Source of the DNA: Myxococcales bacterium
GTDB lineage: Bacteria > Myxococcota > Myxococcia > Myxococcales > Myxococcaceae
Assembly: GCA_020846875.1 (NCBI GenBank)
Contig: JADLDB010000037.1
Span: forward strand, 1 to 48,279
DNA: 48,279 bases
Reading direction: 5' to 3'
Part shown: piece after piece, positions 1-48,279 of the stretch
Layout: every line of letters begins with the position of its first letter
Numbering within the stretch: position 1 is the stretch's first letter
Notes under the pieces: generated by a model
The model's database searches: none
Told to the model about the DNA's origin: nothing
Seen by the model: only the letters and a program-made list of their open reading frames with translations
Position numbers and translations under genes: made by a program

Positions 1-1641
1 GGGCTCGACCTTCACCGGCCCGGCGGGGGCAGGCAGAGGCGGGCTGACGATCACCACGGGGTTGGGATCCGCCCCCTGGCGGTTCTTCAAGACGAGAAAG
101 GTGGCGGCGGAGCCCAGGACGATCGCCCCCACCAACACGGCGATCAACGGGCCTCTTGAGCCCCCGGCAGGAGCCGGCCGAGGCGGTGCGCCCGAGTGGA
201 GCGGCTGGTGGCCGTAGCCCGGCGACGGCTGCGGCTGGGGCCAGGACGGCTGCGGAGGAGGTGGCTGCGATCCCCAGCCCGGCGCCGGCTGCCCCGACCA
301 CGCCTGCCCCGGCGGCGCCACCTGCCAGCCCTGGGTCTGCGGGCCCCACTGGGAGGGGGGCTGGGGCTGGGGCGCCTGTGGCTGCGAGGGCCAGGGGTAG
401 GGCCCCGAGGGACTGGAGGCGTAGGGTGCCGGTTGGGGCGGCGGAGGGTGCCCCGGCGGCTGGGCCAGGTTGGGCGCGAAGAACGGCTCACCCGGCAGCG
501 TAGGCGAGGGGAGCGGCGGCACGGCCACCACGCCCGTCGGTATCGGCGCCCGGGCCGGCCTGGGTGTCAGCATCAGGATCTCCTCCGACGGCGGAGGCGT
601 GGCCAACACCGAGGTGGAGAGCTCGACGTCTGCCGCCTTCACGGTGGCCGCGGTGGGCGGAACTCCCAGGGGTGGGCCCATCGGTCCGGTCGGGGTGGGC
701 ACCGGCTGCGGAGGCGGCGGGGCCAGCTTCTGCACCACCTGCGCCAGTTGGTACTGCGACACCGGCGCGCCCGCGGTGACGATGAAGCGCTCGAGCTCGG
801 CCTGCAGCTCGCGGCAGTCCTGGTACCGCTGCTCCCGATCCTTGGCCAGCGCCTTGTCGATGACGGCCTGCAGGCCGTCGGGCATGTCCGGCCGCACCAC
901 ACAGGCGCGGATCGGCTCCTCGTACATGATGCCGCGGACGATCGCCGCCTCGTTGGAGGTGTCGAACGGCTTTCTGCCCGTCACCAGCTCGTGCAACACC
1001 ACGCCCAGGGCGAACACGTCGGCCCGCTTGTCCAGCGCGAGCGCGGTGAGCTGTTCCGGCGGCATGTACGCGAACTTCCCCTTCACCGTGCCCGTCTTGG
1101 TGAGGTGCGTCTGGTTGGCGGCCTTGGCGATCCCGAAGTCCACCACCTTCACCGAGCCGTTGCGCGCGATGAGGATGTTGTCGGGGCTCACGTCCCGGTG
1201 GACCAGGTTCATCGGCTGGCCGGTGGAGGGATCGACGAAGTCGTGCGCGAAGCCCAGGCCCTCGCACGCCAGGCTGACGATCTTCGCTGCCACCGCGAAG
1301 CCCAGCGGCTGGTTGGCCTCGAAGGCCTTGCGGAACAGGGCGCGCAGGTTCACCCCGTCGATGAACTCCATCACCAGGTAGAAGGTGGCCTCCGCCTGCC
1401 CGAAGTCGAACACCTGCACGATGTTCGGGTGGTTCAACTGGGCCGCCAGCCGCGCCTCCGAGAGGAACATGCTGATGAAGTTCTCCTCGTCGGCCAGGTG
1501 GGGAAGGATGCGCTTGACCACCACCTGCTTCTCGAAGCCCATCGGTCCGGCGGCGCGCGCCAGGTACACCTCGGCCATACCGCCCGCTGCGAGCTTGCGG
1601 ATCAGCTGGTACTTCCCGAGGACGGGCTGCGGGGACGTCAC
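1..1641 (-). CDS. Transmembrane Ser/Thr protein kinase (partial, C-terminus beyond window)
   Basis: Hanks-type kinase read on the minus strand from a GTG at 1641; no in-frame start lies close upstream. The first ~280 residues form the kinase domain: glycine loop [11 protein letters not shown] near residue 20, catalytic lysine in VVVKRI, catalytic loop HRDVSPDN near residue 147 and DFGIAK near residue 168. The K-to-S change after HRD is common in myxobacterial kinases. A long Pro/Gln-rich linker follows (about residues 300-485), then a transmembrane helix near 497-518 and the start of an extracytoplasmic part. The frame is open to base 1, so the sensor or output region is missing. It lies 59 bases after the OmpA-type gene on the same strand and may share its transcript. 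Substrate unknown; kinase identity is very secure. Confidence 0.93.
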
Positions 1642-1700
1642 GGTGTGCCAGTGTAGCGCAGGCTCCCGCGGGAAGGTTCCCCTCGGGCCCGATGTGCGTG

Positions 1701-3572
1701 TCACTCCTGCTCTTCGATCATGAACTCCACCCGCCGGTTTTTCGCCCGGCCGGCCGGCTTCTTGTTGCTCTCCAGGGGCTTGGTCTCGCCGAAGCCGACG
1801 GCCTTCATGCGGCTGGCTTCCACGCCGCGCTCGAGCAGCGCCCGCACCACGGATCCGGCGCGCCGCTCAGACAGCTCGAGGTTGTACGCGTCGTCGCCTT
1901 GATCGTCAGTGTGCCCCTCGATGCGGATCATCTTCAGCTTCTGGTTGGCGAGGATGGTGGAGGCGATCTCGTCGAGCAGCGGCCCCGAGTCGGGGAGGAT
2001 CACGTCCTTCCCGGTGGCGAAGTGGAGCTGCTTCTTGATCTCGATCTTCTCCTTCTTGAGCACCACCAGCGTCTGCTTGGGCACCGCCTTCAAGACGAAG
2101 TCCACCACCACGGTGTCGCCCGGCTGGCCGGTGATCCGCCGGCCCTGGGTGAGGAAGCCCGCCGCCGCAGCCTCCACCGTCAGCTCGCCCGCCGGCACGG
2201 TGAAGGAGAACTCTCCGTTCCCGTGGGTCTTCTGCGAGAGTGACGCCGACGGCGCGGCCACCGTGGCCACCACCGCCTTGTCCGCCTCGGACAGCACCGC
2301 GCCCCTCACCGTCATCGGCTTCGGCGGCTCCGGGGGCAGCGGGGTGAGCGCGGCGGACAGCACCAGCGGCTTGCCGGCCTCCACCACGCCGGCGGCCTCC
2401 CGCGGCTCGTAGCCCTGCTTGGTGGCGACCACCTTGAACGGGCCCAGCGCCACCTCCGGCACCTGGAAGCGCCCGTCGGCGTCGGCGAGGATCCGGTTGC
2501 GGCCCGGGATCTGGATCACCGCGTCCGGCACCGGCTTGCGCGTCGCCGAGTCCACCACCACGCCGGCCACCGTCGCCGTCTTCGGCGCCTCGGCCACCAG
2601 CTTCTCCTTCTCCACCACCACCTTCTCCACCGGCCCCGCGCGCGGGTCGACGTCCAACTGCCAGCCGAAGGCGAACTGCACCATCCACGGTGGGACGACG
2701 GCGACGTTCTCGCTCGACGGCCTGGTGAGGCCGATCTCCACCAGGCCGTCCACGTACAGGCCCAGCCACGGCATCACCCGGACGCCCGGCACCAGGCGCA
2801 TCGGCGGCGCGCCCCCGCCCAGCGGCACGTCCACCGCGTACTCGAGGAAGGGCCGAATGCCCACGCGCGCCACGTGCAGGCGGCCCTCCAGCGCCGCGCC
2901 CGCCCTCACCTGGTTGAAGGTGGTGATCTGCAGCGTGTACTCGCGGCTGCGATCGCCGGTGCCGTCGTCGAAGGCCGCCGAGTTGTCCAGGTAGAAGGAC
3001 GCGTTGGCGTGGAACACCAGCGGCGCGCCGTGGCGCGAGAAGTCGTAGGACAACAGCGCGCCGAAGCCGGGGCTCACCCCGCTCAGCGACGTCCAGATGG
3101 GCGGCGGCAGCCGCAGGTACAGCTCCCCCGCCAGCGCCAGGGCGCCGTCTGCCAGCAGGTACGTCCCCTTGGCGCGCAGGCCGAAGTCGTTCTGCAGGAA
3201 GTAGTGGCCCTGCGGTGAGGCGGACTGCTCCAGGTTGCCGTTGTGCAGCCGCGCGGCGATCTCCAGCCAGGGCAGGGGGCTGAAGGTGACGGCGAAGTCC
3301 ACCATCCGGTACTCGTCGGTGCCCGCCTCCTGGGTCAACTGCGGGGTGCGGAAGAAGCCGCCCCGCAGAGTGAAGGCGAGGTGCCTGGGCGCGAGGAAGG
3401 CGGATCGCACCAGGTCGAGGCCGGCGCCGCCCTGCCGGCTCTGCCCAAACTCGCCGGTGGGGGCGGCGGCCGACGGAGGCGCCAGGGCCGCCGGATCCTT
3501 CGGCTCCGCGCTCGCCCCCGAGGTCGCGACGGCGAGCGCCAGCAGTGTCAGCCGCGTCATGCGCGTCCTCAC
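1701..3572 (-). CDS. Outer-membrane barrel protein with two carboxypeptidase-regulatory-like domains and C-terminal OmpA domain
   Basis: About 620 residues. The GTG at 3572 overlaps the stop of the giant lipoprotein gene as GTGA; an ATG four codons later (3560) gives a cleaner signal peptide ([18 protein letters not shown]). Residues ~30-320 are rich in alternating aromatic/polar strands, consistent with a beta-barrel. Two Ig-like CarboxypepD_reg modules follow (about 330-410 and 420-495). The last ~115 residues are an OmpA/MotB peptidoglycan-binding domain with [16 protein letters not shown] and [18 protein letters not shown] and a late NRRVEF. The family role is to tie the outer membrane to peptidoglycan. 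Coupling to the upstream gene suggests it anchors or secretes that giant protein (inference). The architecture recalls the TraB partner of outer-membrane exchange, but I see no evidence of that function. Confidence 0.9.
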
Positions 3573-6500
3573 GGGGCCTGCAGGTAGATGTACGGCTGGC
3601 CGCAGTTGCCGATGAAGAGATCCGGCTTGGTGTCGGCGTTGGCCTGGAAGAGCATGATCTTCTCGGTGTACGCCGTGTCGTAGGGCAACGAGGACGTGGT
3701 GCGATCGCTGAAGAAGGCGGTGCCGGTGTTGATGAACAGGCGATCGCGCTGGTTGATCTGGTTCTGGTAGTTGCCGCCAGCCACCACCACGTCGAGATCG
3801 CCGTCGGCGTCCAGATCGGCCATGTCGCAGGAAGGCGAGCTGGTGGGCGAGGTGTTGCCGCTACAGGTGGCCTGGTACGGGTAGGGCTGCACCTCGCCCG
3901 GCCAGTTGGTGGCGGTGGTGTCGGCCAGCACGCCGGTGGCGTTGCCCAGCACCACCCGGTCGACGCCCGCCCCGCCCGTGCCCGCGTTGCACACGAAGAG
4001 ATCGGTGAAGGTGTCGTTGTTCATGTCGCCGGCGATCACCCCGCGGCCTTCGGCGCTGACGTTGGGCACGTTGGACGCGGTGACGTCGACGAAGAAGCCC
4101 GGCGCCACGCCGCCGCGGTTGAAGAGCATGCGGTTCCGGCCGTTGCCCACCACGTAGAGATCCACGTACGTGTCGCCGTTGAAGTCGCCGCTCGCCACTC
4201 GCCACGCGCTGAAGCCGTCACAGCCGCCCAGCACGTCGGGGAACTGCCCGTACGGAAGCTGACCCGAGACGTTGAAGAAGAAGCCGTTGCCGGTGTTGAG
4301 CAGCAGGTAGTGCCGGGCGTTGCTGCATGAGTACTCGTCGGTGCCGAAGTAGATGTCCAGGTACCCGTCCTTGTTGATGTCCACCAGGGCGATGGAGGTC
4401 GCGAACACCTGGATGGAGGGGATCCGCGGGTAGGTGCCGTCGGTGAAGATCCCCGAGCCGTTGTTGACGAAGTAGCGGATCGCGTTGTCGCGGGAGCCGC
4501 CTCCGGTGGCGCCCACGCCCGACGTGCCCACCACCAGGTCGAGGTCACCGTCGCCGTCCATGTCCCCCGTCTGCGCCGTGGTGCCGTTGAAGGGGAAGGC
4601 GGGGAACTTGAGCGCCGTCTCGTCGGTGAAGCCGCCCGCGCCGTCGTTGGTCCACAGGTGGGCGATGTTGGTGCGGCAGCTCGCCGGCTCCTGGTTGGTG
4701 ATCGCCTCGTAGATGGTGTACCGGCAGCCGGACACGCTAAAGACGTCTTCGTCCCCGTCGCGGTCGAAGTCGCCGTGCACCGCGTCCTGCACGCAGTAGC
4801 TCTGCTCGGGGATGGTGCGCATCGTGGAGTACTGCAGCACGCCGTTGGGACGCCCGAAGAGCAGGCGCGGCTGGCTGCCGTTGCCAGGCACCAGCACGTC
4901 GGGTCGGCCGTCGGAGTTCACGTCCCCCACCGCCCAGGTGCGCTCGGAGTCGAGCCGCGAAGGGATGCGGCTGGCTGTGCCCAGCGTGAAGAAGCCCGTC
5001 CCGTCATTCATGTACGCCTGCATCCGCGGATCGAGATCCAGGTGGTTCATCAGGAGATCGAGATCTCCGTCGAGGTCGAGATCGGTCGGCTTCACTCCAC
5101 CCACGGAGCCCACGACGGTGGAGTGGGCGACCCGCAGGGACGGAGGGGGATTGGGCAGCCGGTACACGTTCAAGCTGGCCGCCTCGTCCACGAAGCGCCC
5201 GGTGCCGTCGTTCTTCAGGTACTGGTACGTCTGCCCGTCGCGCACCACCACGATGTCCTTGATCCCGCTGCCGGGGCGCAATTCGGCCGTCGCGCAGCCC
5301 ACGCCCGCGCCGCCCACCACGGGGATGAGCGTGTTGGACAGGGTGAAGGTCCCCGCCGGGCCCTGCAGGAAGTAGTTGGCCTGCTGGTTCGACGCGTTCA
5401 CCACGAAGACGTCGTCGTCGCCGTCGCGATCCCAGTCGGCGATGCACACCGCGCGGGAGTCGTCGTTGACATTGGGCAGGCCGGTGCGCTGGGCGGTGAA
5501 GCTGCCGTTGCCGTTGTTCTTGTACCAGTAGTCGGCGCCGGCGATCGCCACGTACACGTCCGGTAGGCCGTCGGTGTTCAAGTCGCCCACCTCCGCGTCG
5601 CGGATCTGCACCCCGCAGCACGGCTGGCCGGGCAGGTTGCCTACGTCGGTGCGGGTGAACACGCCCAGCGGGTTGTTCCGGTAGAAGCTGGCCGGCGTGT
5701 ACCAGGTGCTGTCTCCCAGGGTGAAGACGTCCTTGGTGCCGTTGGCGTCGAAGTCGGCGATCACCACGTCCACCGTCGTCCGCCGCGCGTCTCCGGGGAA
5801 GCCGGGCAGGTTGGTGAAGGAGCCGGTGCCGTCGTTGACCCAGAGTTGATCGTTCCCGTCGCTGTCGCAGTTCACCTCCCAGCGCGAGAGGTACGCGTCG
5901 AGATCGCCGTCCCCGTCGTAGTCGAACAGATCCGCGCGATCGAAGCCGCGCTCGTTGGTGAGCGGCAGGCGCGCCGGCGGCGGCAGGAAAGCGACGCCCG
6001 CGTTGTAGTTGAAGGAGTTGGCCAGGGTGCTGTTCGCCCCGTCCGAGTTGGTGGCCGTCACCGACACCGTCCCCGCGGCGTGCGGAGGCGAGGTCACCAG
6101 CAGCGCGGACGGCCCCAGGTAGGTGACGTTGGTCGCCGCCACCCCGCCGAAGGTGACGGTGACCCCCACCTTGAAGCCCTGGCCCGAGACGAACACCGGC
6201 GTGCCGCCCGACGGCGGCCCCTCGTTGGGCGTGAGCGAGACGATCGCGATGCCGGGGAGATCGGCCGGCTGGAAGTAGGTGAAGCCGTTGGGCAGGGTGG
6301 CGAACTGCGTGTCGGGGTTGGTCACCGTCACGTTCACCGGGCCCACCGCCGCGCCCCCCGGCACCGTGGCGACGATCGCCGATGGGCTGATCACCGCGAC
6401 CGCGTTGGAGTTGGCCGCCCCGAAGCGCACCGAGGCGCCCGCCTGGAAGTTCCCCCCCTGGATCGTCACCTGCGTGCCGCCGGTGATCGGCCCGAAGGAC

Positions 6501-9500
6501 GGCGAGACGGCCGAGACGACCGGCGGAGGAATGGGGGCCAGGTAGGTGAAGCTGTTGTTCAACTGCCCGGACTGGCCGTCGGTGTTGATGACGCGCACCA
6601 CCACCGGCCCCGCCGTGCCCGGAGGCGTGTTGCAGATGATGGTGGTGCCGCCGGCCTGCACCTGAATGCTGAGGCAGTCGTTGGCGCCCACTTTCACCGT
6701 GGCGCCCGGCCGGAAGAAGGTGCCGGTCACGGTGATCAACGTGCCGCCCGCGGTGGAGCCGCTGGCCGGGGTGACCTGCGCCACGGTGGGCGCCGCCACG
6801 TAGGTGAAGGCGTTGTTGACGGTGACGTTCTGCCCGTCCGGGTTCTGCACCGTCACCGCCACCGGGCCGTCGCTCCCCGACGGCGTCACCGCGTCGATCT
6901 CCGTGGAAGACAGCACCGTCACGTTGGGCGAGGACGTAGGCCCGAAGCCGACGCTGGCGCCCACCTGGAAGCCGGTGCCGGCGATCCGCACCACCGTGCC
7001 GCCCACGCCTGGTCCGCTGGCCGGCGTCACCGAAGACACCGCCGGCGGCGGCACCACGTAGGTGACGGCCCCGTTGAGCGTCACCGACGCGCCGTCGGGG
7101 TTGGTCACCGTCACGTCCGCCGGGCCGATGGGGCCGGCCGGGCCCGCGCCGTCGATGCGGCCGGGGTTGATTTGCGTTGCCCCGGTGACCGGCGCGAGGC
7201 CCACGTAGGCGCGCGCCTGGCTGGCGAAGTTGGCGCCGTTGATCTGCATCGCCGTGCCGCCCAGGGTGCTGAGCTGCGCGGGCGTCACCGACGAGATCGA
7301 AGGCAGGGCGGTGATCAGCGAGGGGTCGACGTAGGTGAAGGCGTTGTCCAGCCGGTGCGAGGCGCCGTCCACGTTGATCGCGGTGAGGCTCACCGTGGTG
7401 CCCGCGGTGCCCGGAGGTGACACCACCACCGCCGTGTCGTCCGCTGCGGTGGCCGCGCGCGGCGCCGGGCTGTCACCGAAGAGGAAGCCCAAGCCTGGCA
7501 GGAAGTACCCGCCGGTGACGGTGGCCATGGTGCCGCCGGGCGCCGGGCCCTGGTTGGGGCGGATCTGCTCCACCGTGGGGACGGTCAACGCCTCGCCCAA
7601 ATCCAGCGCGTCGCCCGAGTTGGCCGCTGCGTCGGTGCCCACCTTCGCCACCGCGATGAGCGGCATGCCGTTGGTCGACCGCACCTCCACCCAGCCGCTC
7701 GACGCGCCCGCGCCCAGCGAGGAGAGCAGCAGGGACGCCGAGAAGTGCCCCTTCGAGGGGATCGTCACCTTGAGCGGCACGCCGCGCACGCTGCCCGCGT
7801 CGATCCGCAAGGTCATCTCGACGTTGGCCGCGGCGACCCCCACGTTCACCACCTGCAGCGCGGTGCGCGGATCCGCCACCGGCAGCAGCAGCCGCACGCC
7901 GCCTCCTGGCCGCGCGTTGTACAGCCGCACGTCGCTGGACAGCGTGTTGAGCGTCTGCGTGAAGGCCAACAGCCGGCGGTTGGCCGTGACCTGCACGTTG
8001 GACAGGGTCTGCGTGGGCGTGGTCCGCATCAGGATGGTCCGGGCCAGATCCGGCACCTGGACGAAGCCGTTCGCCGGCACCGACACGGTGCGGGTGCCCA
8101 GGCTCTGGCCGGCCGAGGTGCGCAGATCCAACGTGGCGTCGGCGGCCCCGGTGGCGTCGGTGTTCACCAGGTAGAAGGCGCTCGTCTCGGTGGACAGATC
8201 CGGCACCCACGCCAGCGTCTGCGAGGCCGCCGCGTCTCCGTAGGGGCGCGCCGCCATCGCGCCGCCCAGCCGTGCGTTGGAGTAGGTGCGGCCCACGGCG
8301 AGCAACTGGGCGCTGCTGCCGGCGATTTCCAGCGAGGCCACCGCGCCCGTCACCGTCATCGCGCCCAGCACGTCGTCGCTGGTGTACAGGCCGCCTGCGG
8401 GGATTGGCACCGCCTGCAGCCGGCCCTGCTGCATGCCCGTCGCGTCGCGCGCGGTGATGTCCACCGTCGCCGCCGCGGTGCCGACGTTCTGCACCGCCAG
8501 CCAGGTCTTGTAGGCGCCCACGCTGGACGCGTACGGCAACAGCAACCGGCTGGAGGCGCGCGCGGCGGTGGACGAGTGGAGGATGGACGTGTCATCGCTG
8601 ACCAGGTCCACGAGCGTCACCGAGGCCGTCACCGGTCCGTCCGCGGTCACCGCGACCGACGCGGTCCTCCCCGTGGCCGCCGAGGCCGCCTCGATGAACT
8701 GCAGCACGTTGGGCACCACCGCCCGGCCGAAGGCGGGGATCGCCGCGGTCAGCGCGCGCGAGCCCAGCTGGGTGCCCGCGGCGTCGAAGCTGGCCAGCGT
8801 CACCGTCACCGGCGCGGCCGAGAGGTTCACGATGGTGGCGTCGCTGGAGTACTGCGCGTCGTCCCGCGCCACCGGCAGGTACGCGGTGGGGAAGGTGGTC
8901 GCCCGCTGCGCCACCACGTCGATCAGATCGTACCGGAAGCCCTTCACCAGCCGCGCCGTCTGCATGTCGGGGTTGAGGATCTCCACGTCGAAGGCCCCGG
9001 GCGCGGTGCCGGCGGGGGTGAGGGCGTAGAGCAGGGTGTCGTTCACCACCCGGACGCTGGTGGCCTGCACCCCGCCGATGGTGACGGTGGCGTTGGCCTG
9101 GAAGCCGGTGCCGGTGACCACGATGGTGGTGCCGCCGCTGACGGGGCCGGCGCCGGGCCGCGCGAGGGCCAGCGAGGGCGGCGGGTTGTAGGCGAAGCCG
9201 CCGTCGAGCGTGCCAGACTGCCCGTCCGCGTTCACCACCCGCACGTCCACCGCCCCCAGCGGATGGGCCGGGGTGGTGCCGGTGATCACCGTGGCCGACG
9301 CCACCATCACGTTGGTCGCCTCGGCCTGGTCGAAGTACACACGCGCGCCGGCCGCGAAGGCGTTGCCGGCCAGGGTGAAGTTGGTGCCGCCGGTGGTGGG
9401 GCCCTGCGCGGGGAAGATCGTCGTCAGCTCAGGCCTCGCGGTGTACGCGAAGCCGTTCTGCAGCACCGCCGACTGCCCGTCGGGGTTGGTGATCGCCACG

Positions 9501-12193
9501 TTCACCACGCCGGAGGGCCCGGGCGGCGTCGTCGCGGTCGCGATGCCGGTGTTCTGCGTCGCCGCCGCCGAGGCCGAGTAGCCCCCGAAGAAGACCAGCA
9601 TGCCCGTCTGGAACCCGCTGCCCGTCAGCACCGTCTGGGTGCCGCCGGTGGCAAGGCCGTTGGCCGGGGTGACGGAGACCAGGATGGGCGAGGCCCCCAG
9701 CTGCGAAGGATCGACGTAGGTGAAGCCCTGCACCAACTGGCCGGACTGGCCGTCGGGGGTGATCACCGTCACGTCCACTGCGCCGGCCATGCCCGCCGGC
9801 GCCACCGCAGACAGCCGGGTGTCACTCATGATCGTCACTGCGGTGGACTGGGCCGACCCGAACAGCACGCGCGTGCCCTGGACGAAGTTGGTGCCGATGA
9901 GCAGCGCCATCGTCCCGCCGGTGGTGGGGCCGCGCGCGGGCGAGACGGCCGTCAGGGTGGGGGCGTTGCCCAGGGTGATGTCGGCGTAGGTGAGCCCGCC
10001 CACCAGCGTCGACGCCTGGCTGTCCGGGTTGGTGACGGTGACGTCCACCGCGCCCGCGGCGTGGGGCGGTACGGTGACGAAGAGCAGCGTGTCGTCAACG
10101 AAGCTGGTGGCCACCGCCGCGCCGGCGATGGACACGGTGGCACCGGCCAGGAAGCCCTTGCCCGAGAGCAGCACCTTGAGGCCGCCTCCCAGCGGCACGG
10201 TGTTGGGGGTGATCGACATGAGGGTGGGCGGTGACGCGTTGTAGGTGAAGCCGTTGGCCAGTCGGCCGCTCTGCCCGTCGGGGTTGGTGATCACCACGTC
10301 CACCGCGCCGGCCAGGTGCGGGCCGAAGGTGCCGTTGACCATGCCGGTGCCGATGGTGACGCCGCTGGCAGGGACGCCGCCGGCGAAGAGCAGCGCGCCC
10401 TGGGCCACGTTCTGCGCCGCCACCACCACGGCGGTGGAGTCCGCCGAGCCGCCGGCGTTGGGCGTGACGCCGGTGATCACCGGGGCCGGCCCCAGCGCGC
10501 GGGGATCGACGTACACGAAGCCCTGGTTCTGGGTGACCATCTGCCCGTCGACGTTCTGCACCCGCACGTCCACCGGCCCGAAGACGGTGCTGGCGGGGGT
10601 GATCGCGCTCAGCGTGGAGTTGTTCACCACGGTGACGGTGGTGGACTCGCCGGTGCCGAAGAAGACGCGGGCGCCCGCGGCGAAGCCTCCGCCGGTGATC
10701 AGCACCGTGGTGCCTCCCGTGGACGGCCCGAGGGCCGGCGTGACGGCGGCGATCGACGGCGTGGGGCCCCGCCGCGAGGGATCGAAGTACCAGAAGCCCA
10801 GGGGCAGGCTGGCGGTGCGGGTGCCCTGGGTGACGAGCACCTCCACCGGGCCGATCATCCCTGCCGGGGTGAGGCAGGAGATGGTGGCGCCCCCGACGAT
10901 CTGTACGCCGGTGCCGGGCTGGCCGCCGAAGGTGACCTCCGCGCCGGCCTCGAAGCCGGAGCCGATCACCGTCACCCGCGTGCCGCCGGCGATGGGGCCG
11001 AGCTCCGGCGTCACCCGGGCGATGGAGAAGGTGGGCGGCGGCGAGCCTCCCCAGGCCCACCCGTTGACCAGCGTGTCGGACTGGCCGTCGGCGTTCTCCA
11101 CGCGGACGTCCGCAGGCCCCACGGGGCCCTCGGGCGCGTTGCCGATCAGCGTGCGATCGTCGATCCGCCGCAGCCCGTCGAGGCTCTTCCCGGCGAAGGT
11201 GGCCACCGCACGCTCGGAGAAGTTGCGCCCGTCGATGGTCACCTCGGTTCCGCCGTCCGGGGGCCCGAAGTTGGGAGTCAGCTTCGAGATGACCGGACCT
11301 CCGACGTAGTAGTTGTAGCCGCGACGGAGGATGGAGGAGCGCCCGTCGGGGTTGGTGATCGCCACGTCCACCACGCCGGGAGCGCCAGGAGGCGTCGTCG
11401 CCGTGGCCGTCGTCCCCATCACCGTGACGCCCGAGGCGACCCGCCCGCCGAAGAAGATCACCGCACCGTGCTTGAAGCCCGTGCCGGCCAGCCCCACCAC
11501 CGTGCCGCCCAGCGTCGTCCCGGCCACCGGAGACACGGCGGAGAGCACCGGGGGAACGCCTTCATCCCCCGAGTACGCGAAGGCCGCGGCCAGCTTCGTC
11601 GACTGGCCGTCGGGGTTGGTGAGCTCCACGTCGGCAGCGCCCACGTCGCCGGCCGGCAGCGTGCCGGTCAGGGTGAGCGCGTCCACCACCACCACGTCCG
11701 AGGCGGGGGAGCGCCCGATGAAGAGGAGCGCGCCGTCCTGGAAGTCGGTGCCCGTCACCTGCGCCACCGTGCCGCCCGACGCCGGGCCCGTGTTGGGGCG
11801 GATGCTGGAGAGGATCGGCGCCTTCGCCGTGTCGGCGTCCTTCTCGTAGTACTCGAAGCCGTCGGTGAAGGTGGTGGACTGGCCTTCGGGGCTGGCCACC
11901 ACCACGTTCACCTTCCCCGCGCTTCCGGGCGGCGTCTCGACCGTCAACGTCGTCGAGTCCACCACCTTCACCGCCAGGGCGGCGTTGTCGCCGATCGACA
12001 CGGTCGTGCCGGGGCGGAAGTTGTTCCCCTTGATGATGGCCACCGTGTGTCCGTCGGTGGGGCCGCGGGGCGGCATGACGGCGCCGATCGACGGGACGTT
12101 AGTGCCTCCACTCGCCGCCGGGCTCTTGTCGCCGCAGGCCGAGATGAGCAGCGCCGCAAGAGCAGCGAGCGCAAGGACGCGAAGGGTACGCAT
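3569..12193 (-). CDS. Giant surface lipoprotein: 12 + 6 IPT/TIG repeats, unnamed 4-fold repeat, FG-GAP/VCBS C-terminus (2874 aa)
   Basis: The open frame extends upstream to 12997, but the ATG at 12193 is preceded by GGAGG seven bases away and begins a lipoprotein signal (MRTLRVLALAALAALLISAC), so I start there. Layout: IPT/TIG (Ig-like) repeats 1-12 at residues ~32-1085, each about 88 residues with SGGTxVTVTGTGF-like and TNPDGQSG-like strands; a ~450-residue spacer of four tandem ~110-residue modules; IPT repeats 13-18 at ~1538-2064; then ~800 residues of FG-GAP/VCBS units with Ca2+-binding loops such as DYDGDGDLD and DMDGDGDLD. IPT arrays are usually rigid stalks, and FG-GAP units form integrin-like propellers. 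I infer a long stalk with a calcium-dependent head, tethered to the membrane by its N-terminal cysteine. Ligand unknown. Confidence 0.95.
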   Translation of the reverse strand: MRTLRVLALAALAALLISACGDKSPAASGGTNVPSIGAVMPPRGPTDGHTVAIIKGNNFRPGTTVSIGDNAALAVKVVDSTTLTVETPPGSAGKVNVVVASPEGQSTTFTDGFEYYEKDADTAKAPILSSIRPNTGPASGGTVAQVTGTDFQDGALLFIGRSPASDVVVVDALTLTGTLPAGDVGAADVELTNPDGQSTKLAAAFAYSGDEGVPPVLSAVSPVAGTTLGGTVVGLAGTGFKHGAVIFFGGRVASGVTVMGTTATATTPPGAPGVVDVAITNPDGRSSILRRGYNYYVGGPVISKLTPNFGPPDGGTEVTIDGRNFSERAVATFAGKSLDGLRRIDDRTLIGNAPEGPVGPADVRVENADGQSDTLVNGWAWGGSPPPTFSIARVTPELGPIAGGTRVTVIGSGFEAGAEVTFGGQPGTGVQIVGGATISCLTPAGMIGPVEVLVTQGTRTASLPLGFWYFDPSRRGPTPSIAAVTPALGPSTGGTTVLITGGGFAAGARVFFGTGESTTVTVVNNSTLSAITPASTVFGPVDVRVQNVDGQMVTQNQGFVYVDPRALGPAPVITGVTPNAGGSADSTAVVVAAQNVAQGALLFAGGVPASGVTIGTGMVNGTFGPHLAGAVDVVITNPDGQSGRLANGFTYNASPPTLMSITPNTVPLGGGLKVLLSGKGFLAGATVSIAGAAVATSFVDDTLLFVTVPPHAAGAVDVTVTNPDSQASTLVGGLTYADITLGNAPTLTAVSPARGPTTGGTMALLIGTNFVQGTRVLFGSAQSTAVTIMSDTRLSAVAPAGMAGAVDVTVITPDGQSGQLVQGFTYVDPSQLGASPILVSVTPANGLATGGTQTVLTGSGFQTGMLVFFGGYSASAAATQNTGIATATTPPGPSGVVNVAITNPDGQSAVLQNGFAYTARPELTTIFPAQGPTTGGTNFTLAGNAFAAGARVYFDQAEATNVMVASATVITGTTPAHPLGAVDVRVVNADGQSGTLDGGFAYNPPPSLALARPGAGPVSGGTTIVVTGTGFQANATVTIGGVQATSVRVVNDTLLYALTPAGTAPGAFDVEILNPDMQTARLVKGFRYDLIDVVAQRATTFPTAYLPVARDDAQYSSDATIVNLSAAPVTVTLASFDAAGTQLGSRALTAAIPAFGRAVVPNVLQFIEAASAATGRTASVAVTADGPVTASVTLVDLVSDDTSILHSSTAARASSRLLLPYASSVGAYKTWLAVQNVGTAAATVDITARDATGMQQGRLQAVPIPAGGLYTSDDVLGAMTVTGAVASLEIAGSSAQLLAVGRTYSNARLGGAMAARPYGDAAASQTLAWVPDLSTETSAFYLVNTDATGAADATLDLRTSAGQSLGTRTVSVPANGFVQVPDLARTILMRTTPTQTLSNVQVTANRRLLAFTQTLNTLSSDVRLYNARPGGGVRLLLPVADPRTALQVVNVGVAAANVEMTLRIDAGSVRGVPLKVTIPSKGHFSASLLLSSLGAGASSGWVEVRSTNGMPLIAVAKVGTDAAANSGDALDLGEALTVPTVEQIRPNQGPAPGGTMATVTGGYFLPGLGFLFGDSPAPRAATAADDTAVVVSPPGTAGTTVSLTAINVDGASHRLDNAFTYVDPSLITALPSISSVTPAQLSTLGGTAMQINGANFASQARAYVGLAPVTGATQINPGRIDGAGPAGPIGPADVTVTNPDGASVTLNGAVTYVVPPPAVSSVTPASGPGVGGTVVRIAGTGFQVGASVGFGPTSSPNVTVLSSTEIDAVTPSGSDGPVAVTVQNPDGQNVTVNNAFTYVAAPTVAQVTPASGSTAGGTLITVTGTFFRPGATVKVGANDCLSIQVQAGGTTIICNTPPGTAGPVVVRVINTDGQSGQLNNSFTYLAPIPPPVVSAVSPSFGPITGGTQVTIQGGNFQAGASVRFGAANSNAVAVISPSAIVATVPGGAAVGPVNVTVTNPDTQFATLPNGFTYFQPADLPGIAIVSLTPNEGPPSGGTPVFVSGQGFKVGVTVTFGGVAATNVTYLGPSALLVTSPPHAAGTVSVTATNSDGANSTLANSFNYNAGVAFLPPPARLPLTNERGFDRADLFDYDGDGDLDAYLSRWEVNCDSDGNDQLWVNDGTGSFTNLPGFPGDARRTTVDVVIADFDANGTKDVFTLGDSTWYTPASFYRNNPLGVFTRTDVGNLPGQPCCGVQIRDAEVGDLNTDGLPDVYVAIAGADYWYKNNGNGSFTAQRTGLPNVNDDSRAVCIADWDRDGDDDVFVVNASNQQANYFLQGPAGTFTLSNTLIPVVGGAGVGCATAELRPGSGIKDIVVVRDGQTYQYLKNDGTGRFVDEAASLNVYRLPNPPPSLRVAHSTVVGSVGGVKPTDLDLDGDLDLLMNHLDLDPRMQAYMNDGTGFFTLGTASRIPSRLDSERTWAVGDVNSDGRPDVLVPGNGSQPRLLFGRPNGVLQYSTMRTIPEQSYCVQDAVHGDFDRDGDEDVFSVSGCRYTIYEAITNQEPASCRTNIAHLWTNDGAGGFTDETALKFPAFPFNGTTAQTGDMDGDGDLDLVVGTSGVGATGGGSRDNAIRYFVNNGSGIFTDGTYPRIPSIQVFATSIALVDINKDGYLDIYFGTDEYSCSNARHYLLLNTGNGFFFNVSGQLPYGQFPDVLGGCDGFSAWRVASGDFNGDTYVDLYVVGNGRNRMLFNRGGVAPGFFVDVTASNVPNVSAEGRGVIAGDMNNDTFTDLFVCNAGTGGAGVDRVVLGNATGVLADTTATNWPGEVQPYPYQATCSGNTSPTSSPSCDMADLDADGDLDVVVAGGNYQNQINQRDRLFINTGTAFFSDRTTSSLPYDTAYTEKIMLFQANADTKPDLFIGNCGQPYIYLQAP
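3572..5960 (-). repeat. About 14 FG-GAP/VCBS units (protein-level repeat) in the giant lipoprotein
   Basis: Roughly fourteen units of 50-65 residues, each ending in a Ca-loop consensus DxDxDGxxDxxV. Clear examples read DFDANGTKD, DLNTDGLPD, DWDRDGDDD, DLDLDGDLD, DVNSDGRPD, DFDRDGDED, DINKDGYLD, DFNGDTYVD, DMNNDTFTD and DLDADGDLD. One inner unit (LRPGSGIKD) and the last (QANADTKPD) are degenerate. Fourteen would fit two seven-bladed propellers; the exact count and fold are inference. Confidence 0.85.
6000..7580 (-). repeat. IPT/TIG repeat block 2 (six units)
   Basis: Six Ig-like IPT/TIG units of about 88 residues, repeats 13-18 of the protein. Each begins with a PxVxxVTPxxGPxxGGT-type strand and ends with an NPDG-type turn and an FTY strand. 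One unit holds a cysteine pair (NDCLSIQ and IICNTP) that could form a disulfide. The block joins the spacer modules to the FG-GAP region. Confidence 0.9.
7585..8935 (-). repeat. Four tandem ~110-residue modules of an unnamed type between the two IPT blocks
   Basis: The ~450 residues between IPT blocks are not IPT. By eye they divide into four similar units. Each starts near an (L)LPVA- or WVPD-like strand, continues with a pattern like WLAVQNVGTAAATVDIT (units: ATIVNLSAAPVTVTL, LAVQNVGTAAATVDI, FYLVNTDATGAADATL, LQVVNVGVAAANVEM), then a short G-x-x-x-G turn, a VPIPAGG-like strand and a closing hydrophobic strand. The pattern resembles secreted beta-sandwich repeats in other GC-rich bacteria, but I cannot assign a family name. 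Confidence 0.6.
8938..12097 (-). repeat. IPT/TIG repeat block 1 (twelve units)
   Basis: Twelve consecutive IPT/TIG units of ~85-92 residues follow the lipoprotein anchor. Conserved positions are the SGGT turn, the GxGF strand, the xxFGG strand and the TPPGxxGxVDVxxTNPDGQS segment. Several units are joined by a Y-V-D-P-x-x-L-G linker (after repeats 5, 6 and 9). The units have diverged in sequence, so this is an old expansion rather than a recent DNA duplication. Confidence 0.92.
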
Positions 12194-12271
12194 GGTGTTC
12201 CTCCCAGAAGGCGACTGAGGTACTGCTCCGTCCAAAGACGAAACGGCCCCCCGGCCGGCAAAAACAGGACG

Positions 12272-12296
12272 ATTGTATGGGAAAGCGGGCACCCGC
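12272..12296 (-). promoter_or_regulatory. Candidate -10 box and small hairpin upstream of the giant lipoprotein gene
   Basis: In the 128-base gap before the giant gene the minus strand reads TACAAT (12277-12272), a good -10 match. It follows a short GC hairpin, GCGGGTGCCCGC (12296-12285). No convincing -35 stands 16-18 bases upstream. The hairpin plus following TTTC could also be a weak terminator for the upstream lipoprotein gene. This gap is the only sizeable break between the two halves of the cluster. Confidence 0.3.
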
Positions 12297-12321
12297 GACC
12301 CAGGGAAAAATGTCGTGACCG

Positions 12322-14445
12322 CTACGGGCGGCAGATCACCTGGCCGTACAAGTCTGTGTCGGTCCCGCCGCGGTTGGCCTCGTACCCCACCTGCAGCACG
12401 CCTCCGTCGAGGGAAGCCACTCCCGGCGCGAACAGCCCGGTGACGCCGGCTGGCGTGTAGTCGATCACCGCACCTGCGTCGGCGCCCAGCGTGAGCCCGA
12501 CGAGACGCGGCTGGGGCAGCCCCTGGGCCCAGAAGGCGGCGCAGCCACCGGCGACGCTGGCAAGGGCGAGGTCGCTCGACTGGCCGGCGTATACGGAGGC
12601 GGCTTCGGGGAGGGCGGTGGCGAGGGCGTTGGGCAGCCAGCGCAGGGTGCTCTGGGAGTTGCCGACCGTACCGATCCACGCGCCCAGCACCTCTCCGGTG
12701 GGAGGGAAGACGGCCACGCGCACGTTGCGGGCCGTCTCGGCGGCGTCGGTCACCTCTCGCAGCGTGCCCAGCGGCGCGAGGCCAGTGCTGAAGGCCTGGA
12801 AGCGCACCGTGAAGCCCGTCTGGGTGATCCACCCCAACAGGAAGTCCCCGGTGGACGTTCGCCTCACCGCGTCGACGTCGAAGACGAGATCTCCTCCCGC
12901 GTCCGGCGAGGTCGTCAGCGTGGTGACGGGCGTCAACGTGTTGCCGGCCCCGTCGTAGACGGCGCCCTTCACTTGCAGCACGGGCGCCTCGATCCACGTC
13001 ACCAGGATCGGCGAGCTGGTGGGCGTGGCGCTGGCGATGCGGGGATCATTGTAGACGTTCACCAGCGAGGCGACGGTGTTGGTCCACGCCCGGGTGCCGG
13101 AGTCGGTCAGCCGCGCCACCTTGAGCCGCTTCACCCCGCCCACCTCTTCGATCCACGTCACGGCGAAGTCCTGGCCCACGCGGGCGATCGCCGGGCGAAT
13201 CGCCTCGGTGGCTGAGGGATCCGACACCGCCACCTCGTTGCCCTGTGGCCGGAGCTGCTCGTTGAAGCGGCGGAAGAAGACGCGCGAGACGCCGCCGCGC
13301 TGGTCGACGTACACCGCGCCGGAGCCGCCGCTGGCGGAGGTAGCCAGCCCGAGGTGGTTGGTGGCGGCGCTGGGGGTGATCACCAGGCTCGCTTCCTTCG
13401 AGACGTCGGCGCGCCCGTCGCAGTCATTGTCCAGGCCTTCGCAGCTCCCCTCCACCTCCTCGTAGCTGTTGCCGTAGGAGGTCCGGGTGCAGGGCGCCTC
13501 CCCGTTGCCGCCCACGCACACCCGGGTCGCGCCGGCGCACACGCCCTTCCACAGCTCGCACATGCCGAGGCGGATCAGCCCTCCGTCGGCCAGGCGATCG
13601 GCCACGTCGTCGCAGTCGTTGTCCTGCAGGTCGCACAGGGTCTCGCTGCTCTCGTAGTCCGGCCCGTACGAGAGCTGGGTGCAGGTCGTCTCGAAGGCCC
13701 CACCGACGCAGGCCGGGTGCTTCCCCGCGCACACGCCCTGCTGTTTGGCGCACAGGGAGGGGCTGACGACCTCGTCCGTCAGCCCGTCGCAGTCGTTGTC
13801 GCGGGTGTCGCAGCTGACCTCGTCGACCTCGTAGTTGGGCGCCTGGCAGACGCCGGGGGATCCCATGGTGCAGGCGCGCGTGTGGCCGTCGCAGACGCCG
13901 GTGGCCGGGCAAGCGCCGCCGGAGACCAGCTCGTCCGTCTGGCCGTCGCAGTCGTTGTCCCGATCGTCACAGCGTGTCTCGGTGGCCTCGTAGTCGGCGC
14001 CGTACTCGGCCGCGCCGCAGGTGGCCACGAAGCCGCCGTCCACGCAGGCCTTCACCGCGCCGGTGCACACCCCCTGGCTCTTCTCGCAGGCCGGGCCGGT
14101 GAGGATCCCGTCGTCCACTCGGGAGTTGCAGTCGTTGTCCTTGCCGTCGCAGGTCTCGGCGGTGGGCCCCACCGCCCCCTCGCAGGGTCCCCAGGTGCCG
14201 CCGGCGCAGTGCTGGGTGCCCTGGCGGCACTCGCCGGCGCTGGCGCCGCACATGCGCGAGTCGCCGCTGGTGCAGGTGCCGCCCACGGGCACCTTGCACA
14301 CGCCGCCCACGCACTCGTACCCGGGGGTGCAGGCGTGGCCGGCGTCGAGATCGCACTTCTTCTCCCCGAGATCCTTCAGCTCCGGTACGGAGCACGCAGC
14401 GCCGAGGAGGAAGGCGAGGCACCCGAGGCGCAGGCGAGACGTCAT
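12322..14445 (-). CDS. Cysteine-rich lipoprotein with five MopE-type metal-binding motifs
   Basis: 707 residues from the ATG at 14445. The signal ends in the lipobox LLGAAC. Residues ~25-345 are cysteine-rich and hold five copies of the motif annotated elsewhere as putative metal-binding (Cu-binding MopE family): GKDNDCNSRVDDG, DRDNDCDGQTDE, TRDNDCDGLTDE, LQDNDCDDVADR and GLDNDCDGRAD. Between them are GVC...ACxxG spacers. The C-terminal ~350 residues lack cysteines until the end and carry repeated short strands (VTWIEE, LVTWIEAP, LLGWITQ, GAWIGT) suggesting a beta-propeller. The ATG overlaps the upstream stop as ATGA, so the two are translationally coupled. Metal identity and function are unknown; surface location is inferred. 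Confidence 0.92.
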   Translation of the reverse strand: MTSRLRLGCLAFLLGAACSVPELKDLGEKKCDLDAGHACTPGYECVGGVCKVPVGGTCTSGDSRMCGASAGECRQGTQHCAGGTWGPCEGAVGPTAETCDGKDNDCNSRVDDGILTGPACEKSQGVCTGAVKACVDGGFVATCGAAEYGADYEATETRCDDRDNDCDGQTDELVSGGACPATGVCDGHTRACTMGSPGVCQAPNYEVDEVSCDTRDNDCDGLTDEVVSPSLCAKQQGVCAGKHPACVGGAFETTCTQLSYGPDYESSETLCDLQDNDCDDVADRLADGGLIRLGMCELWKGVCAGATRVCVGGNGEAPCTRTSYGNSYEEVEGSCEGLDNDCDGRADVSKEASLVITPSAATNHLGLATSASGGSGAVYVDQRGGVSRVFFRRFNEQLRPQGNEVAVSDPSATEAIRPAIARVGQDFAVTWIEEVGGVKRLKVARLTDSGTRAWTNTVASLVNVYNDPRIASATPTSSPILVTWIEAPVLQVKGAVYDGAGNTLTPVTTLTTSPDAGGDLVFDVDAVRRTSTGDFLLGWITQTGFTVRFQAFSTGLAPLGTLREVTDAAETARNVRVAVFPPTGEVLGAWIGTVGNSQSTLRWLPNALATALPEAASVYAGQSSDLALASVAGGCAAFWAQGLPQPRLVGLTLGADAGAVIDYTPAGVTGLFAPGVASLDGGVLQVGYEANRGGTDTDLYGQVICRP
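13405..14150 (-). repeat. Five tandem MopE-like DNDCDG repeats
   Basis: Protein-level repeat of ~55-65 residues in the lipoprotein above. Each unit pairs a C-D/E-xx-DNDC-(D/N) acidic loop with a downstream GVC/AC cysteine segment. In the family this motif is proposed to bind metal; the spacing here supports stacked, disulfide-braced loops. Confidence 0.85.
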
Positions 14446-15404
14446 GGAGTCGAGCCCACCGGCGCCGGCGAGGACATGCCCGAGGCCCAGGCGATGCCGG
14501 AGATGATCGCCCCCAGCGCCAGCCCGCCCGCGGTCCCGAAGAGGATGTTGGCGGTGGTGGCGTCGGTGGAGCCCTGCTGCAGGAGGCGCTGGGCGTCGTC
14601 CTGGTAGACGGCGTCCTTCGCTTGATCCGCCTTCGCCTGGGCCTGGGTGCCGAAGTACACGCCCACGCCTCCCGCGGCGAGCGCGGCGCCGGTGAAGGCG
14701 ATCGTCAGCGCCATGGGCACCTTGGAGGGCGGCCCGGCGAGGGCGGTGACGACGGGCGACTGTCGATCGGGCGGGGTGAGGCCTGGATCGGCGACGGGGC
14801 GATCGAAGGCCAGTACGGCGGCCTGGCGGCGCTCGGCCTCGAGGCGCTCCAGCTCCCTCAGCTTGGCCTCCGCTTCGGCCAGCAGGCGGGTCGCCTCGGC
14901 GGCGCGGGCCTCGGCTTCGAGCTTGTTGTTGTCGAGCTCGAGCCGCTGCGCCTCGCGCGCCTTGTCCTCGGCCTGGCGCTTCTTCGCTTCCGCCTCCAGC
15001 CGCTCGGCCTCGGCCTGCTTGCGCTCGGCCTCCTGCTTCGCGAGCAGCGGAGCGAGCTCCTTCTTCACCCGCGCACGCATCACGTCCACCTCGGCCTGCA
15101 CCTTGGGCGCGACCTTGAGGGGCAGGGGAGCGTCGGGGGTGAGCAACAGGCCGGCCTTGAAGGCCGCGCGCGCTTCGTCGAAGCGGTTCAAGTCGGCCAG
15201 CACCACGCCTTCGCACAGGTTCACCTTCGCCGACTCCTCCAGCGTCACCGCCGCCTTACGGGCGTTGCCCAGCGTCTCCAGGGCGCGCTCGTACTCGGTG
15301 CTCTCGTGGAGGCGCAGCGCCGCGTTGTAGTACTTCTGGAAGTCCGACTCCTGGGCGAGGCCGGGCGTGGAGATCAGCAGCGCCAGCGCGCACGTCAGTC
15401 GCAT
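14442..15404 (-). CDS. TPR / coiled-coil membrane protein
   Basis: 320 residues from the ATG at 15404, which starts a clean signal peptide (MRLTCALALLISTPGLAQ). An in-frame start 21 codons upstream would bury that signal. Residues ~20-105 are TPR-like helices (YYNAALRLHESTEYERALETL, LNRFDEARAAFKAGL). Residues ~120-215 are a long Ala/Glu/Arg/Lys coiled coil. Two hydrophobic helices follow (near 247-275 and 290-312). Such proteins are common in myxobacteria, and I do not know a specific function. Its stop overlaps the next gene's start (ATGA), and it is the first gene of the envelope cluster, so the promoter probably lies in the 76-base divergent gap 15405-15480. Confidence 0.9.
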   Translation of the reverse strand: MRLTCALALLISTPGLAQESDFQKYYNAALRLHESTEYERALETLGNARKAAVTLEESAKVNLCEGVVLADLNRFDEARAAFKAGLLLTPDAPLPLKVAPKVQAEVDVMRARVKKELAPLLAKQEAERKQAEAERLEAEAKKRQAEDKAREAQRLELDNNKLEAEARAAEATRLLAEAEAKLRELERLEAERRQAAVLAFDRPVADPGLTPPDRQSPVVTALAGPPSKVPMALTIAFTGAALAAGGVGVYFGTQAQAKADQAKDAVYQDDAQRLLQQGSTDATTANILFGTAGGLALGAIISGIAWASGMSSPAPVGSTP

Positions 15405-15480
15405 GAGTCGGCACTCTAGCTCTGTTGAATTGGGACGTGCGTGGTAAGTCGAAGCGGCCACCCTCACCCTCGAGACTTAC
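15405..15480. promoter_or_regulatory. Divergent intergenic region (promoters expected)
   Basis: 76 bases separate the start of the minus-strand cluster from the plus-strand secreted protein gene. Upstream of the minus gene a TAGAGT-like -10 is visible (around 15413-15418), and TTGAAT occurs on the plus strand near 15424, but neither has a good partner at 16-18 bases. Promoters must lie here on positional grounds; exact boxes are not supported. Confidence 0.35.
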
Positions 15481-16050
15481 ATGCCCCGCAGACTCCTCTT
15501 CGCCCTTGTTCTCGCGAGCGCGCTGCCAGCCCTGGCCCAGGGCACGGAGGGCCCCGCCGCGGCCCCCACCGCCGCGCCCGCCGCCAACTCCGACACCCCC
15601 GAGGCGAAGGCCGCGCAGGAGCTGGTGACGAAGTACCTCACCGCGGTGAAGGCGAAGAAGTGGGCCGACGCGAAGAAGCTGCTCCACCCCAGGACGCTGG
15701 AGGCGATCGCCGAGCGGAAGAAGCGCCTGGGCAAGGAGGATCACCCCCTGGCGCCGTGGTTCCACGAGAAGACGGACTACTGGATGAAGGACTTCAAGGT
15801 GGCCGGCGCCTCCCTGGCCCCGTTGGGGACGGTCGTGGTGGAGGTGAGCGAGGACAACTTCCAGGTGCAGGAGAAGGGCCTGGCCCCCGGAGAGATGGCC
15901 ACCTACCTGGTCGGGAAGCAGGGCGGGAAGTGGTACGTCGTCGACAAGAAGCGCGGCGAGACCTTCACGAAGGACTCGGTGAAGCTGGGCTACAAGGGCT
16001 GGTTCGACAAGGTGGAGAAGCCGGCGGAAGAGAGCGGCGAGGCACCCTGA
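15481..16050 (+). CDS. Small secreted protein, function unknown
   Basis: 189 residues. A Sec signal peptide (MPRRLLFALVLASALPALA|Q) is followed by an Ala/Pro-rich linker to ~residue 40. A compact alpha+beta domain follows, opening with AAQELVTKYLTAVKAKKWADAKKLLHP. That opening resembles the first helices of small periplasmic NTF2-like/DUF4878-like folds, which is weak support. The tail is charged (EKPAEESGEAP). The stop lies five bases from the stop of the convergent MoxR gene. No obvious Shine-Dalgarno precedes the ATG. The coding call is secure; the function is not recognised. Confidence 0.88.
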   Translation: MPRRLLFALVLASALPALAQGTEGPAAAPTAAPAANSDTPEAKAAQELVTKYLTAVKAKKWADAKKLLHPRTLEAIAERKKRLGKEDHPLAPWFHEKTDYWMKDFKVAGASLAPLGTVVVEVSEDNFQVQEKGLAPGEMATYLVGKQGGKWYVVDKKRGETFTKDSVKLGYKGWFDKVEKPAEESGEAP

Positions 16051-16055
16051 GCGGG

Positions 16056-16982
16056 TCAGCCGCGGTCCGCCGCCGCCAGGGCGTGCACCTGGGGCTTCGC
16101 CTTCTCCACGTCCGCCTCGTGCTTGAGGACCAGGTTGAGCGTCTGGGCCACCAGGTCGGGCGACAGCGTGTCGGCGTTGAGCAGCACCAGCGCCTGCACC
16201 CAGTCCAGGGTCTCGCTGATCGACGGGGCCTTCTTCAGCTCCATGCCGCGCAGCCGTGACACCGCGGCCACCACCTGCTGGGCCAGCTTCTCGGGCACCT
16301 GGGGCAGCCGGCCGCGGACGATCGCCAGCTCGCGCTCCTTCGTGGGGTAGTCGATGTACAGGTGCAGGCAGCGCCGCTTGAGCGCGTCGGACAGCTCGCG
16401 GGCGTTGTTGCTGGTCAACACCACCCGGGGCACGTGGCGGGCCTTCACCGTCCCCAACTCGGGCACCGTCACCGCGTTCTCCGCCAGCACCTCCAAGAGG
16501 AAGGCCTCGAACTCGGGATCGGCCTTGTCGATCTCATCCACCAGCAGGACGGTGGGCGCTTCGCTCAACAGCGCCTTGAGCACCGGGCGGGGCAGCAGGA
16601 AGCGCTCGGAGAAGAACACTGCGTCGGACGCGGCGACCCGATCGGCGGCCTCCTTCACCGAGCCGGCGCCCGTCATCAGCTCGCCGATCCTGTCCTTGAG
16701 GAGCTGGGTGTAGAGGAGCTGCTTGGCGTACTCCCACTCGTACAGGGCCTTCGCCTCGTCCAGCCCCTCGTAGCACTGGAGGCGGATCAGCTCCCGGCCG
16801 AGGGCCTGGGCGATCGCGCGGGAGAACTCCGTTTTTCCCACCCCGGCGGGGCCTTCGATCAGCACCGGCTTCTCCAGCCGATCCATGAGGAAGGCGGAGG
16901 TGGAGATGGGCCGCGACGGCAGGTACCCCACGGCCTCGAGGCGCCGGCCGGCGTCGTCCACCGAAAGGAAGGGGGCGCTCAT
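16056..16982 (-). CDS. MoxR-family AAA+ ATPase
   Basis: 308 residues from the ATG at 16982; a longer in-frame start at 17087 adds a low-complexity leader I consider non-coding. Walker A is GPAGVGKTE (~residues 44-52), Walker B is VLLVDEIDKAD (~143-153) and sensor 1 is VVLTSNNAREL. An arginine-finger-like RRCLHLYIDYP follows. MoxR ATPases act as chaperones, usually with a VWA-domain partner (CoxE/MIDAS protein) encoded next door, to assemble or activate metalloenzymes or envelope complexes. No such partner lies beside it here: the neighbours are a convergent secreted protein and a divergent small membrane protein. Family assignment is strong; the client is unknown. Confidence 0.93.
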   Translation of the reverse strand: MSAPFLSVDDAGRRLEAVGYLPSRPISTSAFLMDRLEKPVLIEGPAGVGKTEFSRAIAQALGRELIRLQCYEGLDEAKALYEWEYAKQLLYTQLLKDRIGELMTGAGSVKEAADRVAASDAVFFSERFLLPRPVLKALLSEAPTVLLVDEIDKADPEFEAFLLEVLAENAVTVPELGTVKARHVPRVVLTSNNARELSDALKRRCLHLYIDYPTKERELAIVRGRLPQVPEKLAQQVVAAVSRLRGMELKKAPSISETLDWVQALVLLNADTLSPDLVAQTLNLVLKHEADVEKAKPQVHALAAADRG

Positions 16983-17180
16983 GGCCTCGACTTGTACCAG
17001 CCACGCCGGGCCCGGCCAAAGGAACGCAATGGAAACCCGCGACGTCCGTGTCAGGACAGGCACGGCTGCGAGGGCGGGCCGCCGCACAAAATATCGGAAG
17101 CAGCGGGTACGTCAGCCTCGAGCGACCGGGCACGTCGGGTGCAGTTGCACTCGAACAGCGACCGTGGGGGTCATTCGGAC

Positions 17181-17384
17181 ATGTGGGCGTGGCTCAAAGT
17201 GGTGGGGTTGGTGCTGCTGGCGATCGCGCCCGGTGGCCTGGTGGTCCTCCTGGCCTTCCTGTTGGCCCGGACGGTGGCCGAGTCCATGCGCCTCGACGAA
17301 GGGCCGTCCGGCCGCCGCCTTGCCCGCGCGGTGGCCCGGGTCCGCTTCCGCGACGTGTGGGCCCAGGCCCGCCGAGCGTTTTAG
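17181..17384 (+). CDS. Small single-pass membrane protein (67 aa)
   Basis: ATG at 17181 with a G-rich stretch about 12 bases upstream. Residues ~4-30 are one hydrophobic helix (WLKVVGLVLLAIAPGGLVVL), followed by a basic amphipathic tail (RRLARAVARVRFRDVWAQARRAF). The in-frame extension upstream to 16362 is antisense to the MoxR gene and not believed. It stands alone in the gap between the MoxR gene and a minus-strand lipoprotein, whose stop is 17 bases past this stop. The helix-plus-arginine-tail layout looks like a real small membrane protein; function unknown. Confidence 0.6.
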   Translation: MWAWLKVVGLVLLAIAPGGLVVLLAFLLARTVAESMRLDEGPSGRRLARAVARVRFRDVWAQARRAF

Positions 17385-17400
17385 CGGACTGGCTGGCCTT

Positions 17401-19599
17401 TCAGGGCCGCGAGAAGAACATCGCCCGGCCTTCCACCTCGCCGTTGAGCCCCAGGCCTTCGATGAAGGCGCCGTAGATCGACAGCTGGCGATCGGCCGAC
17501 ATCACCGAGACGGGCGGCTGGGGGACGCTGGTGCTCCCGCGGGGATCGAGGACGCGCAGGTTGGACACGGTGATCACCGGCTCCACGTACCAGCCCTTGG
17601 CGGTGCTGAGCGGTGACTGGAGCTCGAAGTCGAAGGGGATCGCCACCATCTTGTAGTCGCCGGTGTTGGTGATCCGCGGGCCCACGACGAAGGTCACCCA
17701 GGCCTTCCCTGACGGGAGGATCGCCACCGACGGCGAGAAGGCGAACCACACGTCGGTGCTGGGCGACTTCTGCGGGAAGAGCAGGGTGGTGTTCTGCTCG
17801 GAAGCGAAGACGCTCAAGTCTGGGCCCGAGCCCCACTGGCGCGCAGTGGGGTTCCACAGGGTCGTGTACACGGTGGAGATCGGCGTGGCGCCCGGGCCTG
17901 GCTCGACGGACACGAAGGCGCCCAGCGCGCGCTTGGATTTCGGATCGATCGCCACGGTGCTCCAGTCCTGGGCGTTGGCGGCGGGGAAGCCGACCAGGCT
18001 CTGGGGCTGGGTGAAGGCGCCCAGGGTCCCGTCCCGGTACACCCCGACGACCTCGGTGTCCTGCCCGCCGCCTGAGAGGGGGCGGATCGCGGTGAACGTG
18101 ACGTGCACCTGGCTGTCCGAGGGCAGGGTGGCGATCGTCGGGTGCGTCGGCGTGAAGTACGTAGCCGGATTGGACAGGAAGGCCTGGACGGGCGTGGAGA
18201 CGGACAGGCCGCTGGAGATGGTGCGGACCGCCAGCCCGTCGTCCTCCACCGTCACCATGATCGCTCCGCCGTTGGTCCAGGGGCCGATGTCACAGTCCTG
18301 GATGTTGCTGGTCACCCCGCCGTCGTCGAACGCCTCGACGGTGACCGCCGCCACGCCCCAGGTGCGCCCGAAGTCGCTGCTGCGCTGCACGCGCACCCCG
18401 CGGCCCACGTTGTAGCAGGTGAAGGTCAGCTTGCTGTCCGGGTTGTAGGTGGTGCGGGCGCGGGTGCCGACCGTGTCCAGCGGGTAGCTGCTGAGCGCGT
18501 CGTCCACGAAGTCCTTGCCGCGCCGGCTGGAGGCGTGGGCCACCAGTTGTCCTTCCTGCTCGAGGCTGACGAAGACGCGCGCGGTGTCGATGCCGGTGAT
18601 GGCCGGCCGGCGGCCGGGGAAGCCTCCCAGGTTCAGGTCGCTGGTGAAGGACGCCGGGCCGGAGGTGAGGGCCACTTCGTTGGAGATGAAAGGGAGGGCG
18701 CGGGTGAAGCCCGCGTCGGGGCGCTGGAAGCCCGCGTCGAAGCTGCCCGCGTCGCTGGTCATGCGGATGCAGGTGCCCGGCGCGAAGCACTGGTAGCCGG
18801 CGGGGCAGGTGGTGCTGCCCAGCATGCACGACTGGGTCTTGCACTGGCCGAGGTCGCAGACGCGGTCGGGCGGGCAGTCGGTGGACCGCAGGCACATGGC
18901 CATGCCCGCGTCGGAGGTGCTGCCGGCGTCCAGGTTCCCCGCGGCGATCTCTCCCTGCGAGTCGCGGCCCACCAGGAAGTACCGGTGCGAGGTGAGCCCG
19001 GAGTCGGGGATCAGGTGATCGCTGAGCGAGCCCGGGCCCAGATCCTGCTCCGGATCCCGCGCGCCCAGCGCGTCGCTGCCGATGAGCTGCCACACCGCCA
19101 CGTCGCCCGGCTGGCGCAGGGACCAGGCGAAGGCATAGTCGGTGCCGTCGGCCACGGCCACCAGCTCCACCCCGTTGCCCCCGTCGCTGATCGGCTGCGG
19201 CCCGGCGTCGACTTCCCCGCCGTCCATGCCGCCGTCCTCACCGGGGATCACCCCACCGAAGAAGGCGTCGAGGCAGGCCTGGGACAGCCCCGCGAGCTGA
19301 TCGGTGCAGCCGTTGAGCGCCAGCAGGTACACGTCCCGGCTGGCGCTGGTGCAGGCCTGGACCTGCTCGACGCAGTCGAGCGCCCGGGTCAGCTTCGCCT
19401 GATCGTCCGACGTGCACGCGGAGATCTTCATCGAGCAGCTGGACGCGCTGCCCAGCAGGGGACCCAGGGGGACGCCCGCGCAGTCGCCGGCCTTCTTCGA
19501 CAGATCGAGCTGCGCGTTGCGATCGCACAGGCTGGTGGAACACCCGGTGAGCGACAGGGCGAGGCCCGTGAGCGCCGCCACCACGAGGATGCATTTCAT
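17401..19599 (-). CDS. Surface lipoprotein with Asp-box (BNR/sialidase-like) beta-propeller
   Basis: 732 residues from the ATG at 19599 (AGGGA upstream). The signal ends in LALSLTGC, a lipobox. Residues ~20-130 are a cysteine-containing helical part (CVEQVQACTSASRDVYLLAL). Then comes a region of Asp/Ala/Gly linkers (GEDGGMDGGEVDAGPQ, SDAGSFDAGFQRPDAG) and a CxxxxxC knot segment (CPPDRVCDLGQC, CPAGYQCFAPGTC). The C-terminal ~420 residues contain an Asp-box, SSDFGRTW, diagnostic of BNR/sialidase-type propellers, and repeated VTFTxxR-type strands. No sialidase catalytic set is recognisable, so a binding role is likelier than hydrolysis. It lies 80 bases downstream of the IgGFc-binding-like lipoprotein gene on the same strand. 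Confidence 0.88.
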   Translation of the reverse strand: MKCILVVAALTGLALSLTGCSTSLCDRNAQLDLSKKAGDCAGVPLGPLLGSASSCSMKISACTSDDQAKLTRALDCVEQVQACTSASRDVYLLALNGCTDQLAGLSQACLDAFFGGVIPGEDGGMDGGEVDAGPQPISDGGNGVELVAVADGTDYAFAWSLRQPGDVAVWQLIGSDALGARDPEQDLGPGSLSDHLIPDSGLTSHRYFLVGRDSQGEIAAGNLDAGSTSDAGMAMCLRSTDCPPDRVCDLGQCKTQSCMLGSTTCPAGYQCFAPGTCIRMTSDAGSFDAGFQRPDAGFTRALPFISNEVALTSGPASFTSDLNLGGFPGRRPAITGIDTARVFVSLEQEGQLVAHASSRRGKDFVDDALSSYPLDTVGTRARTTYNPDSKLTFTCYNVGRGVRVQRSSDFGRTWGVAAVTVEAFDDGGVTSNIQDCDIGPWTNGGAIMVTVEDDGLAVRTISSGLSVSTPVQAFLSNPATYFTPTHPTIATLPSDSQVHVTFTAIRPLSGGGQDTEVVGVYRDGTLGAFTQPQSLVGFPAANAQDWSTVAIDPKSKRALGAFVSVEPGPGATPISTVYTTLWNPTARQWGSGPDLSVFASEQNTTLLFPQKSPSTDVWFAFSPSVAILPSGKAWVTFVVGPRITNTGDYKMVAIPFDFELQSPLSTAKGWYVEPVITVSNLRVLDPRGSTSVPQPPVSVMSADRQLSIYGAFIEGLGLNGEVEGRAMFFSRP

Positions 19600-19679
19600 C
19601 TCAGTCAGTCCCTTCGAGGCGTCTTGCCGGCCGAACAGCACGCCCCTCTAGCTCAGGGGCGCGGTGGGGGAAACCCTCG

Positions 19680-22262
19680 TCAGCCGCCCGGGTTGATCCC
19701 GGTGACGATCGTGGTCAGGTCCAGCCCGCCGGTGTAGCCGTAGCTGACCTGCGCGTCGTAGCCGTAGATGGTGACGCCCGCGCCCGGCAGCGTCGTCTGG
19801 CCTGGCCGCGCGGTGACCTGGATGGTGTGGGTGCCGGTGCCCACCGGGTGGTTCTTCACCAGGAAGTTGGTGCCGGCGATCGCCGCGAAGCCCGTCACCA
19901 CCGCGCCGTCCACCGACACCGACTGCACCTTGGTGCCGTCGATGGTGAGCGCCAGGTAGTTGTCCTGCAGGCCGGTGGAGGCCAGCACCGTGTAGCGGCT
20001 GCGCCACTGCTCGACCGGCGGGAGGAGGATCATCGACGGGTCGCCCTGCTTGGGATCCGTCGAGGCCGGGGGGCTCTGCACCTGCCCCTGCCCGGGGAGG
20101 AACTGGGCCACGGCGATGGGGTTGCTGGAGGTGACGGTGAAGGGGCGCAGGCTCTTGAACTCCACGTAGCTGCCGCCGGCGAGCTGGCAGTTGTTGGCGG
20201 CCAGGCTGGTGCCAGCCTGGCAGTTGGTGGGGGCGAGCACAGCGCTGGCCGCCGGCGGCGGGGTCAGCGTCAGCGTGGTGGCCGCGCCGGCGACGATCTT
20301 GAAGTGATCCGGCGGCGGGCTGGTGGAGAAGCTGTTGTCGTTGAGCCGCAGCGGGTGGCTGGGCACCGCGACGAAGCTCTTGCCCCAGGTGGCGAAGGGG
20401 AAGACCTGCTCTTCGACGTGATCGCAGTAGGGGCGGCTCCAGGGCACGTTGAGGCAGGGGTTGGACCCGAACACGGCGATGGGCTTGTCGCTGGTGATCA
20501 CCGTGCCGGTCAGATCGTTCCCCTTGCGGCACCAGGTGACGGCCCCGCCGAAGTTCTGGCACTCCACGTCAGGACCGGCGGTGGCCGAGGACAGCGCCAG
20601 CACGTCGTAGCTGTTCAACGTGAAGTTGCGCGTCTCGTTGACGGCCATCGCGGCGATCCCGGGGCCCGCCAGGGTGACAGCCGAGGCCTTGACGGTGACG
20701 ACCGTGGTGTCCTGGGTGGCGACGATCACCACCTGGCTGGAGCGCGCCGCGGTGTAGGAGTTGGGCGGATCATTGATGTGGCTGTGGCCCGGCGTGACGG
20801 CGACGTAGCCGGTGCCGAGGATGTGCGAAGGCAGCAGCAGCGACGCGTCGTTGGAGAAGGTGCCGTAGCCGCAGCGCTTGCCGTTGGCCGTCTGGGTGCA
20901 GAGGCCGGGGCTGCAGCAGGACAGCCCGATCAGGCCGCAGCCGCTGGAGGTGTAGTCCGCGTACTCGTTGCAGCCGCAGTCCGCCTGGCCGGCCGTGCCG
21001 CTGCAGGTGCGGGCGGTCGTCTTGAACGCGTCGATGGGGTTGAACTGGTACACGGTGATGGGGCGCGTGGAGGTGAGCCGGTAGCCGTAGCGCGCGCGGC
21101 CGGTGGCGGCGGTGCCGGTGTCGGCCGAGGCGGCGGTGATCGACTGCCAGGGCACGTTGATCTTGAGCAGCCCGCGGGTGGCGGTGTCGGTTCGTCCCGG
21201 GACGGTGACCTGCTTGATCCGCACCGGGGCGGTGCCCTGGTAGCGCCAGACCTCGACGGTGGCGGGCAGGGTGGACTGGTTGGTGACGACGAAGACGAAG
21301 TCCGAATCCGCGCTGCCCTGGCCGGACAGGGTGTTGCCCTTGAAGAGGGCGTCCATCGAGTTGTCGAGGGTGGTGGCCCAGTACTCGCAGCCGAAGTAGC
21401 TCTTGGCGCGGGCCGCGTCGCCGCACTCGTCGATGCAGGCGCCGTTGATGCACTCCGCGGTGGGCCCCATGCCGGGCAGCGAGGTGCACAGGGTGTTCTG
21501 CCAGGCGCCCTGGGCAGAGCAGGTCTGCTGGGTGGTGGCGGAGAGGCACTGGGTGGCGCCGGGCACGCACGCCGGCACGCGGCACTGGGGCCCGCTGGCG
21601 CCCATCTCACACACCTGGGTGATGCAGGTGCCGTCGAAGTTGTCGCCGGCGTTGACGTAGCCCAGGCTCAAGTCCTCGCGGGGCAGGCGCTTGCACTCCT
21701 GGACGCTGTGGTTGTCGGGGCTGCAGCGGCGCTGGCCGGCCTCGCACTCCCGGCACTCGCCGGACACGCAGGTGGCGCCCGCAGCGCAGGTGATGTCGCG
21801 CCAGCCGCTGCCGTCGCTCTGGCAGATCTGCGCGGTGGTCCCTCCGGCGCCGCAGCGGGTCGCCCCGGGCCGGCAGGACAGGCACACCTCGTTCTGACAG
21901 AAGCCGTCAGGGGCGGGGCACTGCTGCTGCACGGTCCAGGCGCCGGCGACGTCGCACCGCTCGAGCGCCAGGCCGTCTGAGGAACAGCGCACCGCGCCCT
22001 CGGTGCAGGTGATCACCTCCGGGCCCGCGTCCCTCGGCGGAGGCTTCGGCGCGCACCGCCCGGTGAGCAGATCGCAGCGCTCGCCCGCGGCGCAGTCCCC
22101 GTCGCGATCGCAGACGAAGCGGCACTCCCCGTTGATCAGCCGCTCCCCCTCGGCGCAGAGGGGCCCGGCGTCGAACTGCCCGACGATGCGGACCTTCTCG
22201 CAGGCCGTGGTGGCGAAGGCGAGGACGACTGCGGCGACGAGGTGCGCGGACGCTGAACGCAT
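19680..22262 (-). CDS. Cysteine-rich lipoprotein with IgGFc-binding-protein-like domain
   Basis: 860 residues. The signal peptide ends in LAFATTAC (lipobox). Residues ~30-290 hold repeated disulfide-type segments (CDRDGDCAAGERCD, CTEGAVRC, CRPGATRCGAGG, CAAGATCVSGEC, CVPGATQC). The remaining ~560 residues match the IgGFc-binding-like domain found in myxobacterial lipoproteins: STRPITVYQFNPID, LLPSHILGTGYVAVTPGH, SDKPIAVFGSNPCLNVP and the closing GAGVTIYGYDAQVSYGYTGG. Despite its name the domain is a generic extracellular binding module in bacteria. It lies 72 bases downstream of the SpoIID-type gene and upstream of the BNR lipoprotein, possibly on one transcript. Confidence 0.9.
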   Translation of the reverse strand: MRSASAHLVAAVVLAFATTACEKVRIVGQFDAGPLCAEGERLINGECRFVCDRDGDCAAGERCDLLTGRCAPKPPPRDAGPEVITCTEGAVRCSSDGLALERCDVAGAWTVQQQCPAPDGFCQNEVCLSCRPGATRCGAGGTTAQICQSDGSGWRDITCAAGATCVSGECRECEAGQRRCSPDNHSVQECKRLPREDLSLGYVNAGDNFDGTCITQVCEMGASGPQCRVPACVPGATQCLSATTQQTCSAQGAWQNTLCTSLPGMGPTAECINGACIDECGDAARAKSYFGCEYWATTLDNSMDALFKGNTLSGQGSADSDFVFVVTNQSTLPATVEVWRYQGTAPVRIKQVTVPGRTDTATRGLLKINVPWQSITAASADTGTAATGRARYGYRLTSTRPITVYQFNPIDAFKTTARTCSGTAGQADCGCNEYADYTSSGCGLIGLSCCSPGLCTQTANGKRCGYGTFSNDASLLLPSHILGTGYVAVTPGHSHINDPPNSYTAARSSQVVIVATQDTTVVTVKASAVTLAGPGIAAMAVNETRNFTLNSYDVLALSSATAGPDVECQNFGGAVTWCRKGNDLTGTVITSDKPIAVFGSNPCLNVPWSRPYCDHVEEQVFPFATWGKSFVAVPSHPLRLNDNSFSTSPPPDHFKIVAGAATTLTLTPPPAASAVLAPTNCQAGTSLAANNCQLAGGSYVEFKSLRPFTVTSSNPIAVAQFLPGQGQVQSPPASTDPKQGDPSMILLPPVEQWRSRYTVLASTGLQDNYLALTIDGTKVQSVSVDGAVVTGFAAIAGTNFLVKNHPVGTGTHTIQVTARPGQTTLPGAGVTIYGYDAQVSYGYTGGLDLTTIVTGINPGG

Positions 22263-22334
22263 GGTGGGCTGCTCCCCAACGGCAAAGAGGCTGCCCCTAT
22301 ACCGAAAACCGGCCCGCGAGGGCAGAGCCCCGCT

Positions 22335-23999
22335 TCAGTAGATCTTGGCCACCTGGGCCCCGTTGAAATAGTGCTCGAGGATCTGCCGGTAGGTCTGCCC
22401 GGCCTCGGCCCGCCCGATGGCCCCCGTCTGGCACATGCCCACCCCGTGGCCCCAGCCGCCGCCGGTGAAGATCCACGTCACCGGGCGGCCCTTCGGGTCC
22501 TTCTCCACGGACAGCTCGAACATGGCGCTGTTGAGCATGCCGAAGGCCTTGCGAATGGTGAGCTCGCCGCGCAGGGTGGTGGCGCCCTCTTCCCCGGAGA
22601 TCTGCAGGAGCCGCGCGCGCCCCGACACGCCGCGCTCGGTGACGGTCATCGCCATCACCCGGCCGACGCCGAAGGAGGCCAGCTTCTCGTCCACGTCCTT
22701 CGCGGTGAGGCGCTTCTCCCAGCGGTACTTGCTGGGCTGCGCGAAGGTGGACACCTTGCACGCGTGGACGGCCTCGGTGGTGAGGAAGGCGTGCAGGTCC
22801 TTCGGGCTGGCAGGCACGGGCTTGCCGGGCATCACGTCGGGCCGGCCGCGCAGCGACGGATTGGGCACTCCGCCCCAGACGACGTCGTTGTCCTCGGTGT
22901 GGCCGCCGCACACCGCGCTGTACACGCTGTCCACCAGACGACCGGAGGCGTCGAAGGCGGCTTCACCCCGGGTGGCCTCTACCGCGGTGCTGGTGGACGG
23001 CGCCTCACCAGACACGCCCTTGTACACGGCGCAGTGCTGCTCGGTGCACAGGAGGTACGGATCCGCCAGGTGCTTGAGGCCGATCTTCGCCAGCACCTCG
23101 CCGCGGGCCGTCACCGCCTGGGCCTTGAGCGCCTCAGGGTGGGCCTTGGCGAAGATCTCAGAGGGCACCAGGCCCTTGAGCAGCTCCTCGAGGTCCACCT
23201 GGTTCACCACCGCCAGGGTGCCCTTGCGATCCGCGGTGAAGAGGATCGATCCGCGGTAGGCGCGATCCTCGAAGTTGTGGAAGTCGTAGCCGACGCCGAA
23301 CTCCACCCGCTTCACCTCGATGGGCGAGGCGTCGGGGGACTCGGCGGTGAGCGTGTCCTTCACCGTGGCGGCCACGGCGCCGTTGCCGTCGACCAGCTCC
23401 ATCGTCACGCTGCCCTTCGCCTTGACATCCTCCAGCAGGGAGGTGCGCACCTGGAACTTCGTCAGGATCTCCTGCTGCTGCGCGGCGAGCGACTCGGGCG
23501 GGGCGGGCGGTTGATCGACGACCAGGACGTAGCGGCGGTTGTCGATCACCTTGCCGGCGATGCCGTACACGCCGCCGAGGATCTTCTCGGTCAGCAGGAG
23601 GCCGCGGTCCTTCCACTCGGCCTGTGCGGTGAGCAGGCCCACCTTGTCGTTGAAGGGGATCTCCGCCACCTGGATCCGCGCCACCACTGCGGCGGGCGTC
23701 CCGGACTTCCGGCGCACCGTCCACGCCATGCCCGGGGGGCCCTCGACCAGCTTCTCGGGCGTGCCCGGGAGGCGGAAGCGCATCCGCCCGCGGCCCACCA
23801 GGGTGACCTCGGAGTTGCCTTCCATCAGCTTCACCGGGACCAGCGGGCTGCCGTTCCGGAAGTCGAGCCGCCGCGCGCCCATCGCGCCGGGAGGAGGAAT
23901 GGCGTCGTCTAGAGGCACACCGGCATCTCGAGGCGCTGCAGAGGAGGGGGCCGACAGCCACAAGACCACCAGCGGAAGGAAAGCGGCGCGGCTGATCAT
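22335..23999 (-). CDS. SpoIID/LytB-domain protein (probable secreted peptidoglycan lytic transglycosylase)
   Basis: 554 residues from the ATG at 23999, which opens a signal peptide (ISRAAFLPLVVLWLSAPSSA). A start 23 codons upstream would run into the tRNA-Cys gene. The C-terminal ~300 residues show the SpoIID hallmarks: LLKGLVPSEIFAKAHPEALK near residue 275 (catalytic Glu expected in PSE), LLCTEQHCAVYKG, VCGGHTEDNDVVWGG and the closing GGGWGHGVGMCQTGA. In Bacillus, SpoIID cleaves denuded peptidoglycan; in other bacteria the domain is found in amidase enhancers and wall-remodelling proteins. The N-terminal ~230 residues are an all-beta region I do not recognise. Confidence 0.92.
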   Translation of the reverse strand: MISRAAFLPLVVLWLSAPSSAAPRDAGVPLDDAIPPPGAMGARRLDFRNGSPLVPVKLMEGNSEVTLVGRGRMRFRLPGTPEKLVEGPPGMAWTVRRKSGTPAAVVARIQVAEIPFNDKVGLLTAQAEWKDRGLLLTEKILGGVYGIAGKVIDNRRYVLVVDQPPAPPESLAAQQQEILTKFQVRTSLLEDVKAKGSVTMELVDGNGAVAATVKDTLTAESPDASPIEVKRVEFGVGYDFHNFEDRAYRGSILFTADRKGTLAVVNQVDLEELLKGLVPSEIFAKAHPEALKAQAVTARGEVLAKIGLKHLADPYLLCTEQHCAVYKGVSGEAPSTSTAVEATRGEAAFDASGRLVDSVYSAVCGGHTEDNDVVWGGVPNPSLRGRPDVMPGKPVPASPKDLHAFLTTEAVHACKVSTFAQPSKYRWEKRLTAKDVDEKLASFGVGRVMAMTVTERGVSGRARLLQISGEEGATTLRGELTIRKAFGMLNSAMFELSVEKDPKGRPVTWIFTGGGWGHGVGMCQTGAIGRAEAGQTYRQILEHYFNGAQVAKIY

Positions 24000-24010
24000 G
24001 GTGCTTCGAG

Positions 24011-24082
24011 AGGCGCCACCCGGATTCGAACCGGGGAATGAGGGTTTTGCAGACCCTTGCCTTACCACTTGGCTATGGCGCC
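24011..24082 (-). tRNA. tRNA-Cys (GCA)
   Basis: The minus strand folds as a cloverleaf. The acceptor GGCGCCA (24082-24076) pairs with TGGCGCC, and the discriminator is U as expected for cysteine tRNAs. The anticodon loop is CTGCAAA with anticodon GCA. The T arm is CCCGG-TTCGAAT-CCGGG. CCA is not encoded. Its 3' end is 12 bases before the SpoIID-type start codon. Confidence 0.96.
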
Positions 24083-24094
24083 GAAACGTGTCGG

Positions 24095-24124
24095 CTTATA
24101 CGCAGCGGCGAGTTGCAGGGTCAA
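24095..24124 (-). promoter_or_regulatory. Sigma70-type promoter of tRNA-Cys
   Basis: Minus strand: -35 TTGACC (24124-24119), an 18-base spacer, and -10 TATAAG (24100-24095). The tRNA 5' end is 12 bases downstream of the -10 box. This is among the best consensus promoters in the window. Confidence 0.75.
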
Positions 24125-24161
24125 GGAAGTCGGGCCGCGGGAAACCTGACGGGAGGCGCAA

Positions 24162-25313
24162 TTGAGCTCGGGATTCGGCACCTTCACCGAAGAGCACGAG
24201 GCGTTTCGCAAGACGGTGCGCGCCTTCATCGAGCGCGAGGTGAAGCCCTTCGTGCCGGCGTGGGAAGAGGCCGAGGAGTTCCCCCGCGAGCTGTACTTCA
24301 AGGCCGCGGCGCTGGGGCTGTTCGGCCTCAGGTACGAGGAGGCGTACGGCGGCACCAACGCGGGCTTCCTCTACGAAGCGGTGGCCACCGAGGAGTTGTC
24401 GAAGTGCGGCTCCGGCGGCGTGGCGGCGGGCCTGGGCGCGCAGATGACGATCGGCACCGGGCCGATCCACTCCTTCGGCAGCGACGCGCAGAAACGCAAG
24501 TTCCTCGCTCCAGCGATCAAGGGGGAGAAGATCGGCGCCTTCGCGGTGACGGAGCCGAACGCGGGCAGCGACGTGGCGGGCCTGCGGACCAACGCCCGGC
24601 GCGACGGCGATCACTACGTCCTCAACGGCGCGAAGACGTACATCACCAGCGGGGTACGGGCGGACTACGTGATCGCCGCGGTGAAGACGGACACGGCGAA
24701 GGGCCACAAGGGCCTGTCGATGATCATCGTGGAGAAGGGCACGCCCGGCTTCAGCGTGGCCAAGAAGCTGAAGAAGCTGGGGTGGCGCGCCTCCGACACC
24801 GCGGAGCTGGTCTTCGAGGACTGCCGTGTGCCGAAGGAGAACCTGCTGGGGCCGGAGGGCAACGGCTTCGCGCAGATCATGGGCAACTTCCAGTGGGAGC
24901 GGCTCTCCCTGGCGCTCGGCGCCATCGGCGCGGCGGACGACATCCTCGCCAACGTGACGGCGTACGTGCGCGAGCGGCAGGCCTTCGGGCAGGCGGTGGC
25001 GAAGTTCCAGGTGGTGAAGCACCGCCTGGCGGACATGGCCACCGAGCTCGAGGCGGCGCGGCAGCTCACCTACCACGCGCTGCGGCTGCACGTGGCGGGC
25101 GAGTGGGCGCTGGGCCAGACGGCGATGGCCAAGAAGCTGGCCACGGAGATGTGCTGCAAGCTGGCGGATCAGTCGCTGCAGCTGCACGGCGGCGCCGGCT
25201 ACATGATGGAGTTCGACATCCAGCGGCACTGGCGCGACGCGCGCTTAGGCCCCATCGGTGGCGGCACCAGCGAGATCATGAACGAGATCATCGCCAAGTC
25301 GCTGGGCCTCTGA
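24162..25313 (+). CDS. Acyl-CoA dehydrogenase
   Basis: 383 residues from a TTG at 24162, chosen because GGGAGG sits six bases upstream and the protein then has normal family length. It is an FAD enzyme that oxidises acyl-CoA to enoyl-CoA and passes electrons to ETF. The family signature AVTEPNAGSDVAGL is at ~residues 127-140. The C-terminal FAD/substrate helices include LQLHGGAGYM and GGGTSEIMNEIIAKSLGL. The C-terminal position that carries the catalytic base in medium-chain enzymes (EGT) is GGT here. A glutamate at ~246 in QWERLSLA matches the alternative position of isovaleryl/long-chain types, so this is probably an active member of that class. It stands alone, and substrate chain length is not deducible. 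Confidence 0.96.
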   Translation: MSSGFGTFTEEHEAFRKTVRAFIEREVKPFVPAWEEAEEFPRELYFKAAALGLFGLRYEEAYGGTNAGFLYEAVATEELSKCGSGGVAAGLGAQMTIGTGPIHSFGSDAQKRKFLAPAIKGEKIGAFAVTEPNAGSDVAGLRTNARRDGDHYVLNGAKTYITSGVRADYVIAAVKTDTAKGHKGLSMIIVEKGTPGFSVAKKLKKLGWRASDTAELVFEDCRVPKENLLGPEGNGFAQIMGNFQWERLSLALGAIGAADDILANVTAYVRERQAFGQAVAKFQVVKHRLADMATELEAARQLTYHALRLHVAGEWALGQTAMAKKLATEMCCKLADQSLQLHGGAGYMMEFDIQRHWRDARLGPIGGGTSEIMNEIIAKSLGL

Positions 25314-25321
25314 AGCGGCGG

Positions 25322-26857
25322 TCAGAAGCGCGCCTGGAGCACCAGGTTGAAGCCCAGCTGGTTCTCCTTCTCGAACACCTGCACGTTGATCGACTGGGTC
25401 GAGTCGCGGAACGTCGTGCGGTTGGCGTCGCGGTTGTAGAAGGCCTCGCCGATGAAGGCGAAGTAGTCCGAGATGTCCATCTTGAAGGTCACCTTGATGG
25501 ACATGATCGGAATGATCGGCACGTCCGGCGGGAGGATCGACACCAGGTTCACGTCGCGCACCACCACCGTGCGCGGTCCGGTGAGCCCGGGGGGAGGGTT
25601 CTGCCCGCCGAAGTCGAAGCGGGGCGCCGTCACGTAGGCCGGCATCTGCACGCCGCCGACCAGCCCGGTGGTGAGGTGGATGCGGGGCCAGTACTTGTCG
25701 CCGCCGATCGCGCCCCAGATCTCGGGCCGCACCGTGCTGCCCGCCGCGTAGTCGAAGTAGGGCGGGAAGCCCGGCACGTCGAACTGGATGAAGGACAGCG
25801 TGCGCACCAGGCCGATGAAATAGAAGCGCCAGAAGTCCCACTTGAAGCGCGCTTGCAGGGCCAGCGCCCCCGCCGGCTGCCGCTTGGTGGACGCGTAGCG
25901 GTCCGGATCGATCAACGTCTGCACCAGCGCCGAGCCTTCCAGCGACAACTGGTACGAGAAGCCACCCGGGTAGCTCTCGGGCACGAAGAAGCGGTTGGCG
26001 ATGTCGGGGTCGTTCCTGTACAGCCGCAGATCGATCGACGGGAGGATCGTGTCTGAGAAGAAGGACAGTTGGGCCGAGCCGCCGCCCGCGTTGATCGGCG
26101 CCTCCACGCCCTGCTGCGCCAGCGAAGGGGCGATGCCGCGCTGGAAGAACCCGCCGTTCAGCTCGATGCGCAGCCGGTTGGCGAGGATGTCGAAGCCGCC
26201 GCCGCCCAGGAAGCCGTACTGCCGCTCCTGAACGTTGAGCAGGTTGTTCAGCAACAGGCCCGTCTTCATCCCCAGGAAGGCGTACCAGCGGTCGCGGCTC
26301 ACCTGCAGCTTGAGGCCCGGCACCGCCGCCGGCCGACCGGTCGACGAGGTGCCCGCGCCCTGGTTGTAGGTGAAGGCCGTGTCGCCGCCCCACGACACCT
26401 TCCACGCGTAGCCCAGCCGGAAGCGATCGGACGAGACGGGGAAGGCGGTCAGCGCCACCTCCTCCTTCGAGCCCCAGCCCGACGGCTTGTAGTTCAGCTT
26501 GATGTAGCTGGAGTTGTCGAAGACGGTGATCGCCCCCGACGCGAGATCGTTGAAGAGGATGTTCAGCGCCGCCTCGGCGTCGAAGCCGTCGAAGAAGCTG
26601 GGGCTGCGCTTGTACAGGCCCACCGTCGAGAGCGTCTCGAAGCCGGTGAAGCGCGTGTTGAAGTTGTCGTAGAACTGCGTGTTCTGCCGGGATGCGCCGA
26701 AGCCGGTGCCGGGCTCGCTGGGCGTCGTCTCGCCGGGCTTCACCAGCACGTTCGAGTTGGCCAGCGCGAAGGTGACGCGCGTGTCCATGAAGTCGCCGGC
26801 CAGCGCGACGGACGAGATCAAGGCCACCAGGGCGACGCTCTTGTGCTGCACTCTCAC
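25322..26857 (-). CDS. Predicted outer-membrane beta-barrel protein
   Basis: 511 residues from a GTG at 26857 preceded by GAGAGGAA. A signal peptide (SVALVALISSVALA) precedes the mature protein. The body is dense in alternating strands with aromatic girdle residues (FRLGYAWKVSW, WYAFLGMKTGLLL, FYFIGLVRTLSFIQF). The C-terminus ends LGFNLVLQARF, a terminal-Phe signal used by the BAM machinery. No named family is recognised. The gene is last in a minus-strand set after a 5'-nucleotidase and a lipoprotein, 47 bases from the latter. It may be a channel or anchor for that pair (inference). Confidence 0.82.
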   Translation of the reverse strand: MRVQHKSVALVALISSVALAGDFMDTRVTFALANSNVLVKPGETTPSEPGTGFGASRQNTQFYDNFNTRFTGFETLSTVGLYKRSPSFFDGFDAEAALNILFNDLASGAITVFDNSSYIKLNYKPSGWGSKEEVALTAFPVSSDRFRLGYAWKVSWGGDTAFTYNQGAGTSSTGRPAAVPGLKLQVSRDRWYAFLGMKTGLLLNNLLNVQERQYGFLGGGGFDILANRLRIELNGGFFQRGIAPSLAQQGVEAPINAGGGSAQLSFFSDTILPSIDLRLYRNDPDIANRFFVPESYPGGFSYQLSLEGSALVQTLIDPDRYASTKRQPAGALALQARFKWDFWRFYFIGLVRTLSFIQFDVPGFPPYFDYAAGSTVRPEIWGAIGGDKYWPRIHLTTGLVGGVQMPAYVTAPRFDFGGQNPPPGLTGPRTVVVRDVNLVSILPPDVPIIPIMSIKVTFKMDISDYFAFIGEAFYNRDANRTTFRDSTQSINVQVFEKENQLGFNLVLQARF

Positions 26858-26904
26858 TGTTCCTCTCCCGGGCCCGGCGCGCGGGCCCTCCCATCAGGTA
26901 CGAG

Positions 26905-29028
26905 CTACTGTTTGCACTTCGCGATCGGCCGGGGGCACTGCAGCCCCGGGCCTGGGTGACAGCAGAGATCGAGCGGGCTTCGGGGGATCAGCATCCACCG
27001 CGGGCGGGCGGGCTGGACGTGGCGCAGGTGGCCGATCACCTCGAAGGTGGCGCCGCGCAGGTACTGGCACTGCAGCGCCGCCTGGGAATCCGGATCGTCG
27101 GTGCGGCAGTTCACGTTCAACTGGGGGATCGCGTCCTTGGTCATGGTGTTGATCCGCGTCCGGGTGTTCTCCCCCACCGAGCAGGACGCGGCGGCGCCCA
27201 TGGCGGCGAAGGCCACCGAGGTGTCCGTGCCACCCAGCGTGAGGCGGACGACGTTCCCCGGCTCGAGCAGCGCGTCTGCGGCGCCGGCCGTCACCGTGTC
27301 GTCGCCCACGCGGTACCGCGCGTATTGATCGCAGACGATCGCCACCTCCACGCCCGCCCCGAAGCCCGCCAGGCGCATCGAGGCACCCACCGGTATGCCC
27401 GCCGGCGCGATCCCGAGGTGGAAGCGCGCTGCGAGCGTCTCGTCCAGCCCCGCCCACGCCGGCCCGGCCGGCCCGGGCTCCACCACCAGCTGGCCGAAGC
27501 CCTTGAAGGTGGACAGCTCGCTGCAGATCTTCCCCGCGTGCTTCCCCTGTCCCAGCACGCAGTCCTGGGTGCACTCGCGCTCGATCCGCTCCGCCTCGGG
27601 CTCGACGTTCTCGAAGTCGCAGCTGGTCCAGATCCAGTTGCCGTCCTGATCGCGCGACTCGCAGAAGAAGGGCACCGTGCCGTCGCCGTTGAAGTCGCAG
27701 TTCTCGAAGACCTCGGGGAAGCGCACCTCTTTGATGGTGACCAGGGCGGACTCGAGGCTCTCCATCTTCAGGTTGCGCCGGTTGTGGCCGCAGAGCTGAT
27801 CGGTGAGGAAGGGCTGCGCGTTCTCGTCCCAGCCGCAGGTGCGGCCGCCGATCCAATAGGGCCTCGCGTACTGCAGCCACTTGTCCCACTCGGCGGGCGG
27901 GTGGGAGCGCACCGAGTCGGCGATCGACCAGGACGGGAAGACGAGCTGCGTGGTGCTGGTGAACTCCTGGATCGATCCGGCCAGGGTGAAGAGCAGATCG
28001 CCTTCGTAGAGGCCGTCCGGGTAGTTGTAGTTGTAGACGAACATCGAGGCGAAGGTGCCGGGCAGGTAGTGCTCGCACGCGGCCTTCGTCGCGCAGTCCT
28101 TGCGAGAGATCTGACAGGTGCCCATGCCCGCGTCGGTGCTCTCGATGGGCGCGGTGCCCCCGTCCTCCAGCGTCGCCAGGCAGGCCTCGGGCGGCTCCGG
28201 CGTGCGCACCTGGATGGCGCCGGTGCTGTCCATGGTGCGCTCCTTGAGGCGGCAGGCAGAGATGTCGGTGACGAAGAAGCCGGCGGGATCGAGCCCGGTC
28301 ACCACCATCAGCGCGGGCTGTTGATCGCGCAGGGGGTCGTCCACGCAGCTCTGCAGCAGCAGCTCGCCGCTCTCCGGGTTCTTCCCCACCTGGACGAACT
28401 CCCCCACGAAGGGCGAGCTGCGGTTGTCGAAGCCGTCGGGCTGCTGCAGGGACTGGAGCGTCTGATCGTCGAAGTAGATCGGCGCGGACGCGCCCGTCGC
28501 CCAGGTGCGCTCCAGCGGCTCGCCCGGGAGGTTGGACGGGTCACCCACCAGCGCGCCGCCGTCGTAGATCGGCCTGGGGGGCGCGTCCTCCACCCACACC
28601 CGCACCTCGCTGTACTGATGCACGGACTTCACGGTGGCGCTGATCTCGCCCAGCACGGCCTGGGCCCACCGCCCCGAGTAGCCCCCGGACAGATCGCCCG
28701 GCAGCACCCGGAAGGAGACCGGCCCGTTGAAGGTGTCGATCTTCTTCCCGGCCACGTCGAGCGCGGTGGCGGTGAGGTCGATTTCGATCTCCCCCAGAGG
28801 GATCTCATAGCGACAGTCCTTCGTGCCCTTCACCTCCGCCGGCACGTTGTCCGCGCCGCCGTACCGGGCCTGACAGCGCGACACCACGGGCAGCGGCGGC
28901 CTGCCACCTGCGCGGACGAACACGCCTTCCACTTTCACGGCGAAGCTGGACAACTGCGGGCGCGCAGGGGGCTGCAGCGTGGGGCAGCCGGCCAGGGCCA
29001 GCGCCGGGAGGAGCCAGAGGCGCTTCAC
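26905..29028 (-). CDS. Large lipoprotein of unknown function, coupled to the 5'-nucleotidase
   Basis: 707 residues from a GTG at 29028 that overlaps the upstream stop as GTGA. The lipoprotein signal is short (MKRLWLLPALALAGC). The mature protein has about 20 cysteines, mostly paired along the sequence (CDFNGDGTVPFFC, CTQDCVLGQGKHAGKIC, CLATLEDGG with DAGMGTC). It holds one Ca-loop-like DFNGDGT stretch and several beta-rich segments, and ends with CCHPGPGLQCPRPIAKC. I recognise no family. Tight coupling to a secreted phosphohydrolase suggests a shared surface complex or at least matched expression; this is inference. Confidence 0.85.
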   Translation of the reverse strand: MKRLWLLPALALAGCPTLQPPARPQLSSFAVKVEGVFVRAGGRPPLPVVSRCQARYGGADNVPAEVKGTKDCRYEIPLGEIEIDLTATALDVAGKKIDTFNGPVSFRVLPGDLSGGYSGRWAQAVLGEISATVKSVHQYSEVRVWVEDAPPRPIYDGGALVGDPSNLPGEPLERTWATGASAPIYFDDQTLQSLQQPDGFDNRSSPFVGEFVQVGKNPESGELLLQSCVDDPLRDQQPALMVVTGLDPAGFFVTDISACRLKERTMDSTGAIQVRTPEPPEACLATLEDGGTAPIESTDAGMGTCQISRKDCATKAACEHYLPGTFASMFVYNYNYPDGLYEGDLLFTLAGSIQEFTSTTQLVFPSWSIADSVRSHPPAEWDKWLQYARPYWIGGRTCGWDENAQPFLTDQLCGHNRRNLKMESLESALVTIKEVRFPEVFENCDFNGDGTVPFFCESRDQDGNWIWTSCDFENVEPEAERIERECTQDCVLGQGKHAGKICSELSTFKGFGQLVVEPGPAGPAWAGLDETLAARFHLGIAPAGIPVGASMRLAGFGAGVEVAIVCDQYARYRVGDDTVTAGAADALLEPGNVVRLTLGGTDTSVAFAAMGAAASCSVGENTRTRINTMTKDAIPQLNVNCRTDDPDSQAALQCQYLRGATFEVIGHLRHVQPARPRWMLIPRSPLDLCCHPGPGLQCPRPIAKCKQ

Positions 29029-31490
29029 TTGATCCTCCGCGCGATCCGGCCGTCTTCCACTCCCACGGCGATCGGCATGCGGGCAGGGTTCTCACAGAAG
29101 GTGCGGGTGGCGGTGGGCACGTTGCCGCACTCGGGCTTGCCGGCCAGCGCGTCGCGGCAGCCGCAGCGCCCCAGCGGCGGGCCCTCGGGCAGCTTCGCCA
29201 GGCAGTCCTGCTTCTGCTGATCCAGCGCCAGCCCGCAGGCCTCTGCGCCCCGGAAGATGTCGGCGCAGTGGCAGGCGGCTCCGGGCGCCACCTCGGTCAG
29301 CAAGGCGTGGAAGTCCTTCGCCGATCTGCAGAAGTTCACCGTCTGATCGTCGACCAGCCAGCGGGACGGCATCAGCGGGTCGCGGTTCCCGCACAGCTTG
29401 CCGTCCCTGCCGACGACGTTCCCGTATGGATCCTTGTCGCCCTTGAGGACCTCCTCGCAGGTGCAGAAGTTCTGCATGTAGCCGATCAACGAGTCGCGCA
29501 GCGGGATCCCCGTCTCCACCCGCGTGGTGTTGCGCTTGAGCACCAGGAAGCCCGAGCCCCCCTTGGCGATGTAGTCGTTGACGGCGATCCGGTAGGTCTC
29601 GTTGAGGTTGAGCGGCTGATCGGGCTCGCCGAGGATGGTGATGTTGGTGCCCGGGTGGGCCCAGCAGCGGCCGCCCGCGTCGGGGACGGTGTCGTCCGCA
29701 AGGCACTCCCAGGGGGCGCGATCGCTGCGATCGTCCATGGGGCAGTCCAGCGGCACGCCTGCGTCCGACAGACGCGCGGGCAGGCAGGGGATCTTCACCT
29801 CGTTGAGCTGCACCTGAGCGCAGTCCATGGTGAAGCGCGCGCCGGAGATCTGCGCCTGGCTGGCGCAGCCGCGCTCCGCCGAGCGGGTGGCGACGAAGTC
29901 GAACATCTCCTGCAGCTCGCGGCCGGAGAGGAACATGATGTTGATGGTGTTCTCGAAGGGGAACACGTTGAACATCGCCTCGGTGGTGAGCGGCCCGGCG
30001 TAGAGGTTGTCGCGAATGCCCAGGGAGTTGGTGACGGCCACCTCGGCCTCCACGCCCCGGCGGCGGCGCATCGAGTCGGCGGTCATGTTGCCCAGCGGCG
30101 AGTCCCCGCCGGTGCTGTTGTTGCGGCGCGCGATGTCCTGCGGCGCGTAACTGAAGATCGACGTCAGGTTCAGCTTGAAGTCCAGCCCGACGATGTACTC
30201 CATCAGGAGCTGGGTGGTGTTGCGGTCCTCCTGCTCGGCGCAGGCGCGCACCGCCTCCTGCACTTTCGGATCGGACCGGAACTCGCCAGGGTTCCAGAAG
30301 CGCGCCCGGTAGTACTCGCGCATCGAGTCGTCGCACCACACCGAGTCGATGGGGAAGATCCGGAAGTCGTGAGAGAGGATCTCCGCGCCGTGCGGGCTCA
30401 GCTCCGCCTTCTCCGGCACCCGCACCACCAGGTCCAGGCGGTTCAAGTACTTCGAGAAGGCGCCGCCGTGGCTCAGGATCACCTTGCGGCCGTCCGGATC
30501 GGTGAGCAACTGCGGGGGATTCAAGACGATGTGCAGGTGCCCGCCGAGGATCGCGTCGATCCCCTTCACTCCAGGGATCCGCACCCGCACCACCGCGTTG
30601 GGATCGCCCTCGGCGCCGAACCACTCCAGCACCTTCCACGCGTCGTACGAGCGGACGACGAACTGCTGCGCCACCTTGTACTCGTAGTAGGCCTCGTAGC
30701 CTTCGATCAGATCCTGATCCTCGGTGAGGCCGGCGTGGCTGACGATCAGCACCAGGTCGACGGACGGGCGGAGCAGCTCGACGTACTGCCGGGCCGCCTC
30801 GTTCTGCTCGATGGGAATGGCCTGCAGCGAGTTGCCCTGCTCGATGATCGAGTTGAGCGAGCCGATGTTCCCCAGCCCGACGACGCCCACCTTCAGGCCC
30901 CCCACGTTCTTCACCGTGTAGGGGAAGGTGTAGAGCGCCGTCTGGTTGCTGCCGGGGATGTGGTAGTCCTCCCAGACGTAGTTGGCGGCGAGCACCGGGA
31001 AGCGCGCCATGTCGCGCGCCTGCTTGGTGAAGTTCTGCGCGCCGGCGTCGAACTCGTGGTTGCCGATCACCGCGGCGTCCAGCCCCACCGACGAGAGGAA
31101 CTTGTATTCCACCTCTCCGAGGTTGACGTTGAAGACGGGCGCGCCCTGGAAGCTGTCGCCGGAGTCGAGGTGGATGACGCGGTCGGCCTTCGCGCGCTCG
31201 CGCTTGAGGAGCGAGGCCATGCGGGTGGCGCCGCCGAAGGGGCCGGCCTCGGGGATGAGGCCCAGATCGACGTCCGTCTTCAGCGGGTTGAAGTCGTACG
31301 GCAACAGGCGCGAGTGGATGTCTGAGGTGTGGAGCAGGGTGAGGCGGACCTGCTGCCCGGTGAGATCGATCTCCTCGCCCTGGTAGATCGGAAAGCACGA
31401 GACGTGGACCAGCGCCGCGGCGGCGAACGCGAGGACGCGAGCGAGGCGCAGGCCGCGGTGAGGGAGGGCAGGGCGTCGAAGTCGGGGCAT
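29025..31490 (-). CDS. Lipoprotein 5'-nucleotidase / UDP-sugar hydrolase (UshA/NT5E family) with Cys-rich C-terminal extension
   Basis: 821 residues from the ATG at 31490. The signal ends in ALVHVSC, a plausible lipobox, so the enzyme is probably membrane-anchored outside the cytoplasm. The N-terminal metallophosphatase domain has LLHTSDIHSRL (~residue 51), DSGDSFQG, GNHEFD (~140), SHAGLTED (~230) and GGHLHIV (~290), together giving the two-metal site. The C-terminal nucleotide-binding domain has LGNMTADSMR, FPFENTINIMFLSGRELQEMFDF and YRIAVNDYIAKGGSGF. Family members dephosphorylate extracellular nucleotides to recover nucleosides and phosphate. Past the usual end, about 150 residues form a cysteine-rich tail (CTCEEVLKGD, CHCADIF, CGCRDALAGKPEC) not seen in UshA. 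No good Shine-Dalgarno precedes the start, so it may be slightly off. Confidence 0.93.
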   Translation of the reverse strand: MPRLRRPALPHRGLRLARVLAFAAAALVHVSCFPIYQGEEIDLTGQQVRLTLLHTSDIHSRLLPYDFNPLKTDVDLGLIPEAGPFGGATRMASLLKRERAKADRVIHLDSGDSFQGAPVFNVNLGEVEYKFLSSVGLDAAVIGNHEFDAGAQNFTKQARDMARFPVLAANYVWEDYHIPGSNQTALYTFPYTVKNVGGLKVGVVGLGNIGSLNSIIEQGNSLQAIPIEQNEAARQYVELLRPSVDLVLIVSHAGLTEDQDLIEGYEAYYEYKVAQQFVVRSYDAWKVLEWFGAEGDPNAVVRVRIPGVKGIDAILGGHLHIVLNPPQLLTDPDGRKVILSHGGAFSKYLNRLDLVVRVPEKAELSPHGAEILSHDFRIFPIDSVWCDDSMREYYRARFWNPGEFRSDPKVQEAVRACAEQEDRNTTQLLMEYIVGLDFKLNLTSIFSYAPQDIARRNNSTGGDSPLGNMTADSMRRRRGVEAEVAVTNSLGIRDNLYAGPLTTEAMFNVFPFENTINIMFLSGRELQEMFDFVATRSAERGCASQAQISGARFTMDCAQVQLNEVKIPCLPARLSDAGVPLDCPMDDRSDRAPWECLADDTVPDAGGRCWAHPGTNITILGEPDQPLNLNETYRIAVNDYIAKGGSGFLVLKRNTTRVETGIPLRDSLIGYMQNFCTCEEVLKGDKDPYGNVVGRDGKLCGNRDPLMPSRWLVDDQTVNFCRSAKDFHALLTEVAPGAACHCADIFRGAEACGLALDQQKQDCLAKLPEGPPLGRCGCRDALAGKPECGNVPTATRTFCENPARMPIAVGVEDGRIARRIK

Positions 31491-31611
31491 CGGAGAGGAG
31501 GGCCGGGTGATGGCGCGGCAAGGTACGCGGCCCGGCGGCGCGGCTCAACCTCAGAAAGCGGCGACTCGCCGCGTCACCGGGGCGTGACGCGGATCTGGTA
31601 AGCCGTGGGTG

Positions 31612-32274
31612 ATGGCGAACGTGACGGGGCTGGAAGTCGTCGAGGACCTCACCTCGACTGCGCGGTGCGACGAGGGCTTCCTGCACGTCCGGCGGCTCAG
31701 GGTGAAGAACCGGCGCGACGACGGCAGCGCCTCGGTGGTGTACCGCGTAGACGTGGTGGACAGGCCTCGCCTCGACGCGGTGGCGGTCTTGGTGTGGCGC
31801 CGCGGCGCCCAGGGCCCCGAGTTCCTCACCCGGCAGAACCTGCGGCCTGCGGCGTACTTCCGGAAGGACAAGGTGCCGGCGGTGCCGGACGGGAGAAGTC
31901 ACCTCTTCTGCGAGGAGATCGTCGCCGGGCTGCTCGAAGAGAAGGATCAGGGCGAGGCGGGGGTCCGCTTCCGCGCGGCGGAGGAGGTGCGCGAGGAGGC
32001 GGGGTACGAGGTGAAGCCAGAGCAGGTGGAGCTGCTCGGGCGGCCCTTCTTCGTGGCGCCGGGGATCCTCTCCGAGAAGATCTTCCTCGCCGCGGTGGAG
32101 GTGACGGGCCTCTTCCCCGCGCCGGCGCCAGGGGACGGCAGCCCGCTGGAAGAGGGCGGGGTGATCACCTGGCGCGACCTTGCGGCGATGCGCGCGGCGA
32201 TCGCCGGCGGGACGATCCAGGACGCGAAGACGGAGCTGGCGCTGCAACGCTTCCTCCCCGTTCACCCCGGGTGA
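31612..32274 (+). CDS. Nudix hydrolase (possibly ADP-ribose-pyrophosphatase type)
   Basis: 220 residues from the ATG at 31612 (a GTG directly before it would add one residue). The fold is recognisable: an N-terminal strand pair (GFLHVRRLRVKNRR), the VAVLVWRRGAQGPEFLTRQNLRPA segment, then the Nudix-box region near residues 118-135, then PFFVAPGILSEKIFLAAVEV. The second half of the box, AAEEVREEAGYEV, is good, but the canonical Arg of REUxEExGU is Glu and the leading G-x5-E spacing is off by one. The N-terminal layout suggests ADP-ribose or nucleoside-diphosphate-sugar substrates. It diverges from the 5'-nucleotidase, another nucleotide-handling enzyme. Confidence 0.85.
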   Translation: MANVTGLEVVEDLTSTARCDEGFLHVRRLRVKNRRDDGSASVVYRVDVVDRPRLDAVAVLVWRRGAQGPEFLTRQNLRPAAYFRKDKVPAVPDGRSHLFCEEIVAGLLEEKDQGEAGVRFRAAEEVREEAGYEVKPEQVELLGRPFFVAPGILSEKIFLAAVEVTGLFPAPAPGDGSPLEEGGVITWRDLAAMRAAIAGGTIQDAKTELALQRFLPVHPG

Positions 32275-32370
32275 GCGTGGAGGAACCGCTGCTCGTCACA
32301 CCCCACGGCCACGGCCACGGCGAGGGCGCGGCAGCCAGCCCTCATCGCCGCAGGAGGCACGGCGGCGGCC

Positions 32371-33771
32371 TCAGTGCCCTGCGCCAGCCGCCTTCGGCCG
32401 CGCGTTCCACACCCGGCTGGCCAGCAGCAGCCCCAGCACCGCGACGGGGATCATCGCCACGGGCCAGCTCACCCAGTTCGCCGGGTCCTTCGCCAGTTCG
32501 TTCTTCGGGAGGATCCGCCCGTACACGAAGGCCTGGGTGGCGGTCCCCAGGTACACGAAGCCGTCGATGATCCCGGTGGCCATGCCGGCGCCCTTCTTCC
32601 CGCCGAAGTCCGCCGACGCGGTGCCCGACAGCATGCCGTGCACGCCGATCACGCACAGCGACATGAAGGCCACCGCCCAGCCGATCGCCGGGCTGCCCAG
32701 CACCATCACCGCCACCAGCGCGCCGCCCAGCAGGCCCCCGTACAGCACCGACACCACCGGCCCACGCCGGCTGCCGAAGACGTGATCCGAGATGAAGCCG
32801 GCGAACACGCCGCCCAGGATCCCCGCGATGCAGGTGGTCAGCCCCCAGTGAGAAAACACGAAGTCACCGAGCGCCCCGGTGTCCTTCGCGTAGGCGCGGC
32901 CCCACTTCATCACCGCCTGCCGCAGGAAGCCCGAGCAGAACTCGATGGCCACGATGATCCAGATCACCTTCTGGGAGAACATCCGCTTTGCGATCGTCAC
33001 CAGCGACGGCACCGCCGAGTCGTCATAGCTGGCGTCCCCGGTGTCGAAGTCCTTGTGGCCCGCGTCCCCGGGAGTGTCGCGGATCAGCACGAAGTCGATC
33101 ACGAAGAACACCGCCAGCACCGCGGCGGGGATGAAGAAGAGCGGCGGCACCGAGCCTATCGACTTGAACAGCGCCGGCGTCCAGTCGTACGCGAAGTACA
33201 GGCCCAGGGAGATCAGGATCCCGAACACGCCGCCCAGCACGCCGCGCTCGCGCGTGTGGAACCAGGGCGCGTTCACCTTGACGATCGACACCGCCCCGAA
33301 GGACTGGAAGTACATGTTCACCGCGTTGGCGAACACCAGCGTCGCGTACAGGCCTTCCTTCGAGCTGCCGCCTTCCAGCGCGCTCTGGAACTGCAGGCCC
33401 ATGAACACGTTGGCCGCCGCCGAGCCGATGGCTGCGATCAGGATCGTCACCCGCCCGCCGTACTTGTCGGTGAGCGGCCCGTTGATCAGGAAGGCCACCC
33501 CGTAGACGATCGCCCCGATCGCGTCGAGATCGCCGAAGGCCTGCTTGGTGAGCAGCCCCAGCTTCTCCAGTTCCGGCTGCACCGCGCCCAGGTTGTACCG
33601 GCCGAAGTAGAGGAAGGCGTACGTCATCCCCAGCGGGAACCAGTTGAGGAAGCGCCGCCGCTTGAACTCGTTGCTGTGGCCCAGCTCCACCTTCGGCAGC
33701 CGCCACAGCACCACCACGACCGCCACCAACAACAGCCCCAGCGAGGCGAGGCTCGAAACCCACGGCGGCAT
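32371..33771 (-). CDS. MFS transporter, organophosphate:phosphate antiporter (GlpT/UhpT) type
   Basis: 466 residues from the ATG at 33771 with GGAGGGGAG upstream. About 12 hydrophobic helices are visible. Family marks are LGMTYAFLYFGRYNLG near residue 50, LINGPLTDKYGGRVTI (the MFS loop 2-3 signature), PWFHTRERG and the late GTASADFGGKKGAGMATGIIDG that marks GlpT/UhpC-like proteins. OPA transporters exchange phosphate esters such as glycerol-3-phosphate or hexose phosphates for phosphate. An additional N-terminal helix (residues ~5-24) precedes the usual start of the family. It is convergent with the Nudix gene 96 bases away. The substrate is not deducible. Confidence 0.92.
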   Translation of the reverse strand: MPPWVSSLASLGLLLVAVVVVLWRLPKVELGHSNEFKRRRFLNWFPLGMTYAFLYFGRYNLGAVQPELEKLGLLTKQAFGDLDAIGAIVYGVAFLINGPLTDKYGGRVTILIAAIGSAAANVFMGLQFQSALEGGSSKEGLYATLVFANAVNMYFQSFGAVSIVKVNAPWFHTRERGVLGGVFGILISLGLYFAYDWTPALFKSIGSVPPLFFIPAAVLAVFFVIDFVLIRDTPGDAGHKDFDTGDASYDDSAVPSLVTIAKRMFSQKVIWIIVAIEFCSGFLRQAVMKWGRAYAKDTGALGDFVFSHWGLTTCIAGILGGVFAGFISDHVFGSRRGPVVSVLYGGLLGGALVAVMVLGSPAIGWAVAFMSLCVIGVHGMLSGTASADFGGKKGAGMATGIIDGFVYLGTATQAFVYGRILPKNELAKDPANWVSWPVAMIPVAVLGLLLASRVWNARPKAAGAGH

Positions 33772-33894
33772 GCTTGTGCTCCCCTCCGGTTCGGTCCGAC
33801 GAGGGCCAGTCTCACACCCCGCCCACCCCGTCAACGCGAAGCCTCGGGGCAGGGGGACTCGCCTGGGAGGTCGTGGTGACCTATTCTCTGCCTC

Positions 33895-35514
33895 GTGGCA
33901 GCGCACCCGGAGCCCGGCGAGCTCCTCGACAGCAAGGTCGACGTTCACGATCGCCGGCAATTCGAGCTGAAACTCGAGTACCAGCCGAGCGGGACGGACG
34001 ACGAGTCCGAGTACCTGGTCGAGACGCTGCTCTTCGTGCCCGCCAGCCTGAACGTGACCCAGGACACCTGGCCGCGCGATCGCTTCTACGCCGACCTCCA
34101 CAACTACGTGCGGCTCAAGACGCCGGTGCTGTCCTTCGACGAGCTCCTCGGCGGCCGGCACTCGCCGCTGGTGCAGCTCGAGGATCGCAAGGTGCTGGGC
34201 CTGGTGGGCTCCGAGGCGGAGGTGGTGTGGGACGCCAAGATGCTCGCCTGCACCTTCCGCGGGGCGCTGCGCCGCTTCGCCCGCGGCGTGAAGAAGGAGT
34301 GCTCCGCGCTGCTCGCCGGAGCCGACTCCCCCAGGCGCGCACCGGCCCCGTCCACCGAGCACCTCCACGAAGTGGCCCGCGCCTCCATCCACGCCACCCA
34401 GGAGGTCCTGCGGCGCTACCGCAGCACCGCGGCCCTGCTGGCCGAGCGCTACGCCCTGTCCGAGAGGACGCGCACCGCGCTCCGGCTGGTCGACGAGTAC
34501 CTCTCGCTGCAGGTCGAGCAGTACTTCCGCCGCGTCGTCGTGAACATGGAGGCGCTGCCGAAGGAAGGCGACTCGGCGGAACTGCGCCGCGAGCTGATGG
34601 ACGTGGTGCTGTCCGACGAGAGCTACCGCAAGCTCCACAAGCTCCCCTCCGTCCTCGCGCCCGGCACCGACAACGAGGAGTACTCGCACCGAATCAGCTT
34701 CTTGAAGAAGTTCTGCCAGAACATCCTCTTCCTCAAGGTGCACCGCAGCTCCCCGAGGAAGAAGTGGGAAGAGGTGCTCTTCTCGCTGGCCGCCGGCGGC
34801 GCTATGGCCTTCGCGCTGGGCGTCGGCCTGTTCGCCCAGTCCCGCTACCCGCAGGCGTCCTTCAACTTCTTCGTGATCGCGGTGATGGGCTACATGCTCA
34901 AGGACCGGATCAAGGAAGGCCTGCGCCGCTTCTTCTCCGAGCACGCCGGGCGCTTCCTCTACGAGCGCACCACCCGGATCATCGATCCCGTCACCCAGGA
35001 CGAGGTGGGCGTGTGCCACGAGAAGGTGGACTACGGCGTCTTGGTGCCCGAGGACGTGCAGCGGCTGCGGCACCGCGACGATCTGCTCACCGTCGCCCAG
35101 GGCGAACTGGGCGAGAGCGTGATCCGCTACCGCAAGAAGATCGTGCTGGACTCGGACATGCTGCCCAGGCTGGCCGACGGGATCGTCTCGGGGATCACCG
35201 ACATCATCCGCGTCAACGTGGACACGCTGCTCCACGACATGGACGATCCCGAGTTCGAGCTCGACTACGTCGACCTGGACGACTTCTCGGTGGAGAAGGT
35301 GCGGCTCGCCAAGAGCTACCGGGTGGACGTGGCCTTCCGCTGCTCGCTGGACGACGGCGCGCACAAGCGCACCACCGTCCGCGTCGTCCGCCTCGTCCTC
35401 GATCGCAACGGCATCAAGCGCATGACCGATCTCGTCCCCGAGACCGTCGTCGCCCAGAAGTCCAGGCGGCCGTCCGCCGCCACCCCCGCGGTCGCGGCCG
35501 CCCTGACGCGCTGA
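33895..35514 (+). CDS. Unrecognised protein with two central transmembrane helices (539 aa)
   Basis: GTG start at 33895; the TATTCT just upstream leaves room for only a very short or absent leader. The protein has no signal peptide. Residues ~1-290 look cytoplasmic and mostly helical (ALRRFARGVKKECSALL, YRSTAALLAERYALSERTRTALRLVDEYLSL). Two adjacent hydrophobic segments follow at ~297-315 and ~321-338 (VLFSLAAGGAMAFALGVGLF, FNFFVIAVMGYML). A second soluble region of ~200 residues is charged, with strands such as YRVDVAFRCSL. I recognise no family. It diverges from the OPA transporter and lies 67 bases upstream of a HAD protein. The coding call is strong on codon usage and the length of the open frame. 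Confidence 0.87.
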   Translation: MAAHPEPGELLDSKVDVHDRRQFELKLEYQPSGTDDESEYLVETLLFVPASLNVTQDTWPRDRFYADLHNYVRLKTPVLSFDELLGGRHSPLVQLEDRKVLGLVGSEAEVVWDAKMLACTFRGALRRFARGVKKECSALLAGADSPRRAPAPSTEHLHEVARASIHATQEVLRRYRSTAALLAERYALSERTRTALRLVDEYLSLQVEQYFRRVVVNMEALPKEGDSAELRRELMDVVLSDESYRKLHKLPSVLAPGTDNEEYSHRISFLKKFCQNILFLKVHRSSPRKKWEEVLFSLAAGGAMAFALGVGLFAQSRYPQASFNFFVIAVMGYMLKDRIKEGLRRFFSEHAGRFLYERTTRIIDPVTQDEVGVCHEKVDYGVLVPEDVQRLRHRDDLLTVAQGELGESVIRYRKKIVLDSDMLPRLADGIVSGITDIIRVNVDTLLHDMDDPEFELDYVDLDDFSVEKVRLAKSYRVDVAFRCSLDDGAHKRTTVRVVRLVLDRNGIKRMTDLVPETVVAQKSRRPSAATPAVAAALTR

Positions 35515-35581
35515 GTCACCCCCCTCACGAGACAGTTCCTTCCGCTTGGCCGGGATTGAAGGTACACGCGCGCCGCTCGCC

Positions 35582-36313
35582 ATGACCGAGTTCGCGCACC
35601 GCATCGCCGTCGATTGGCACAGGACCCTGGAGCAGGTGCTGGAGCGCGCCCGCGCGGCGGGACCGAAGGGCCTCGTCATCTTCGACCTCGACTCCACCGT
35701 CTTCGACAACCTGCCTCGCCAGGCGCGCATCGTCCGGGAGTACGGCCAGCACAAGCACCTCGAGGCGCTCGAGGCCTGCCAGCCGTTTCACTTCACCAGC
35801 GGGTGGGATCTCACCGGCGCGCTGGTGGCCCTGGGCCTTCCGCCTGATGAGGCGGAGGGGCACCAGAAGGAGCTCAAGCGCTTCTGGGGCGCGCGCTTCT
35901 TCACCAGCGACTACTGCAGGGACGACATCGAGATCGTCGGCGCGCCGCGCTACCTCCACGAGGTGGTGAAGACGAAGGCGCGGATCGTCTACGTCACCGG
36001 CCGTCACGAGGGCATGCGCGAGGGCACGGTGGCCTGCCTGGCGAAGTGCCGCATGGTGCTCCCCGGTGAGGGCGCGCAGCTCTTGATGAAGCCCAAAGAG
36101 GTGCAGGACGACGACGCCTTCAAGCGCACCGCGCACCCGCTGCTGGCCGAATTGGGCACGGTGCTGGCAGCCTTCGACAACGAGCCCAGGCACGTCAACG
36201 ACTACGCCCTGCGCTTCACCGACGCGCTGGCCGTGCACCTCGCCACCGATCACTCCGGCCGGCCGGTGAAGCTCCAGGACGCGGTCGTGTCCGTGCCCCA
36301 CTTCGCGTACTAA
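35582..36313 (+). CDS. HAD-superfamily hydrolase
   Basis: 243 residues from the ATG at 35582; a TTG at 35546 would add 12 residues. Neither start has a good ribosome-binding site. Motif I is IFDLDSTVFDN (~residues 33-43) with the nucleophile Asp and the acid/base Asp two residues on. Motif II is VYVTGRH, motif III lysine is in LLMKPKE, and motif IV is AAFDNEPRHVND. Insert size and motifs suit a phosphatase acting on a small phosphorylated metabolite, but no specific subfamily is recognised. It follows the two-helix membrane protein gene on the same strand and precedes pdhA. Confidence 0.9.
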   Translation: MTEFAHRIAVDWHRTLEQVLERARAAGPKGLVIFDLDSTVFDNLPRQARIVREYGQHKHLEALEACQPFHFTSGWDLTGALVALGLPPDEAEGHQKELKRFWGARFFTSDYCRDDIEIVGAPRYLHEVVKTKARIVYVTGRHEGMREGTVACLAKCRMVLPGEGAQLLMKPKEVQDDDAFKRTAHPLLAELGTVLAAFDNEPRHVNDYALRFTDALAVHLATDHSGRPVKLQDAVVSVPHFAY

Positions 36314-36325
36314 CGGACTTGAAAA

Positions 36326-36341
36326 ACGCCTCCCGAGGCGT
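36326..36341. other. Perfect inverted repeat between the HAD gene and pdhA
   Basis: ACGCCTC (36326-36332) and GAGGCGT (36335-36341) form a perfect 7-bp stem. An A5 run precedes it on the plus strand, so on the minus strand the hairpin is followed by TTTTTC and looks like an intrinsic terminator facing left. No minus-strand gene ends here, so it may act in the pdhA leader, or mark the boundary of the HAD transcript. Confidence 0.5.
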
Positions 36342-36360
36342 GACACCACCTCACCCCGCC

Positions 36361-37464
36361 ATGCACCCACCCGATCTGTTGATCACGATGTTCCGAAAGA
36401 TGGTCCTCGCCCGCCGCTTCGAGGAGAAGGCCGGCCAGGCGTACGGCCAGAAGAAGATCCAGGGCTTCTGCCACCTCTACATCGGGCAGGAAGCGGTGGC
36501 CGTGGGCGTGAACGAGGCCTTGAAGCCCACCGACTGGGTGATGACCGGCTACCGCGATCACGTGCACCCGCTGATCCGCGGCGCCGACGCGGGAATGTTG
36601 ATGGCCGAGCTCTTCGGACGCGACGGCGGGTACTCCAAGGGGAAGGGCGGCTCGATGCACTTCTTCGACATCGAGCACGGCTTCTACGGCGGCTATGGGA
36701 TCGTCGGCGGGCAGATCCCCCTGGCCGCCGGCATGGCCTTCGCGTCGAAGTACCGCGGCGAGGATCGCGTCACGGTGTGCAGCTTCGGCGACGCCGCGGC
36801 CAACCAGGGCGCGCTGCACGAGACCTTCAACATGGCGGCCAAGTGGAAGCTGCCGGTCCTCTACGTCGTGGAGAACAACCGGTACGGCATGGGCACCGAC
36901 ATCGCGCGCGTGTCCTCCGAGCCCGACATCCACAAGCGGGCCAACGCCTGGCGCATGCGCGGCGAAGGCGTCGACGGCATGGACGTCCTCAAGGTCTACG
37001 AGACCGCGAAGGCGCTGATCGAGTGGATCCGCGCGGGCAACGGCCCGGTGCTGCTCGAGGCCTACACCTACCGCTTCCGCGGGCACTCCATGTCCGACGC
37101 GGCCACCTACCGCACCAAGGACGAGGTGGAGCAGGAGAAGCAGCGGGATCCGATCCTCCACCTGCGCGCGCACCTCGTGAAGCAGAAGGTGGCCACTGAG
37201 GCCCAGTTGGACGCCATCGACGAGGAAGGCAAGGCGATCGTCGAGAAGGCGCTGGCCTTCGCCGAGGCGTCGCCCGAGCCCCCGCTGGAAGACGTGTACA
37301 CCCACCACCTCGTGGAGGACGGCGAGGGCGACGAGCAGCCGCGCGCGCGCGTGCTGGGCGCCACCGACGTGAAGTGGCCGGCCTTCCCCGAGAAGTTCGA
37401 CGTCACCTGGGAGCTCGAGCCCCGCCACGAGCCGGACCCGCAGCAGAAGAAGGGAGCGGCCTGA
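36361..37464 (+). CDS. pdhA: Pyruvate dehydrogenase E1 component, alpha subunit
   Basis: 367 residues from the ATG at 36361; a TTG at 36319 is in frame, but it would put the hairpin inside the gene. E1-alpha binds thiamine diphosphate and, with E1-beta, decarboxylates pyruvate and acetylates the E2 lipoyl group. Visible marks are the N-terminal LARRFEEKAGQAYGQKKIQGFCHLYIGQEAV, the ThDP/Mg motif GDAAANQG at ~residue 142 ending in VVENN, and the phosphorylation-loop equivalent YRFRGHSMSDAATYR. The C-terminal ~45 residues extend past the usual end with a charged tail. pdhB begins four bases after the stop. Confidence 0.96.
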   Translation: MHPPDLLITMFRKMVLARRFEEKAGQAYGQKKIQGFCHLYIGQEAVAVGVNEALKPTDWVMTGYRDHVHPLIRGADAGMLMAELFGRDGGYSKGKGGSMHFFDIEHGFYGGYGIVGGQIPLAAGMAFASKYRGEDRVTVCSFGDAAANQGALHETFNMAAKWKLPVLYVVENNRYGMGTDIARVSSEPDIHKRANAWRMRGEGVDGMDVLKVYETAKALIEWIRAGNGPVLLEAYTYRFRGHSMSDAATYRTKDEVEQEKQRDPILHLRAHLVKQKVATEAQLDAIDEEGKAIVEKALAFAEASPEPPLEDVYTHHLVEDGEGDEQPRARVLGATDVKWPAFPEKFDVTWELEPRHEPDPQQKKGAA

Positions 37465-37468
37465 CGCC

Positions 37469-38449
37469 ATGGCCGAGATCGCCTACCGCGAAGCGCTGAA
37501 CCAGGCCCTCGCCGAGGAGATGCAGCGCGATCCCCGCGTCTTCCTGATGGGGGAAGAGGTCGCCCGCTACAACGGCGCGTACAAGGTGTCGCAGGGCCTG
37601 CTCGATCGCTTCGGCAGCGCCCGGGTGGTGGACACGCCCATCTCCGAGCTGGGCTTCGCCGGCCTCGGCGTGGGCGCCGCGATGGTGGGCCTGCGGCCGG
37701 TGATCGAGATGATGACCTGGAACTTCGCGATCCTCGCGATGGATCAGATCGTCAACAACGCGGCCAAGCTGCGCCACATGTCCGGCGGGCAGCTGCGGTG
37801 TCCGATCGTCTTCCGCGGTCCGGGTGGCGCGGGAGGCCGGCTGTCCTCGCAGCACTCGCAGGCGCTCGAGGCGAACTACGTTCACTTCCCCGGCCTCAAG
37901 GTGGTCGCGCCCGGCACGCCGGCGGACGCCAAGGGCCTGCTCAAGTCCGCCATCCGCGACGAGAACCCGGTCATCTTCATCGAGGGTGAGCTGCTCTACG
38001 GTACCCGCGGCGAGGTGCCGGAAGGCGAGCACGTCGTCCCCATCGGGCTCGCCGAGGTGAAGCGCGCCGGCACCGACGTGACGATCATCACCTGGTCGCG
38101 CATGTTGACCGCCTGCGTGCTGCCCGCCGCCGAGGCGCTCGCCGCCCAGTCAGTGAGCGCCGAGGTGATCGACCTGCGCAGCCTGCGTCCCTTCGACCAG
38201 GAGGCGATCTCCCGGTCGGTGAAGAAGACCAACCGGGTGGTGATCGTCGAGGAGGGCTGGGGCTTCGCCGGCGTGGGCGCCCACCTGGCCGACTTCATCC
38301 AGCGGGAGCTGTTCGACGAGCTCGACGCGCCGGTGCTGCGCGTGCACGGGCTGGACGTGAACATGGCCTACGCGGCCAACCTCGAGCGCGCGATCCAGCC
38401 GTCCGCCGAGCGCATCACCCAAGCCGTGCAGCAGGTGCTGTACCGCTGA
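37469..38449 (+). CDS. pdhB: Pyruvate dehydrogenase E1 component, beta subunit
   Basis: 326 residues, normal length for E1-beta. Typical stretches are FLMGEEVARYNGAYKVSQGL near residue 25, RVVDTPISELGFAGLGVGAAM, the pocket segment GPGGAGGRLSSQHSQ, and the C-terminal VEEGWGFAGVGAHLADF with PVLRVHGLDVNMAYAANLE. It completes the alpha2beta2 E1 enzyme with PdhA. GGGAG lies about 15 bases before the ATG. The order pdhA-pdhB-pdhC with short gaps (4 and 26 bases) is the common bacterial arrangement for this type of complex. Confidence 0.96.
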   Translation: MAEIAYREALNQALAEEMQRDPRVFLMGEEVARYNGAYKVSQGLLDRFGSARVVDTPISELGFAGLGVGAAMVGLRPVIEMMTWNFAILAMDQIVNNAAKLRHMSGGQLRCPIVFRGPGGAGGRLSSQHSQALEANYVHFPGLKVVAPGTPADAKGLLKSAIRDENPVIFIEGELLYGTRGEVPEGEHVVPIGLAEVKRAGTDVTIITWSRMLTACVLPAAEALAAQSVSAEVIDLRSLRPFDQEAISRSVKKTNRVVIVEEGWGFAGVGAHLADFIQRELFDELDAPVLRVHGLDVNMAYAANLERAIQPSAERITQAVQQVLYR

Positions 38450-38475
38450 CTCTCTTCCAGGATCGACCAAAGACC

Positions 38476-39726
38476 ATGGCCATCGCCGTCCAACTGCCCG
38501 CGCTGTCCCCCACGATGACCGAGGGGAAGATCACCCGCTGGCTGAAGAAGGAAGGGGACAAGATCTCCAGCGGCACCGCCATCGCCGAGTGCGAGACGGA
38601 CAAGTCCAACCTGGAGATCGAAGCGTACGACGACGGCACGCTGCTCAAGATCCTGGTGCCGGAGGGCAGCGCCGCGCCGGTCGGCTCCACCATCGCGTGG
38701 ATCGGCAAGCCCGGTGAGGCGATCCCCGAGGCGGCGCCGGTGGAAAAGCCCCTCGCCGCGGCCGCCCCTGCCGCTCCGCCCGCGCCCGCCGCAGCGACGG
38801 CCGCAGCACCTCCCCCTGCGCCTGCCGCGAGGCCTGCGCCCCTCGCGAGCCAGGCAGGCAATGGGCGCCTTCGCGCCAGCCCCCTGGCGAAGAAGATCGC
38901 CGCCACCCAGGGAATCGATCTGGCCACCCTGCAGGGCACCGGCCCGGCGGGGCGGATCATCAAGAAGGACGTGGAGGAGGCGCTCACCCGGGGTCCGCCA
39001 GCGCCGGCGAAGGGCGCGGCGATCGCGCGCAGCGCCCCGGGCGTGCGGGTGCCGCCGCAGGGCCTGCCCGTCACCCAGATGCGGAAGGTGATCGCCCAGC
39101 GCCTCACCGAGGTGAAGCCGGGCGTCCCGCACTTCTACCTGAACGTCGACGTGGAGATGGACCAGGCGCTCCAGCTTCGGGAGGAGGCGAAGGCGAAGGG
39201 TCTGAAGGTGTCCGTCAACGACATCGTGGTGAAGGCCACGGCGGTGGCGGTGCGCGACTTCCCGCGGATCAACCAGATCTTCGCCGGCGAGGTGATCCAG
39301 CAGCTCACCAACGTGGACGTGGGCGTGGCGGTGGCGATCGAAGACGGGCTCATCACCCCCATCGTGCGGGACGCGGATCAGAAGGGCCTGGCGGAGATCG
39401 GCGCCGAGGTGCGCGAGCTGGCCGAGCGGGCGAGGCACAAGCGCCTCAAGCCGGAGGAATACACGGGCGGCTCCATCACCGTGTCCAACCTCGGCATGTT
39501 CGGCATCGACAGCTTCATCGCGGTGCTCAACCCCCCGCAGGCGGCGATCCTCGCGGTGGGGAAGGTGGAGCCGAAGGTGGTGGTGCGCGACGGACAGATG
39601 GTGATCCACCAGATGATGTCCATCACCCTGTCCGGCGATCACCGCGTCATCGACGGCGCGGTGGGCGCCCAGTACCTGCATCAGCTCAAGGGACTGCTCG
39701 AGCACCCGCTGCGGCTGGTGCTGTGA
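38476..39726 (+). CDS. pdhC: Dihydrolipoamide acetyltransferase (PDH E2)
   Basis: 416 residues. One N-terminal lipoyl domain (~1-80) carries the attachment motif ETDKSNLEIEA, with the lipoylated lysine near residue 42. An Ala/Pro linker follows (~90-130). The peripheral subunit-binding domain reads RLRASPLAKKIAATQGIDLA and TGPAGRIIKKDVEEAL. The catalytic domain ends with TLSGDHRVIDGAVGAQYL, containing the HRxxDG active-site motif near residue 389. It transfers the acetyl group to CoA and forms the complex core. The E3 subunit gene (lpd) is not in this window and must lie elsewhere. Confidence 0.96.
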   Translation: MAIAVQLPALSPTMTEGKITRWLKKEGDKISSGTAIAECETDKSNLEIEAYDDGTLLKILVPEGSAAPVGSTIAWIGKPGEAIPEAAPVEKPLAAAAPAAPPAPAAATAAAPPPAPAARPAPLASQAGNGRLRASPLAKKIAATQGIDLATLQGTGPAGRIIKKDVEEALTRGPPAPAKGAAIARSAPGVRVPPQGLPVTQMRKVIAQRLTEVKPGVPHFYLNVDVEMDQALQLREEAKAKGLKVSVNDIVVKATAVAVRDFPRINQIFAGEVIQQLTNVDVGVAVAIEDGLITPIVRDADQKGLAEIGAEVRELAERARHKRLKPEEYTGGSITVSNLGMFGIDSFIAVLNPPQAAILAVGKVEPKVVVRDGQMVIHQMMSITLSGDHRVIDGAVGAQYLHQLKGLLEHPLRLVL

Positions 39727-39727
39727 C

Positions 39728-40684
39728 GTGAGGCGGCTGCTCGTCGCGTCGGCCCTGCTGCTGTGCGGCTGCAAGGCGGCCGAGGTGGCCGGCCCCGGCG
39801 CGGAGGCCTTTCGCGACGTACCGGTGGCGACCCCCATCGGGCCCATCGACTCGCTCTTCGCGGTGTGCTGGCCCCTCGACGCGCTGGCCAGCCAGCGGGT
39901 GACGCTCACCTTCCTGGACGACGGGGACGTGGCCTTCGCGACGGCGGGCGGGGCGTCCAACTCCTCGGCGCGCTGCCTGCGGGAGATCGCCTCCACCTGG
40001 CCGTGGAAGGAGCGGCCGAAGGCACCCCTCACCGTGGCGCTGCCCACCCAGCCCATCGACGGGTGGGGGGCGTTGGCCTGGGTGCGGCTCCTGTCCCCGT
40101 CCCGCTACGGGCCGGAGAGGGGCCTGGTGGATCCCGCGCCCCTGGTGCGCGCGTGCATCGATCGCGGGGGAGGGCCCGGCCCGTCGCTGCGCTTCACCGT
40201 CGAGGCGGCGATGGTGAAGCCTGGCTTCGTGGGGACGGAGGCGGGCCGCTGCGTGGAGGCCGTGCTGGGCAGCACCGCCTGGCCGTCGTCCCGGGACGTC
40301 TTCTTCGAGTTTGCGACGTTGAAGGGCGCACCCGAGGCCACGGGCGACGTCAGCCCGTACTTCGCGCCGCCAGGTAGCGTGGGGGCGCTGCTCGATCCAC
40401 AGGTGGTGCGGGAGACGATCCGCGCGGCGGGGCCGAAGGTGAGCGCTTGCTGGAACGCGGCGCTGGAGCGGCGGGCGGGGCTGGGCGGGGGGCGCAGCTT
40501 CCGCTTTCAGACGAACGACGCGGGGCAGGTGACGCACGCCTGGGTGCAGGGCAACCTGGCCGACGGGCCGGCGGCGGCGGACTACCTGCTCGATCGCTGC
40601 CTCGCCGACGTGCTGCGCGGGCTGCGCTTCGGGGGCCTGGCCGGCGAAGGCATGTACACCTGGGTGTTCGCCGCGCGCGGTTAG
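39728..40684 (+). CDS. Lipoprotein with AgmX/PglI-like C-terminal domain
   Basis: 318 residues from a GTG at 39728, one base after the pdhC stop, so probably co-translated. The lipoprotein signal reads RRLLVASALLLCGC. The C-terminal ~100 residues (RETIRAAGPKVSACWNAALE, FRFQTNDAGQVTHAWVQGN, LDRCLADVLRGLRFGG) match the layout of the AgmX/PglI or TonB-C-like domain common in myxobacteria: a helix with a C-W/Y pair, a two-strand hairpin, then a C-containing helix. The middle ~200 residues are not recognised. The link to pyruvate dehydrogenase is positional only. The stop overlaps the convergent cyclo-ligase stop by three bases. Confidence 0.87.
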   Translation: MRRLLVASALLLCGCKAAEVAGPGAEAFRDVPVATPIGPIDSLFAVCWPLDALASQRVTLTFLDDGDVAFATAGGASNSSARCLREIASTWPWKERPKAPLTVALPTQPIDGWGALAWVRLLSPSRYGPERGLVDPAPLVRACIDRGGGPGPSLRFTVEAAMVKPGFVGTEAGRCVEAVLGSTAWPSSRDVFFEFATLKGAPEATGDVSPYFAPPGSVGALLDPQVVRETIRAAGPKVSACWNAALERRAGLGGGRSFRFQTNDAGQVTHAWVQGNLADGPAAADYLLDRCLADVLRGLRFGGLAGEGMYTWVFAARG

Positions 40685-41271
40685 GCCTTGAGGACGAAGC
40701 CACCGCCCGGCGCCACCACGGCGTCGACGCGGACGTCCCACGGCTCGACGGGCAACCAATCCACCAGGCCACACGCCAGGGCGACGCCTACGGCCCAGGC
40801 GTCCTTCCGCTTGCGCGCCAGCGTCGCGTCGTAATACCCGCCGCCTCTGCCCAGCCGCGCGCCGTCCCGCGTGAAGCCCACGCCCGGCACCACGAAGCAG
40901 TCGATGTCTTCCAGCGCCACCCCGGGCGCCTGCGGCGACGGCTGGAGCAACCCCAGCGGACCGGCCACGAAGTCCGACGACTGCGCCACCACGTGGAAGC
41001 GCAGCACCTTCTCGCCCTTCACCAACCGCGGGTACACGCACCGCACGCCTCTGGCGCGCGCCTCCTCGAACAGCGCCCGGGTGGGCACCTCGAAGGCCTG
41101 AGACTCGAAGAGCGCCAGCGTGCGGGCCTGCGAGAAGAAAGCGAGGGCGGCGAGGCGCCGGTGCACCTCGCCGCCCTCCTGGGCCACCTGGGCCGGGGTG
41201 AGCGCGCGCCGGCGATCCTCCAACTGCCTTCGCAGCGCCGCCTTGTCCCGCCCTTCAGAAGAGTTCCCCAC
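40681..41271 (-). CDS. ygfA: 5-formyltetrahydrofolate cyclo-ligase
   Basis: 196 residues. The enzyme converts 5-formyl-THF to 5,10-methenyl-THF with ATP. The family signature GVGFTRDGARLGRGGGYYD lies at ~residues 130-148. The N-terminal RRQLEDRRRALTPAQV and the C-terminal WDVRVDAVVAPGG also fit. The GTG at 41271 is the only plausible start: the next in-frame alternative (TTG, residue ~17) would cut into the conserved first helix. This GTG lies inside the 3' arm of the predicted 6S RNA closing stem, so translation may require an unprocessed or unfolded readthrough transcript. Linkage of ssrS and ygfA is known in many proteobacteria. Confidence 0.94.
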   Translation of the reverse strand: MGNSSEGRDKAALRRQLEDRRRALTPAQVAQEGGEVHRRLAALAFFSQARTLALFESQAFEVPTRALFEEARARGVRCVYPRLVKGEKVLRFHVVAQSSDFVAGPLGLLQPSPQAPGVALEDIDCFVVPGVGFTRDGARLGRGGGYYDATLARKRKDAWAVGVALACGLVDWLPVEPWDVRVDAVVAPGGGFVLKA

Positions 41272-41450
41272 GATTGAGCCGTGTGTTCGACCTTCACTGA
41301 ACCAAGAGGTTCAGGTGGGAGTCATTTGGCCATGCCGCCTTCGGCGTCCCTCTCGTTGGAGGGCTTGCACCCGGAGACACGGAACAACCCCCTTTTGATT
41401 GGTATCGGTTCAAGCGTTGGCCGGACATCACGCACTCCGCAGGGAACAGC
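41261..41450 (-). ncRNA. ssrS: 6S RNA (ssrS), predicted by structure and position
   Basis: The minus strand folds into a 6S-like rod. The closing stem GUUCCCUGCG (41447-41438) pairs ten of ten with CGUGGGGAAC (41272-41263). A large internal bubble follows; its 3' side holds the hairpin CUGAACC-UCUU-GGUUCAG (within 41296-41316), closely matching the E. coli 6S segment CCUUGAACCAAGGGUUCAAGG. The terminal arm starts with GGGGGUUGUU (41392-41383) pairing ten of ten with the AAUGACUCCC side (41317-41327) and continues as CC-G-UGUC against GGCAUGG. Length (~190 nt) and location just upstream of ygfA on the same strand fit 6S RNA, which binds the housekeeping RNA polymerase as a promoter mimic. Exact ends are uncertain by about 10 bases. 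Confidence 0.82.
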
Positions 41451-41477
41451 CCGTTGAAAGCTCCTTTCGCTGGGCAG

Positions 41478-41505
41478 ATCTTAACGAGGCGATCGTCGGA
41501 TTCAA
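41478..41505 (-). promoter_or_regulatory. Candidate sigma70-type promoter for 6S RNA
   Basis: Minus strand: TTGAAT (41505-41500), a 16-base spacer, and TAAGAT (41483-41478). Transcription would start near 41470, about 20 bases before the closing stem, consistent with a short 5' leader that is trimmed. The same 80 bases must also hold the promoter of the divergent TPR gene. Confidence 0.5.
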
Positions 41506-41527
41506 GGTGCTAACCTGCGGGCTGCCC

Positions 41528-42460
41528 ATGCGCCGGCTGCGCCGCAGCGTCATTCTCACGCTGACCTTGACGTTTGCGTCTTGGGTCACCTCCGCTGCCG
41601 CGGCCACGCCGGCGATGACCGGGCTCTACCGCGTCGGTGGGGTGGGGATCGTCGAGATCACGCTGGTCGATCAGCAGTTGATCGGCCGGCTGAAGGCCGC
41701 GGAGGAGTGTCCGGCCATCGCGCTGGACACGCCGGTGCTGCAGGGCTCCTTCGAGGGCAGCATCTTCGTGGGGCAGGTGACGGTGTGCCAGATGGGCGCC
41801 TCCTGCGTGGCGCAGAAGACGTACCCGTTCCTGGGCTTCTGGGTGGAGGAGCAGCTGGTCGGCTCGGTGCGGATCGATTCGGGGTGCTCGTCTCCGGCCG
41901 TCGATGCCCGCGCGCTCTTCGTCACCTCCGCCAGCGCGGAGGATCGCCAGAGGATCCTGGGGGACAAGGCCGGCCTTGCCGCGAACGTGGCGAAGAAGGG
42001 CGCCCGCACGGTGGAGAGCGCCATCGCCGAAGGCACGGGCCTGGTGAAGGAAGGCAGGTACAGCGAGGCGCTGGCGATCCTCCGCGAGGCGCAGGAGCAG
42101 GATCCCGACAACGTCTCGGTGCTGTACCTGACGGGCGTGGCGTACGCGAACTCGAGGCAGGCGAAGGCGTCGGTGGAGCCGTTCCGCCGCGCCGCGGAGC
42201 TCGCCCGGAGCCGCAGGCTGGCGCCCAGCCTGGTGGGAGAGATCCACTTCAACCTCGCCTGCGCGCTGGTCCATGAGAAGCGGAACAAGGAGGCGATCGC
42301 CGCCTTGAACGCCGGCTTCGACTACGCGGGCGAGGCGGGCTTCACCATCGACGATCTGATGAAGAACCCCGACCTCGGCCCCATCCGCCGCGACAAGGAC
42401 TTCCAGGCGCTGACTGCCCGCGTGCGCACCAGCAAGCCCAAGGGAAAGCCGCTGAGGTGA
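41528..42460 (+). CDS. Secreted TPR protein coupled to a Ser/Thr kinase
   Basis: 310 residues from the ATG at 41528. An in-frame extension to 41399 overlaps the 6S RNA and is rejected. The signal peptide (SVILTLTLTFASWVTSAAAA) indicates export. Residues ~30-130 form a beta-rich domain with four cysteines (EECPAIA, VCQMGASC, DSGCSSP). Residues ~175-290 are TPR-like (GLVKEGRYSEALAILREAQEQDPD, GEIHFNLACALVHEKRNKEAIAALNAGFDYA). Its TGA overlaps the GTG of the kinase gene (GTGA), so the two are made together. A role as extracytoplasmic partner of the kinase pathway is inference, since the kinase itself has no membrane helix. Confidence 0.9.
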   Translation: MRRLRRSVILTLTLTFASWVTSAAAATPAMTGLYRVGGVGIVEITLVDQQLIGRLKAAEECPAIALDTPVLQGSFEGSIFVGQVTVCQMGASCVAQKTYPFLGFWVEEQLVGSVRIDSGCSSPAVDARALFVTSASAEDRQRILGDKAGLAANVAKKGARTVESAIAEGTGLVKEGRYSEALAILREAQEQDPDNVSVLYLTGVAYANSRQAKASVEPFRRAAELARSRRLAPSLVGEIHFNLACALVHEKRNKEAIAALNAGFDYAGEAGFTIDDLMKNPDLGPIRRDKDFQALTARVRTSKPKGKPLR

Positions 42461-43365
42461 CCGGCCAGAAGATCGGCCGGTACGACGTCCTCCGGCCGCT
42501 GGGCAAGGGCGGCATGGCCGAGGTGTTCCGGGTTCGCGCCACCGCAGGCCCCTTTGCGGGCACCGAGTTCGCGCTCAAGCGGCTGTTGCCGTCGCTCCAG
42601 GAGGATCCCGAAGCGGTGAAGTTGTTCACCGCCGAGGCCGAGCTGTCCCGGCACCTGCATCACCCCAACATCGTCGAGGTCGTCGACGTCGGCCGCGAAG
42701 GCAAGTCGATCTACATGGTGATGGAGCTGATCGACGGCCGCGACGTGGGGCAGATCATCAAGCGCTGCCGCGCCCAGAAGGTCCAGTGGCCGGTGGACTT
42801 CGCGGTGTACTTGACGCGGGTGCTGCTCGAGGCGCTGGCCTACGCCCACTGGGCGAAGGATCCGCGCGGCCAGCCGCTGGGCGTCATCCACTGCGACGTG
42901 TCGCCGTCCAACTTCTTCGTCTCCCGCACCGGGCACCTCAAGCTGGGGGACTTCGGCGTGGCGCGCTCGCTGATCGTCGGCGGCTCGAAGGAGATCCTGG
43001 GCAAGCCGTACTACCTCTCACCCGAGGCCGTCGGCGGCACGTTGAGCCCGGGCGTCGATCTGTGGGCGGTGGCGGTGACGCTGTACGAGCTGCTCACCCT
43101 GCAGCGGCCCTTCCAGGGCAAGACGCCGGAAGAGGTCTTCCGGGCGATCCGCGCCTCCGAGTATGTGCCGCTCCGCGCGCTGCGCCCCGAGGTGCCCCGG
43201 CTGATCGAAGGCTTGGTGGCGCGCGCCTTCGACGTCGATCCCGAGCTGCGCTTCCGCACCGCCGAGGAGTTCATCGAGGGGCTGATGCCGCTGCTCGACG
43301 AGCGGGTGGGGACGGATCTGGCCGTCTCCTCGCTGGTCCGCGGGCTGTTCGGCGCGGCGGATTGA
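42457..43365 (+). CDS. Ser/Thr protein kinase with HCD instead of HRD (non-RD type)
   Basis: 302 residues, essentially a bare kinase domain with no membrane helix or sensor domain. The glycine loop is LGKGGMAEVFRV (residues ~16-27), the catalytic lysine is in FALKRLL (~41), the catalytic loop is HCDVSPSNFFV near 145, and GDFGVAR is near 165. The proton-acceptor Asp and the Mg-binding Asn and DFG remain, so activity is possible, but the HRD arginine that normally contacts the phosphorylated activation loop is Cys. The activation segment (SLIVGGSKEILGKPYYLSPEA) is short. The start is a GTG overlapping the upstream TPR gene's stop. The stop is two bases from the convergent cysteine desulfurase stop. 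Confidence 0.94.
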   Translation: MTGQKIGRYDVLRPLGKGGMAEVFRVRATAGPFAGTEFALKRLLPSLQEDPEAVKLFTAEAELSRHLHHPNIVEVVDVGREGKSIYMVMELIDGRDVGQIIKRCRAQKVQWPVDFAVYLTRVLLEALAYAHWAKDPRGQPLGVIHCDVSPSNFFVSRTGHLKLGDFGVARSLIVGGSKEILGKPYYLSPEAVGGTLSPGVDLWAVAVTLYELLTLQRPFQGKTPEEVFRAIRASEYVPLRALRPEVPRLIEGLVARAFDVDPELRFRTAEEFIEGLMPLLDERVGTDLAVSSLVRGLFGAAD

Positions 43366-43367
43366 CG

Positions 43368-44504
43368 TCACCCCTGTCGCGCGCGGGGCACGAGCCTCGC
43401 CAGCGCGTCCACCACCAGCGTCACCTCGGCGCCGGTGGAGCCTTCCCCCAGCGAGAAGCGCAGGGACTCCTGGGCCCCGGTGGAGGAGAGGCCCATGGCC
43501 TTCAGGACGTGCGAGGGGGCCAGCGAGCCCGACGCACACGCCGCCCCCGAGGAGACGCAGATGCCTTCGAGATCGAGCGCGATCAGCAGCGCCTCGCCGT
43601 CCACGTCCGGGAAGCGCAGGTTGGAGGTGTTCGCCACGCGCGGCGCGCCGGCGCCGTTCACCGCCGTGCCGGGGAGCCGCGCCAGCACCTCCTGCTCGAA
43701 GCGATCCCGCAGGGCCGCTACGTCTACCGCGTACGCCTCCTGGCGGTCCACCGCGTGCTCCAGGGCCAGCGCCAGCGCCTCGGCCAGGGCCGTGCCAGGC
43801 GTGCCGCCGCGCCGCCCGTCCTCCTGGTGGCCGGGGATCAAGGCCGACACGGGCACGCCGCGCCGGTTGATCAGCGCGCCCACCCCCGCGGGCCCGCCCA
43901 GCTTGTGCGCTGAGAAGCTGAAGAGATCGGCCGGGCACTCGCGCAGGGTGGCGGGCACCTTCCCCAGGGCCTGCACCGCGTCGCAGTGGAAGACGATGCC
44001 GCGCGCCTGGCAGGCGCGGGCGACTTCGGGCGCGGGCTGGATCACCCCGGTCTCGTTGTTCACCCACATCAGGCTGCAGAGCGCGGTGTCCGGGGTGAGC
44101 TGGGGCGTCACCTGCGCGAGGTCCACCCGCCCGTCCGGGCCGCAGGGCACCCGCACCACCGTCGCCCCGTCGCGCTCCAGTTGCGCCACCGCGCCCAGCA
44201 CGCAGGGGTGCTCGATGGCGGAGGTCACCACCTTCGTCCTGGAGGGATCCTTCCGCGCGCGGAACCCGCCCAGCACCGCCAGCGCGGCCGCCTCGCTGCC
44301 CGAGCCGGTGAAGAGGACTTCCCGGGGGAGGGCGCCCAGCCGGCGCGCCACCGCTTCCCGCGCCGCGTCGAGCCGCTTGCGCGACGTCCTCCCCGCCTGG
44401 TGCACGCTGGAGGGGTTGCCCCAGGTCTCGGCGAAGGCCTTCGCCAGGTGCGCGGCCACCGCGGGCAGGAGGGGCGCGCCGGCGTTGAAGTCCCAGGAGA
44501 TCAC
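43368..44504 (-). CDS. Cysteine desulfurase (NifS/IscS type)
   Basis: 378 residues from a GTG at 44504 that overlaps the stop of the DHH gene (GTGA). The enzyme is PLP-dependent and takes sulfur from cysteine as a persulfide. The PLP lysine is in FSFSAHKLGGPAGVG (~residue 200). HCDAVQALGK binds the cofactor. The sulfur-carrying loop SSGAACASGSLAPSHVLKAMG (Cys near 325) is of the group I NifS/IscS type. No iscU, iscR, suf or nif gene lies beside it. Members of this family can also supply selenium, and selC lies about 2 kb upstream on the same strand, so a role in selenium or tRNA sulfur supply is an open possibility. Confidence 0.94.
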   Translation of the reverse strand: MISWDFNAGAPLLPAVAAHLAKAFAETWGNPSSVHQAGRTSRKRLDAAREAVARRLGALPREVLFTGSGSEAAALAVLGGFRARKDPSRTKVVTSAIEHPCVLGAVAQLERDGATVVRVPCGPDGRVDLAQVTPQLTPDTALCSLMWVNNETGVIQPAPEVARACQARGIVFHCDAVQALGKVPATLRECPADLFSFSAHKLGGPAGVGALINRRGVPVSALIPGHQEDGRRGGTPGTALAEALALALEHAVDRQEAYAVDVAALRDRFEQEVLARLPGTAVNGAGAPRVANTSNLRFPDVDGEALLIALDLEGICVSSGAACASGSLAPSHVLKAMGLSSTGAQESLRFSLGEGSTGAEVTLVVDALARLVPRARQG

Positions 44505-45568
44505 GCCTCGTCGGAGAGCAGCGACGCGCCGCGCTCGCCCTCGACGCCGAAGGCCTCTTTGAAGCGCTTGACCACGTCGCGGCGCAGCGCCTCGCGCTGG
44601 GCCTTGCGCCCGGTGAGCGGCAGCCGCGCGCCGGCCATCGAGCCGTGTCCGCCCGCCGAGCCGCCGAAGTCCGCGCAGGCCTCGCGGATCAGCCGCCCCG
44701 CGTTCTTCCGGCGATCGCGCATTCGCAGGCTCAGGTAGAGCTGGCTGCGGAAGCTGCCGAGGGCGAGCGACCAGCTCACCCCGTCGAGGAAGGACAGCCG
44801 CTCTGAGATCTCGGGCACCATGTCCGGTGTGTAGATCTCGCCCAGGTCCGTCACCACCCCGGAGGAGTACACCCGCGCCTGCTCGATGGCCTGGTGGTAC
44901 AGCCGGAAGTAGCGCATCGGCAGCGTGGGGCGCTCGATGGCCGCCAGGCTGCGGCGATCGATGCGGGGGAACAGCCACAGGTACGACTCCACGTCCGGCG
45001 CGACCGTCTGCCGCTCGAGGTCGCGCGTGTCGGCCTTGATCCCGTAGTACAGCGCGGTGGCCAGCTCCGGCGACGGCTCGATCTTCGCGGCCCGCAGGTA
45101 CTCCACCAGCATGGTGGAGGTGGCTCCGAAGACCCCGCCCACGTCGGCGAAGACGTTGTGGACCGCCCCTTCGCGGACCGGGTGGTGATCGATGACGATG
45201 TCGGCGATTCGCTGATCGAAGAGCGCGTGGTTCTTCACGTCCTGCTGGGTGTCGACCAACGCCAGCAGATCGTAGTCGTCCAGGGACACCTCGGAGATGG
45301 GCGTCACCGGGACGCCCAGCGCCTTGACGAAGGCCAGGTTTTCCGCGCGGCCGATGATCCCCCCGTAGGCGACCTCGGCCCGCACCCCCAGCCGCTGCTC
45401 GAGGAGGGTGGCCAGCGCCCAGGCCGAAGCCAGCGAGTCCGGATCGGGGTTGTCGTGGGGCAGCACCAGGGCTCGCGTGCGCTTCTTGAACAGCTTGCCC
45501 AACCGCTCCACCTTGTCGCGCGCCGTCAGGCTGGCGACCTCCAACGAGCTGGTGGCGGCGGTCGGCAC
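44501..45568 (-). CDS. DHH-family phosphoesterase (NrnA/RecJ-like)
   Basis: 355 residues from a GTG at 45568. DHH motifs: LVLPHDNPDPDSLASAWAL (~residues 35-53), LALVDTQQ (~103-110) and IVIDHHPV (~124-131). The C-terminal DHHA1-like region ends in GGSAGGHGSMAGARLP. Family members hydrolyse short oligonucleotides, pAp or cyclic dinucleotides with Mn2+. The N-terminal ~20 residues are an extra segment. It begins 15 bases after the Fic-like gene's stop and overlaps the cysteine desulfurase start by four bases, so the three genes form an operon. Substrate cannot be chosen from sequence. Confidence 0.92.
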   Translation of the reverse strand: MPTAATSSLEVASLTARDKVERLGKLFKKRTRALVLPHDNPDPDSLASAWALATLLEQRLGVRAEVAYGGIIGRAENLAFVKALGVPVTPISEVSLDDYDLLALVDTQQDVKNHALFDQRIADIVIDHHPVREGAVHNVFADVGGVFGATSTMLVEYLRAAKIEPSPELATALYYGIKADTRDLERQTVAPDVESYLWLFPRIDRRSLAAIERPTLPMRYFRLYHQAIEQARVYSSGVVTDLGEIYTPDMVPEISERLSFLDGVSWSLALGSFRSQLYLSLRMRDRRKNAGRLIREACADFGGSAGGHGSMAGARLPLTGRKAQREALRRDVVKRFKEAFGVEGERGASLLSDEA

Positions 45569-45583
45569 GGGAGGCCCAGGAGG

Positions 45584-46441
45584 TCAGCGGTAGAAGCGAC
45601 TCAAGTCGCGGAAGTACTTGAGGCCGTTCTCCAGCGAGTTGTCCATCGCGTCCATCATCAGGTTGCTGAAGCTGGTGAAGCTGGAGCGGAAGGACTCGAA
45701 GTACTTGGCGCGATCGACGGAGACGATCACCGAGGGGAGGAAGCCGTTGCGCAAGAGCAGGAAGTTCCCCAGCATGCGCCCGACCTTCCCGCTGGTCTCG
45801 GTGAAGGGGAAGATCTGGATGAACTGGTGCTGCACCCGCCCCGCCTGGAGGATGGGGTGCAGCTCGCGGAACTCGGCCGACGCGGTCCAGTCGAGCAGCT
45901 TCTCGAGCAACGGCTGCACCTTCGCCGGCTGCGCGATCTCGTGCAGGTACGTCTTGTGGAGCGGAATGTCCTTGCGGAAGCCGGCCTTCTCGCGCTCCTT
46001 GGACAGCTCCTTCTCGGTGCGCTCCCGCCGCTCGGCCACCGCGCGCGCCGCCTGGGCCTCGGGGGTGTTCCCCGACAAGAGATCGTGCACCCGCCGCACG
46101 AAGGTCATGGTGATGGCCGCGTTCTTCTTCGCCGTCTTCGACTCCTCGCGGATGAAGTCCACCGCCGCCTTGTGGTTGCGGATCTCCCAGACGATCGGCA
46201 ACAGCGACGCCTCGGCTACCACCGCGCCCGGGTGGAGCGCCGCCGTCAGCTCCTGCGGGCTGTAGATCGATCCCTCCAGCGCGCAGTCGTGGTGCACCCA
46301 GGCCATCTCGAAGCGATCGAGGTAGTCCTGCACCTCTGGCCGCCGCTGGGTCAGGAACTTCTTGAGCGCCTTGGTCTTCTCTTCAATCGCCTGGAACCGC
46401 TCTTTCGTCACGGCGCGGGAAGATAGCGGTTCCACGCTCAT
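45584..46441 (-). CDS. Fic-fold protein with degenerate active-site motif (probable pseudoenzyme)
   Basis: 285 residues from the ATG at 46441. The C-terminal half aligns by eye with Fic domains: QHQFIQIFPFTETSGKVGR (~205-224) stands where active Fic proteins have HPFxDGNGRxxR, followed by the usual helix and NGFLPSVIVSVDRAKYFESF. The catalytic His is Phe, and GNG-R is TSG-K. An N-terminal ALEGSIYSPQEL (~55) sits where Fic proteins carry the inhibitory S/TxxxE(G/N) helix, although the Ser is not in place. AMP transfer by the usual mechanism is therefore unlikely. The protein could bind nucleotides or partners, or catalyse something else. It heads an operon with the DHH and cysteine desulfurase genes, just after selC. 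Confidence 0.8.
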   Translation of the reverse strand: MSVEPLSSRAVTKERFQAIEEKTKALKKFLTQRRPEVQDYLDRFEMAWVHHDCALEGSIYSPQELTAALHPGAVVAEASLLPIVWEIRNHKAAVDFIREESKTAKKNAAITMTFVRRVHDLLSGNTPEAQAARAVAERRERTEKELSKEREKAGFRKDIPLHKTYLHEIAQPAKVQPLLEKLLDWTASAEFRELHPILQAGRVQHQFIQIFPFTETSGKVGRMLGNFLLLRNGFLPSVIVSVDRAKYFESFRSSFTSFSNLMMDAMDNSLENGLKYFRDLSRFYR

Positions 46442-46516
46442 CTGGCCATGGAAATGTGGCTAAATCCACGGAACGACAGGCAAAATTGACCATGGTAGTC
46501 AGGGGTGGGTGAAGGT

Positions 46517-46612
46517 CGGCGAAGCATGGGAATCGAACCCACCAACCGGCGCTCGCGCGCCAGCTCACTGGTTTTGAAGACCAGGCCGGTCACCAGACGC
46601 GGCCGCTTCGCC
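46517..46612 (-). tRNA. selC: tRNA-Sec (UCA), selenocysteine tRNA
   Basis: 96 nt on the minus strand. The 8-bp acceptor stem GGCGAAGC/GCUUCGCC and G discriminator are as expected for bacterial tRNA-Sec. The anticodon loop CUUCAAA has anticodon UCA, closed by CUGGU/ACCAG. A long variable arm (GCUGGCGC-GCGA-GCGCCGGU, 8 bp) and a T loop UUCGAUU follow. CCA is not encoded. The gene begins 29 bases after the stop of the zincin gene and may share its transcript, since no good promoter is visible between them. Confidence 0.95.
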
Positions 46613-46641
46613 GGCGTGGTGCCTAGCAGCGACGGGGCGTG

Positions 46642-47667
46642 TCAGTCGAGGCCGCGTTGGTACAGCTCGTCCTCGTCGAGGCCGAGGAGGTGGCCGACCT
46701 CGTGGAGGACGGTGATGCGGATCTCGTCGATCAGCTCCTCGCGGGTGTGGGCGAAGCGCTCGAGGTTGCGCTGGAAGAGGGTGATGCGGGCGGTGAGGTG
46801 GTGGGCGGCTTCCACCGGGCTGCGCTCGTCGACGGGCGTGCCGTGGAAGACGCCGAGGATGGTGGGCGACAGGCCTTCGTTGACGTCCTCGTCGCCGGGG
46901 ATCGGCTCCACCGTGAGGATCGCGTTTTCCAGCGCGGGCCGGGCGTGGGCGGGCAGCCGTTCGATGGCCTCGGCCACCGCGGCGTCGAAGTCCTCCGGGG
47001 ACAGGTGCACCGGCGGCGGGAAGGCCTGAGGATCGATCGCGCGGGCCTTCGCGAAGGCGGGCGCGGGATCCTTCCCCTTCCGCTCGGCGATCAGCGCCAG
47101 GTAGTGGAAAGCCCAGGCCTCGTCTGGGTGATCGCGGGTGAGTGACTCCAGCGCGCGCTGCGCCTCGTCGAGGCGGTTCAGCTCGAACAGCGCGAAGCCC
47201 CGCTCCAGGCGGGCCTCGGGGTGATCGGGATCGTCTTCCAGCACCTGGTCCAGGCAGGCGAGCGCGCCCTCGGAGTCGCCCAGTTGGTTGAGCGCCAGGC
47301 CGCGCAGGAGCGCCACCTCGGGCGCCAGCTCGGCGTCCCCCCGCGAGAGCGCGTGCGCCCGATCGAGCAACTCCAGCGCCTCCTCCAGGGCGTCGCGATC
47401 GTCCTGCGCCCAGCGAACGCGCACCTCCGCCGCCGAGAGCAGGTGCACGGGGTTTTGGGGCTCGCGCTCGATGAGATCATCGAAGGCCACCGCCGCCGCC
47501 TCCAGCTCGCCCAGCTCGGCCAGGGCGTGGGCCTTCAAGTCCAGGCCGCCGAGGGCCTGCGGATCGAGCTCCAGCGCCTTCTCGGCCCACTCCAGCGCGC
47601 CCTCCACGTCGTCGTCGGACCACGCCTCCTCGCCCCGGCGTAGGGCTTCGTCGACGGTGAGGGCCAT
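46642..47667 (-). CDS. TPR protein with C-terminal zincin-like metallopeptidase domain
   Basis: 341 residues from the ATG at 47667; no signal peptide, so cytoplasmic. Residues ~1-205 are TPR units (LRRGEEAWSDDDVEGALEWAEKAL, ALACLDQVLEDDPDHPEARLERG, AFHYLALIAERKGKDP). Residues ~220-341 match the minimal zincin family once called DUF1025: LENAILTVEPIPGDED, LGVFHGTP, RITLFQRNLE and the metal motif LHEVGHLLGLDEDEL near 318-332 with HExxH. The family is widespread but poorly characterised. The TPR fusion suggests recruitment to a partner protein. It diverges from the response regulator and is followed by selC. Confidence 0.92.
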   Translation of the reverse strand: MALTVDEALRRGEEAWSDDDVEGALEWAEKALELDPQALGGLDLKAHALAELGELEAAAVAFDDLIEREPQNPVHLLSAAEVRVRWAQDDRDALEEALELLDRAHALSRGDAELAPEVALLRGLALNQLGDSEGALACLDQVLEDDPDHPEARLERGFALFELNRLDEAQRALESLTRDHPDEAWAFHYLALIAERKGKDPAPAFAKARAIDPQAFPPPVHLSPEDFDAAVAEAIERLPAHARPALENAILTVEPIPGDEDVNEGLSPTILGVFHGTPVDERSPVEAAHHLTARITLFQRNLERFAHTREELIDEIRITVLHEVGHLLGLDEDELYQRGLD

Positions 47668-47728
47668 GCCCGGTGTTTGGGAGCGGCGCTCGCGAAAGTC
47701 AACGGCTCGTGCTACTTGCTTCGGACCT

Positions 47729-48160
47729 ATGGCGCCGACGGAACAGGGCAGGCCCGTCATCAGCGTGATGGTCGTCGACGACGACGAGGCCACGCTGAAC
47801 CTCCTCGGCACCTTCCTGCGCCGCAACGGCTACCGGGTGATCACCGCCACCAACCCGGTCAAGGCGCTGGAGCTGCTCCAGCACGAAGACGTGCGCCTGG
47901 TGATCACCGATCTGATGATGCCGCACGTCGACGGGATCTCCTTCACCCAGCAGGTCCACCAGATCCCCCGCCACCGGGACGTGCCGGTGATCATGATCAC
48001 CGCCTTCGGCAGCGACGAGGTGTCCGACAAGGGCATGCGCCGCGGCGTGGCGATGACGCTGGCCAAGCCGCTCGAGCTCTCCAAGCTGCTCGACCTGGTC
48101 GGCTTCGCCACCGCGGAGCCGCCGCCGAAGAAGGACGCCCAGAAGCCCGAGACGGACTGA
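47729..48160 (+). CDS. Single-domain response regulator (CheY-like receiver)
   Basis: 143 residues from the ATG at 47729. The receiver fold is complete: acidic pair in VMVVDDDEATL (~14-20), phospho-acceptor Asp near 61 in LVITDLMMPHVDG, the Thr switch in VIMITAFG and the conserved Lys in LAKPLEL. After ~residue 128 a short Pro/Lys tail (EPPPKKDAQKPETD) replaces any output domain. It would receive phosphate from a histidine kinase encoded elsewhere and act through protein contacts. No kinase gene is next to it in the window. Confidence 0.93.
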   Translation: MAPTEQGRPVISVMVVDDDEATLNLLGTFLRRNGYRVITATNPVKALELLQHEDVRLVITDLMMPHVDGISFTQQVHQIPRHRDVPVIMITAFGSDEVSDKGMRRGVAMTLAKPLELSKLLDLVGFATAEPPPKKDAQKPETD

Positions 48161-48198
48161 AGACCAGTCGGAGAATTAGGCCGACGCAGGCTGGCGGA

Positions 48199-48279
48199 TC
48201 AGCGCGGGCTGGCGACGCGCGCGAAGATGGCGCGTGAGGCGGAGAGGGACGGCGACAGGTTGCGGACGACTCTGGCCGA
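48199..48279 (-). CDS. Possible C-terminal end of a gene entering from the right (27 codons)
   Basis: The minus strand is open from the window edge to a TGA at 48201-48199 and would encode a tail ending SASRAIFARVASPR. Length is too short to judge, and the plus strand is also open from an ATG near 48225, so this is a weak call. Confidence 0.25.
   Translation of the reverse strand, partial: SARVVRNLSPSLSASRAIFARVASPR

Follow-up and report, generated by a model that had tools for sequence, protein, structure and literature searches.

The window analysed here, the entire 48279-bp contig G000:C37 of a source genome of 7.06 Mb in 200 contigs, carries a real and conserved but rare set of three genes, coding for a giant lipoprotein (GIANT), an outer-membrane barrel protein with an OmpA domain (OMPA) and a Ser/Thr kinase. 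We put the chance at about one half that this set specifies a fibre for recognition or adhesion at the cell surface, which docks on a barrel anchored in the wall and has the kinase as its output. GIANT would be lipidated into the outer membrane through its N-terminus and displayed on the surface; its 18 IPT domains and middle region would form a stalk of fixed length, and its distal end would carry two Ca-dependent FG-GAP propellers for binding a ligand on another cell, on prey or on a polymer. OMPA would be the dedicated partner of GIANT, with a 12-strand barrel that docks the base of the fibre in the outer membrane, and transthyretin-like spacers and an OmpA domain that fasten it to peptidoglycan, in a manner resembling the hold of TraB on TraA. 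The kinase, encoded in the same translated block, probably reports on or regulates the load-bearing complex. This analysis adds three points to the first-pass annotation: the division of the locus into two blocks, the TraB-like partner and the stalk of fixed length.

Table 1. Genes and predicted features of the cluster (window coordinates)
Feature	Coordinates	Strand	Remarks
TPR/coiled-coil protein, exported	14442..15404	-	320 aa; two hydrophobic segments at C-terminus
MopE-motif Cys-rich lipoprotein	12322..14445	-	707 aa; PF11617
Gap MopE/GIANT, divides cluster into two blocks	12194..12321	-	128 bp
GIANT lipoprotein	3569..12193	-	2874 aa; lipobox ISAC; lipid Cys20 at 12134-12136
GIANT stalk 1, 12 IPT/TIG repeats	8924..12106	-	aa 30-1090
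GIANT middle region	7544..8911	-	aa 1095-1550 (~450 aa)
GIANT stalk 2, 6 IPT/TIG repeats	5954..7543	-	aa 1551-2080
GIANT head, ~14 FG-GAP blades	3572..5941	-	aa 2085-2874
OMPA (signal peptide, barrel, 2 CarboxypepD_reg, OmpA domain)	1701..3572	-	623 or 619 aa
OMPA predicted 12-strand barrel	2652..3416	-	aa 53-307
OMPA OmpA-like peptidoglycan-binding domain	1704..2045	-	aa 510-623
Ser/Thr kinase, GTG start at 1641	1..1641	-	C-terminus lost at contig end

The first-pass annotation had listed five genes on one strand around a lipoprotein of 2874 residues, and both the reading frames and the Pfam matches bear this out, all five lying on the minus strand (Table 1). The matches were strong for TIG (E = 7e-179, 17 stretches), FG-GAP_3 (4e-63), OmpA (2.6e-23), CarboxypepD_reg (2e-20), Pkinase (3.4e-39) and MopE (2e-12; PF11617 at 47.7 bits, cut-off 27 bits), and weak for TPR in the 320-aa protein (E ~0.001, below the Pfam cut-off). 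The kinase, earlier described as a transmembrane protein, has the Pkinase domain and the membrane segment, but its gene is incomplete, running into the contig end. Both proposed stop/start overlaps are present: ATGA at 14442-14445, where the start of the MopE gene overlaps the stop of the TPR gene, and GTGA at 3569-3572, where the TGA stop of GIANT overlaps an in-frame GTG of OMPA. The GTGA contact is kept in the four genomes with a close GIANT. In each of them an in-frame ATG follows 9-18 nt past the GTG, and a GAGG-type ribosome site precedes this ATG in three of the four. The corresponding ATG in the window is at 3558-3560, and position 3560 may be the true start of OMPA, in which case the overlap may represent a coupling between stop codon and ribosome site. 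The gap between the MopE gene and GIANT measures 138 bp in locus L010 and 146 bp in L011. In the window, its predicted RNA fold was not significant (z 0.39), and the single terminator-like hairpin within it (12257-12244) occurs at the frequency expected by chance. A search for sigma-70 promoters found none, and terminator-like sites were at chance level.

A scan of contigs together with whole-genome searches detected a close GIANT in 4 of the order's 145 genomes, namely the window genome, an Archangium sp. MAG (G050/G145, locus L009), G136/G146 (L010) and G132/G147 (L011), each pair being counted as one genome because contig coordinates and size agree. A phylum-wide search of 195 genomes returned the same set and one distant homolog (G038:C63, L133 5528-13192), a protein of 2554 aa with 19 IPT and 12 FG-GAP stretches and no neighbouring OMPA. 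Genome G085 has an OMPA (51% identity) without a GIANT. Thus, neither protein strictly needs the other; the two genes stay together, as had been anticipated, wherever a close GIANT is found, whereas the G038 and G085 genes stand alone. The order GIANT-OMPA-kinase is kept in all four genomes with a close GIANT, and its recurrence in three genomes besides the source, at 50-81% identity, means that it is not due to chance. The TPR and MopE genes, which had been expected to share this conservation, adjoin GIANT in only three of the four, where they precede it. In the Archangium MAG they lie on contigs other than that of GIANT, OMPA and the kinase; a different gene follows MopE there, and GIANT is preceded by unrelated DNA. 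A literature search for the domain combination of GIANT in myxobacteria found no relevant paper.

The kinase has a Pro-rich linker and one transmembrane segment (at about 88-150) and is 81% identical to its counterpart in L009. Its orthologs, 670-702 aa long, have a PEGA-like stretch at the C-terminal end (19.1 bits; Pfam PEGA cut-off 20.8), a part that the contig end removes from the window. The spacing between OMPA and the kinase gene is 59 bp in the window, 18-35 bp in two genomes and ~290 bp in L011. Since the source genome encodes ~132 kinase domains, a neighbouring kinase alone is weak evidence of function. The TPR orthologs (49-58% identical) lie beside MopE in three relatives, and the MopE lipoprotein has orthologs at 54-57% identity. 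TPR proteins of this type form a large family, represented in 78 of the 145 genomes of the order. One contig of the source genome itself (C117, L137 4227-8039) carries a kinase-TPR-lipoprotein row with a four-base overlap and without a GIANT, and three further loci combine kinase, TPR and/or MopE genes in varied order. Among 22 parsed TPR loci, a kinase homolog was found within ~1.5 kb in 8 and a MopE-like gene in 8; for the kinase this is more than chance would roughly predict (p ~3e-4, assuming a probability of 8.6%, 0.086, per locus). The TPR protein, the MopE lipoprotein and the kinase thus make up a recurrent myxobacterial toolkit, which the window combines with the GIANT-OMPA pair; TPR-MopE would be an accessory unit taken from it. 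With such combinations common elsewhere, the TPR and MopE genes apart in the Archangium MAG and a gap of 128-146 bp in the other three genomes, the earlier view of one coupled five-gene system is not supported, and we rejected a single operon as a fixed unit.

The same observations lend themselves to a further reduction, in which the cluster consists of two or three unrelated units: a GIANT-OMPA adhesin pair and, beside it, a toolkit kinase that has no role with GIANT. The toolkit sets that lack GIANT, the counts at the TPR loci and the separation seen in the Archangium MAG all fit this reading, which we regard as a real possibility while leaning against it, because the kinase gene closely follows OMPA in every genome with a close GIANT, including the Archangium MAG, in which TPR-MopE has moved.

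The four GIANT orthologs share the residues CGDKSP immediately after the lipobox. N-terminal lipidation is therefore likely, as expected for this family of signals, although the conserved lipobox is silent on the face of the membrane at which the protein resides; we infer a location on the surface. The orthologs align over their full length, and the stalk is almost gap-free. When single IPT repeats were compared across species, the best match was the repeat in the same position in 216 of 216 comparisons, orthologous repeats being on average 71% identical and paralogous ones 36%, in a set of four close orthologs, two of which are closely related to each other. This one-to-one matching, together with the near absence of gaps, indicates that the number and order of the repeats, and hence the length of the stalk, are fixed. 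If extended, the stalk would measure about 70-90 nm by our own estimate. Fibrillar adhesins have been described as fast-evolving (PMC9210967). Strict conservation of 18 individual repeats is unusual in an adhesin stalk, and it argues that the length of the stalk or domains at specific positions matter. Stalk 2 matches the TIG domains of COE1 and plexin-A4 in sequence. The middle region could be assigned to no family (only DUF7282 matched, at E 0.03, below the cut-off) and is 55-59% conserved in the orthologs.

The head carries 12 DxDxDGxxD motifs, and Ca binding by these FG-GAP loops would follow from what is known of the family. The structure models were built from the window and three related-locus sequences only, so that those of the GIANT head and of OMPA are shallow. 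The head was modelled with low confidence (pLDDT 61) as ~14 blades, and probably consists of two seven-bladed propellers. Its last 418 residues (aa 2457-2874) superpose with VIA-align on the seven-bladed propellers of integrin alpha, CRTAC1, LGI1 and the bacterial lectins BP39L and CV39L (Z 24-29); Foldseek also matched this propeller to the GlcNAc lectins PVL and PAL. The four lectins could be taken to mean that the ligand of GIANT is a glycan, soluble or insoluble, used in feeding or in attachment to a matrix, and not another cell. We consider this rather unlikely: integrin alpha and other protein-binding propellers match equally well, the modelled superposition tells the fold of the head and not its ligand, and no hydrolase gene adjoins GIANT. 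As a separate observation, the distal half of the L009 GIANT (769-9333) is the more divergent one (58% versus 64%), beyond what stalk 1, OMPA or the kinase would lead one to expect. Head swapping was considered and rejected, as the unrooted four-taxon topology is unchanged, leaving only a longer branch.

OMPA has the order of parts found in TraB, an outer-membrane barrel (on a low-confidence model) followed by a C-terminal OmpA domain (PF00691). In the model of the protein (pLDDT 58), the best structural match of the barrel was 4rl8 (Z 19.0, rmsd 3.3, 229 residues), followed by FapF (Z 18.7), NalP (Z 18.7) and EspP, with COG4313 channels and KdgM porins scoring equally. Residues 420-497 superpose on transthyretin-like domains (Z 13.9, rmsd 1.3) and residues 500-623 on OmpA-like domains (Z 14). 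The OmpA domain matches YfiB (8.7e-24) and is the best-conserved part of the protein, with 77-92% identity among orthologs; its HTDD and LSxRRA motifs are invariant in all four. A conserved Asp and a conserved Arg of OmpA-like domains bind the peptidoglycan peptide, and OMPA would, as a member of this family, be held by the wall. In the linker, Pfam gave no TSP3 match, and two CarboxypepD_reg domains are found instead. Against the TraB profile (NCBIfam NF033763), OMPA scored 117-119 bits, through the OmpA domain only, with a cut-off of 700 bits; we therefore rejected OMPA as a true TraB. That OMPA is mainly a gate for export or assembly, passing or flipping GIANT to the surface with wall binding secondary, is unlikely: the FapF polypeptide transporter and the autotransporter translocators NalP and EspP are among the barrel matches and GIANT and OMPA form a dedicated gene pair, but 12-strand barrels are a common fold, the channels and porins score equally, no POTRA or helper domain was seen, and the GIANT homolog of G038 lacks OMPA.

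A role for OMPA as docking partner is in keeping with its relatives. The source genome has a paralog 33% identical to OMPA, which with its partner gene occupies 19583-23374 of contig C74 (L096 13583-17374), and the paralog family is present in 49 of the 145 genomes of the order, a count that includes the OMPA orthologs. In all eight loci examined, the paralog adjoins a homologous protein of ~540 aa, with a lipobox visible in most; no family name was found for this pair, which is widespread in myxobacteria. In G085, a further OMPA-like gene is followed by one for a protein of more than 1763 aa with He_PIG, Ig and cadherin repeats, cut by the contig end (L104 10743-17865). Thus, OMPA-type proteins are repeatedly accompanied by a dedicated partner that is large or lipidated. 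The C74 pair resembles GIANT-OMPA in that a barrel-CarboxypepD_reg-OmpA protein stands beside a dedicated, mostly lipobox-bearing partner; it differs in its opposite gene order, in the low identity of the barrel protein and in the partner, which is small and unrelated to GIANT.

The earlier description of a stalk-and-head lipoprotein with a wall-gripping barrel and a kinase is supported by the domains, the gene order in four of four genomes and the model structures. Its companion statement, that no such system had been described, needs qualifying: the parts do differ from those of known systems, but TraA/TraB, the outer-membrane exchange system of Myxococcus xanthus, is closely parallel in layout. 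There too, the gene for a stalk-and-head receptor precedes that for its wall-anchored partner, a barrel-linker-OmpA protein, with a four-base overlap (PMC3325183, PMC12045341); the overlap is between traA and traB (PMC3325183), and TraB, a barrel-TSP3-OmpA protein, associates 1:1 with TraA and anchors it to the wall (PMC12045341). TraA, however, has a variable domain, a Cys-rich stalk and MYXO-CTERM, whereas GIANT has an N-terminal lipid anchor, an IPT stalk and an FG-GAP head; the linker is TSP3 in TraB and transthyretin-like in OMPA, and the GIANT set has a kinase attached. GIANT contains only 18 cysteines, ends in its C-terminal propeller without a C-terminal anchor, and gave no profile match to the TraA-type families (Cys-rich repeats, PA14-like variable domain, MYXO-CTERM). 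The TIGR04201 Cys repeats were discarded as a marker for TraA, being present in 12 of 12 genomes and thus too common.

TIG has been described as a stalk domain of fibrillar adhesin-like proteins, which combine a long stalk of tandem domains with a distal globular head (PMC9210967). With 18 IPT repeats and an FG-GAP head GIANT fits this layout; unlike the class, it has a lipoprotein anchor, a C-terminal head, its own barrel-OmpA partner and individually conserved repeats. TasL of Vibrio fischeri, a lipoprotein of >380 kDa that mediates cell contact, is also giant and N-terminally anchored, with C-terminal adhesive repeats and an estimated reach of 70 nm (PMC9040878). It differs in being encoded in a T6SS2 island, in its fibronectin-like repeats and in that no barrel-OmpA partner has been reported; in the parts scanned around the GIANT set, no T6SS was recognised. 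In outline the GIANT set would work like TraAB and TasL, but it is not a member of TraAB. More speculatively, and in our view improbably, it could be a second myxobacterial contact receptor of the TraAB type built from other domains: a stalk of fixed length (~70-90 nm) would keep two outer membranes, or a cell and its prey, a set distance apart, a TraB-like barrel would serve as wall anchor, and its own membrane kinase would report contact. If the present reading is right, TraAB would be one instance of a general myxobacterial design that pairs a surface lipoprotein with a barrel-OmpA protein as its wall anchor, and a physically defined stalk with a linked kinase would make contact sensing genetically testable.

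Two other features of the window were recorded. Upstream of the cluster lies an 860-aa lipoprotein gene with an IgGFc_binding domain (E 4e-64; 19680-22262, minus strand), adjoined by a gene for a 746-aa lipoprotein without a Pfam match (17401-19641); the two may form a further surface pair. A tRNA-SeC gene (anticodon tca; 46517-46612, minus strand) suggests selenoprotein synthesis in the source genome.
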